Notes under the pieces: generated by a model
The model's database searches: none
The model's input: only the letters and a program-made list of their open reading frames with translations
What the model was told of the DNA's origin: nothing
Made by a program: the position numbers and the translations under genes
Source of the DNA: a virus
IMG/VR virus record: IMGVR_UViG_3300012350_000003
Span: 1-34,128 of that record
Strand: one strand, 5' to 3'
Length of the DNA stretch: 34,128 nucleotides
Part shown: positions 1-34,128 of the stretch, piece after piece
How the letters are laid out: each line of letters opens with the position of its first letter
Numbering within the stretch: position 1 is the first letter of the stretch

Positions 1-2
1 CG

Positions 3-62
3 ACGAGCGAGCCCATGGAGGGCCTAGCAACCACCGGCATCGTCTGGGAATCCGCCGCGTAG
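3..62 (+). CDS. C-terminal fragment of a rightward gene entering from the left
   Basis: The first bases read as an open frame of 19 codons ending in TAG at 60-62, with the peptide ending GIVWESAA. Only the C-terminus is in the window, so the product cannot be identified. In temperate actinophages a recombinase or regulator often sits here, but nothing in these residues shows it. The frame is supported only by being followed directly by a perfect hairpin (141-160), as expected at an operon end. Confidence 0.35.
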   Translation, partial: TSEPMEGLATTGIVWESAA

Positions 63-140
63 CCGCCGAAGGGCAGCCGCCAACAGGTCCAACTCTCTTG
101 CTCTCGCTTGCTCTGCCGAATAGTTCTCTTCAGGATCAAG

Positions 141-160
141 GCGCCGCGCTTGCGCGGCGC
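141..160. terminator. Bidirectional hairpin terminator
   Basis: GCGCCGCGC at 141-149 pairs perfectly with GCGCGGCGC at 152-160 around a TT loop. It lies between the end of the rightward fragment (62) and the end of the leftward ribbon-helix-helix gene (167), so it can stop transcription from both sides. There is no strong T tract, which is common in high-GC hosts. Confidence 0.65.
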
Positions 161-166
161 ACCGTC

Positions 167-364
167 CTATGGACTGGACTCGTAGCTGCTCACCGCTGGC
201 CGCCCATTGGGCGGCCCGGCATAGGGTTTGTGGCGTAGCAGGTCGATCGCGTCTTCGACGATGCGCTGCATGGAAACCCGCTGCTCATACGCCGTCCGCC
301 GCACCCATTCGTGCAGTTCGGGATCGAGCCGGACTGTGAACGCCCGACGCTTCCGATCATCCAT
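167..364 (-). CDS. Ribbon-helix-helix DNA-binding protein
   Basis: 65 residues. The N-terminus has the Arc/MetJ/CopG pattern: a short strand (about residues 6-13, RAFTVRLDPEL), then helix one (about 14-26, ELHEWVRRTAYEQR) and helix two (about 29-42, SMQRIVEDAIDLL). A 20-residue proline/glycine-rich tail follows with no recognised domain. Such proteins dimerise to bind operators, as antitoxins or as phage repressors and regulators. No partner toxin overlaps it. It is transcribed leftward from a TAGCAT box placed six bases before its ATG, so the mRNA is probably leaderless, and its promoter overlaps that of the rightward operon at 387. That suggests it represses the divergent operon and itself (inference). 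Confidence 0.75.
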   Translation of the reverse strand: MDDRKRRAFTVRLDPELHEWVRRTAYEQRVSMQRIVEDAIDLLRHKPYAGPPNGRPAVSSYESSP

Positions 365-370
365 GGTGTC

Positions 371-380
371 ATGCTACCAT
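371..380. promoter_or_regulatory. Overlapping divergent leaderless promoters
   Basis: On the minus strand TAGCAT (bases 376 to 371) is followed by six bases and then the ATG at 364. On the plus strand TACCAT (375-380) is followed by six bases and then the ATG at 387. Both fit TANNNT-N6-ATG, the usual arrangement for leaderless actinobacterial transcripts. The two boxes share two bases, so both promoters cannot be occupied together. Neither start has a Shine-Dalgarno sequence, and -35 boxes are not obvious. Confidence 0.6.
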
Positions 381-386
381 ATGGGC

Positions 387-545
387 ATGACAGCCACCAA
401 GCTCTACACCGAAACCGAAGCCGCCGACCCCACCAGCCGCATCCCGATGACCAGCCCGAACGGACGCCGCACCCGGTACGTCAGCACCGAGGAAGCCGAG
501 CAGCTGGCCGCGAAGGGCTGGTACCGCAGCAAGTGCGAGTGGTGA
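387..545 (+). CDS. Small protein of unknown function, first gene of the rightward operon
   Basis: 52 residues from ATG 387, or 54 from ATG 381. I chose 387 because it lies exactly six bases after a TACCAT -10 box and no ribosome binding site precedes either ATG. The protein is hydrophilic. It has a basic stretch (NGRRTRYVSTEEAEQLAAKG) that could be a strand followed by a helix, and it ends WYRSKCEW. I recognise no family. A hairpin at 552-582 follows and may reduce transcription into the next genes. Being the first gene beside a ribbon-helix-helix gene, it may be a regulator or immunity-region protein (inference). Confidence 0.6.
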   Translation: MTATKLYTETEAADPTSRIPMTSPNGRRTRYVSTEEAEQLAAKGWYRSKCEW

Positions 546-551
546 TCAGCG

Positions 552-582
552 GGGCGCCGGTTCTGGGGAGGCTTCGGCGCCC
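552..582 (+). terminator. Hairpin between first and second genes of the rightward operon
   Basis: GGGCGCCG at 552-559 and CGGCGCCC at 575-582 are perfect inverted repeats with a 15-base loop. It lies in the only sizeable gap of this operon and could be a partial terminator or attenuator. There is no T tract. Confidence 0.45.
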
Positions 583-611
583 ACCCCTGCTGCGCGATGG
601 AGAGTGACGGA

Positions 612-869
612 ATGACCCACGCCGAACTGACCCAAGCCGACCACGACCTGCTGGTACGCATCGCCCGGGAGCACGCGTTCAAGGCGGTCTCCGCGGCCAT
701 CGGTGCCGTGCTGGACTACGCCGACCTCGTGCGCCAGGACGCCGAGCGTCGGCTCGGTGTACCGGCCGGCGACATCTCCGTCTCGGACGACGAAACGTAC
801 CGGAAGATCATCGACGTGTACGTGGACCTCGCCGACGCGAAGCGCAAACTCGGCGAGGTGGCGATGTGA
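612..869 (+). CDS. Small helical protein of unknown function
   Basis: 85 residues from ATG 612, preceded by GGAGAG at 599-604 seven bases upstream. An in-frame ATG at 597 is possible but lacks a binding site. The sequence is acidic and predicted mostly helical (AREHAFKAVSAAIGAVLDYA, then DETYRKIIDVYVDLADAKRK). No catalytic motif or zinc cluster is visible. Its stop overlaps the GTG of the next gene by four bases (GTGA), so the two are translationally coupled. Function unknown. Confidence 0.7.
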   Translation: MTHAELTQADHDLLVRIAREHAFKAVSAAIGAVLDYADLVRQDAERRLGVPAGDISVSDDETYRKIIDVYVDLADAKRKLGEVAM

Positions 870-1138
870 AGACCATCGACGAGATCACCGCCGAGCTGGT
901 CAAGCGCGGCCAGGACGCCGACATCCACGCGCTCACCCTGATCCGCTGCCTCGACTACGACCGGAGCCTGATCCTCGACCCCGAGGCGTACCGTGCGGCG
1001 GTGCGGACGATCCTCGACGCGATGGAGCGTGCCAGCGAGCAGCGACTCGCCAACATGAATGCGGCGCTGGTCTCCATCGACAGCGACGAGTGGGACGAGC
1101 ACGCGTCGCCGGTACCGATGCCCGGCGCGATCGGGTGA
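866..1138 (+). CDS. Small helical protein of unknown function
   Basis: 90 residues from GTG 866, which overlaps the preceding stop by four bases. The protein is charged and probably all helical in its first 75 residues (DEITAELVKRGQDADIHALT, then AYRAAVRTILDAMERASEQR), with an acidic, proline-containing tail. I recognise no family. It also overlaps the HNH gene by four bases, so it belongs to one tight operon of phage genes. Confidence 0.7.
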   Translation: MKTIDEITAELVKRGQDADIHALTLIRCLDYDRSLILDPEAYRAAVRTILDAMERASEQRLANMNAALVSIDSDEWDEHASPVPMPGAIG

Positions 1139-1848
1139 GCGGCGTGGACCCGGCGACGTTCCTGCGCGCGTGCGAAGTGTCGGGATGCGAGAAGCCCGCT
1201 AAGGCGCGGCGGATGTGCGGGACGCACTACCGATACTGGCTCGACCAAACCCCGCGAGAGCAGCGCGGACCAGCCCCACGGTTCCTGCGCGAGTTCTGGG
1301 ATCTCGTCGCCAAGCGTCACGCGAACGGTTGCTGGCGATGGACCGGCCCGGTCGATCGCAAGGGGTACGGGCGATGGAGCAAGAAGCTCGCGCACAGGCA
1401 CTCATGGACGTTGGCACACGGTCCGATCCCAGATGATCTCTGGGTGCTCCACCACTGCGATAATCCGCCGTGCGTGAACCCGGCCCACCTGTATCTCGGT
1501 ACCGTCGTCGAAAACGTTCAGGACTCGATGGAGCGCGGCCGACACCACCGGCCGCCCCGAAAGACCCACTGCCCTACTGGGCATGAATACGCCGGAAGCA
1601 ACCTCCGGCTCGTGCAGGCCAAAGGTGGCGAGAAGCGCGTCTGTCGGACCTGCGATAACCGACGGAGCAACGAGCGACAGACGGCCGCTCGGGCAGCGCG
1701 AGGTCTGCTGAAGACGCGGCTCGCGGACCATGAGCGGGCGACGATCAGAGACCTGCGTGAGGCTGGCGCCACCCAGCGAAGCATTGCGGCCGATCTGGGT
1801 CGTGCCCTCGCCACCGTTCAGAAATGCCTCAAGGAGATGGCCGCATGA
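1135..1848 (+). CDS. HNH endonuclease with N-terminal zinc knuckle and C-terminal HTH
   Basis: 237 residues from GTG 1135 (GTG 1144 is an alternative). Residues 13-31 form a Cys-Cys-Cys-His knuckle (C13, C18, C28, H31), common at the start of phage HNH proteins. The HNH core is LHHCDNPPCVNPAHLYLGT at 105-123, with H106/H107, N115 and H118 as the signature. A second cluster follows (CPTGHEYAGSNL, then VCRTC). The last 45 residues look like a resolvase-type helix-turn-helix (TIRDLREAGATQRSIAADLG). This is the build of free-standing homing or nicking endonucleases, with the HTH reading the target. Four-base overlaps on both sides show it is part of the operon and not a recent insertion. The DNA target is unknown. 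Confidence 0.88.
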   Translation: MSGVDPATFLRACEVSGCEKPAKARRMCGTHYRYWLDQTPREQRGPAPRFLREFWDLVAKRHANGCWRWTGPVDRKGYGRWSKKLAHRHSWTLAHGPIPDDLWVLHHCDNPPCVNPAHLYLGTVVENVQDSMERGRHHRPPRKTHCPTGHEYAGSNLRLVQAKGGEKRVCRTCDNRRSNERQTAARAARGLLKTRLADHERATIRDLREAGATQRSIAADLGRALATVQKCLKEMAA

Positions 1849-2288
1849 CGGATCTCGTCGCCTTTATCAGGGCTCGCCTGGACGAGCGGGAAGCGGCGGC
1901 GAAGGCGGCTCGGCGCGGTGATGGCCGGTGGGAGTACCGCGACCGCAGCGACGATCCGGAAACCTTCCCGTGGACGGTGTGGGCGCCCGACGTCCGACTC
2001 TCGGCTGGCACTGGCTTCGCGCCACAGGAGGCGCAGTTCATCGCCCTGAACGACCCGAAGTTCGTGCTCGCCGACGTCGCGGCGAAGCGGCGGATCATGA
2101 GTCGCCACCGGCGTTACGGCGAAGTCGAGCCAAGCTACGCACCCTGGGACGACGCCTGCGACGGTTGCGGGTTCCCGGGCGACCCGGAGTGGCCGGCAAC
2201 CGAACACATCAACGACTGCCCCGAACTGCGCGACCTCGCCGCACCCTTCGACCAGCACCCCGACTATGACCCGGCGTGGGCGTCGTGA
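1845..2288 (+). CDS. DUF6221 family protein
   Basis: 147 residues from ATG 1845 (ATGA overlap with the HNH gene). The start MTDLVAFIRARLDEREAAAK and the end HPDYDPAW match the DUF6221 pattern known in actinobacteria and their phages; the function is not known. Between them, residues 101-130 or so hold C-x2-C followed by H and C (DACDGCGF then HINDC), a plausible zinc site. The helix KFVLADVAAKRRIMSRHRRY is also typical (family proteins carry VLRDVEAKRAII-like text). A second member is encoded at 28412-28801. Confidence 0.8.
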   Translation: MTDLVAFIRARLDEREAAAKAARRGDGRWEYRDRSDDPETFPWTVWAPDVRLSAGTGFAPQEAQFIALNDPKFVLADVAAKRRIMSRHRRYGEVEPSYAPWDDACDGCGFPGDPEWPATEHINDCPELRDLAAPFDQHPDYDPAWAS

Positions 2289-2575
2289 TCGACATCCACC
2301 TACCCGACCACCGGTGGTCGGCGATCACCCGCCACGGTGCCGTTGAGCCGGTCGCCTACGTGTGCCAGGAGTGCGGCGAGCGTCGCCCGCGCGGGACCGC
2401 CATCGTGTTCCCGGGCCGGCTCAGCGAGGAGCGGCGCGTCGAGTTGGAGTGGGCCGGCTTCGATGTCGTGGAGTCGAGTATCGGCCCGACGCCCGATCAG
2501 ATCGTGGTGTGCGACGGCCGGATCTGGCCAAGCGCGGATGACATGACGTTCTGCCCCGGCACCGCGGCGGCCTGA
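2285..2575 (+). CDS. Small protein of unknown function with one CxxC pair
   Basis: 96 residues from GTG 2285, chosen because it overlaps the preceding stop by four bases; GTG 2276 is in frame too. It begins VIDIHLPDHRWSAI and has a single C-x2-C (YVCQECGERRPRG) near residue 28, then a strand-rich region (VFPGRLSEERRVELEWAGFD) and an acidic end. One CxxC pair could bind metal in a dimer. It is the last gene of the rightward operon, ending 16 bases before a terminator hairpin. No family recognised. Confidence 0.65.
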   Translation: MIDIHLPDHRWSAITRHGAVEPVAYVCQECGERRPRGTAIVFPGRLSEERRVELEWAGFDVVESSIGPTPDQIVVCDGRIWPSADDMTFCPGTAAA

Positions 2576-2591
2576 CCCCCAGACACACCGA

Positions 2592-2622
2592 AGGCGCCCG
2601 CCCCCGAAGGGACGGGGCGCCT
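2592..2622. terminator. Bidirectional terminator between converging operons
   Basis: AGGCGCCC (2592-2599) pairs with GGGCGCCT (2615-2622), eight base pairs around a 15-base loop that is itself partly self-complementary. It sits between the rightward operon (ends 2575) and the last leftward gene (ends 2685). Confidence 0.7.
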
Positions 2623-2684
2623 CGTGCTGTGCGAGCTACTGCGCGGGCGTCGGCTCCGCCTGCTCCGGCTCGTCGCTGAGGCCG

Positions 2685-2837
2685 CTAGCCATGGCCCAGT
2701 CCGGCCGGCCACGCCGCGATGACGGCCGTGAGGATCCACACCGCCAGGCCGGCGGCGATCAGTGACCGGTACCGCCACGCCTCGACGACGAAGCAGACGA
2801 ACCCGGCGATCAGCAGGGCCAGGATGAGCAGCGCCAT
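2685..2837 (-). CDS. Small membrane protein, two helices
   Basis: 50 residues, MALLILALLIAGFVCFVVEA at the start, then a basic turn (WRYR) and a second hydrophobic helix (LIAAGLAVWILTAVIAAW). Start ATG 2837 is preceded by GGAGG six bases upstream, inside the end of the previous gene. It is the last gene of the late operon and next to a holin-like gene, so it may take part in host lysis as a second holin, antiholin or accessory protein (inference from place and size). Many cos siphoviruses of actinobacteria have such tiny two-helix proteins here. Confidence 0.7.
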   Translation of the reverse strand: MALLILALLIAGFVCFVVEAWRYRSLIAAGLAVWILTAVIAAWPAGLGHG

Positions 2838-2840
2838 GGC

Positions 2841-3083
2841 CTACCTCCGCGCCGCTGCGAGCAGCCGGCTAACTGTTGCTGGCGCGTAGACTTTCCGCCG
2901 GCCCCACAGGGCGACCGCGAACGGCGCGAGGACGTTCACCACCGCTAGTACCCCGGCGGTCTGCGCGTCGCTCAGGTTGACGCCGAACAGGACCACCACG
3001 TCCAGGATGGCGGTGGCCGCTGCTACGACGAAGCCGACGGAGATCAGCGGCTCGGTGGAGTTGGTGTTCGGGTCAGGCTGCAT
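2841..3083 (-). CDS. Putative holin (small membrane protein)
   Basis: 80 residues from ATG 3083, with GGAGG six bases upstream. A short polar head (MQPDPNTNSTEPL) is followed by a hydrophobic helix at about 14-32 (ISVGFVVAAATAILDVVVLF), a turn (GVNLSDAQTAG), a second helix at about 43-60 (VLAVVNVLAPFAVALWGRRK) and a basic C-terminus. Two helices, a basic tail and position downstream of a GH25 lysin fit a phage holin, which forms the membrane lesion releasing the lysin. Holins vary too much in sequence to be sure. The first 11 bases overlap the end of the DUF2829 gene. Confidence 0.65.
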   Translation of the reverse strand: MQPDPNTNSTEPLISVGFVVAAATAILDVVVLFGVNLSDAQTAGVLAVVNVLAPFAVALWGRRKVYAPATVSRLLAAARR

Positions 3084-3378
3084 GTCGTACCTCCTCGGCA
3101 TGTTCGGTGACGTCCACGCCCCAGTCGTCGGCAAGCACATCGGACACGCTGGGCGCCCATGGCACGAACGAGCCGTCGGCGGTTCGCAGCATCAGGTATG
3201 GCCGGAAGACGCAGACCGTGCCCTGCGGGATGCCGGTCGCCTCGGCGGTGTTGGCGTTGATGGCGATCCCGTCCGGGTAGCCCTTCTGGAGGACGACGAA
3301 CTGGGCCGGGCCGTTCCAGCCGGTACGGGTGATCTTCGCGCCCACCTTGAGCCGGTCGAGTGCCTCACTGAAGTTCAT
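3073..3378 (-). CDS. DUF2829 / Tad2-like protein, putative anti-Thoeris sponge
   Basis: 101 residues from ATG 3378, with GAGGAG about ten bases upstream. The family signature is clear: MNFSEALDRLKVGAKITRTG WNG at residues 1-23, PYLMLRTADGSFVPW near 60, then SVSDVLADDW. This is DUF2829, the domain of Tad2, phage proteins shown to sequester the cyclic ADP-ribose-type signal made by ThsB and so block Thoeris defence. That role is inferred for this copy; DUF2829 proteins are diverse and only some have been tested. It lies among accessory genes between lysin and holin, where anti-defence genes are often placed. The 16 residues after the domain (VDVTEHAEEVRHAA) are charged and have no known role. 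Confidence 0.82.
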   Translation of the reverse strand: MNFSEALDRLKVGAKITRTGWNGPAQFVVLQKGYPDGIAINANTAEATGIPQGTVCVFRPYLMLRTADGSFVPWAPSVSDVLADDWGVDVTEHAEEVRHAA

Positions 3379-3441
3379 GTTGTCGTATCTCCTCGATAGA
3401 GTGATGGGCAATGCGCTTGCCCGGTAGCCAGTCATGCGGGC

Positions 3442-3814
3442 TCATCCGCACAGCGCGCAGAGGCACGGGTCGGCAACGACGGGCGCGCGGCCGACCACCC
3501 ATCTCAGGAACCTCGGCCATGGTGGTACCGGCTTGGGTCCCTGCCCACTCCACGCAGCGGCCCAGTTCTCGGCGATCAGCAGCGGCACCAGATCCCGCCC
3601 GTCGGGCAAAGTGATGTCGGCCGTGGGCGTGCACGTGGAAGGCGTCCTCAATGCAGGCCCACGCCACGGTGGACGGGCGGTCGCCGCGCCAGCGGATGGT
3701 GACCGCCCCGTCCGGGAACAGCACGCCGTCGGCGACGACACCGGTACCCGAGACGCCGGTGACGTCCTGGTCGCGATGAAGCTGAAACCGCCGCATCACC
3801 CGCTCAGTGGTCAT
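3442..3814 (-). CDS. Conserved phage protein, apparently frameshifted
   Basis: From ATG 3814 (or ATG 3796, MRRFQLHRDQ) one frame reads a typical actinophage hypothetical protein: DVTGVSGTGVVADGV, then PDGAVTIRWRGDRPSTVAW, up to AFHVHAHG near base 3620. After that point this frame becomes arginine-rich with A/T in many third positions, ending at 3365. The +1 frame instead has GC-rich third positions and reads as protein: ITLPDGRDLVPLLIAENWAA, on to ADPCLCALCG and a TGA at 3442. I therefore place the true end at 3442 with a +1 shift between about 3600 and 3640. This may be a mutation, a sequencing error, a programmed shift or two overlapping genes. Function unknown. Confidence 0.5.
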
Positions 3815-4280
3815 GCAGCTCGCCCGTGAAGCTGGTCCGCTGGTCCTCGACGGTGCCGACCTCACGCACCAGGTACGGGTTCCCCGGCCCGTGACTCGGG
3901 GAGAAGGGGTGCTCCACCTGGTCGTACCAGTTGCCGTCCTGGCCGCGATACTCGGGCATGAGGGTGAGCGCGAAGAACTCCATCGCCTCGTGGCGCTCGA
4001 CCAGCAGGATCTGCTCGAACAGCCAGCGCGTCCACGAGCGCCGGTCGTAGGCGGCCGCCGGCACGATCATGTAGTGCGCTACCGCGATGCTCTGGTCACG
4101 GTGCCGGCTGTCGGCCACCCGGGCGGTGATGATCAGCGTCAGGCCCTTGCTGCCCTGGCCGCGGTCCAGGTCGCCGAGGTAGAACTGCCACCCCGGCTTG
4201 TATCGCAGCTGGTTGACCAGCTTGGCCAGCACCTCGGGATAGGGCGCCTCCTGGTGCATCTTGCCGTCGTCGGTGACCAT
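3804..4280 (-). CDS. Conserved actinophage protein of unknown function
   Basis: 158 residues from ATG 4280, which overlaps the preceding stop (TGATG). It contains QLRYKPGWQFYLGDLDRGQG, SKGLTLIITARVADSRH, VAHYMIVPAAAYDRRSW and LFEQILLVERHEAMEFF, then an aromatic, histidine/proline-rich end (FSPSHGPGNPYLV). I recall close relatives in many actinobacterial phages and prophages; none has a known function. The strand-rich middle and the EQILLVERHEA helix suggest a compact folded domain. There is no membrane segment or zinc cluster. Confidence 0.75.
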   Translation of the reverse strand: MVTDDGKMHQEAPYPEVLAKLVNQLRYKPGWQFYLGDLDRGQGSKGLTLIITARVADSRHRDQSIAVAHYMIVPAAAYDRRSWTRWLFEQILLVERHEAMEFFALTLMPEYRGQDGNWYDQVEHPFSPSHGPGNPYLVREVGTVEDQRTSFTGELHDH

Positions 4281-4525
4281 CAGTGCGTGGTGTGCCGATA
4301 GACGCGCTCGTTCGGCAGTGCCGCGTCGTCGTACGCCGGCATGCCCTCGTCGGGCTTGCTCGGGTGCACCAACTCGCGGGTCGCGCCGACGGTGAACGTC
4401 ACGGCGCCGACCGAATGGTGCTGGCCCAGCTTCTCGACGAACTCCTTCAGCATCACGTCGGCGTCGTCGGGACGGCCATTGTCGTGGATGCCGTGACCCT
4501 CGATGTGCATGACCCACTGACCCAT
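4280..4525 (-). CDS. Small protein of unknown function
   Basis: 81 residues from ATG 4525 with GGAGGT four to five bases upstream. It begins MGQWVMHIEGHGIHDNGRPD, has the helix DADVMLKEFVEKLGQHHSV, the strand AVTFTVGATRELV and a charged end (YRHTTH). Histidines are frequent, but in no recognised metal motif. Its stop overlaps the start of the 158-residue gene, suggesting translational coupling. No family recognised. Confidence 0.65.
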   Translation of the reverse strand: MGQWVMHIEGHGIHDNGRPDDADVMLKEFVEKLGQHHSVGAVTFTVGATRELVHPSKPDEGMPAYDDAALPNERVYRHTTH

Positions 4526-4557
4526 GTTGACCTCCGATGAGTGATTGATGAAGCGAA

Positions 4558-4833
4558 CTAGTCGCAGCCCAGTTCGTGGTACAGCCTGCGAATCGCGTCG
4601 GTGATCTGGCGGCCACGCGCTTCCTGCGGCGTCTGCGGCGGGGATGTCGGTTGAGGCGTCATGAGCACGCCCAGCAGTGCGCACCAGCGCTGGTCGTCGA
4701 TGCGGCGGGTCTTCGCCACGTAGCCGATGGTCAACCCGAGTGCCAGGCCGAAGCCGAGGATCACCATCAGGATCGACGCCCACGCCCGGACTGCGCCGGT
4801 CGGGGTGAAGACGCGCACCCATCTCGCCATCAT
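4558..4833 (-). CDS. Single-pass membrane protein
   Basis: 91 residues from ATG 4833 (ATGATG; the stop of the Nudix gene overlaps it). A basic start (MMARWVRVFTPTGAVRAW) leads to one hydrophobic helix at about 20-37 (SILMVILGFGLALGLTIGYV), then a cytoplasmic or external region with DDQRWCALLGVL and a final helix ITDAIRRLYHELGCD. The pattern of helix plus a DQRWC motif and a closing amphipathic helix recurs in actinophage accessory membrane proteins of unknown role. A Shine-Dalgarno AAGGG lies just before the start, within the repeated junction at 4831-4843. Confidence 0.7.
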   Translation of the reverse strand: MMARWVRVFTPTGAVRAWASILMVILGFGLALGLTIGYVAKTRRIDDQRWCALLGVLMTPQPTSPPQTPQEARGRQITDAIRRLYHELGCD

Positions 4834-5360
4834 CCCTTCACCGCCGAGAGCCTCACGTACATCACGGATACCTGCGGGTCCCAGATGGAAGCCAGCGCAT
4901 CCGCCGACAGCCACAAGGCAAGGCTCTCCGATTCGAGCCGCGTACCGTCGCCGATCGCCTCTCCCTGCTCTCGCCCGGTCAGGTCGACGGAAAACAGCGA
5001 ATACACGGTGTCTGAGGACTTGCTCGCGTAGCTCTCGCCCAGCGGGATCAACTCATCGCGCTTGATCGCGTAGCCGGTTTCCTCAAGCATCTCCCGCACG
5101 GCGTCGTCCTCGACGTCGCCACCTTCGTAGCCGCCCGTGATCGACGAGACAACCTGATCGAACGACCAGCACGGCGTCATCTCGGACTTCAGCAGGTACT
5201 CACGCCCACCGGGAACGTCACGGAACGGCAGCACGGCAACGATGCGGCCCTGACAGCGGGACTCGTGGGAGTAGACGTAGCCGTTCACGCCGACGGCCGG
5301 CTCCCGCACGATTCGCAGCGACAGCCAATCGTTCTGGTACAGCGTCTCGGTCGCCTTCAC
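4830..5360 (-). CDS. Nudix hydrolase
   Basis: 176 residues from GTG 5360, preceded by GAAGGG. Nudix enzymes cleave nucleoside diphosphates linked to another group, with ADP-ribose, NADH, dNTPs or capped RNA as possible substrates. The Nudix box is at about 76-98: ITGGYEGGDVEDDAVREML then EETGY, with R89, E90, E93 and E94 as the metal-binding core. The usual glutamate eight residues before the arginine is missing; D82 sits one residue closer, so the loop is one residue short. The region before it (RIVAVLPFRDVPGGREYLLK) is the usual strand pair. Substrate cannot be read. Sitting near a Tad2-like protein, an ADP-ribose-type substrate is an attractive guess only. Confidence 0.85.
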   Translation of the reverse strand: MKATETLYQNDWLSLRIVREPAVGVNGYVYSHESRCQGRIVAVLPFRDVPGGREYLLKSEMTPCWSFDQVVSSITGGYEGGDVEDDAVREMLEETGYAIKRDELIPLGESYASKSSDTVYSLFSVDLTGREQGEAIGDGTRLESESLALWLSADALASIWDPQVSVMYVRLSAVKG

Positions 5361-5364
5361 CCCT

Positions 5365-5757
5365 TCACCGTTCTCTGGCCTTCAGGTCGTCCAGCGCCTG
5401 CGGCCACGTCTCGAACCGGATCGCCCGGTCGTCGATGTAGGCCACGGCCGGCAGCTTCCGGTTCGTCACCAGCAGGTAGCCCTGCTTGTTCCAGAAGCCC
5501 GACCACGGCACGTGGGTCGTACATTCGATGCCATGACCGGAACGGTCCTCGATCCAGTGCGCGACGTCCCTCGCCTTGCGGGTCGTGTGCACGAACACCG
5601 CGTACCGCTGCATGAGTTGGCTCAGACCCACGATCGCGCCGGGCACGAAGTCGCCGTAGATCGTGCCGTCGTGCCAGCCGCGCTCGTACGTATGAATGAC
5701 ACCGTCGAAGTCGACAGCCACCGACTTGATCATGTGGACACTCCCGATGGTCTTCAT
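5365..5757 (-). CDS. HAD-like phosphatase family protein
   Basis: 130 residues from ATG 5757; the inner ATG of MIKSVAVDFDG is an alternative. Motif I of the HAD superfamily is VAVDFDGVIHTYERGWHDG, with D16 as likely nucleophile and D18 as acid/base. Motif II is in VFVHTTRKARDVAHWI (T59 or so), a lysine occurs at NKQGYLLVTNRKL, and the last acidic motif is AYIDDRAIRFETW. This compact cap-less form is widespread in actinophages. It may act on nucleotides or nucleic acid ends, but the substrate is unknown. It overlaps the upstream gene region by ATGA at a repeated 13-base junction. Confidence 0.82.
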   Translation of the reverse strand: MKTIGSVHMIKSVAVDFDGVIHTYERGWHDGTIYGDFVPGAIVGLSQLMQRYAVFVHTTRKARDVAHWIEDRSGHGIECTTHVPWSGFWNKQGYLLVTNRKLPAVAYIDDRAIRFETWPQALDDLKARER

Positions 5758-5864
5758 CCCTTCACCGCCACCCAGATCACGAGCCAGGCGACGACGACGG
5801 CGAGGGAGAGGGCGGCTGCCCAGCGGCGGTAGGCGTGCTCGGCTCCGGATTGCGCAGCCGCCAC
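5754..5864 (-). CDS. Possible 36-residue membrane microprotein in an overlapping frame
   Basis: In a second frame across the 3' part of the 5777-6019 gene there is an open frame from GTG 5864, VAAAQSGAEHAYRRWAAALS, followed by one strong membrane helix (LAVVVAWLVIWVAVKG) and a stop that overlaps the HAD gene's ATG by four bases. Third positions are almost all G or C in both frames. There is no clear ribosome binding site. It could be a real dual-coded peptide or chance in a CCN-rich stretch. Confidence 0.3.
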   Translation of the reverse strand: MAAAQSGAEHAYRRWAAALSLAVVVAWLVIWVAVKG

Positions 5865-6019
5865 GCCGCGTACAGCGCTGTCGGGCCCAGCAGCAGCCCG
5901 ATGGACACCGACACCCGGACGGGGTTCGGCTGGTCCACGACGAACAGTTCGTGGATCATTCCGCCGCTGCCGAGCGCGAGCGTCGCCACGTCCCGCAGCA
6001 GCAGAACGGTGATCTTCAC
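5777..6019 (-). CDS. Small membrane protein
   Basis: 80 residues from GTG 6019, with AGG five bases upstream. It has a moderately hydrophobic start (VKITVLLLRDVATLALGSGG), an extended segment, a second hydrophobic helix (VSIGLLLGPTALYAAWRL) and a low-complexity tail of Pro, Ser and Thr. It lies directly after the lysin and could assist lysis, but small membrane proteins with this layout (two helices and a polar tail) are common in late actinophage operons without known roles. Confidence 0.65.
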   Translation of the reverse strand: MKITVLLLRDVATLALGSGGMIHELFVVDQPNPVRVSVSIGLLLGPTALYAAWRLRNPEPSTPTAAGQPPSPSPSSSPGS

Positions 6020-6032
6020 GCACGCCTGCGCC

Positions 6033-7085
6033 TCAGCCGGTGCCGGTACGCAGGGCGGACTTCACCGCGTCCACGATGGTTGGCTTGTCGGCGTCGGTCA
6101 ACGCGTCATGCGCCGAGGTCACCTGCGCGGCGATGGCCGCGAGTTGCGCGTCCGACAGCACCACCACGCCCTCGCCGCCCACAGTGGGCACACCCGAGCT
6201 CGCCGACACCACGACCGGGCCCAGCGCGTCCAGGGTGCCCGGGTTGAACTCGACGCTGGACGGGTTCGGGTCGCCCTGCAAGCCCATCACCACCAGCAGG
6301 TTGGCTCGGTGCGCGGAGTCCGGCACCTGGTAGCGGAACACGCCGTCACCAGCCCAGTCGACGTTGCTGCCACGCTCATGCGCCATGACGATCATGCGGT
6401 CTCCTCGTGTGGTCGCGGCCTCGGCCGCACCTTGGATCAGTGCCCGGAGCTGGTCGACGCCGCCGCGGTAGGCATTGGCGTCGCACGTCGTCAGACCGGC
6501 GATGGTCGCGTTGGAGCTGTATTGCAGGAACGTCGGCACCTTGCCCGAGTAGGCGCCCCAGCGCGGCGAGGTGTCGCCCGGGTAGACGGCATGGAAGTCG
6601 CCGATCGGGTTGGAGCCGTAGTTGGCATTCCACAACGGCCCATCCCACGCGGTCAGCCCGTCGCCGTACTGGCCCTTGCTGGCGTACAGGATCGTCCACC
6701 GGCCGGTCCGTGCGCGCAGCTGCTTGGCGAAGTCGATGCCCACCGACGCCGGCACACTGTCGGTCGGCCACCGCTCCAAATCGACTTGCCAGAACCAGCC
6801 GGGGAAGGTGCGCCACCACGGCTCGTCCCGGTCAGCCAGGCGGATGCAGGCATCGACCTGCGCCGACACCGGCGAGGTGGAACGCGGTACGAAGTAGCCG
6901 CCGACGAACTCGACCCCGGCGTCGCGGGCGGCGGCTAGGGCGGCCGCGTCACCTGGATCGTCGTAGGTGGAACCCTCCCCGATCTTCGCCGTCACGCCAA
7001 CAATGCCCTCGACCTTCGCTCTCTTCATGATCGCCGACGTCAACGGGCCATCATAATGGCTGGTGTCCCAGAGAAAGATCGTCAT
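6033..7085 (-). CDS. GH25-type endolysin (lysozyme/muramidase)
   Basis: 350 residues from ATG 7085 (ATGA overlap). The first 210 residues look like a glycoside hydrolase 25 barrel, which cuts the MurNAc-GlcNAc bond of peptidoglycan: IFLWDTSHYDG at 3-13 (first catalytic-pocket aspartate D7), VGGYFVPRS, FWQVDLERW at 98-106 (D102 and E104, the D-x-E pair), TILYASKGQYGD and the PLWNANYGSNP loop. Then comes a region of about 90 residues (MIVMAHERGSNVDWAGDGVF and on) and a C-terminal helical part (LSDAQLAAIAAQVTSAHDAL) that may bind the wall or dimerise. There is no signal peptide, so export would need a holin; a holin-like gene lies 3 kb downstream. Confidence 0.88.
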   Translation of the reverse strand: MTIFLWDTSHYDGPLTSAIMKRAKVEGIVGVTAKIGEGSTYDDPGDAAALAAARDAGVEFVGGYFVPRSTSPVSAQVDACIRLADRDEPWWRTFPGWFWQVDLERWPTDSVPASVGIDFAKQLRARTGRWTILYASKGQYGDGLTAWDGPLWNANYGSNPIGDFHAVYPGDTSPRWGAYSGKVPTFLQYSSNATIAGLTTCDANAYRGGVDQLRALIQGAAEAATTRGDRMIVMAHERGSNVDWAGDGVFRYQVPDSAHRANLLVVMGLQGDPNPSSVEFNPGTLDALGPVVVSASSGVPTVGGEGVVVLSDAQLAAIAAQVTSAHDALTDADKPTIVDAVKSALRTGTG

Positions 7086-7615
7086 GCGACGTCGCTCCAG
7101 TTGTCGGAGTCGCCGAGGTCATACAGCGCACCCCACGTCCGCATCAGCGATGCGGAAAACGCCCCGTAGTACGAAAACGTTCCGGTGCCGCCGGTGCGGG
7201 TCACGGAGAAGTAGAGCGACGTGTAGGACGCGTCGCCCTTGAAGATGCACCGGACCTCCCGGTCTCCGACGGTGAGAGCGTCGGTCGGGTCGCTGCCCGG
7301 GGCGCTGATCTGGGTACCTGAGACGGCTGTGTTGGCGCGCAGTTTGAAACCGTAGACATCACTACCAACCGTCTTCGTGAACGTGATCGAATACCGCGCC
7401 AGGTAGTACCTGCCCGTGACCAGCGTCAGGCCGGTCAGCGCGTACTTCGCCAGGTCCAGCTCCGTGGTGCCGCTGGTGGTGGCGATTGGGCTGCCCGTAT
7501 TGGTGACATTGACGCCCCGCAGCGGGATGGACCGTTGCATCCCGGCCGGGGTGATGAGGGCCATCTCCGCCGCGGTCGTCACATGCCCCGCGGGCAGGTT
7601 CGGGAACGTGGTCAC
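7082..7615 (-). CDS. Minor tail / tail fibre-like protein
   Basis: 177 residues from GTG 7615 (GTGA overlap with the large tail gene). It begins VTTFPNLPAGHVTTAAEMAL, the usual start of tail-tip or fibre proteins in actinophages, followed by strand-rich sequence with many Thr, Ser and Gly (LTLVTGRYYLARYSITFTKT, CIFKGDASYTSLYFSV), consistent with a jelly-roll or carbohydrate-binding fold. It ends WGALYDLGDSDNWS. Placed between the large minor tail protein and lysin, it is probably the host receptor-binding or tip protein; that is inferred from position. Confidence 0.7.
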   Translation of the reverse strand: MTTFPNLPAGHVTTAAEMALITPAGMQRSIPLRGVNVTNTGSPIATTSGTTELDLAKYALTGLTLVTGRYYLARYSITFTKTVGSDVYGFKLRANTAVSGTQISAPGSDPTDALTVGDREVRCIFKGDASYTSLYFSVTRTGGTGTFSYYGAFSASLMRTWGALYDLGDSDNWSDVA

Positions 7616-10332
7616 AGCGCGATAACCCCCGGCTTCCAAAGCTTGACGGCGGCGCCGGCCGTCAAGGCCTTGGCCACCCCGGACACAGTGAACTTCTGCG
7701 GGTTGGTGACCGCCAAGTTGTCAAACGAGAAGGTGACCGGCAACGTGTTGGTGTTGCCGGTCTCCAACCGCGACAGCAACGCGACCTGCGTGCCGGTACT
7801 CAGCGACCCGCCGCCGGAACCAGCCACCGTCCAACCCGCCGGCTCCGCCGCGGACGCTGGGACCCACAACTTCGCCGACAGGGCATCGCCGACGCCCCGG
7901 AACCTGACCCGCCACGTGGTGGCCGACGTGTTCGCGCCGACCGTCACGTTCGACACAATCGTGGTCAGGGTGCCGGAGACCCGCTTGGCGAGCATGATGC
8001 TCATGTTCGCGGCGGTGGACAGGTCGACCCTGGCCACGTAGTAGTTGTTGGCGTCGCTGTAGCGGCCGGTAAGCCAGGTGGTGATCGTGGCGCCGGACGC
8101 GGAGTTCACCGACAGGTTGAGATCGACCGTGTAGTCGAAGTCGGTGGATCCGATGTCCAGCGCCGAACTGCGGAACACGTTGACGGAGTTCGCGGCCTGC
8201 TTGCCGGTGCCGGAGCCGACGGAGAAGTCGGAGGCGGCCCCGCCGCTGGTCGTGTACGCCTGGCCGGAGTCGGCGCTACCCCAGCCGTTCGACACCGTCC
8301 GCCCGAAAGCGTCCAACGCCGCGCTGGCGATCGCGGACACCGCCACCTGGATACCGGAGATGCTCACGTCGAACGGGAAGTCCGCGCCGAACACGGCCGT
8401 GGTCGTCCACACCGGGTCGAGCGAGGTTGCCACCGTCAACGACGTGGCACCCGGTGCGGCGGCCTGGGCCAGCGCTGATCCGCCGGTGTCCAGCCGGCCC
8501 AACGCGGCGTCGCCGATTTTGTTGACCCGCCACGGGTCGTACGGGCCGGCGTTGACCGCGATCAGCCATTCGAACCCGTCGCAGAACTCCGCCCACCCCT
8601 CAATGACCTGATCCACATCGCCTGGGCCGTGCTGCGACGGCAGGCCGTTCATGGTGAACCGGGCCCCGACGGCGGCGGCCTGCCACGCCGCCGCCAGCTC
8701 CGGGTGGGCGCGCAGGTTCAACACCACGCTCGGGTAGCGCATCTGCTCGACGGTGCCCATGCGCACCCGCCACGCCGCCTGGTCGCCCAACTCCCCATCG
8801 GTAGCCACGTTGATCGACTTAGAGTCGTCGTATAGGCCGACCGTGGCTGAGCCTTCCGGCCCGGCGGTGTCGACGACCTCCGCCTGGCTACCGCCTCTGC
8901 GGGAGATGGTCCAATCGTTGCGGCGCCGCTGGTCATCCTCGACCGGCCGGAACGGGGGGGACAGCGTCGCGGTGCTGAGGACGAACGCCGGGGTCAGGTT
9001 GTAGCGGCCGCCGCGGGCCAGGTAGGTCAGGCCGCCGTTGGTGGCACCGTCGGACAGGATCCCGATGTCCGCGGTCTCGCACAGCCGCAACAGGTTCAGC
9101 GGCGTGCCGATCGGCTGCGGCCCCATCGTGGTGCTGGAGCTGCCGCTGATGGTGACCGGGATGCCGTTCTCGGCGCACACCGCGGCGACCCGGTCACTGA
9201 CCGGCTCCCCCGGGTAGCCCTGCAACGCCCGGCCGTGGTCCCTGTTGCGGAACCCGCCGGCCACCAGCGCGCCGGAGTAGGCCGCGACGTGCCCAATCGA
9301 TACGATGTTGTCGGTGTAGCCGTCGGTGGAACCGTTGTTGAGCAGCACCCCGCCGGGCCGGATTCCGGGTGACGAGCCACTGGTGTTGGTGGCCACGGCC
9401 ACGTCGTCGAGGTACAGCGTCCATGTGGTGGTGCCGGCCCCGCCGGGCTGGTCGGCCACCACCCGCACGTGCCACATGTTTCCGTCGAACAGGTCCGCCA
9501 CATTGAAGGACAGGCTAGGTCCACCCGATACGTAGATCCGGGGCGGCGAAAACCCGGCCACGAGGGTGAACGATCCGCCCGGAATGTGTCCGAGGTTGTA
9601 GGTGAACCACCGCATCACCGCGATGTCTGCCGCCGGGACCGTCGACGGGCCGGCGAACGCGCATTCCATCGTCCACGTGTTGTCGATGCTGACCTCGGGT
9701 GGCGGAATATTGGCCGAGATCTGCCCGCCGCTACTGAAATCGGGTAGCGGCGCCGTGCCGACGGGCACGGATGTGTGCTCGCCGAACTTGACGGTTCCGG
9801 TGACCGTGCCGGTGATTCCGCCCACAATCCCGGATGCGGCCACCGTTGCCCCGTCGGCGTCTTCCAGAGGCAGGTACAGCAGCGGCGTGGGCGTGTACTT
9901 GGTGACGCCGTTGAAGATCGCCGAATGGGGGTTGCCGCCGGGATGGTCCAGGCGACGCATGATGCCCGACGCGGAGATGGTCACGACGGGGTTGGTCAGC
10001 GACTCGTCCCACGACGGGGCGTACGAGTCGGCGTAGACGATGGTCCGCACCCCGGACGCGAAACTCAACCGGAACGGGGTGTTCTGCCGCACGTACGGCC
10101 AGTTCGGGCCCAGCGGGTTACGGGGGATGAACTTGCCGAGCGGGTCGTTGACCGCGAACGTGGACTCGGTGGTGGAGGTTTCCTGGTCCTCGTCGCCGCG
10201 GCCGACCCGGATCGACGCGCCGGACTCGGGCCGCACATCCGTGGTGATGTCCGTCCACGTCCACGTGCCGGGTGCGGCGGCCAGGTCCGCACCCCAGGCG
10301 ACCTCCGCCTTCGTGATGATCGGGGTGGCCAT
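7612..10332 (-). CDS. Minor tail protein with LamG-like domains
   Basis: 906 residues from ATG 10332. The N-terminus (about 1-130, with TDVRPESGASIRVGRGDEDQ and LGKFIPRNPLGPNWPYV) is the conserved start of actinophage minor tail proteins. About 190-370 reads as a concanavalin/LamG-like domain (STVPAADIAVMRWFTYNLGH, WHVRVVADQPGG, TTWTLYLDDVAVATN). A conserved middle part follows (AAVCAENGIPVTISG, LRLCETADIGILSDG). A second LamG-like domain lies at about 690-890 (WLTGRYSDANNYYVARVDLS). Such proteins form the tail tip and bind cell-surface sugars. It follows the tape measure gene as expected. Confidence 0.88.
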   Translation of the reverse strand: MATPIITKAEVAWGADLAAAPGTWTWTDITTDVRPESGASIRVGRGDEDQETSTTESTFAVNDPLGKFIPRNPLGPNWPYVRQNTPFRLSFASGVRTIVYADSYAPSWDESLTNPVVTISASGIMRRLDHPGGNPHSAIFNGVTKYTPTPLLYLPLEDADGATVAASGIVGGITGTVTGTVKFGEHTSVPVGTAPLPDFSSGGQISANIPPPEVSIDNTWTMECAFAGPSTVPAADIAVMRWFTYNLGHIPGGSFTLVAGFSPPRIYVSGGPSLSFNVADLFDGNMWHVRVVADQPGGAGTTTWTLYLDDVAVATNTSGSSPGIRPGGVLLNNGSTDGYTDNIVSIGHVAAYSGALVAGGFRNRDHGRALQGYPGEPVSDRVAAVCAENGIPVTISGSSSTTMGPQPIGTPLNLLRLCETADIGILSDGATNGGLTYLARGGRYNLTPAFVLSTATLSPPFRPVEDDQRRRNDWTISRRGGSQAEVVDTAGPEGSATVGLYDDSKSINVATDGELGDQAAWRVRMGTVEQMRYPSVVLNLRAHPELAAAWQAAAVGARFTMNGLPSQHGPGDVDQVIEGWAEFCDGFEWLIAVNAGPYDPWRVNKIGDAALGRLDTGGSALAQAAAPGATSLTVATSLDPVWTTTAVFGADFPFDVSISGIQVAVSAIASAALDAFGRTVSNGWGSADSGQAYTTSGGAASDFSVGSGTGKQAANSVNVFRSSALDIGSTDFDYTVDLNLSVNSASGATITTWLTGRYSDANNYYVARVDLSTAANMSIMLAKRVSGTLTTIVSNVTVGANTSATTWRVRFRGVGDALSAKLWVPASAAEPAGWTVAGSGGGSLSTGTQVALLSRLETGNTNTLPVTFSFDNLAVTNPQKFTVSGVAKALTAGAAVKLWKPGVIAL

Positions 10333-10334
10333 CC

Positions 10335-12500
10335 CTACGACCGGACCATGCTCGCGAAGATCTTGATCTTTCCGGTGCGTAGTCCTTCGTGGACCGCGGC
10401 CGACAGTGCGCGGTCGAACGGGGCGACACCGCGGCTGCTCACCTGCACCGTCACCGCGATCGCCCCGCCACCGCCGGGGGTGACCCGGGCGCCGTACCAG
10501 CGAGCGGCCTGGTCGAGGATGCCCATCGACCGGGCGTAGTCGCCGAAGCGCGGCACGAACGCCTCCCCGCCGGTACCCGGCTCAGCGAACGCGTACCGCG
10601 CCGGGCCCATCGGGGAGTACACCTTCGCCGACAGCAGGCCCTCGGCGGCGTGCTGGTAGATGCCGCCCCAGCGGTTCAGGGCGCCAGCGAGGCCCTGACT
10701 ACCATGCCCGTAGGTCGCCGACGAGGTGATATTGCGGATGTTGACGTCGATGTAGGTCTGGATGCGCCTGTTGGCCAGGTTGTCGAGCGTATCCCGGAAC
10801 GAATTCGCCCTGCTGGCCGCCGCATCCAACCCGGGGGCGGTGACCGGCGTCGCGACGGCCGGCGGCAGGCTGGCCAGGCTGTCCCTCAATCCACCGACCT
10901 GCGACCTCAGGGACTGGACCTGGCTCGCCGAAAGCCCAGCCTTCGCGGCCATGGCCAGTAGCAGGTCAATCGACTGCTGGTAGGTTCTGTTCGCCTGGTC
11001 CGACGAGATCCCGGAGTCAATCTGGGCCTGCCGCAGATCATGCGCCCCCTGGATAGCCTGCAACAGCGCCCCGTAATTGTCTTGGCCGGCCTTGGTATTG
11101 AGTTCCCAGTGGCGCCGGTTCTGCTGGATCGACTCCGACAGTCGGGTCAGATCCTGGTTGTATTGCAGGGTTGCCTGATCCACGCCTATCGACACGCCGA
11201 ACCACTTATCCCACGCGGAGGTCAGACCGTCGACGGCGCGTTTCTGGTTGTCGACCTCACGGGTCAGTCCACTGACCGCGTCGCTGGTGCCCCTCAGGGA
11301 CCGGCCGAGCTGGTCGACGCCCTTGTCGTCGGCGCCGATCGCCGCGAACGCTTCATGCGTCTTGCCGAGCAGCCAGACCACCTGGCCGATAACGGGGATC
11401 ACGAGGACCCAGTCGCCGAGCTTGCGCGCCGCGTCCGAGGCCGCGGTTCCGATCTTGATGAACCATTCATAGCCCGTCGCCAGCACCCGCAGCAGTAGGC
11501 CGATCGCCCCGAGAATCCCCATGATCAGGAAGATGAGGGTACGCAGCCCCTCCCGGGTACCCTCCGCCGAGGCGGCCATCTGGTGGAACATGAACGTCAG
11601 CGCCTGACCGATCCCGGGCAGCAGATGAGCCAACTCGATCAGCAGCGGCCGGGCGGCGCGCAGCGCCTCGGACATGCCGGGGCCCATCTCCTCGACCAGC
11701 CCGGCGATACCGCGAGCCAGCGGACCCACCGTCTGCGCCAGCCCAGCGAAATCAGTCGACGACAACGCCCGACGCAAGGCATCACCGATCGTGGCGAGCC
11801 CGGCGATGATGGGATCGGCGAACGCGGCGGTGTCGTGACGCAGTTCGGCGCCGAACCGGTGGGCGAAGTCCCCGGCCGCGGCCTGTACGCGCGGGTCGTG
11901 GATCTGCCCGACGATGCCCAGCGCCACCCCGCCCAGCCCGACCCCGGACAGCAGCGCCGCGTTGATCGCGGCGCCGATCAGCGGTGAGACGGCGATACCG
12001 GCCGCGATCAGGCCGGGGATCATGTACTGGCCGGCGCCCTCGAACGACGCCGCGAACGACTTGAAGAAGCTCTGACCGCCTTGCTGCCCGGCGTCCCCGG
12101 CCCACGACACCAGCCGCTTACGCAGCCCCTCCAGGTCCTTGAGCTCATCGCCGGACTTGAACAGCTTCTGAAGCACGCTGACGTTGCCGGTGCGGTCGAA
12201 CTCCTCCGACAGGCGCTTCAGCTCACCGCGGGTGTGCATGATCCGCTGGTCGATCAGACCCATGCTGGTCGACGACTTGCCCAGGTCCTCCAGCTTCAGC
12301 GCCGAGCGCCCCGCGTCGTCGCCCATCAGTTTCATCGCCGCGGCGGCCTTCGCCGCGTCCGGCGGGATCTTCGTGATGGACCGGTCGAGCTTGTCGACCT
12401 TGCGGTCCAGCGCGTCGACCTTCGCCTCGGCGGCGGTCGCCTCAGCCTTGAACGCGGTGGCCTTCAGCTCAAGGGAAACAGATGCTTTTCTATCTACCAA
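10335..12500 (-). CDS. Tape measure protein, TTG start
   Basis: 721 residues. The start is TTG at 12500, seven bases after a GGAGGT site; no ATG or GTG fits as well. The N-terminus is a long charged helix (KAEATAAEAKVDALDRKVDK), as in tape measure proteins that run down the tail lumen and set tail length. Hydrophobic segments occur at about 157-200 (MIPGLIAAGIAVSPLIGAAI), 313-340 (LIFLIMGILGAIGLLLRVLA) and 352-368, the parts thought to enter the host membrane. A second helical region and a C-terminal globular part (PGTGGEAFVPRFGDYARSMG) complete it. It is followed by minor tail genes. The low-GC first codons (GTA GAT AGA AAA) should help a TTG start. Confidence 0.92.
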   Translation of the reverse strand: MVDRKASVSLELKATAFKAEATAAEAKVDALDRKVDKLDRSITKIPPDAAKAAAAMKLMGDDAGRSALKLEDLGKSSTSMGLIDQRIMHTRGELKRLSEEFDRTGNVSVLQKLFKSGDELKDLEGLRKRLVSWAGDAGQQGGQSFFKSFAASFEGAGQYMIPGLIAAGIAVSPLIGAAINAALLSGVGLGGVALGIVGQIHDPRVQAAAGDFAHRFGAELRHDTAAFADPIIAGLATIGDALRRALSSTDFAGLAQTVGPLARGIAGLVEEMGPGMSEALRAARPLLIELAHLLPGIGQALTFMFHQMAASAEGTREGLRTLIFLIMGILGAIGLLLRVLATGYEWFIKIGTAASDAARKLGDWVLVIPVIGQVVWLLGKTHEAFAAIGADDKGVDQLGRSLRGTSDAVSGLTREVDNQKRAVDGLTSAWDKWFGVSIGVDQATLQYNQDLTRLSESIQQNRRHWELNTKAGQDNYGALLQAIQGAHDLRQAQIDSGISSDQANRTYQQSIDLLLAMAAKAGLSASQVQSLRSQVGGLRDSLASLPPAVATPVTAPGLDAAASRANSFRDTLDNLANRRIQTYIDVNIRNITSSATYGHGSQGLAGALNRWGGIYQHAAEGLLSAKVYSPMGPARYAFAEPGTGGEAFVPRFGDYARSMGILDQAARWYGARVTPGGGGAIAVTVQVSSRGVAPFDRALSAAVHEGLRTGKIKIFASMVRS

Positions 12501-12515
12501 GATCTACACCTCCGC

Positions 12516-13405
12516 TCAGGTCGCGCGGGTGACCGCGTACTTCATGCCACGGGGTGGCCTCGATTCGGCGGGGTCGTTCTGGACCTGGGCCTCCAGGACC
12601 CGGCAGGCCTCACACCTGGATGTGTGGACCTGCCACGTGCCCTGTGTCTTGCGGTCGTGGGACACGTCCCGGGGGTTGCCGCATTCCTTGCACTCGGCCG
12701 CTTCCTCTTCGAGCAGGGCTAGGAGTAGGTTGCGGTCCTCGTCCGTCCACAGCGGCTCGGCCGTGGTGACCGACCGGATCAGTCGACCGGCGGCGTCGTG
12801 CTCGTGCTCGGTGAAGGTTCGGGGCTCCCGGCCAAGGAGCCGTGATCGGGGTTCGCCGACGGCTCGGGCTGCCTCGACCTCGCGCCGGAGCTCCGGGACA
12901 GCACGGAGGCGGCGACGGAGAAAGGGATCTCGGACGAGGAGTCGTTGACCTTCCACGCAGCCTGGGCCAGCTTGCTCCAATCCCCGTCGGACAGCTTGTC
13001 GGCTAGCCGCTGCACCTGTTCGGGCTTCATCGCCGGGTCCAGCGCCGACGCGGCGACGATCGAGCACACCCACGGGTGGTACAGGTCGGCGTACGCCTCG
13101 TCATCCATCTCCGGCGCCTTCACCGGCCGCTTGGCTTGAAGGTTGCGCCACGCCCGCCGGGGGGTGACCGCGCGGAACACGAACGGCCGCTCGTAGGCCT
13201 TCATCTGCTCGCGCAGCTCGACCATCCGGTCGGCGGTGTCCGCGCCGGGTCGGTCGCCGGCCAGGTTGACGGGGGCCTGGCTCATGTCACCCAGTTGCGC
13301 CTCAAGCCGCTCGTACTCGGACTTCAGGCTGCCCTTGACGCAGATGGTGACGGTGGTCTGCGCCGGCTCCGCCTCGTCGATGATGGACTCGATGTCGAAG
13401 GTCAT
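12516..13405 (-). CDS. Tail assembly chaperone, long form made by -1 frameshift
   Basis: The ribosome reads 162 codons from ATG 13405, slips one base back on CCCTTTC (12920-12926) and continues in the second frame to TGA at 12516, giving about 296 residues. This equals gpGT of lambda. The second-frame part is coding-like (LRREVEAARAVGEPRSRLLG; EPLWTDEDRNLLLALLEEEA) and ends with a probable zinc site: CKECG, then H and CEAC (about 30 residues apart). Chaperones of this type bind the tape measure protein and recruit tail tube subunits. The second frame has no good start of its own in the overlap. It ends just before the tape measure gene. Confidence 0.85.
12779..13405 (-). CDS. Tail assembly chaperone, short form
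   Basis: 208 residues from ATG 13405, whose ribosome site GAGGTG lies in the end of the previous gene; the two overlap by ATGA. This is the unshifted product, like gpG of lambda. Residues 1-160 hold the folded part (IIDEAEPAQTTVTICVKG, YERPFVFRAVTPRRAWRNLQ, DDEAYADLYHPWVCSIVAAS, VQRLADKLSDGDWSKLAQAA). After the slippery site the sequence turns into a Ser/Pro-rich tail (EPSPSTSTTPPVD). Ratio of short to long form normally matters for tail assembly. It lies between the major tail protein and the tape measure gene, the usual place. Confidence 0.88.
   Translation of the reverse strand: MTFDIESIIDEAEPAQTTVTICVKGSLKSEYERLEAQLGDMSQAPVNLAGDRPGADTADRMVELREQMKAYERPFVFRAVTPRRAWRNLQAKRPVKAPEMDDEAYADLYHPWVCSIVAASALDPAMKPEQVQRLADKLSDGDWSKLAQAAWKVNDSSSEIPFSVAASVLSRSSGARSRQPEPSANPDHGSLAGSPEPSPSTSTTPPVD
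12920..12926 (-). other. -1 ribosomal frameshift site CCCTTTC
   Basis: On the minus strand the bases read C CCT TTC in the zero frame of the 13405 gene, a perfect X XXY YYZ heptamer (codons 161-162). Slipping back one base keeps CCC and TTT pairing and moves into the frame that stays open to 12516. Its place 485 bases before the end of the overlap region and the gene order (major tail, chaperone, tape measure) agree with known tail chaperone frameshifts. Confidence 0.85.
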
Positions 13406-13662
13406 GCCGGCACCTCGTACGTCTTACCGGGCCGACCCCACAGGATCGACAGGCCGCGCCGGGGGCCGAGCTTCAGCACCGCGCCGATGACAACCCCCGG
13501 GTAGCGGTTGAGCTTCACCCACGAGCAGCGGTCGGCGGTGTGCACGACCACGGCACGCGGCGCGCGCCACTCGAAGCGGCATCTCCACTCGTATCGGTAC
13601 CCGTCCTTGTACGTCAGGCCGTCGTGGCAGTGCAGGGCCACGTCGTCACAGCAGCGGCTCAT
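13402..13662 (-). CDS. Small Cys/His/Trp-rich protein of unknown function
   Basis: 86 residues from ATG 13662 with AAGGAG four bases upstream. It begins MSRCCDDVALHCHDGLTY, has a basic aromatic middle (YRYEWRCRFEWRAPRAVVVH) and ends LSILWGRPGKTYEVPA. Cysteines and histidines in the first 50 residues could bind metal, though not in a named pattern. It lies between the major tail protein and the tail chaperone and so is probably involved in tail assembly or made late. No family recognised. Confidence 0.6.
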   Translation of the reverse strand: MSRCCDDVALHCHDGLTYKDGYRYEWRCRFEWRAPRAVVVHTADRCSWVKLNRYPGVVIGAVLKLGPRRGLSILWGRPGKTYEVPA

Positions 13663-13698
13663 GATGCTCCTTCGGGGATGGCCAGGATGGCTTGGTGG

Positions 13699-13733
13699 CC
13701 GGCCCCGCTGGCCATCCCAAGCGGCGGGGCCGG
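13699..13733 (-). terminator. Hairpin just after the major tail protein gene
   Basis: CCGGCCCCGC (13699-13708) and GCGGGGCCGG (13724-13733) form a perfect ten-pair stem with a 15-base loop, starting eight bases after the stop of the major tail gene. No T tract follows. It may be a partial terminator or an mRNA 3' protector that raises major tail protein output relative to the tape measure genes. Confidence 0.6.
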
Positions 13734-13740
13734 GCACGAA

Positions 13741-14244
13741 TCAGGCGACGACGGCACGCTGGTTCGGGTCGAGATAGACCGTCAGCGGCACCGTGAAGTC
13801 CCACGACGTGTCAGGCGCCGGCTTCGACCCGGTGTACTCGCCGCACTCCACGGGGAACATCCGCAGGGAGCCCGTGGTGCCCCCCGCCCCCTGCCCCGTC
13901 GTCCACGCCGTGGCCGTCAGCACACCCTCCCGGACGGCGAGGAACCCGACCGCTCGGTAGAGGAGCAGGTTCCACGCCGGGTCGGTGGAGCCGGACGTCG
14001 CGTCGTGGTGACACGTCAGCGAGATCGTCGGCACCCGCCGGCCCACCCGGTTCAGGGTGTAGGTGGAGCCCACGTTCCCGACGTCGACCTTGCCGGTGTC
14101 CATCCCGATGTCCAGGCCGTCGGGGTTGATGTAGGTGGTCAGGTCGGTGCCGGCGTTCAGCTCGGCCGTGGTGGGCGCCGCGATGTTCGAGCAGGCCGTC
14201 AGCCAGTACACCCTCACCCGGCCGTCGATGATGACGACGCTCAT
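13741..14244 (-). CDS. Major tail tube protein
   Basis: 167 residues from ATG 14244, with AAGGAG about nine bases upstream and an ATGA overlap with the preceding gene. It starts MSVVIIDGRVRVYWLTACSN and holds TTYINPDGLDIGMDTGKVDV, TISLTCHHDATSGSTD and MFPVECGEYTGSKPAPDTSW, followed by a strand-rich end (FTVPLTVYLDPNQRAVVA). Size, strand-rich composition, and position directly before the tail chaperone and tape measure genes identify it as the tail tube protein; the sequence motif alone would not be enough. It should be among the most abundant late proteins, agreeing with the hairpin after it. Confidence 0.82.
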   Translation of the reverse strand: MSVVIIDGRVRVYWLTACSNIAAPTTAELNAGTDLTTYINPDGLDIGMDTGKVDVGNVGSTYTLNRVGRRVPTISLTCHHDATSGSTDPAWNLLLYRAVGFLAVREGVLTATAWTTGQGAGGTTGSLRMFPVECGEYTGSKPAPDTSWDFTVPLTVYLDPNQRAVVA

Positions 14245-14477
14245 TCGCTGCTCTCCTTGGTCGTCGCGGCCTTCTTGGCGGCCTTCGGTTCGGGTTCGGG
14301 TTCGGCGTCGAGGTCGTCGAACACGTCGGCGAAGTCGGGTAGGTGGAAGTCGGCGGGTTCGTTGCGAAGGTCGGAGATGCGGACCCATCCCCTGGCCCGC
14401 TGGTGTTCGAGGGCGGCGGCGGGAACGATGCCCGGGGTTGCGATGTCCGGATGCCGGACCACGGCGAAGTTGCTCAT
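14241..14477 (-). CDS. Small acidic protein beside the tail tube gene
   Basis: 78 residues from ATG 14477. It begins MSNFAVVRHPDIATPGIVPA and has the region EHQRARGWVRISDLRNEPAD, then a very acidic end with EPEPEPKAAKKAATTKESSE. Proteins with this start and a charged tail are commonly found between capsid and tail genes of actinophages; they may be structural decoration or assembly factors. It overlaps the tail tube gene by four bases. Function is not known. Confidence 0.65.
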   Translation of the reverse strand: MSNFAVVRHPDIATPGIVPAAALEHQRARGWVRISDLRNEPADFHLPDFADVFDDLDAEPEPEPKAAKKAATTKESSE

Positions 14478-14481
14478 CGGC

Positions 14482-14832
14482 TCAGACCTTGAAGGCGTAG
14501 TAGGTGACGCCCGTCCGGGCGCCGCTGAAGGTGATCGACGCGACCCCGGTCGCCGGGTTGACGGCTGAGCGGGGGACGAACACCGCCCGATGGCCGGTTG
14601 CCGTACCGGTCAGCGTCGGCACGGTTCCGGCGTAACCCAGGCCCGGCGTCAGCCCCGGGTCGAGGACCGTCACGTCGGTCGACGTGCCCGTGGTGATGAT
14701 CAGTAGCTGTATGCCGTTGGGGCCGAAACTGCTGTCGGCGAACGTGTCGGTCGCCGCCGGGGTCAGCGGGGTCGGCGTTGTGAAGGCGCCGCTGCTGGGT
14801 ATGGCGACGGATTGGGTGGCCTGAAGCGTCAT
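14482..14832 (-). CDS. Putative structural protein of the tail region
   Basis: 116 residues from ATG 14832 with AGGAGG seven bases upstream. It is Thr/Gly/Pro-rich and probably all beta (SVAIPSSGAFTTPTPLTPAA, FGPNGIQLLIITTGTSTDV, RTGVTYYAFKV at the end). The sequence resembles small beta-sandwich proteins near the tail tube genes of actinophages, which could be tail decoration or tube-cap proteins. Only position and composition support this. A short gap of 50 bases with a GC-rich hairpin separates it from the upstream gene. Confidence 0.6.
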   Translation of the reverse strand: MTLQATQSVAIPSSGAFTTPTPLTPAATDTFADSSFGPNGIQLLIITTGTSTDVTVLDPGLTPGLGYAGTVPTLTGTATGHRAVFVPRSAVNPATGVASITFSGARTGVTYYAFKV

Positions 14833-14882
14833 CCGGCGAACCTCCTAAGTGGACACAAGGAAGCCGCGCGGCGGCGGCGAAA

Positions 14883-15329
14883 TCAGGTGGTGGCGAGGGT
14901 GCGGTAGACCACGATCAGTTCCATGACGGGATCGCCGGTCGTGTCGGTGCGGGTCGGTACCCCGGCGCCTTGCTCCTGCCGGATCAGCCCCAGGTTCAGG
15001 CCGGCGACGACGAGACGCTTGTTCAGCAACGCGGTCCGGACCCGCTGCGCGACGGCGCGGGCGGCGACCTCGGCGTCCTCCGGTGTCGCGCCGGACACTC
15101 CGCCGCCAACGCACACAGCGATCCATCTCGCGGTCGGCGAACCGGCCAGGCCGTCGAGGGCGTCGGTGGTACCGGTGGGCCACTCGACCGTGGCGTAGAC
15201 CACGACGTACGGCGGCGCGGCGGCCGGGGTCAGGTTCGGCACGCCACCAGGGAAGACCACCAGCGACGTGTCGGCTCGCAGCAGCGCGATACCGGCGGCG
15301 ACCAAGGATTGATCTAGGCCGTCAGTCAT
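14883..15329 (-). CDS. Tail terminator / tail completion-like protein
   Basis: 148 residues from ATG 15329 with GGAGG four bases upstream. It reads like the compact alpha/beta tail terminators of siphoviruses: an N-terminal helix (MTDGLDQSLVAAGIALLRAD), the strand PPYVVVYATVEWPTGTT, then ARWIAVCVGGG, a long helix (EDAEVAARAVAQRVRTALLN) and the strand DPVMELIVVYRTL. This fold caps the tail tube and joins it to the head. The gene order gp10-like protein then this protein then tail tube supports the call. The sequence match to a named family is not certain. Confidence 0.68.
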   Translation of the reverse strand: MTDGLDQSLVAAGIALLRADTSLVVFPGGVPNLTPAAAPPYVVVYATVEWPTGTTDALDGLAGSPTARWIAVCVGGGVSGATPEDAEVAARAVAQRVRTALLNKRLVVAGLNLGLIRQEQGAGVPTRTDTTGDPVMELIVVYRTLATT

Positions 15330-15376
15330 TGGACCTCCCCGCGCGGCTTAGTGCGGCACGACGCGGCATGGCCGGG

Positions 15377-15382
15377 TATGAT
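15377..15382 (+). promoter_or_regulatory. Leaderless promoter of the antisense wHTH gene
   Basis: TATGAT, close to the -10 consensus, is followed by six bases and then ATG 15389. No Shine-Dalgarno sequence precedes the ATG. No clear -35 box is seen. It lies in a 59-base gap between two leftward genes. Confidence 0.65.
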
Positions 15383-15388
15383 GAGGCA

Positions 15389-15658
15389 ATGGAACGCAAC
15401 GAGATCAGCCGGCACGAAGTCCTCGTCTACCGCGTGCTCGCCGAAGGCGGGTGGGTCACCACCCGAGAGATCGCTGAAACGACCGGCGTAGCGCCGAGGA
15501 CAGCCCGCGCGCACGCACTGAAGTTGGTCCGCCTGGGCATCGCCGACCAAGCCGAGGTCTTCCCGGGGCATCGTTACCGAATCAGCGAACACGCGAGCAA
15601 GCGCAACCGCGCCTACCACGACCGCATCCAGCGCGCGGGTGAGGCACTGGGCATCTAG
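15389..15658 (+). CDS. Winged helix-turn-helix regulator, antisense gene within the structural operon
   Basis: 89 residues. It starts MERNEISRHEVLVYRVLAEG, then GWVTTREIAETTGVAPRTAR (helix-turn-helix, about residues 22-41), AHALKLVRLGIADQ and a wing strand (AEVFPGHRYRISEHASK), ending with a charged helix. The fold is like MarR/ArsR or DprA-C-type wHTH domains, which bind DNA as dimers. It is read rightward while its neighbours are leftward, from its own leaderless promoter. Its stop TAG overlaps the TAG stop of the next leftward gene within CTAG. This is the build of a moron or lysogeny-expressed regulator. Its target is unknown. Confidence 0.8.
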   Translation: MERNEISRHEVLVYRVLAEGGWVTTREIAETTGVAPRTARAHALKLVRLGIADQAEVFPGHRYRISEHASKRNRAYHDRIQRAGEALGI

Positions 15659-16083
15659 CCCGGGTCCGTCACCGGGCCACCTTCGGGCGGCTTCTCCCCG
15701 GCGATCAGCGACGCACCCAACTCCGCCACGTAGCGCTCGAAGCGCGGCACCTCGGCGTCCAGCGCCGGGGACAAGTGCGGAATCGGAGCGTTGTTCTGGC
15801 TGCCGTACTCCAGCAGCCGGCCGAGCCCGCCTTGCAGCTTCGCCCGGTCCGGGCCGACCTCACCGACGATGCCACCAGCGCCGGAGCGCACGTCGTAGCT
15901 GATCGACCTCGGGTAGTGCGGCAGGTAGCCACGATGGGACGCCGCGCGGATGATCCGCTGAGCCTGCCTCTTCACATTGAGGCAGCCCTGCCCGACGATC
16001 TTCTTCCCGCGTTCCTCCACCTCATCGGCGGCACGCTGCAAGTCGGCGGCGAGTTCCTTCAGGCCCTCGGACTTGGCGCCCAT
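15655..16083 (-). CDS. HK97 gp10-like neck / head-tail joining protein
   Basis: 142 residues from ATG 16083, which overlaps the previous stop (TGATG). The first half is a long helix with ELAADLQRAADEVEERGKKI and the usual central strand pair (SISYDVRSGAGGIVGEVGPD), then RLLEYGSQNNAPIPHLSPAL, the hallmark of HK97 gp10-type proteins (a helix, then LEFGT..-like turn and P-x-P). It ends EGGPVTDPG. Such proteins sit in the head-tail joint or assist tail completion. Position between connectors and tail terminator agrees. Confidence 0.85.
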   Translation of the reverse strand: MGAKSEGLKELAADLQRAADEVEERGKKIVGQGCLNVKRQAQRIIRAASHRGYLPHYPRSISYDVRSGAGGIVGEVGPDRAKLQGGLGRLLEYGSQNNAPIPHLSPALDAEVPRFERYVAELGASLIAGEKPPEGGPVTDPG

Positions 16084-16574
16084 CAGCCGCTCGTCTCGAC
16101 CATCAGGAAGCGGCGGGCGGTGGCGTACGACTTGTGCGCCGGCCCTCTCAATCTGAACGTCTTCCCGACCAGACTTGCGTCAAGCAAGCAAGACGTGATC
16201 GTCACCAGGTCGTCCGGCGCGACCGCCGCCGTGTCGCCTGTGACCGGCAGGTGCAGCGTCAGCTGGCCGATGAACACGGCGGCCTCGCCGACCTGCGACG
16301 GGTTCGCCGCCGGCGCCGACTGCTGGATTTTGCACGGGCCGCTGTAGACAACCGCGAGGGTCGGCGTGATGACGCCCGTCTCGCTGTCCACCGTCGAACT
16401 GGTGCGGTGCCGCACCGTGCACGCGTCGCCCATCAGCCGCTCAGCCGCGGCCCGGCCCAACAGTGTGACCTGCCGTGCGCCAGACGCCGCCTGGACGTTG
16501 AACCCCGGGAACAGGGTGGCGCCCGGGTAGACACCCGAACCCGGGTACAGGGTCAGGGTCAGGGTCAAGGTCAA
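16083..16574 (-). CDS. DUF6093-like head-tail connector protein, TTG start
   Basis: 163 residues if read from TTG 16574, which overlaps the previous stop as TTGA. The N-terminus is odd: LTLTLTLTLYPGSGVYPG then ATLFPG, written by four hexamers and three YPG/FPG units. The main domain begins at about residue 38 (LLGRAAAERLMGDACTVRHR) and reads like DUF6093: RLMGDACTVRHRTS, DSETGVITPTLAVVYSGPCK, LTLHLPVTGDTAAVAPDDLV and the end VGKTFRLRGPAHKSYATAR. DUF6093 proteins lie in the connector region of actinophages and are thought to be head completion or tail-attachment proteins. The true start could be later, for example a TTG near 16463. Confidence 0.72.
   Translation of the reverse strand: MTLTLTLTLYPGSGVYPGATLFPGFNVQAASGARQVTLLGRAAAERLMGDACTVRHRTSSTVDSETGVITPTLAVVYSGPCKIQQSAPAANPSQVGEAAVFIGQLTLHLPVTGDTAAVAPDDLVTITSCLLDASLVGKTFRLRGPAHKSYATARRFLMVETSG
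16550..16573. repeat. Four tandem hexamers
   Basis: On the plus strand GGGTCA occurs three times in a row and is followed by AGGTCA. On the coding strand they read as Leu-Thr pairs of the DUF6093-like gene. In the frame of the tail fibre-like gene each unit has a TGA, the first of which ends that gene. Change in unit number would leave the DUF6093 frame intact and only alter the length of its N-terminus. Confidence 0.75.
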
Positions 16575-17224
16575 GCCGCCAGCCCCACCCAGAACGGCTG
16601 CGTGTTCGACGTCATCGTCGTGAGGTCGCGGGTCGGCGGCAAGGTGGTGTCCGACGTCAAGCCGATGTCGCCGTTCGGGTACGGGCCCACCGACAGCGCG
16701 CCCGCGGTCAACCCGCCGGTCTGCCCCGACCGGTACAACGCCGGGGATGTCGTACCCCGGAACATGATCCCCACGTAGTAGGTGCCGGCCGCCACGTTGG
16801 TCAGCGGCGCCGCCAACGTCGCGATGATCCGGCCCGTGACGGTGGTGAAGTTGGTTGCCTGGTCCGGCCACTGCGCCAACTGGAGGCCGGTCGCGTCCCG
16901 CAACACGATGAACCCGGCGCTGATCGTCGAACCGGTCGTCGCCGACCCGTACACCACCCTGGACAGCGACGGCACCGCGGCGGGCACCCACACCCGCACG
17001 AAATGCTCAATCCCCTGCGTGAAAGTGACGTTGGAGGTGAACACGCGGGGGTCGCCGGTCCACCCGACCAAGCCGATGTCGGCCGGCTGCATGACCGCGT
17101 CGTCGAGGGACTGCACGAGTGCGTGAGCACCCTGGATGCCCGTCTCCATGTAACCGAGGCGGGCCGCCGATACCGGCGTCGCCCCGGCTGCGCCATCAAC
17201 CCACGTCTGCGGGGTGTACGACAT
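16571..17224 (-). CDS. Fibre-like structural protein within the connector genes
   Basis: 217 residues from ATG 17224. The start MSYTPQTWVDGAAGATPVSA then ARLGYMETGI is the short N-terminal motif seen in many actinophage tail fibres and receptor-binding proteins (a W-x-DG, TP, AARL and ME pattern). The rest is strand-rich (VFTSNVTFTQGIEHFVRVWV, SAGFIVLRDATGLQLAQWPD, AAGTYYVGIMFRGTTSPALY) and probably a jelly roll. It ends FWVGLAA. Normally such genes lie after the tape measure gene; here it is between head-tail connector genes. It may be a head fibre or a decoration protein. Its role cannot be proven from sequence. Confidence 0.65.
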   Translation of the reverse strand: MSYTPQTWVDGAAGATPVSAARLGYMETGIQGAHALVQSLDDAVMQPADIGLVGWTGDPRVFTSNVTFTQGIEHFVRVWVPAAVPSLSRVVYGSATTGSTISAGFIVLRDATGLQLAQWPDQATNFTTVTGRIIATLAAPLTNVAAGTYYVGIMFRGTTSPALYRSGQTGGLTAGALSVGPYPNGDIGLTSDTTLPPTRDLTTMTSNTQPFWVGLAA

Positions 17225-17235
17225 CGCGGGCGTCC

Positions 17236-17607
17236 TTAAGCGGTCGGCACGGTCGGCACGACGGTCCAGTGCCAGTCAGGATCGGGGAATGCGTACTGCG
17301 GCTGCCCGGCGCTGGAATAGGCGATACGGGCGGCGTTGAGGATGTCCCGACGACGGGCCCGGTCCCACGTCACCTGGTAGTCGTCGACACCCTCGGACGC
17401 GGTTGAGGTTGGATTGCGGTAGGCGATTGCGGTGAGTTCCAGGCCCCACGAATACAGGTTGTCCGCGACCGGGCTGGGCCAGTCGGCCAGCCCGGTCGCG
17501 TCCTTCAGCCAGCCGTATGCGGTCCGCCGCACCACCGCGATCGTGGCGGGGTCGATCGTCTCCTTCACGTACAGCTGAAGCTCAGTGTCCGTGAAGAGAT
17601 CCGCCAT
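17236..17607 (-). CDS. Head-tail connector protein
   Basis: 123 residues from ATG 17607. The all-helical pattern TELQLYVKETIDPATIAVVR, RTAYGWLKDATGLADW, LYSWGLELTAIAYRNPTSTA and the polar motif ARRRDILNAARIAYS match adaptor proteins of the HK97 gp6 / SPP1 gp15 kind that sit beneath the portal ring, and which often carry the helix AIAYRNP. The C-terminus has GQPQYAFPDPDWHW. Position right after decoration-type genes supports the call. No strong ribosome site; the preceding stop is seven bases upstream. Confidence 0.75.
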   Translation of the reverse strand: MADLFTDTELQLYVKETIDPATIAVVRRTAYGWLKDATGLADWPSPVADNLYSWGLELTAIAYRNPTSTASEGVDDYQVTWDRARRRDILNAARIAYSSAGQPQYAFPDPDWHWTVVPTVPTA

Positions 17608-17614
17608 GACCTAC

Positions 17615-17986
17615 TCAGCCCCCGTACTCGGCGACGAGGTCTTCCTTCGTCATCTGCTCGGCGACCGCGCGGGCGTCGTCCTCGGACACACCCTCATCCC
17701 GCCGCGCGACCGCGTACTCCACCCACGCGGCCTTACCCGCGTTGCCGTGCGGACGCCTGGGCGGCTCCCCAGACTCGGCAACCGGCTCCTCCGGCTGGAC
17801 GACCGGCTCGTCGTCGACCCACTCGGCGTACTCCCTGCGCACCAGGTTGGCCACGTTGTCCGGGTCAGCCGAGTCGGGGAGAATGGCGCCCTGGTAGAAA
17901 CCAAGGACGGTCCACTTTCCGCTGATCGGATCGAGAACCTTCACGGTCGCATACGCCACAGTCACTCTTGCTCGACGCGTGTTCAC
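17615..17986 (-). CDS. Small protein with a C-terminal helical motif
   Basis: 123 residues from GTG 17986 (GTGA overlap). The first 65 residues form strands (VTVAYATVKVLDPISGKWTV, LGFYQGAILPDSADPDNV) and then an acidic linker (WVDDEPVVQPEEPVAESGEP). The end HGNAGKAAWVEYAVARRDEG then VSEDDARAVAEQMTKEDLVA looks like the short helix-extension-helix module found in several actinophage connector-region proteins, which has been seen near DNA-binding SAP/HeH-like folds. Could bind DNA or the capsid interior. The call rests on pattern only. Confidence 0.55.
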   Translation of the reverse strand: MNTRRARVTVAYATVKVLDPISGKWTVLGFYQGAILPDSADPDNVANLVRREYAEWVDDEPVVQPEEPVAESGEPPRRPHGNAGKAAWVEYAVARRDEGVSEDDARAVAEQMTKEDLVAEYGG

Positions 17987-18381
17987 GTGTGCATCACCAT
18001 CCGTACCGGGTTACCGGTTGTCGCGGTGTCCAGCGCCGTCCCGATGATCTTCTCGAAGGTCTGGGCAACAAACGGTCCGACCTGACCCGCCGCAGCGGCA
18101 AAAAGTTTCTGGCCTGCCGTCACCCCACCGCTGTTGATGACGGTGATGACCGGTCCGAACATGAGTGCCTTGACCGGTGCTGTCGAAGCGGCGCCGGCGA
18201 GAGCGATACCGACGACCGAGGCCGAGTTGGCACCGGCTGGACCGAGCGTGCCCGACCCGGAAACCTCGAGCAGTTGGTCGGCGGTGATGGTGGCCGATGC
18301 AGTGCAACCGGCGAAGATGTGCTCGAACCCCTCGTGCAGATGGTTGGCGTTGCGCAGGATCGCGCTGGAGATGACGGGCAT
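17983..18381 (-). CDS. DUF2190-like capsid decoration protein
   Basis: 132 residues from ATG 18381, overlapping the previous stop (TAATG). It is Ala/Gly/Thr-rich and strand-rich: TASATITADQLLEVSGSGTL, SASVVGIALAGAASTAPVKA, GGVTAGQKLFAAAAGQVGPF, ending KIIGTALDTATTGNPVRMVM. The order of a short hairpin, V-G-I-A, GDKLF-like and GTAL..A sequences is that of DUF2190, proteins thought to stabilise capsids. A second protein with the same order of motifs is at 19883-20272, on the other side of the major capsid gene. Confidence 0.6.
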   Translation of the reverse strand: MPVISSAILRNANHLHEGFEHIFAGCTASATITADQLLEVSGSGTLGPAGANSASVVGIALAGAASTAPVKALMFGPVITVINSGGVTAGQKLFAAAAGQVGPFVAQTFEKIIGTALDTATTGNPVRMVMHT

Positions 18382-18695
18382 TAGTCCCCCCTCACGCCAA
18401 CGGAGGCGATAGTTGCCGTTACGGTGGGCGAACTGCCACCAGTCAGGGTCTTGAGGTTCGCCCGGACGTACCGAATCAGATGGGCGTTGACGGACACAGC
18501 GCCCTGGCTGAGGGCGGCACCGGCGAGAACGACCCAGTTGGTCCCGTCGTGCGACCCTTCCAGGTCAATGTTGACGGTGGACGGGCTTCCGGTTGCCGAC
18601 ATGGCCATGGTGACGTACCGATACAGACCCTCCATGTCCCGAGACGTGCCTGCCCCAGTAGTGGTGGCTGCGTTGAGTGAGACGAATGGCAGCAT
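18381..18695 (-). CDS. Small beta-rich structural protein
   Basis: 104 residues from ATG 18695, overlapping the stop of the major capsid gene (TGATG). It reads MLPFVSLNAATTTGAGTSRD, VTMAMSATGSPSTVNIDLEG, SHDGTNWVVLAGAALSQGAV and AHLIRYVRANLKTLTGGSSP, then strands to the end. The pattern of VNIDLEGSHDGTNW and YVRANL is that of discoidin-like head or tail decoration proteins in actinophages (measurement-like repeat of deltas with noise being a common misannotation). It is likely on the capsid surface. Function otherwise unknown. Confidence 0.6.
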   Translation of the reverse strand: MLPFVSLNAATTTGAGTSRDMEGLYRYVTMAMSATGSPSTVNIDLEGSHDGTNWVVLAGAALSQGAVSVNAHLIRYVRANLKTLTGGSSPTVTATIASVGVRGD

Positions 18696-19633
18696 CACAG
18701 CACCACACCGGTGATCTCGTATCCGGCGCCCGGCTCCTGTACGAACGGAACCGTCAGGCGGCGTGCCTGCAAGTCCCACGCGTCCTGGCCTTCCTTGCGG
18801 ATCGACTTGACCTCAACGCCCGCCAGACCGCCGAACTGGGCATAGCCGGGCGCGGCCGTCGCCTCGTCGGCCATACCGCCAAGTTGGGTGGAGTCCAGCA
18901 CCCACGCCCTGGTGACGACCGGCAGGTTTGGGGTCTTGATGACGGTCAGGTTCGCCACCGTCTCGATCATGCCGGTGTAGACGGGGTTGTCGGACGTCTC
19001 CCGCTTGCGCAGCTGCGCGATCGCGTCGTTGAGCATCAGGTACGTGTACGCCTTCGGCGACACCACCAGGGTATCGGCGTGGTAGCCCAGGTTGAGATCC
19101 TCGATCGCCTGGATGGCGAGGAGGATGTCGTCCAGCGGCTTGCGGTTCGCCGGAATGTCGTCCCAGCGGCCAGCGGTGCCGACCTCGGCGGTGATCGCGG
19201 TGCCGATGGCGGCCATGGAGACCGTATCCACCTGCTTGATGACGGTAGTGACGACCTTCGTCAGCGCCCGGTCCACGGCCGACATCGGCCACGACTTGCG
19301 GGTGATCTCCTCGTCGGTCAGCAGCGCCTTCTGGCCCCACTTGGAGATCGCGGCGAGGCCGGCGGTACCGGTGCCCAGGTTGGCATACGGGTACTCCGAC
19401 CCAGCCGACACAGCCTCGACCGGACGGTCGGAGATGAACGGCTCGGTCATGTCGTAAAGAGCCGCACCGCCACTGGCCCGCTGGCGGTCCTTGAGCAACT
19501 GGTCCGACACGAAACGCAGGTCGGTAGCGTCGCGCAGGCGACGCTGGATCCGGACCGGGTCCGAAAGGAACCGGCTGATGGTGAGCAGGTCGCCCGAAAG
19601 GGTGGGCGCCGCCGCCGGGTATGCGTAAGGCAT
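18695..19633 (-). CDS. Major capsid protein, HK97 fold
   Basis: 312 residues from ATG 19633, with GAGGAG seven bases upstream. It begins MPYAYPAAAPTLSGDLLTIS and has RRLRDATDLRFVSDQLLKDR, PFISDRPVEAVSAGSEYPYA, KWGQKALLTDEEITRKSWPM (the E-loop/spine helix region), VDRALTKVVTTVIKQVDTVS, and the P-domain style ANRKPLDDILLAIQAIEDLN, YHADTLVVSPKAYTYLMLND. The A-domain end is LQARRLTVPFVQEPGAGYEI. These are the recurring parts of actinophage HK97-type capsids. There is no delta-domain before it, which agrees with a separate scaffold nested in the protease gene. Confidence 0.9.
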   Translation of the reverse strand: MPYAYPAAAPTLSGDLLTISRFLSDPVRIQRRLRDATDLRFVSDQLLKDRQRASGGAALYDMTEPFISDRPVEAVSAGSEYPYANLGTGTAGLAAISKWGQKALLTDEEITRKSWPMSAVDRALTKVVTTVIKQVDTVSMAAIGTAITAEVGTAGRWDDIPANRKPLDDILLAIQAIEDLNLGYHADTLVVSPKAYTYLMLNDAIAQLRKRETSDNPVYTGMIETVANLTVIKTPNLPVVTRAWVLDSTQLGGMADEATAAPGYAQFGGLAGVEVKSIRKEGQDAWDLQARRLTVPFVQEPGAGYEITGVVL

Positions 19634-19655
19634 GGCCTATCTCCTCTCGGGAGAG

Positions 19656-19883
19656 TTAGAGCGGATAACCGCTGTTGGCGCCGGCCTGGTCGGCGGTCGC
19701 AGCGGCATTGAGAGCGTCGATCGCGTCCTGCAACTTCTCGGTGAGCGTGGCGAAGTTCGTCGGTTCGTACGACGATTCGTGGCTCTCCACGCCGGCCTGA
19801 AGCACCGTGACCCGCCGGATGATGTGGCCCCACTCGGGGCCCGTGTTGTAACTGCGCCAGGTACCACCAACAGGACTGGCCAT
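19656..19883 (-). CDS. Small protein of unknown function before the major capsid gene
   Basis: 75 residues from ATG 19883 (TGATG overlap). It starts MASPVGGTWRSYNTGPEWGH, then IIRRVTVLQAGVESHESSYE, and ends in a helix (FATLTEKLQDAIDALNAAAT) and ADQAGANSGYPL. The amphipathic helix could form a coiled coil. It lies between a decoration protein gene and the major capsid gene, a place where small capsid-associated proteins occur. No family recognised. Confidence 0.65.
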   Translation of the reverse strand: MASPVGGTWRSYNTGPEWGHIIRRVTVLQAGVESHESSYEPTNFATLTEKLQDAIDALNAAATADQAGANSGYPL

Positions 19884-20272
19884 CAGGTGCGTCCGATGAA
19901 GCGGACCTTGTTGGTCGACGTCGCCGTGGTCGTGGCGATGCCGATGAGCGTGCCGAGTGCGGCTGCCGCGGCGATGCTCGACGTGGCCGGGTCGACCTGA
20001 CCCGTCGCCGCGGCCTGCACGCCGCCGGCGGCGGTGATGCCGTTCGCGCACACGATCTCGTGTTCCACATTGGCCAGCGGCCAGATTGAGACCTTCGCGC
20101 CGGACGCCGCGTCATGCGCGAACACGCCGATCACCGTTGCCGCCGCTGCCGTGCCGACGCCGGCGGTACCGACCCCGGAGGCGATGGCGATCGTGCCGCC
20201 GGTGACGGCCGCAGACGTCGTCTTCGTGAACGGAACAGCTCCGCCGGTGTAGACGGGGGTGTAGTCGGCCAT
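19883..20272 (-). CDS. DUF2190-like capsid decoration protein
   Basis: 129 residues from ATG 20272. It reads MADYTPVYTGGAVPFTKTTS, then VTGGTIAIASGVGTAGVGTA, AATVIGVFAHDAASGAKVSI, CANGITAAGGVQAAATGQVD and LGTLIGIATTTATSTNKVRF. The order VTGG...ASG, VIGVFAHDAA-G-V-I, I..G and LIG is that of small beta proteins next to the major capsid gene (head decoration, DUF2190 or gpD-like). Such trimers or pentamers strengthen the shell. Ala/Thr/Gly-rich low complexity makes exact family assignment uncertain. Confidence 0.7.
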   Translation of the reverse strand: MADYTPVYTGGAVPFTKTTSAAVTGGTIAIASGVGTAGVGTAAAATVIGVFAHDAASGAKVSIWPLANVEHEIVCANGITAAGGVQAAATGQVDPATSSIAAAAALGTLIGIATTTATSTNKVRFIGRT

Positions 20273-20275
20273 GGC

Positions 20276-20830
20276 TCAGACCCCCTTGCGCACGGCGGTG
20301 GGCGGGGACAGTCGGGCGATCTCGCGGTCGAGCTCGTCGTCGACCTCTTCGCCGTCGCCGACGTAGCCCGACGCCATCACCGCAAGCGCCGAGTTCTTCG
20401 TCAGGTTGTCAATCAGCGAGCGGGTACCGTTCGGGTCCGCGTCCCACAGCCGCGCGAAATGCTGCCGCTGCGCCGGGGTGAACTTCCCGTCGCTGACGGC
20501 CTTCGCGATGACCTGGTCCCGCTCGTCGCGCTGCGACTTGTCGACGAAGGCGGTCAGGCGCTTGATGGTGTCCTGCGTCGCCTCCCACACCGACGACGCC
20601 AGCACGACCGTGCCTGGCGCGCCGGACGCGCGCACCAGCTCCTTGTTCGGCGCCACCGCGGGCTTCGCGGTGGCGGTGTCATCGAACAGTGCCGGCTGCG
20701 CGGGCTCGGGCTCGGGCGGAGACGTCTCATCCGGGGTGGCGCCGGCCGCTGTGAGCATGGCCGCCTTCACCTCGTCGTCGGAGGCGTCGGCCGACAGACC
20801 CAGCGCCTCTCGGATCTTTACCGGATCCAT
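20276..20830 (-). CDS. Scaffold protein from an internal start
   Basis: 184 residues in the same frame as the protease, starting at ATG 20830 (MDPVKIREALGLSADASDDE). GAAGGGA lies five bases before this ATG, a better ribosome site than that of the long form. The product is acidic and helical (DDEVKAAMLTAAGATPDETS, SVWEATQDTIKRLTAFVDKS, RDERDQVIAKAVSDGKFTPA) as scaffold proteins are. This copies the lambda C/Nu3 layout. Proof would need protein data. Confidence 0.65.
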   Translation of the reverse strand: MDPVKIREALGLSADASDDEVKAAMLTAAGATPDETSPPEPEPAQPALFDDTATAKPAVAPNKELVRASGAPGTVVLASSVWEATQDTIKRLTAFVDKSQRDERDQVIAKAVSDGKFTPAQRQHFARLWDADPNGTRSLIDNLTKNSALAVMASGYVGDGEEVDDELDREIARLSPPTAVRKGV

Positions 20831-21640
20831 GCCGGTCCCTTCTCTCGGTTCCTCCGCCTCCGGGGCGGGAGCATGTGGTGGGGTTGCCGGGTCATCCGGC
20901 GGGGCCGACGCGAACACCCGCTGCGCCGACGACGCGGCCAACGCGGTCTGAAGGTCGGCGAGGGACTTGATGTCGCGGACAGCCGGCGGGGTGGCACCAA
21001 GGAACACCAACCCGGACAGGACGAGGGAGTACTCGCGGCCCTGGTACTCGAAGTCCTGCCAACCCTCAATCGACCGGTTCGGCCACCGGGTAGGCGCCGA
21101 CGCGGCCAGCCAGTCGGGCATCCCGGTGATGTCGCCGAGCAGCACCGGGCCCCGATGGTCCTGGTGGTAGCGGATGTTCGTGACCGCCCCGAACGACGGC
21201 TCCCCGTCGAACCGGTCGTCGACGTGGCCCAGCTTCACCGGCACGGCCTGCCCACCGGACGCGGCGAAGAAGTCCGCGGCGTCACGCAGCATCTCGTCGG
21301 TGAAGTCGCCATTGCCCGATGCGACTTTCCAAGAACCAGGGCGAGCGAGCTCAACACCGAGTAGATCCGACCCGGCGGCGGCCTTCACCTCGTCGGCGAA
21401 GGTGATGCCGTACCGCTTGCCGGCCGACTTGATCCGCGCCTTGATCTTCGCGAGCTGGTCGGCGGTGTACTTGGCCGCGTTCTTCGGCATCGATATGTAT
21501 GACCAGGCGGCGCGGCAGTGCTCCTCGGAGTCCAACGGGTACCGCTTCTTGCCATCCGGCTGATGTCCGGGATCGGCGTAGGTCACGTCGCCGTAAGGCT
21601 TCTTCGGGTCGCCAGCGGCAGCGGTCACGGCGTGCGTCAT
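20276..21640 (-). CDS. Prohead protease with C-terminal scaffold region
   Basis: 454 residues from ATG 21640; GTG 21655 and 21652 are in frame, but AGGTGG is better spaced for 21640. Residues about 10-75 look like DUF6582 (GKKRYPLDSEEHCRAAWSYI, ADQLAKIKARIKSAGKRYGI), often fused to phage proteases. About 85-230 resembles the Mu gpI-type phage protease (DEMLRDAADFFAASGGQAVP, VKLGHVDDRF with H as a likely catalytic residue, GDITGMPDWLAA, WPNRSIEGWQDFEYQGREY with S as the likely nucleophile, and the strand SLVLSGLVFLGATPPAV). The last 180 residues are the scaffold. It would process the prohead and itself. Confidence 0.8.
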   Translation of the reverse strand: MTHAVTAAAGDPKKPYGDVTYADPGHQPDGKKRYPLDSEEHCRAAWSYISMPKNAAKYTADQLAKIKARIKSAGKRYGITFADEVKAAAGSDLLGVELARPGSWKVASGNGDFTDEMLRDAADFFAASGGQAVPVKLGHVDDRFDGEPSFGAVTNIRYHQDHRGPVLLGDITGMPDWLAASAPTRWPNRSIEGWQDFEYQGREYSLVLSGLVFLGATPPAVRDIKSLADLQTALAASSAQRVFASAPPDDPATPPHAPAPEAEEPREGTGMDPVKIREALGLSADASDDEVKAAMLTAAGATPDETSPPEPEPAQPALFDDTATAKPAVAPNKELVRASGAPGTVVLASSVWEATQDTIKRLTAFVDKSQRDERDQVIAKAVSDGKFTPAQRQHFARLWDADPNGTRSLIDNLTKNSALAVMASGYVGDGEEVDDELDREIARLSPPTAVRKGV

Positions 21641-21669
21641 CGGCCCACGCACCACCTTTCGGGGGGAGG

Positions 21670-21675
21670 CATACT
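21670..21675 (+). promoter_or_regulatory. Possible leaderless promoter of the second antisense gene
   Basis: CATACT, one base off TATACT, is followed by seven bases and GTG 21683. GGGGGGAGG (21661-21669) also precedes the start, but 13 bases away is too far for a good ribosome site. Either a leaderless or a weakly led start is possible. Confidence 0.4.
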
Positions 21676-21682
21676 GGGATGC

Positions 21683-21886
21683 GTGGACGAGTACGAAGAC
21701 CTACGCCGCCAGATGCCGGATCTACCGCCGCCGGCCGAAGAGAATCAGGCGCGCCGAATCGGCCGCATCGCGCGGGACATTCAGCGGCAGGTCAACGGGA
21801 GCGGGCCGGTGATCGGCCACGCCATCGAGCACTCCATCGAGGACCCGTTGACCGGGGAAATCACCGTACGGTTCGTGGCCACCTAA
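21683..21886 (+). CDS. Small antisense gene of unknown function
   Basis: 67 residues from GTG 21683, VDEYEDLRRQMPDLPPPAEE, then NQARRIGRIARDIQRQVNGS, GPVIGHAIEHSIEDPLTGEI and TVRFVAT. It is charged, with a basic helix followed by a small strand pair. It is read rightward in the gap between the leftward portal and protease genes and ends six bases before the portal gene's stop. Together with the genes at 15389 and 23882 it forms a set of lone rightward genes. No family recognised. Confidence 0.65.
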   Translation: MDEYEDLRRQMPDLPPPAEENQARRIGRIARDIQRQVNGSGPVIGHAIEHSIEDPLTGEITVRFVAT

Positions 21887-21892
21887 ATCAGG

Positions 21893-23860
21893 TCAGCCGG
21901 GGCCTACACGGTGGCCGCGCGGCGGTTTGCCGTGCTTGACCCTGTTCAGATCTGATCCGGGCCAGAAATGGTACCTTTCGTGGAACCACTCGGCCGCCGT
22001 GCGCTTGGCCATCTCCGGGTTCAGGTACTTCACCAGGTGGTGGTACAGCTCAGTCCAGGTCGACCACTTCGCCGCACCCTCGCCGTACACCCAGTAGTGC
22101 TTGAGCTGTTCGCCGCCCGGGTGGGTATCGACACCAGCGGCGGCCTGAACCTCGTCGGGCGCGGCATTAGCAATGTGCTCGGCCAGGTCGCTGGCCAGGT
22201 CACCCTTGAAGTCAACGTGGCTACCGCCGTGCTCGACCCGGACCGTGTCGGTTCCGTCCTCGTACGAGCCCCACCCGGTCACCGTCATCGGGCCGTCGGT
22301 CAGCTTGAAGGTGTGACGCTCCACCGGGTGCTCATAGCTGGAGGTCGGGTCGCCAGGGTCAAGGTCCATGCTGTTGAGCGCGTCGTACAGCCGGGTCGTC
22401 TGCTTGCCGGACAACGTGAACGACGGGCCGCCCGGGAACTCAAGCTTCGTGTTGCCCTTGCCCTCGTCGCGCACCGCGACGTCCTCCACCCGCTTCAGGA
22501 GACGCGCCGCCCCGCCAGTGCCGATCCACTCCCCGGAGTGTGGGTTACGCGGCTCGGCCGGGTTGAACTTCGCCGCCACCGACTGCGCCCCGGTCGGGGT
22601 GGGCGGCTCCGGGGTGGGGGCTGGCGCGGCCGGCGGTGCGGTAGCCGTGGCCGGATCCGCCGGCGGCAACCCGTACTGCTGCCGCGACGACTCCTCCAAC
22701 ACCTCGTCAGGGTGGATGACCCCGGCGTCGACGAGCGTCTTCAACGCTTGCGCCGTAGCGGCCTGGCGGGAACCGATCTCGTCGAACACCAGCCGCGGCG
22801 CCGGCTCATCCTCGCCGAAGTTGACGTCGACGAGGTCCTCGACGATGTGCTGGGTGGCGGTGTCGCGGATCTGCTCGGCGAGAGTCTGTAGCGACATGGT
22901 GAAGAAGTCCGCGAACGTCGTGCCGAGCGCCCAGCTGCCGGTCTGCTGGCCGAGGTTCAGGAAGTGCGCGAGCACGGCCCTGGCTATTTGCGAATCGTGA
23001 TACTCGATGACCGGCATGGCGTCCGGCAGGGTGCCCTCGACGCCGCGTAGCAGCAGGTCCGCATCGTGTGACACCGCCGCCCCGGCGGCCTCACCCGCGC
23101 GCCACGCCTTCGCCATCGCCAAACCAGCCGACATGGTCGCCGGCGTGCCGTCCGGTGCGTCCTTGTACAGCGGCACGCCAAGCCCGTTCCGCTCGATCGT
23201 CTGCGCCTGGACCCGCAGCAAGCGGTCCTTCAGTAGCCAGTTCTTGTAACAATTCCGAAGAATTGACGTGCCCAGCCAGTTGCCGCCCTCCCGGGCGTGG
23301 ATGTACGCGACGAGGTGATTCACCGGAATGGGCTGCGGCTCCCGGTCGACCGCTGTCCAGTACTGCTTGATCGCGACGAGTCCGCCGTCGGGCGCCACGT
23401 CGATGCGCTCGATGGTCTTCGCTGGCCGGTACGAGAGCTTGCGCAGATGCGCCGCCGACCCGTCGGGCGTGACCCGGTAAACCTGCTCGAAGTAGGCGTG
23501 CCCCATGGGGAGCATCAGCAGCGCCTCGCGCAAGTGCGACGACCACGAGAACCGGTCCTTCGTCCGCGGCGGCGCGGAGGGCTTCTTCCCGACAACCGGC
23601 AGGCCGAGGTCGTCGGCGACGAACTTCACCACCCGGGCGCGGGCGCCGGCCGGGTCGATGCGCCACGGGGTGCGCAGCAGCGTCTCGGTGACCGCGCGCA
23701 GCACCGACCCGACCTGGGCGTCTTGTCGGCGCATCTGGTCGTAGACGTAGACCGACTGCGGCCACACCAGTTCCGGGGTGGTTTCGTTGTCGTACAGCCA
23801 CCAGTTGTAGTTGGGTGCCTGGACGTAGCCGATCTCCGTCGTCGGGGCGGTAGCGGGCAT
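21893..23860 (-). CDS. Portal protein (DUF935-like) with C-terminal extension
   Basis: 655 residues from ATG 23860 with GGAGGG nine bases upstream. Residues 1-420 read as a portal of the Mu gp29/DUF935 group: VYVYDQMRRQDAQVGSVLRA, FSWSSHLREALLMLPMGHAY, IPVNHLVAYIHAREGGNWLG, SILRNCYKNWLLKDRLLRVQ and FADFFTMSLQTLAEQIRDTA. Twelve copies form the DNA gate of the head. A Pro/Ala linker (about 420-450) leads to an extension with FNPAEPRNPHSGEWIGTGGA, a strand-rich region, and an aromatic end (HYWVYGEGAAKW, WTELYHHLVKYLNPEMAKRT, EWFHERYHFWPGSDLNRVKH). A domain like the last part is one I recall in other actinophage head proteins; its role is unknown. It is about 230 residues longer than a plain portal. 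Confidence 0.82.
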   Translation of the reverse strand: MPATAPTTEIGYVQAPNYNWWLYDNETTPELVWPQSVYVYDQMRRQDAQVGSVLRAVTETLLRTPWRIDPAGARARVVKFVADDLGLPVVGKKPSAPPRTKDRFSWSSHLREALLMLPMGHAYFEQVYRVTPDGSAAHLRKLSYRPAKTIERIDVAPDGGLVAIKQYWTAVDREPQPIPVNHLVAYIHAREGGNWLGTSILRNCYKNWLLKDRLLRVQAQTIERNGLGVPLYKDAPDGTPATMSAGLAMAKAWRAGEAAGAAVSHDADLLLRGVEGTLPDAMPVIEYHDSQIARAVLAHFLNLGQQTGSWALGTTFADFFTMSLQTLAEQIRDTATQHIVEDLVDVNFGEDEPAPRLVFDEIGSRQAATAQALKTLVDAGVIHPDEVLEESSRQQYGLPPADPATATAPPAAPAPTPEPPTPTGAQSVAAKFNPAEPRNPHSGEWIGTGGAARLLKRVEDVAVRDEGKGNTKLEFPGGPSFTLSGKQTTRLYDALNSMDLDPGDPTSSYEHPVERHTFKLTDGPMTVTGWGSYEDGTDTVRVEHGGSHVDFKGDLASDLAEHIANAAPDEVQAAAGVDTHPGGEQLKHYWVYGEGAAKWSTWTELYHHLVKYLNPEMAKRTAAEWFHERYHFWPGSDLNRVKHGKPPRGHRVGPG

Positions 23861-23867
23861 GGCGGCG

Positions 23868-23873
23868 TACCCT
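23868..23873 (+). promoter_or_regulatory. Leaderless promoter of the third antisense gene
   Basis: TACCCT is followed by eight bases and ATG 23882, fitting TANNNT-N8-ATG. On the other strand the same bases overlap the GGAGGG ribosome site of the portal gene. There is no Shine-Dalgarno sequence for the rightward gene. Confidence 0.5.
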
Positions 23874-23881
23874 CCCCAGAC

Positions 23882-24196
23882 ATGAGCGGTGGAAGCTACA
23901 ACTACCTGGGCTCGATCTGCTACGACGACCTCGGCGAACTACTCACCAAGGAGTCGGACCTTCGGGACATGGCCGATCGGCTGGCCGGCCTCGGCTACGC
24001 CGAAGACGCCGCTCGCGAGACGGAAGAGTTGCTGACCATGCTTCGTCAGTGGAAGACCCGCGCCGAGGTGCGAGTCCGCCGACTCAGCGACATTTGGCAC
24101 GCCGTCGAGTGGTGGGACTCAGCCGACTGGAGCGAGGACCGCGTCCGCGAAGCACTCACCAAGTACCGCGACGAGGGAGTCAGAAACCGGCCGTAG
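23882..24196 (+). CDS. Conserved small actinobacterial protein, antisense in the structural operon
   Basis: 104 residues from ATG 23882. It starts MSGGSYNYLGSICYDDLGEL and goes on LLTKESDLRDMADRLAGLGY, AEDAARETEELLTMLRQWKT, RAEVRVRRLSDIWHAVEWWD and SADWSEDRVREALTKYRDEG. I recall this start and the WHAVEWWDSxDWSEDxVxEAL end as common in actinobacterial genomes and their prophages; the function is not known. It is helical and may form a coiled coil. It is read rightward from its own leaderless start and overlaps the end of the terminase gene by 17 bases. Confidence 0.8.
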   Translation: MSGGSYNYLGSICYDDLGELLTKESDLRDMADRLAGLGYAEDAARETEELLTMLRQWKTRAEVRVRRLSDIWHAVEWWDSADWSEDRVREALTKYRDEGVRNRP

Positions 24197-25700
24197 CCAG
24201 GTCGCCTGTCTCTGACCGTGCCGACGAGGCGACCAGATCCACCATCGGCGGCGGGGCGGGCGGAGGTGGCGGCGGCACCATCGATAGCCCCCACAGCGCG
24301 ATGGCGGCGGCCACGAGCGGCGAGATGTCAGCCTGCGACTTGCGTCGCGAGAACGCCCACAGCCCATCTCCGATGTCCCGCCGGCTGGCGCCGGCCACCG
24401 CGCGAGCCAGCAGCGGATCCGCGAGATGCCTGACGTTGCGGTCCACGACAGCCGACGAGAACGCCTCGCACGCCTGACCGAGGTCCCGTGTGGTCGTCTG
24501 TCGAGGCTCGATCCCCGCACCCAGCAGGTCCGGCAGCAGGGCTCCGGCCGGGCCGCCCGGGTCGAGCACCCAGTCCAAGGGCCGGTGGACGCGCAGTTCG
24601 ACACACCGCGCCGGCACCCAGCCGATACCCGGGCCGTGGGCAACGACCTCAACGTGCGCCAAGCCATCCGGCCGCCACATCGCCGCCACGATCGCCGCCG
24701 AGCGAGAACCAGGCGAAACGTCGATGGCGAACACGGGCCGCCCGGGCGGGGCAGACTCCCGGTCGCCGCACTCGGCCCACGCCTCAAGCGGGAAGGCGCC
24801 CGTGCCGACCGGCTCGTCGTACCAACCCAGCCGCTCACGCCCGAACTCATCCGGCGGCAGCGCCCGCCGCTCGTTGCGGATATACGCGTACGTGATCCGG
24901 CGACCGAGCGCAGGATTCGCCAGCGGCCACAACGTCTCGTCGTCGAGCGCACAGCCATCAATGCCGACCGAGTGCAGGCACTCCGGACCCAGCCGGCACG
25001 GCGGGGCATCCCAGCTACCGGGCGCGCAGAACTCGATCCACACCAGCGACGGATCGCCACCGGCACGACCGCGGTCCCGCAGTGCCCGCAGGTGGTCAGA
25101 CGAGAGGACGCCCGCGCTCGACCCATAGTTGATCTGCGGATCCCCGGTCATCGAGCGGGCCGCCAGCGTCGGAATCAGCGCGCCCATCGACTCCGCCGGC
25201 AGGTACAGCGCCTCATCCATCACCAGACGCTTGCCACCCAAGCCCCGGCCGCCGCCTTTTGAGCGGGCCAGGAACTCCAACTTCGCGCCGGAGTGCAGCT
25301 CGATCGCCTCTTCGCCGTTGGCGTAGGAGATCTTCTTGACCCGCCGCGACAGGTCCGGCGTGGAGGCGATGATGCCATCGAAGTCGTTGAACGCGTCCCT
25401 GGCGGTGCGGAACAGGTGCGCTGTCCAAACAATCCGGTCCGGAGGCAATAAAAACAGATCAAACAGCACTGCCGGCAGCAATACGCCGCCCGTTTTCCCG
25501 TTCTGCCGGGCCTCGATGATGGCCGACTCGAAGGCTGCCCACCGACCGCCGGGGCCATAGGACAGCATCGCGTCCACGGCAACCTCTTGCTCGGCGTCCA
25601 ACTCCCGGCCGGCTAGGCGCGCGAGGTCGACCGCCTCGTCGCCGTACGAGCCGAGTCGCGGCGGTATCCACAGGTGCGCCGGCTGCACTGAATCAGGCAC
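24180..25700 (-). CDS. Terminase large subunit
   Basis: 506 residues from GTG 25700; AAGG lies seven bases upstream and the gene overlaps the previous one by eight bases. It packages DNA into proheads with an ATPase and cuts it with a nuclease. Walker A-like ARQNGKT is at 64-70, Walker B LVMDE at 159-163 and the coupling motif YGSSAG at about 192-197. The nuclease domain begins FAIDVSPGSRSAAI near 324 (D327 as first metal ligand) and continues DWVLDPGGPAGALLPDL. A proline run (PPPPPPAPPP) lies near the C-terminus. The family is the actinophage terminase group with RQNGK in the P-loop. Confidence 0.92.
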   Translation of the reverse strand: MPDSVQPAHLWIPPRLGSYGDEAVDLARLAGRELDAEQEVAVDAMLSYGPGGRWAAFESAIIEARQNGKTGGVLLPAVLFDLFLLPPDRIVWTAHLFRTARDAFNDFDGIIASTPDLSRRVKKISYANGEEAIELHSGAKLEFLARSKGGGRGLGGKRLVMDEALYLPAESMGALIPTLAARSMTGDPQINYGSSAGVLSSDHLRALRDRGRAGGDPSLVWIEFCAPGSWDAPPCRLGPECLHSVGIDGCALDDETLWPLANPALGRRITYAYIRNERRALPPDEFGRERLGWYDEPVGTGAFPLEAWAECGDRESAPPGRPVFAIDVSPGSRSAAIVAAMWRPDGLAHVEVVAHGPGIGWVPARCVELRVHRPLDWVLDPGGPAGALLPDLLGAGIEPRQTTTRDLGQACEAFSSAVVDRNVRHLADPLLARAVAGASRRDIGDGLWAFSRRKSQADISPLVAAAIALWGLSMVPPPPPPAPPPMVDLVASSARSETGDLATAGF

Positions 25701-26079
25701 CGGCGGCCTTCTGTAGGCGTCGCTGGGCGAGCTCGTCGAGCGGATCGACCGCCCTTGACGCATCCTGGAGTGCCTCGGTCATCACCGCGCGCAGCTCCCG
25801 GCTCAGCGCCGCAATCGCCGAACCTGTGTCGAACGGCGATTCCATCCGCTCTGCCAGCCGTACGGCCTGAGCGCCGAGCGCCGAGTTCAGCTGGCCAGCC
25901 GACCTGAGCTCGTCCCGAACCGTGTCCGCCAACGAACCGGATGGCACCTCGACCGGGGACGGGAGCGCTTCGACCGCGCCACGGCGCTGCTTACGCTTCC
26001 GGCAGGCCGGGCCGCAATATGTGGCCGTCTTCCGCTGAGCATCGAACGGTTTGCCGCACGCCGCGCATGAGACCCTCAT
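25693..26079 (-). CDS. Terminase small subunit-like protein with zinc finger
   Basis: 128 residues from ATG 26079 with GAGGGGG upstream. Residues 5-26 make a treble-clef-like zinc finger (CAACGKPFDAQRKTATYC then GPACRKRKQRR), then a linker and a long helix (DTVRDELRSAGQLNSALGAQ, LAERMESPFDTGSAIAALSR, VMTEALQDASRAVDPLDELA). Its place directly before terL fits a small subunit that recognises the packaging site. The zinc finger plus helix design is found in several actinophage genes in this position. The role is inferred from position. Confidence 0.68.
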   Translation of the reverse strand: MRVSCAACGKPFDAQRKTATYCGPACRKRKQRRGAVEALPSPVEVPSGSLADTVRDELRSAGQLNSALGAQAVRLAERMESPFDTGSAIAALSRELRAVMTEALQDASRAVDPLDELAQRRLQKAAGA

Positions 26080-26116
26080 CAGGCCCCCTCACTGAGCGTG
26101 AAGCCCGCGCCCTCCG

Positions 26117-26140
26117 ATTATGCATTGGCCATGCATGAAT
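26117..26140. repeat. Inverted ATGCAT site, first copy
   Basis: ATGCAT at 26120-26125 and again at 26131-26136 with five bases (TGGCC) between, flanked by ATT and AAT, giving an imperfect palindrome. It resembles the second site at 26267-26286. Confidence 0.6.
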
Positions 26141-26266
26141 GGATGGCGTGACATAGATCTTGAGTGGAGAGGCGTGGGGGACGGCACCCAGGGTCCGCCG
26201 ACCTTCGGGCGAATAATATCATAGCGTCCCTAAACGGACATGGGCATTGGTCGACACGCGACTCGG

Positions 26267-26286
26267 ACTATGCATGGATGCATAGT
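26267..26286. repeat. Perfect ACTATGCAT inverted repeat
   Basis: ACTATGCAT (26267-26275) and ATGCATAGT (26278-26286) are perfect nine-base arms around GG. The form is that of a dimer-binding operator or a terminase/HNH recognition site. Confidence 0.75.
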
Positions 26287-26372
26287 TATGCCACCCTCAC
26301 TACAGTCACGCTGCGTCACTCTCACTGACCTCGACCCGGCACTCAGCGCAGCGCCCATTGCGCTCTACAGGA

Positions 26373-26654
26373 TCACCTACCGGGAGGCTGGACGGCAGCC
26401 GGGACAGGCTTGGCTTTGGATGGCTCGGGACGCGTGCGACCAGCAACGCACTCAGGGCAGTACTTGCGCGGTCGACCACGTTGGCCTGTGAGCTTGAGCG
26501 TCGCGCCACAGCCTGCACACGGCCAGGTCGACGAACGCTGTTGCGCTGCATCTGCCCGTGGGTGGCAAGTCCAGCATCGCCCCCAGCGCAACGGCGCACC
26601 GCAGTCGCACGTCGGTCGCGGCGGCGGCGGTGCCGCCCTCGTCTGCTTGGTCAC
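26373..26654 (-). CDS. Zinc-ribbon protein with AT-hook-like motif
   Basis: 93 residues from GTG 26654, with GAGGA about ten bases upstream. It has CDCGAPLRWGRCWTC at about 17-31, then PCAGCGATLKLTGQRGRPRK with C-x2-C, then YCPEC, so two probable zinc sites. GQRGRPRK has the R-G-R-P core of an AT-hook, which would bind the minor groove. The tail is Pro/Lys-rich. The frame stays open for another 30 codons upstream with CRLCNEGRPKDGSDY, but no usual start codon is present there. It lies between HNH and terminase genes, so a role in packaging or late expression is possible. Confidence 0.65.
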   Translation of the reverse strand: MTKQTRAAPPPPRPTCDCGAPLRWGRCWTCHPRADAAQQRSSTWPCAGCGATLKLTGQRGRPRKYCPECVAGRTRPEPSKAKPVPAAVQPPGR

Positions 26655-26770
26655 GACGTCGGGATCCTCGGCCCACAGAGTGACCTGGCCGGTGTAGTCA
26701 CTACCGTCCTTGGGTCGGCCCTCGTTGCACAGCCGGCAGACAGGTGATCAAGCCCGAGGCTGTATGTGGT

Positions 26771-27037
26771 CTACCACTTACGCGAGGTACGCACACCTGT
26801 CGCTCGCAGTGCGTTGGCCACGAGGGCGCCCGCCCTGCGGTTGCACGAGGCGTGCTCAGGTCCAGTCCATGCCGACCGGTCGTCGTTGTGCCCCAGGTCC
26901 CACGGCCTGCCGGGTTCGATGGGCCGCTTGCACCGCGCGCAGTCAACAAGCCCGGCCTCGACCTTGGGTCGCCACTTGGCGCGTTCGCGGTCGTGTGCGT
27001 TGTCGTAGCCGCGTTGCCGTGGGCCGGGCTTGGGCAT
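26771..27037 (-). CDS. HNH endonuclease next to the terminase genes
   Basis: 88 residues from ATG 27037, with GAGGTGA four bases upstream. It begins MPKPGPRQRGYDNAHDRERA (the GY...H-RER start of terminase-linked HNH proteins), then CARCKRPIEPGRPWDLGHND at about 33-52, DRSAWTGPEHASCNRRAGA. The histidine of LGH, the PEH and the CNRRAGA give the HNH core with C-x2-C ... H-x2-C. In many siphoviruses such a protein works with terminase in cos cleavage. Location one gene from the terminase genes supports that. Confidence 0.9.
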   Translation of the reverse strand: MPKPGPRQRGYDNAHDRERAKWRPKVEAGLVDCARCKRPIEPGRPWDLGHNDDRSAWTGPEHASCNRRAGALVANALRATGVRTSRKW

Positions 27038-27080
27038 CGTTCACCTCACCCGAACACCCGAGGTGTGCGCGGGAGACAGA

Positions 27081-27115
27081 TCGACCCGGGCCGTTCGTCA
27101 GACGGTCCGGGTCGA
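27081..27115. terminator. Strong hairpin between early and late genes
   Basis: TCGACCCGGGCCGT (27081-27094) pairs with ACGGTCCGGGTCGA (27102-27115): 14 pairs with one G-T, and a seven-base loop. It lies 66 bases or so upstream of the HNH gene start and about 100 bases after the HTH gene end, so it would end the early leftward transcript. Confidence 0.7.
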
Positions 27116-27126
27116 GGGGGCTTGCC

Positions 27127-27147
27127 GTTGCCAAGATTGATGGCAAC
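27127..27147. promoter_or_regulatory. Inverted-repeat operator candidate
   Basis: GTTGCCA (27127-27133) and TGGCAAC (27141-27147) are perfect seven-base arms with seven bases (AGATTGA) between. Half sites of this size and spacing suit a dimeric repressor. It lies in the 180-base gap between the early and late leftward genes, upstream of the HNH gene. Confidence 0.55.
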
Positions 27148-27217
27148 TTAACGGGCCATCCCGTGGCCACATTGCGCCACAATCACTAGGCAATCTCGCA
27201 TCCCGGATGGTGGTCTG

Positions 27218-27409
27218 TCAAGTATCCTGCCTGTCTTCTGGCCTCGGCGTGGCGCGCACATCCTCGATCGAGTAGTACACCTGTGGGTAGCCAGTGACTC
27301 GGACGGTCCGCCAACCTCGGCGCGAGGCGAGGCGGTAGACATGCGCCACGGTGACCCGCAGGTAGGCGGCCACCTCGGCTGCACTCCAATGCTCGTCTCG
27401 CCAGGTCAC
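27218..27409 (-). CDS. Excisionase-like helix-turn-helix protein
   Basis: 63 residues from GTG 27409, overlapping the previous stop by four bases (GTGA). It holds HWSAAEVAAYLRVTVAHVYR, then LASRRGWRTVRVTG and YPQVYYSIEDVRATPRPEDR. This is the MerR/Xis-type winged HTH: the first helix pair reads DNA, R-G-W is the turn and the strand V-Y-Y-S-I-E-D-V closes it. Such proteins in phages act as excisionases or as transcriptional regulators. No integrase is visible next to it. Two shortened genes with a matching YYTAAEVAH start are encoded 0.6-1 kb upstream. Confidence 0.8.
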   Translation of the reverse strand: MTWRDEHWSAAEVAAYLRVTVAHVYRLASRRGWRTVRVTGYPQVYYSIEDVRATPRPEDRQDT

Positions 27410-27951
27410 TCGACCTGGCGCAGACGTTTGATGTGCTCGGCGAGTTTTCCCTCCAGGCGGAACCACTCGCCGTGTGTCCTGTACTGGCCGAACTCGCGGT
27501 GCCGGCGACGCTCGGTATCCGTGGTTCCCGACTCGGCGGCTAGGAGTTCTTCCGGGTTGATCGCGTTCAGCCGCTCGACCAGGTTGCTTGAATACCCGAT
27601 CTTGACCCGGTTGCCGATCCGCATGTAGTAGACGACGGATCCTGTGATCTCGACGGCGGAGAAGCGACCTCGGCGGGTGCGCTGATTGGGCAGGCTCGCG
27701 GGTACCTCCATTGGCCGGGCTCGGAGGCGCTCCACGCATGTCTCGATGATCTGCTCCACCACCGGGATGGTGACCTCGACGTTGCTTCGCTTGAGCTTGA
27801 TGATCTCCTGGAGAACGAGCGGGTACACTCCGTCGCCCCGGTCGATCGCGCCGAGCACTCGCTCGACGACGGGATCTTGCCAGTGACTTGGCCGCATGTC
27901 CGGGATGTAGGGATTGCGCCGGCTACTGGTCCTGCCGCTATCGTTCGTCAT
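27406..27951 (-). CDS. GIY-YIG (T5orf172-like) nuclease family protein
   Basis: 181 residues from ATG 27951 with GAGGAG five bases upstream; GTG 27990 (GTGA overlap) would give 194. About 1-90 is helical (RPSHWQDPVVERVLGAIDRG, NVEVTIPVVEQIIETCVERL). About 105-178 reads as a compact GIY-YIG domain: GSVVYYMRIGNRVKIGYSSN, LVERLNAINPEELLAAESGT, TDTERRRHREFGQYRTHGEW, FRLEGKLAEHI. VYYMRIG replaces the usual GIY, KIGYSSN the YIG, and R and the E of HGEWF complete the site. Such proteins are found as phage endonucleases or as DNA-binding modules. The target is unknown. Confidence 0.78.
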   Translation of the reverse strand: MTNDSGRTSSRRNPYIPDMRPSHWQDPVVERVLGAIDRGDGVYPLVLQEIIKLKRSNVEVTIPVVEQIIETCVERLRARPMEVPASLPNQRTRRGRFSAVEITGSVVYYMRIGNRVKIGYSSNLVERLNAINPEELLAAESGTTDTERRRHREFGQYRTHGEWFRLEGKLAEHIKRLRQVE

Positions 27952-27986
27952 GTCGACTCCTCGGGTCGGCCACGCCCCGGGGCCGT

Positions 27987-28096
27987 TCACGCGGTCGCCG
28001 GGGTCTCGATCATTCTCTCACGTTTCACCGGTACACCTCGGCCACTGGTCGCCGCCAGATGTGGGCGACCTCGGCTGCGGTGTAGTAGCGGATCAT
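27987..28096 (-). pseudogene. Truncated HTH gene, copy A, split into 23- and 13-codon parts
   Basis: ATG 28096 opens MIRYYTAAEVAHIWRRPVAE, then VYR and a TGA at 28025-28027. GTG 28028 overlaps this stop (GTGA) and opens VKRERMIETPATA up to 27987, where another GTGA meets the alternative start of the GIY-YIG gene. The first part matches the opening of the HTH gene at 27218 (SAAEVAAYLRVTVAHVYR), but the recognition helix and wing are missing. It looks like a frameshifted and shortened paralogue, or a tiny gene pair coupled to the neighbours. Confidence 0.55.
28062..28095. repeat. 34-base repeat, copy A
   Basis: Identical to 28381-28414 at 33 of 34 bases (T against G at one place). On the minus strand it encodes IRYYTAAEVAH and part of the next codons. 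The two copies are 319 bases apart in the same direction. Confidence 0.85.
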
Positions 28097-28317
28097 TCGT
28101 CGTCTTCGTCGCCCGCGAGGTACGCCGGCAGCGGGATGCCAGCTTGCTTAAGCGTCGCTCGCGTGTTGCGCCAAGGGCTGTCGTGGTCGTAGACCGGTCG
28201 CTCAACGTCGAGCAGGCGCCACAGGTGGCGTTCTTCGTCGCGCACATCGCCCAAGTGATCGGCGAGGGCCTGTCCGCACAGCACCTCGACGATTACGGCC
28301 TTCTCTTCGTTGTTCAC
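28093..28317 (-). CDS. Small acidic protein of unknown function
   Basis: 74 residues from GTG 28317 (GTGA overlap with the tiny gene before it). It reads VNNEEKAVIVEVLCGQALAD, HLGDVRDEERHLWRLLDVER, PVYDHDSPWRNTRATLKQAG and IPLPAYLAGDEDDE. I recall QALADHLGDVHDE-type proteins in several actinophages, always of unknown function. It lies between the two HTH repeats. The helix-rich first part and acidic C-terminus are compatible with a protein-binding role. Confidence 0.7.
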   Translation of the reverse strand: MNNEEKAVIVEVLCGQALADHLGDVRDEERHLWRLLDVERPVYDHDSPWRNTRATLKQAGIPLPAYLAGDEDDE

Positions 28318-28415
28318 GCCGCTGCCCTCTGCTCGCTGTGCCAGTTCTCGTGGCGAGCGTGGCGGTGTCGACCGGTCTCATGGGCGACCTCGGCGGCGGT
28401 GTAGTAGCGGATCAC
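28314..28415 (-). CDS. Truncated HTH gene, copy B
   Basis: 33 residues from GTG 28415, VIRYYTAAEVAHETGRHRHA then RHENWHSEQRAAA. Both ends overlap neighbours by four bases (GTGA). It shares a 33/34-base repeat with copy A and, like it, has only the first helix of an excisionase-type HTH. The rest (R/H-rich) may bind nucleic acid. It could be a real tiny gene kept for coupling, or a decayed one. Confidence 0.5.
   Translation of the reverse strand: MIRYYTAAEVAHETGRHRHARHENWHSEQRAAA
28381..28414. repeat. 34-base repeat, copy B
   Basis: Direct repeat of 28062-28095 with one difference. It encodes the shared opening of the tiny HTH-like gene at 28314-28415. Confidence 0.85.
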
Positions 28416-28801
28416 GGTCGCCACTCGTCGCGGTAGCCCGGCCGGTCGGCGTAGGGCAGGGCGAGCAAACACAGGACGGTACTGCCCATGCCGTCGGTCT
28501 GGGCGTCGATCGCCTCCCAGTTGTACGCCTCATCCTCGTCCGGGTTGGTGCGGTCGACGATGCTCGCGATGATCTGCCGCTTGGCCTCGACCTCGCGCAG
28601 CACCCGGGCCGGATCGTGGCGACCGGCATGCTCGACATCATTGCGGCGACCCTCGAACACTCTGCGATCCATGAACATGTAGACCCCGCTGCCGTCCGCG
28701 CCGTGCGCCGCGTCCCACTTGCCGGGCGACTCAACCTCGCGCGCCACCCGCTCATCCGCATCGATCTTCGCCCGCAACCAGGTCACTAAGTCGTCGCTCA
28801 C
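28412..28801 (-). CDS. DUF6221 family protein
   Basis: 129 residues from GTG 28801 (GTGA overlap). It opens VSDDLVTWLRAKIDADERVA and has REVESPGKWDAAHGADGSGV, DPARVLREVEAKRQIIASIV and ends LCLLALPYADRPGYRDEWRP. These are the family signs of DUF6221 (a D-L-V-x-W/F-L-R-A start, VLREVEAKR, and the ALPYA-x2-PGYR-x-EW end). It lacks the C-x2-C part seen in the copy at 1845-2288. Function unknown; widespread in actinobacteria and phages. Confidence 0.85.
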   Translation of the reverse strand: MSDDLVTWLRAKIDADERVAREVESPGKWDAAHGADGSGVYMFMDRRVFEGRRNDVEHAGRHDPARVLREVEAKRQIIASIVDRTNPDEDEAYNWEAIDAQTDGMGSTVLCLLALPYADRPGYRDEWRP

Positions 28802-29544
28802 GCCGCCGCCCTCTTCCTCGCCATGACCAACCGGTCCAACTGCCGCCAGGCGGTAGCCGGCCACTGGTGCTCGCTCACCATGTCGCAGTACACCTCACTC
28901 GGTAGCTTGTCCTGGTCCCGCTCCCGCACCAGGGCCTCCAGCCGCCCTGAGCGCCGTGGCGGGCCGATGAAGCCGCGCGGCAGCTTCTCCACCACCCAGC
29001 CGTTGTTGCCGGGTACGCCACCACACAGCGGGCAGGGGCCTACGGTTAGGCTACGCGTCCCGGACGGGTACGCCAGCGGGTACGCCCGCGACACCAGCCC
29101 GGCGAGTTCGTCGGCGGCCTCACCCGCGTACTCGGTGGCGGCCAGCCAGATCGCATGCCGACTTACAAACTCGCCGATCGATCTAACGTCATCGGCCGGC
29201 AGCTTCACATTGCGCTGTTCGCCGATCAGCTTCGCCCACGACACCAGCACGTGCCGGATCTCGGCGCGCATCTCCACGACGGCATCCCGGGGCGGTGTGC
29301 CGCTGCCGGGTTTGCTGCTGGCGTGCTCACCGCCCCCGGCGGCCTTGAGGACGAGTTCCAGCTCGTGCCAGAGTTCGGCGGCCTTGACGGGGTTCTCGCC
29401 GAGGCGGCTGGTGCACACCGCGCAGAGCCTGAGCGTGTCGGCGGCCCAACCTTTGAGGCAGCCTCGGCAGGTGGGGCCGTCGCAGCCGTCGCCGTGGCGG
29501 CCGGGGATCTTGCACCTCGGGTTGAGGCAGAGCGGCGGGGTCAT
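28798..29544 (-). CDS. Zinc-finger protein of unknown function
   Basis: 248 residues from ATG 29544. The first 45 residues hold many cysteines: CLNPRCKIPGRHGDGCDGPT, CRGCLKGWAADTLRLCAVCT. After it comes a helical middle (NPVKAAELWHELELVLKAAG, DAVVEMRAEIRHVLVSWAKL, GEFVSRHAIWLAATEYAGEA) and a second cysteine pair (GPCPLCGGVPG), then a helical end (SEVYCDMVSEHQWPATAWRQ). Proteins with this order are common in actinophage early regions; the HQWPATAWRQLDRL end may be a DNA-contacting helix. Exact role unknown. Confidence 0.75.
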   Translation of the reverse strand: MTPPLCLNPRCKIPGRHGDGCDGPTCRGCLKGWAADTLRLCAVCTSRLGENPVKAAELWHELELVLKAAGGGEHASSKPGSGTPPRDAVVEMRAEIRHVLVSWAKLIGEQRNVKLPADDVRSIGEFVSRHAIWLAATEYAGEAADELAGLVSRAYPLAYPSGTRSLTVGPCPLCGGVPGNNGWVVEKLPRGFIGPPRRSGRLEALVRERDQDKLPSEVYCDMVSEHQWPATAWRQLDRLVMARKRAAA

Positions 29545-29702
29545 GACTGCTCGCCCGGCCTCTCGATCTTCGAGTTCGCGTAAGCCTCGGCGTAGACCAG
29601 GTCGGGATCTTCGCCATTGGCGCACCGCCGCAGCATCGACAGCAGGTCGGCGCCGCAGATGCACCACCAGCCGAGCGCGTCGTACTCCTCGTCGTTGGTC
29701 AC
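29541..29702 (-). CDS. Small conserved phage protein (WWCICG motif)
   Basis: 53 residues from GTG 29702, VTNDEEYDALGWWCICGADL then LSMLRRCANGEDPDLVYAEA and YANSKIERPGEQS. C-x-C with a tryptophan pair before it, and the DPDLVYAE-x-YAN end, are familiar from other actinophage genomes. GGAGGAGG lies about 17 bases upstream, and a GTGA overlap links it to the preceding gene remnant. Its stop overlaps ATG 29544. Function unknown. Confidence 0.65.
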   Translation of the reverse strand: MTNDEEYDALGWWCICGADLLSMLRRCANGEDPDLVYAEAYANSKIERPGEQS

Positions 29703-29752
29703 GTCCCCGTCCCCTCCTCCACCGGCAGCATGATGGCGACGCGCTGGGTGTC
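29699..29752 (-). pseudogene. C-terminal remnant of a gene cut by the IS-like insert
   Basis: Between the IS-like sequence and the 53-residue gene one leftward frame reads DDTQRVAIMLPVEEGTGT and ends in TGA at 29699-29701, overlapping GTG 29702. It has the same four-base coupling as the other early genes, so it is probably the end of a phage gene whose front part was lost when the insertion sequence arrived. The limits to the right are not exact. Confidence 0.45.
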
Positions 29753-29907
29753 ATCAAGGTCGCGGCCGGGCTGGTCGAGACCGAAAACGCCTGTGGAGCG
29801 GATGTGAGACGGGTGGGGGCAACCCCGGCGCGGTCTGCTGTGAAACAGGAACACCGACCCGCAAGGGAAGGAATCCCCCCCGCCTTTAGGCGGGTGGAGG
29901 ACGTCAA
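29753..29907 (+). mobile_element. 3' end of an IS605-type tnpB element with right-end hairpin
   Basis: The rightward frame reads IKVAAGLVETENACGADVRR then VGATPARSAVKQEHRPAREG and IPPAFRRVEDVK, which is like the C-terminus of actinobacterial TnpB proteins (AAGxxETENACGADVR, then VKQE). The last 40 bases have GGAATCCCCCCCGCC, TTTA, GGCGGG, TGGAGGACGTCAA. This is the known right end of IS200/IS605-group tnpB elements and carries the 3' part of the omega/reRNA; CCCGCC at 29879-29884 pairs with GGCGGG at 29889-29894. The rest of tnpB and the left end are missing. The insert abuts the end of the next leftward gene, whose TGA lies in GACGTCAA. Confidence 0.75.
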
Positions 29908-30560
29908 AGGAACTCCGTCTCGCCGGCCAGCCACGCGATCGACGTCTGCTCGTACTCGGCGCGAAGCTGACGAAGGCGGCTCCGCAGCGCTTGCGTGCGC
30001 ATGGGGTCGGTGGGCAGTTGCAGCCACCAGCAGGCGTTCTGCCACGGCGCCGCAGTGGGCGAGAAGTACTCGCCGTGGACCTGCGCGCCTTCGAGCTTGC
30101 CGACCCGATAGACGACGTGGCTGACGATCTGGACGAACTCGGCCCAGCGCGCCTGGCTCAGTTTGTGGTCGCTGTTGCCGATGGAGATGCACACGTTCAT
30201 TTGATCTATGTCCTTCCACAGTGCGGCAACGTGTGTGACTGGCTCGGTGAAATGCTCGGCAGTGACGAATTCCTCGTAGCCCCCGCCGGGGTCAGCGGTC
30301 ACGGTCGCCTCCACGCGGTCTTCATGGCTGTCCTCGTCGTCGAGTTCTTCGCCCGTCAGCCGCGCCAGGGCGGCGGCACCGTCGTAGGCGATGGCGGCCA
30401 GGAACACGTGCGCCGTTTCCTGTGCCGCCTTCATCCGCCTCAGGTCGGCGGCGATGCGGGACGCGGCGGCTTTCCAGCCATGCCGGTACCCGCGCCCGTA
30501 GTCGCTTTCCTCGTCGTCGGGGTCGTCGCTGATCTCGGCGAGGTGGTCGATGTCATCCAT
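29904..30560 (-). CDS. Helical protein of unknown function, stop supplied by the IS end
   Basis: 218 residues from ATG 30560 with GAGAGG seven bases upstream. It has an acidic start (DDIDHLAEISDDPDDEESDY), GRGYRHGWKAAASRIAADLR, the long middle with TAEHFTEPVTHVAALWKDID, MNVCISIGNSDHKLSQARWA, VGKLEGAQVHGEYFSPTAAP, WQNACWWLQLPTDPMRTQAL and a helical end. Its last codons EFL and TGA (29904-29906) lie in the IS right end, so the original C-terminus may have been longer. No family recognised. Confidence 0.7.
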   Translation of the reverse strand: MDDIDHLAEISDDPDDEESDYGRGYRHGWKAAASRIAADLRRMKAAQETAHVFLAAIAYDGAAALARLTGEELDDEDSHEDRVEATVTADPGGGYEEFVTAEHFTEPVTHVAALWKDIDQMNVCISIGNSDHKLSQARWAEFVQIVSHVVYRVGKLEGAQVHGEYFSPTAAPWQNACWWLQLPTDPMRTQALRSRLRQLRAEYEQTSIAWLAGETEFL

Positions 30561-30624
30561 GCCCGTTCCTCTCGTCGGCGCCCTCCGGCGCGGTGGGGGC
30601 GGGCGGGGTGGCTGGGCGGGTCAC
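30553..30624 (-). CDS. Possible 23-residue Pro-rich peptide
   Basis: GTG 30624 overlaps the preceding stop by four bases and opens VTRPATPPAPTAPEGADERN then GHG, ending eight bases inside the next gene. The frame fills the only gap between two coupled genes, as a tiny gene or a coupling device would. The composition (Pro/Ala) gives no function and chance is possible. Confidence 0.3.
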   Translation of the reverse strand: MTRPATPPAPTAPEGADERNGHG

Positions 30625-30962
30625 GGCTCCTCCTGGGCATGGCGGGCGAACGTTACGAACGACCACTGCGGCATAGCCGGGTACTCGCCCGTTTCGTCGA
30701 CCTTCGAAACGGTGACGACAGGGAAGCCGCGAGCCATGGCGGCCAACTCCAGCTGCCGGACGAGCGCGGCCGGGACGGTGAAGCGCAACTCGTGAACCTC
30801 GGGCGCGGCGTCTTCGAGGGCTTTGTCGATGCGCCCGAGGGTTGCGCCGGCAACGAAGGGTTCGTCATCGTAGGGGCCACCATTGGACCGGTACGCGACG
30901 AAGGGGTAGACGAGCGAGTGGGTGTCGTCGTCTTCGGGCTGGTCGAGCGGGGTGGCGCTCAC
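30621..30962 (-). CDS. Small protein of unknown function
   Basis: 113 residues from GTG 30962 (GTGA overlap). It reads VSATPLDQPEDDDTHSLVYP, FVAYRSNGGPYDDEPFVAGA, TLGRIDKALEDAAPEVHELR and FTVPAALVRQLELAAMARGF, PVVTVSKVDETGEYPAMPQW, ending FVTFARHAQEEP. Strands and one long helix suggest a small alpha/beta domain. An early-region gene in a chain of overlapping genes. No family recognised. Confidence 0.65.
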   Translation of the reverse strand: MSATPLDQPEDDDTHSLVYPFVAYRSNGGPYDDEPFVAGATLGRIDKALEDAAPEVHELRFTVPAALVRQLELAAMARGFPVVTVSKVDETGEYPAMPQWSFVTFARHAQEEP

Positions 30963-31207
30963 GCGGCACCGCCGGCCTGAGTCGCTTCGACGTAGGCGCG
31001 GATCGTGCGGCGGTGCTCGGCGTTCTCGGCCCGCAGTCGCTCGATCTCAGCGATCAATGCGGGGGCGTCGTTCACTGCGAGGATGTAAGCGGCTCGGCGC
31101 GTCTTGTGCGAGTCGCGCACACCGTCCGGTGCCTCACCGGAAACGAACTCCAACGCCCGTTCCAGTCGACGGCGAATCGTGTCGAGATCCAGTGGTTCGG
31201 TGCTCAC
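30959..31207 (-). CDS. Small coiled-coil protein
   Basis: 82 residues from GTG 31207 (GTGA overlap), opening VSTEPLDLDTIRRRLERALE, then FVSGEAPDGVRDSHKTRRAA, YILAVNDAPALIAEIERLRA and ENAEHRRTIRAYVEATQAGG. The last 40 residues have leucine heptads (LIAEIERLRAENAEHRRTIR) typical of a coiled coil. Proteins like this (a DTIRRRLE helix, then an APALIAEIERLRAE coil) are frequent in actinophage early regions. Function unknown. Confidence 0.72.
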   Translation of the reverse strand: MSTEPLDLDTIRRRLERALEFVSGEAPDGVRDSHKTRRAAYILAVNDAPALIAEIERLRAENAEHRRTIRAYVEATQAGGAA

Positions 31208-31407
31208 AGGTTCTCCTCGGTTACGCGCGCGACGGCGCCGGGGGTGGGGTGGGTGGCGGCGGCTTCGCGCGAGCACTTCGAGCACAGGCCCGGACCGCCA
31301 CAACGGGCCTTCATCGGGGACTCCGTCGCGGGGTCGGGCTCGCCGGGTCCGTACCAGTGCCCGTGCGAGGTCCAGCCGTCGTTCATCGCGCGGTCAAACT
31401 CGGTCAC
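31204..31407 (-). CDS. Small protein with a CxxC pair
   Basis: 67 residues from GTG 31407 (GTGA overlap). It opens VTEFDRAMNDGWTSHGHWYG, then PGEPDPATESPMKARCGGPG and LCSKCSREAAATHPTPGAVA. One C-x5-C-x2-C cluster with nearby histidines may bind zinc. It sits in the chain of overlapping early genes next to the RuvC-like gene. No family recognised. Confidence 0.65.
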   Translation of the reverse strand: MTEFDRAMNDGWTSHGHWYGPGEPDPATESPMKARCGGPGLCSKCSREAAATHPTPGAVARVTEENL

Positions 31408-31973
31408 TTCGTCTCCTCCGGATCAGTGGGCCACTCGACGGCCGCGAGGGCGGCGCGGTGAGTGGCGGGCATGGCGGCGATGGGGTGGCCGAGGTGGTCG
31501 GCGCCGGCCGCCGCGCACACGAGGGCGTCGGCTTCGTCTTCGCCGCCGTGGAAGTGGGGGAAGCGGCGGGCCACCTCCCGCATCACGTCGGCCTTGGCGG
31601 CGTTGCCTTTGCCGGTGGCGTACTTGGCGCGGCTGGTGGGTCCCATCACGGCCAGCGGGAAGCCGCTCATGTCGATGTTCTCGGTGGCGAGCCACCACAG
31701 GCCGGCGCGGGTGGTGGCGTGGCCGGTGATGCGGGAGTACGCGAGTCCTTCGACGACGGCCAGGTCCCACACCTCGTCGGGGCCGAGGGCGGCTTCGGGG
31801 ACGATGATGATCTGGTCGATCATCCAGCGGATGCGGTCCCGGTCCGGCCACTTCGCCTGCTTCGACGGTTCCTTGATCAGTTCGGTGCGGTAGTGGTGGT
31901 TGTCCCCGTCGCCGGTGCGGACGATGGCGATGCCGGTGGCGGTCAGCGAAAGATCCAACCCGAGGATGTTCAC
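31404..31973 (-). CDS. RuvC-like Holliday junction resolvase
   Basis: 189 residues from GTG 31973 (GTGA overlap). RNase H-like fold: VNILGLDLSLTATGIAIVRT gives the first strand with D7, DLAVVEGLAYS the second acidic residue (E75), and GGEDEADALVCAAAG the last pair (about D146 and D149). KYATGKGNAAKADVMREVAR is the basic segment that contacts junction DNA. RuvC-like phage enzymes resolve branched DNA made during replication and recombination so it can be packaged. It lies beside replication-type genes. Confidence 0.88.
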   Translation of the reverse strand: MNILGLDLSLTATGIAIVRTGDGDNHHYRTELIKEPSKQAKWPDRDRIRWMIDQIIIVPEAALGPDEVWDLAVVEGLAYSRITGHATTRAGLWWLATENIDMSGFPLAVMGPTSRAKYATGKGNAAKADVMREVARRFPHFHGGEDEADALVCAAAGADHLGHPIAAMPATHRAALAAVEWPTDPEETK

Positions 31974-32353
31974 GGCGCTGCCTCGCCCGGGTGGCCCCAG
32001 CACTCGTAGGCGCGGCCGGACAGCAGCGACATGCCGATGCTGGCCGGTTCGCGGCAGGTGCCGTGGAAGCGGTGCGCGTCGAACGCTACGACACCGGAGA
32101 ACGTCCGATGGCACTCCGGCGCGGCGCAGTGACACGTCCGTTCGCCCTGCCACCACGTCGCGCAGCCGCCACACCGACCCACGGGCGATCCGTGGTTGGG
32201 CCTTGCGGGGGCTCCCGCTGGCCGCTGGAACGCCGAACGTACCGGATTGGTACCTCGGGTGGGGGTAGCCGTGTCGATCTTGTTAGATCCGGCAGGCACG
32301 GCGTTGTCGGGTTTGCGCCAGCCGCGGCGCAGTTGGATGCGGGTCGGGCTCAT
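31970..32353 (-). CDS. DUF4326-like N-terminus joined to a phage zinc finger
   Basis: 127 residues from ATG 32353 with GGAGG seven bases upstream. The first 25 residues (MSPTRIQLRRGWRKPDNAVP) look like the start of DUF4326 proteins (RIQLRRTKGWRxPxxA), but the WGNPF part that should follow is replaced by a linker with TPTRGTNPVRSAFQRPAG. The rest is a zinc finger: CGGCATWWQGERTCHCAAPE, CHRTFSGVVAFDAHRFHGTC, which matches the FD-x-H type finger of actinophages. The chimera may bind nucleic acid. It overlaps both neighbours by four bases. Confidence 0.68.
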   Translation of the reverse strand: MSPTRIQLRRGWRKPDNAVPAGSNKIDTATPTRGTNPVRSAFQRPAGAPARPNHGSPVGRCGGCATWWQGERTCHCAAPECHRTFSGVVAFDAHRFHGTCREPASIGMSLLSGRAYECWGHPGEAAP

Positions 32354-33066
32354 GCGGGTTCCTCCGGTGCGAGTGTTTCGCTGCGGCACAGCGGGCAGTT
32401 GTAGGCGGGTTTGCCGCGGTGGCGGGGGCATTCGGGTGCGGCGGCGAGCCGTTTGGCGCGGTCGGCGGTCCACCGGTCGTGGGCCCGCCGGGCGTCGGCG
32501 CACCGGCCGCACGGCGGCGGGTCCGGGTCGTCGAGGTGTTCGGGGCAGGTTCGGGGGGGTTCTGCGGCGGGCGGCGTCGGGCCACTGCCGGGCGGCGGGC
32601 TCGCGCGCCCGCGCACGTCCCCCTGATGCTTCGAAGAAGCAGAAGGAACGGGTCGGGTCGGGGGGCGAAGCATCGGCGAAGCACGTGCTGAAGCAGGTGC
32701 TTCAGTTTTGCTTCGGGTCTTTCCGCTGGCCAGACCACCTAGCCGTCCGGCTTCGGCCTTCTTCGTGCGGTTATCCACAACCTCCTTTTTCGTGGGATTC
32801 CGCGGTGTTCCGTCGCCGTTTGCTTCCCATTGGTGGAACCGGTATCCGGCCCGGACTCGCCTCCACAACCCCGCCGCTACTAACTCGTCTGCCAACTCGT
32901 TCGAGCCTCGCGACAGCAAGCTCACTGCCTGATCGGATACGAAGCCATCGGTGAGATGGTCGCCAGACCAGGAGCCCGCCAGTGTCCACAGCCCGAGTGC
33001 CGCCAGCGATGTCGCTAGAGCTTTAGGGTGGGAATGAAGCCGGTCGTCTACCTTGAACCACACCAT
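32350..33066 (-). CDS. Replication initiator-like protein with C-terminal zinc cluster
   Basis: 238 residues from ATG 33066, overlapping the 17-codon ORF stop (TGATG). The start MVWFKVDDRLHSHPKALATS then LAALGLWTLAGSWSGDHLTD and DELVAAGLWRRVRAGYRFHQ WEANG is the N-terminal winged helix of phage replication/replisome-organiser proteins (FKVDD-x2-HSHPKA is the usual opening). A Lys/Arg-rich hinge (KKEVVDNRTKKAEAGRLGGL) follows, then a Pro-rich part and a C-terminal region with CPEHLDD, CGRCADARRAHDRW, CPRHRGKPAYNCPLC. It is the best candidate for starting phage replication. Confidence 0.78.
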   Translation of the reverse strand: MVWFKVDDRLHSHPKALATSLAALGLWTLAGSWSGDHLTDGFVSDQAVSLLSRGSNELADELVAAGLWRRVRAGYRFHQWEANGDGTPRNPTKKEVVDNRTKKAEAGRLGGLASGKTRSKTEAPASARASPMLRPPTRPVPSASSKHQGDVRGRASPPPGSGPTPPAAEPPRTCPEHLDDPDPPPCGRCADARRAHDRWTADRAKRLAAAPECPRHRGKPAYNCPLCRSETLAPEEPA

Positions 33067-33119
33067 CAGGGACGCGCTCCCTTCGCCCAGTTGCAGGGCA
33101 GGCAGAGCGTGATAGGCAT
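33066..33119 (-). CDS. 17-residue ORF with CxxC, coupled at both ends
   Basis: ATG 33119 overlaps the stop of the nuclease gene (TAATG) and the frame reads MPITLCLPCNWAKGARP to a TGA overlapping ATG 33066 (TGATG). It exactly fills the gap between two genes, so translation could run through. CLPCNWAKG resembles the start of small zinc proteins I recall in actinophages, so it may be a shortened relic. It may serve only to couple the two genes. Confidence 0.45.
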   Translation of the reverse strand: MPITLCLPCNWAKGARP

Positions 33120-33625
33120 TAGGCGACCTCCGTCCATGGGTCGCGCGTACCGAACGTGTCGTCGAACCGTTCGCAGGCGGCCTTGCGGAAGAGGACGAAT
33201 GGCGTGCCGGACCCGACGCCTCGGAAGGTGCCGGGCCAGGAGATCTCGCGGACGAGTTTGGGTGTTGCTACGCGGCCGTCAGGGAACACGTAGTAGAACG
33301 GGCACCCTGACATGGCCTCCCACTTCTCTGCCGCATCGAGTGCGGCCGTCTCTAGGTCGTGGTTGCCTGTCTCCCGGTGTGCGTCGCCGTCCTTGGCATC
33401 GATGAAGACGAGGCGCATCCGGGCAGAGAACTTCTTGGCGGCGATGATGTCGGGCATGTACCGCACGGGCGTGTTGACTCGCTTGATCACGTCGCGCATC
33501 TGCTCGCTGAGTTGACCCTGCCCGAACGGCTCGGCGAGCCATCCACGGATCTGCAACTCAGCGGTGACCTTGCGCTCAAACTCCTGAGCCCTGGTCAGAC
33601 GGCGACGGAACTCGCGAGCGGTCAT
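33119..33625 (-). CDS. PD-(D/E)XK-type nuclease
   Basis: 168 residues from ATG 33625 (ATGA overlap with the methyltransferase gene). It opens MTAREFRRRLTRAQEFERKV then TAELQIRGWLAEPFGQGQLS, and the active site follows: RYMPDIIAAKK (P58 D59), RLVFIDAKDGDAHRETG (D76, K78), then a helix LETAALDAAEKWEAMSG and strand CPFYYVFPDGRVATPKLV. E17 may be the first metal ligand. The order E, PD, D-x-K is that of restriction/Holliday-type nucleases. Being coupled to a methyltransferase gene, a restriction-like pair is possible, but phage recombination nucleases have the same fold. Confidence 0.75.
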   Translation of the reverse strand: MTAREFRRRLTRAQEFERKVTAELQIRGWLAEPFGQGQLSEQMRDVIKRVNTPVRYMPDIIAAKKFSARMRLVFIDAKDGDAHRETGNHDLETAALDAAEKWEAMSGCPFYYVFPDGRVATPKLVREISWPGTFRGVGSGTPFVLFRKAACERFDDTFGTRDPWTEVA

Positions 33626-34128
33626 CCAGCCAGCACCACCAGATCGCGGTACAGCTTCAGCATCCGGCGGTTCTCCCGCGCCCAGGTGACCTGCTGGCCG
33701 GTGGCCTGCTGGGTGGAGTAGGGCACGATGATGCGCCGTTCGACATGCCAGCCTTCGTCGACGAACGGACGGAGCAGATCGGTGGCGTGGTCGACGACCG
33801 AGCCGTCTTCGTTCTGGGTCGGCGAGATGATGTACGCGACACGGCCGGCGTGTTCGATGACCGCCTTAACGACGGTGGCCCACGCGACGGTGAACGCATC
33901 GAGGTCCATCTCGGCCATCTCGCCGGGCTCGGTCGAGTAGCGGCCGACGGCCTGCTTCCAGTACGGCGGGTCCAGGAACACGAGATCGGCCTTGCGGGGT
34001 GCGGCTTCCGGCCAGCCAGCGGTGGCGTCGTGCTGATGGATCGGCAGGTGCGGCGAGTAATGGTCGCCGCGGATGTCGGCGGCCCACACGCGGCGGCCCA
34101 TCCGCTTGGCGACGTCCACGGTGGTGCC
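33622..34128 (-). CDS. DNA methyltransferase, start outside the window
   Basis: At least 168 residues are visible; the frame stays open to the right edge, where GTTVDVAKRMGRRVWAADIR is read, the end of a SAM-binding motif I (usually FAGSGTT). DLVFLDPPYWKQAV is the catalytic DPPY motif of N6-adenine or N4-cytosine methylases. Motif I before DPPY with about 50 residues between suggests the alpha or gamma order. The rest (AEMDLDAFTVAWATVVKAVI, GRVAYIISPTQNEDGSVVDH, RIIVPYSTQQATGQQVTWAR) is the usual C-terminal sheet. It likely protects phage DNA from host restriction. The 5' end is missing. Confidence 0.85.
   Translation of the reverse strand, partial: GTTVDVAKRMGRRVWAADIRGDHYSPHLPIHQHDATAGWPEAAPRKADLVFLDPPYWKQAVGRYSTEPGEMAEMDLDAFTVAWATVVKAVIEHAGRVAYIISPTQNEDGSVVDHATDLLRPFVDEGWHVERRIIVPYSTQQATGQQVTWARENRRMLKLYRDLVVLAG

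Follow-up and report, generated by a model that had tools for sequence, protein, structure and literature searches.

We consider it probable that two small genes, here termed A and C, and possibly a third, B, are promoter-bearing passenger genes placed head-to-head with the late genes of a temperate actinobacterial siphovirus. The window, that is the whole stretch of DNA analysed, comprises 34,128 bp with 68% G+C and represents an incomplete IMG/VR virus record. A gene caller based on codon usage, trained on long ORFs and blind to promoters, called 47 leftward genes in it; these constitute a siphovirus late operon whose terminase large subunit (TerL) is less than 60% identical to actinophage terminases. 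The same caller picked all three reversed ORFs. An initial annotation of this DNA had described three lone rightward genes among about 40 leftward neighbours. All three ORFs are present on the plus strand (A, 15389-15658; B, 21683-21886; C, 23882-24196) and the leftward majority is borne out, but they are not the only rightward genes, as a separate block of six occupies the left end of the window (381-2575). A, B and C are thus the sole reversed genes of the late operon, but not of the window as a whole. The features concerned are as follows.

13741-14388, leftward: major tail protein, after which come tail and endolysin genes.
14883-15329, minus strand: late gene downstream of gap A, with support from synteny.
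15377-15382, plus strand: -10-like box of gene A, TATGAT, with an N6 spacer to ATG.
15389-15658, plus strand: gene A, predicted winged-helix protein of 89 aa, reversed in the gap between neck1 and the late gene that follows it.
15655-16083, minus strand: neck1/tail completion protein (phrog_5), upstream of gap A.
18695-19633, leftward: major head protein.
20276-21655, minus strand: head maturation protease (phrog_3894), downstream of gap B.
21670-21675, plus strand: candidate -10 box CATACT of gene B, N7 before GTG; weak, being CANNNT not TANNNT.
21683-21886, plus strand: gene B, 67-aa ORF with a GTG start, filling the protease-portal gap.
21893-23860, minus strand: portal protein (phrog_113), between gaps B and C.
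23868-23873, plus strand: -10-like box of gene C, TACCCT, with an N8 spacer to ATG; it shares bases with the portal ribosome site.
23870-23877, minus strand: portal ribosome-binding site GGGGAGGG (leftward reading), read from the sequence, overlapping the C promoter box.
23882-24196, plus strand: gene C, helical protein of 104 aa (phrog_6724, the MSGGSYNYL family), reversed in the TerL-portal gap.
24180-25763, minus strand: TerL (phrog_9), upstream of gap C.

Among the products of the rightward block at 381-2575 are a DUF6221 protein and an HNH endonuclease. The start codons of two divergent ORFs are separated by 22 bp at 364-387, and both have a TANNNT-N6 box of their own (TAGCAT before a leftward 65-aa ORF at 167-364, TACCAT before the rightward ORF from 387); this looks like a divergent leaderless regulatory region. 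By eye, the leftward 65-aa protein looks like a ribbon-helix-helix regulator.

The bases themselves confirm the three annotated arrangements, TATGAT-N6-ATG, CATACT-N7-GTG and TACCCT-N8-ATG, and the close fit of the genes in their gaps: A shares 4 nt with neck1 and C 17 nt with TerL, and B ends 6 nt before the portal stop. In comparisons of A and C with their nearest homologues, 49, 40 and 43 differences fall at third codon positions as against 9-18 at first or second positions; by this substitution pattern, A and C are real protein-coding genes under purifying selection.

Stop codons just upstream in its homologues place the start of A at 15389. The caller's own choice, an ATG 21 nt upstream at 15368, was rejected, three homologues having a stop at most seven codons upstream and no other start. 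The first T of the A box is at -12 from the start codon. The assignment of A as a winged-helix protein, made initially from the letters, is upheld by an AlphaFold model (mean pLDDT 89) that retrieves MarR/ArsR-type structures in fold searches, with a Foldseek probability of 1.00 and E 2.5e-4 to MarR-type ZitR, and VIA-align Z 9.7 and rmsd 3.0 with 83 aligned to MarR-type 3e6m; Pfam HTH models gave matches below cut-off only. On the strength of the model, A is a winged-helix protein, and it probably acts as a small DNA-binding regulator.

The relatives of A recur on the reversed strand in differing neighbourhoods. The closest (L054, 82%) is directly downstream of TerL, and those of L172 (62%) and L173 (59%) are reversed at other places, the L172 copy adjoining a glycosyltransferase gene downstream of the head genes. 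These three and A itself are strand-isolated; the L055 relative stands beside another rightward gene. All five family members have a TANNNT at most 18 nt from the ATG, and in four the spacing is N5-7 (TATGAT-N5 in L054, TATAGT-N5 in L055 and TAAGCT-N7 in L172, besides A). The L173 homologue has TATAAT-N18 with AGGAGG and can be leadered; the leaderless start is thus the rule and not obligatory. Judging from these upstream regions, a promoter of their own seems obligatory for the relatives of A. An empty site is provided by L063, in which neck1 and the next gene (89% and 79% identical, respectively, to those of the window) overlap by 1 bp and leave no space for A. A genome scan returned one short match to A in a Gemmatimonadetes MAG, which was judged spurious.

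Gene C matches the phrog_6724 profile over residues 1-98 of 104, nearly its full length (E 8.7e-27), and carries the invariant start of that family, MSGG.Y.Y; the first T of its box is at -14 from the start codon. The initial annotation had taken C for a conserved protein of unknown role, and it does indeed belong to a widespread phage family whose role is unknown. Its structure model is helical (pLDDT 91) with no convincing fold match in the PDB, one match in BFVD to an uncharacterised viral protein and a Pfam hint of VMAP-M8 (E 0.007, below cut-off). The likeliest guess is that C is a prophage accessory protein tuning or shielding the host. In the closest relative (L002, 82%), the reversed gene occupies not the TerL-portal gap but one flanked by p16083-like and neck1-like genes. 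We had first supposed that C would invariably be an isolated reversed gene, but this was dropped: nearly all of its approximately 50 viral relatives, among them Streptomyces phage Kromp gp93 and Mycobacterium prophage prophiGD43A-5 gp32, reside in co-directional operons and frequently show ATGA-type coupling; a reversed copy in a late operon is seen in the window and L002 only. No further members of the family were found in 31 related records. Recurrence as isolated antisense genes, which had been put forward as a check, is seen, but the relatives occupy other gaps, and other proteins occur behind the same promoter; C is not typically an isolated antisense gene.

In high-G+C bacteria, leaderless genes are recognisable by a TANNNT box some 12 bp ahead of the start codon (PMC3160421), and of the M. 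tuberculosis genes that have a primary start site, roughly a quarter lack a leader (PMC3898074). A and C have such a box at this distance, as is standard for leaderless genes of Actinobacteria; B, with CATACT, does not. The earlier proposal of morons sharing one promoter design thus holds for A and C with their leaderless -10, but not for B, and what is common is the design, the promoter sequences of A, B and C being different. Likewise, the reported lack of a good ribosome site applies to A and C, neither of which is preceded by a Shine-Dalgarno sequence, but not to B, which has GGAGG 13 nt before its start.

It could be argued that the boxes are chance occurrences, or merely ribosome sites of late genes seen on the other strand. 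We regard this as very improbable overall and unlikely for A and C; for B alone, chance is a serious possibility. TANNNT-N5-8 precedes 8 of 1047 ATG/GTG codons on the plus strand of the window (0.8%), a background at which two boxes among three would arise by chance with a probability of about 2e-4. Among the 47 leftward gene starts it is present at one, and an SD-like 4-mer is present at 31. Furthermore, the A box is outside any ribosome site and is conserved in homologues. Against the same plus-strand background, CANNNT or TANNNT precedes 4.9% of ATG/GTG codons, so the B box alone means little. B, rightly singled out as the weakest of the three cases, has no significant relatives in viral contigs, the one sub-threshold stretch being interrupted by a stop codon; as a passenger gene it possibly fits, but poorly.

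An alternative frame for B at 21679 was set aside, the codon-usage caller preferring the GTG frame. Compared with the TerL frame of Gordonia phage Yvonnetastic, B shows GNGPIIGEPVKH against GSGPVIGHAIEH, a match that is not significant (E 0.4). Upstream of TerL in L064 (7433-7564), L065 (6949-7092) and L068 (2659-2829) there is a conserved small reversed gene (MPGKSVKNWK or similar) with CANNNT-N6-ATG, read by eye, which is of the B-like box type.

The association of leaderless boxes with reversed genes extends beyond the window. We surveyed 111 sense-sense gaps of at least 140 bp in 88 portal-selected contigs, the window included, for reversed ORFs of at least 40 aa behind a leaderless box, with 200 shuffles as control. 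Such ORFs occurred in 13 of the 111 gaps (the window's own two included), compared with 3 for ORFs in sense orientation and 4.6 +/- 2.0 after shuffling (maximum 12); when a positive coding score was required, 10 reversed ORFs stood against 1 sense ORF. Among called genes, the box precedes 5 of 18 antisense genes and 3 of 743 sense genes (Fisher p 2e-7). The remaining 13 of the 18 reversed called genes lack it, which counts against the leaderless-passenger reading.

The junction between TerL and portal revealed a constant box with changing cargo. In the majority of the 84 contigs surveyed, this gap is some tens of bp long. In four of them (the window, L056, L057 and L120), TACCCTCCC lies 5' of portal, and each of these has a reversed ORF of 75-104 aa that starts 3-4 nt past CGTACCCTCCCC; the other 80 have other sequences at that site, without the CGTACCCTCCCC box. 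Scanning 2.9 million viral contigs for the pattern yielded 48 matches, which besides the known contigs included one more before a portal gene, in L212, heading a fifth reversed ORF. All five share an identical CGTACCCTCCCC box overlapping the portal ribosome site, and their cargos (104, 87, 75, 92 and 69 aa) are unrelated, although two share a short marginal match; directly past the identical box, the cargo DNA is 27-38% identical, i.e. unrelated. The TerL-portal gaps of L058 and L118 hold reversed endonuclease-like genes behind other boxes. At a second junction (p16083-neck1), CACCTCCCGGCGTACSGTGTKGGGC-ATG (CTCCCGGCGTACSGTGTKGGGC-ATG) is common to L002 and L117; the cargo of L002 is C and that of L117 an unrelated protein of 61 aa.

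Since the portal ribosome site is complementary to the TerL-portal box, a single element may be in use on both strands. By the same token, the overlap gives some ground to the view that the C box is a ribosome site and nothing else, and part of the conservation of the box may serve portal. Yet 80 of 84 contigs do without this sequence, and wherever the box is found 5' of portal it is accompanied by a reversed ORF starting 3-4 nt on. Position suggests a dual-purpose 12-nt element, acting as portal ribosome site on one strand and as leaderless -10 on the other. It is tempting, if decidedly tentative, to regard the junction in these temperate siphoviruses as a cassette slot in which this element stays constant and single reversed cargo genes are exchanged; any ORF with its start codon 3-4 nt past the element might then be expressed at once in the prophage, with no need of a promoter or ribosome site of its own.

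A mosaic breakpoint is apparent at the same junction (23861-24196), the portal of the window being 92% identical to that of L057 and TerL only 32%; the window TerL is 57% identical to that of L061. The portal ORFs of L058 (2937-7607) and L101 (2300-5974) are unusual in encoding 1,556 and 1,224 aa, respectively; in L058, approximately 690 residues separate the two portions that align with the 655-aa portal of the window.

Several attributes of morons are displayed by these genes. They are absent at the same junction in kin (gap A in L063, the TerL-portal gap in most of the 84 contigs), and at the sequence level A and C have a promoter of their own, a TANNNT at near-fixed distance that is conserved or reused. 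Comparison of the contigs shows A and C to be mobile among related viruses. An own terminator is part of the definition of lambdoid morons; here, a T-run scan, which misses T-poor actinobacterial terminators, found no intrinsic terminator. A simple scan found no -35 match or sigma-70 -35/-10 pairs, an Rfam search gave nothing useful, and PADLOC models had no match for B, C and seven cargos; the matches of A were confined to generic HTH parts of CARF/WYL-type regulators (E 3e-4 or worse). Roles in defence, superinfection exclusion or antisense control of the late operon, as first suggested, are hypothetical.

We propose that transcription of A and C would start on the start codon, yielding leaderless mRNAs. 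Since no 5' leader is then needed, such a gene could fit between two late genes, its -10 falling within or close to the region that holds the ribosome site of the following late gene. In the prophage, with the late operon silent, host RNA polymerase carrying the housekeeping sigma factor would read the passenger genes, and in lytic growth strong convergent late transcription would override them. Cargo exchange would proceed via ordinary mosaic recombination at gene boundaries. On this reading, A and C are probably expressed in the prophage. The 34-kb window of this incomplete record contains no integrase, which counts against the passenger-gene reading. Tyrosine integrases are, nevertheless, present in the contigs of L054, L058, L120 and L212, all of which carry reversed genes of this kind, and we infer lysogeny of the window virus from these relatives.

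The same leaderless promoters might instead provide independent expression in lytic infection, with the reversed genes being early, or selfish in the manner of homing endonucleases. The reversed genes of relatives include HNH endonucleases, those of L101, L118 and L121 (Pfam HNH_3) being putatively leaderless, and the coupled starts of most C relatives in co-directional phage operons, like the missing integrase, point the same way. However, A, C and most of the small cargos are not endonucleases, relatives with such genes have integrases, and genes opposing lytic genes are typical of prophage accessory loci (PMC7067206). We therefore rate lytic expression as unlikely.

Still less probable, in our estimation, is that the main product is an antisense RNA damping the late operon, with the ORFs secondary. 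The position opposite late genes would suit this role, transcripts for which no terminator was found may run into TerL, neck1 or portal, and the antisense RNA STnc6030 of prophage BTP1 excludes superinfection (PMC7067206). Conversely, the ORFs are under purifying selection, C is mostly found in sense operons, the overlap with late genes is just 4-17 nt, and the cargo is swapped where the junction is kept. Antisense effects of the passenger genes, which end inside or just short of the converging gene, are possible and need not be their function.

If the passenger-gene reading is true, leaderless expression explains how prophage-expressed genes can be added by temperate actinophages in a few hundred bases between packed late genes. 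It also supplies a search rule (TANNNT, 5 to 8 nt, a start codon, opposite late genes) for accessory genes that annotators often miss. A junction with constant promoter and variable cargo would be a natural collection of small prophage genes that could be screened for defence and host effects.

Parallels exist among known systems. Lambdoid and P22-like morons, such as the ant moron before the tailspike gene, are likewise independently expressed inserts in late operons, with different sets at one position in related phages as here; they differ in having larger gene sets and known repressors, and the available text describes neither a constant promoter with single-gene cargo nor a leaderless start (PMC2629481). 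STMMW_20121 of Salmonella ST64B also has its own promoter and opposes lytic genes, but its host is Gram-negative and its expression in the lysogen was demonstrated, whereas that of the window genes is predicted (PMC7067206). Within phrog_6724, to which C is a nearly full-length match, the other members are co-directional, and reversal within a late operon is confined to those of the window and L002. The closest precedent is Corndog gene 53, from the cluster O mycobacteriophages, a reversed putative DNA-binding gene that lies within the structural operon behind PL2, a predicted promoter with its +1 on the start codon (PMC4351075). Firecracker gp51, YungJamal gp54 and Catdawg gp51 share the Corndog layout. 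Gene 53 differs in heading a reversed block of four genes that separates the major tail gene from the tail chaperone genes, and its 151-aa product has no detectable similarity to A; cargo exchange is not reported in the accessible part of that account (PMC4351075). A tblastn search with A gave no match in a phage collection that included Firecracker and other Corndog cluster mates, Corndog itself being absent. The moron concept and one leaderless example, Corndog gene 53, are already published. A fixed leaderless promoter with exchanged cargo was not described in the literature searched, which was short on subscription papers. The combination of a constant promoter with exchangeable cargo is thus a new variation on published morons.
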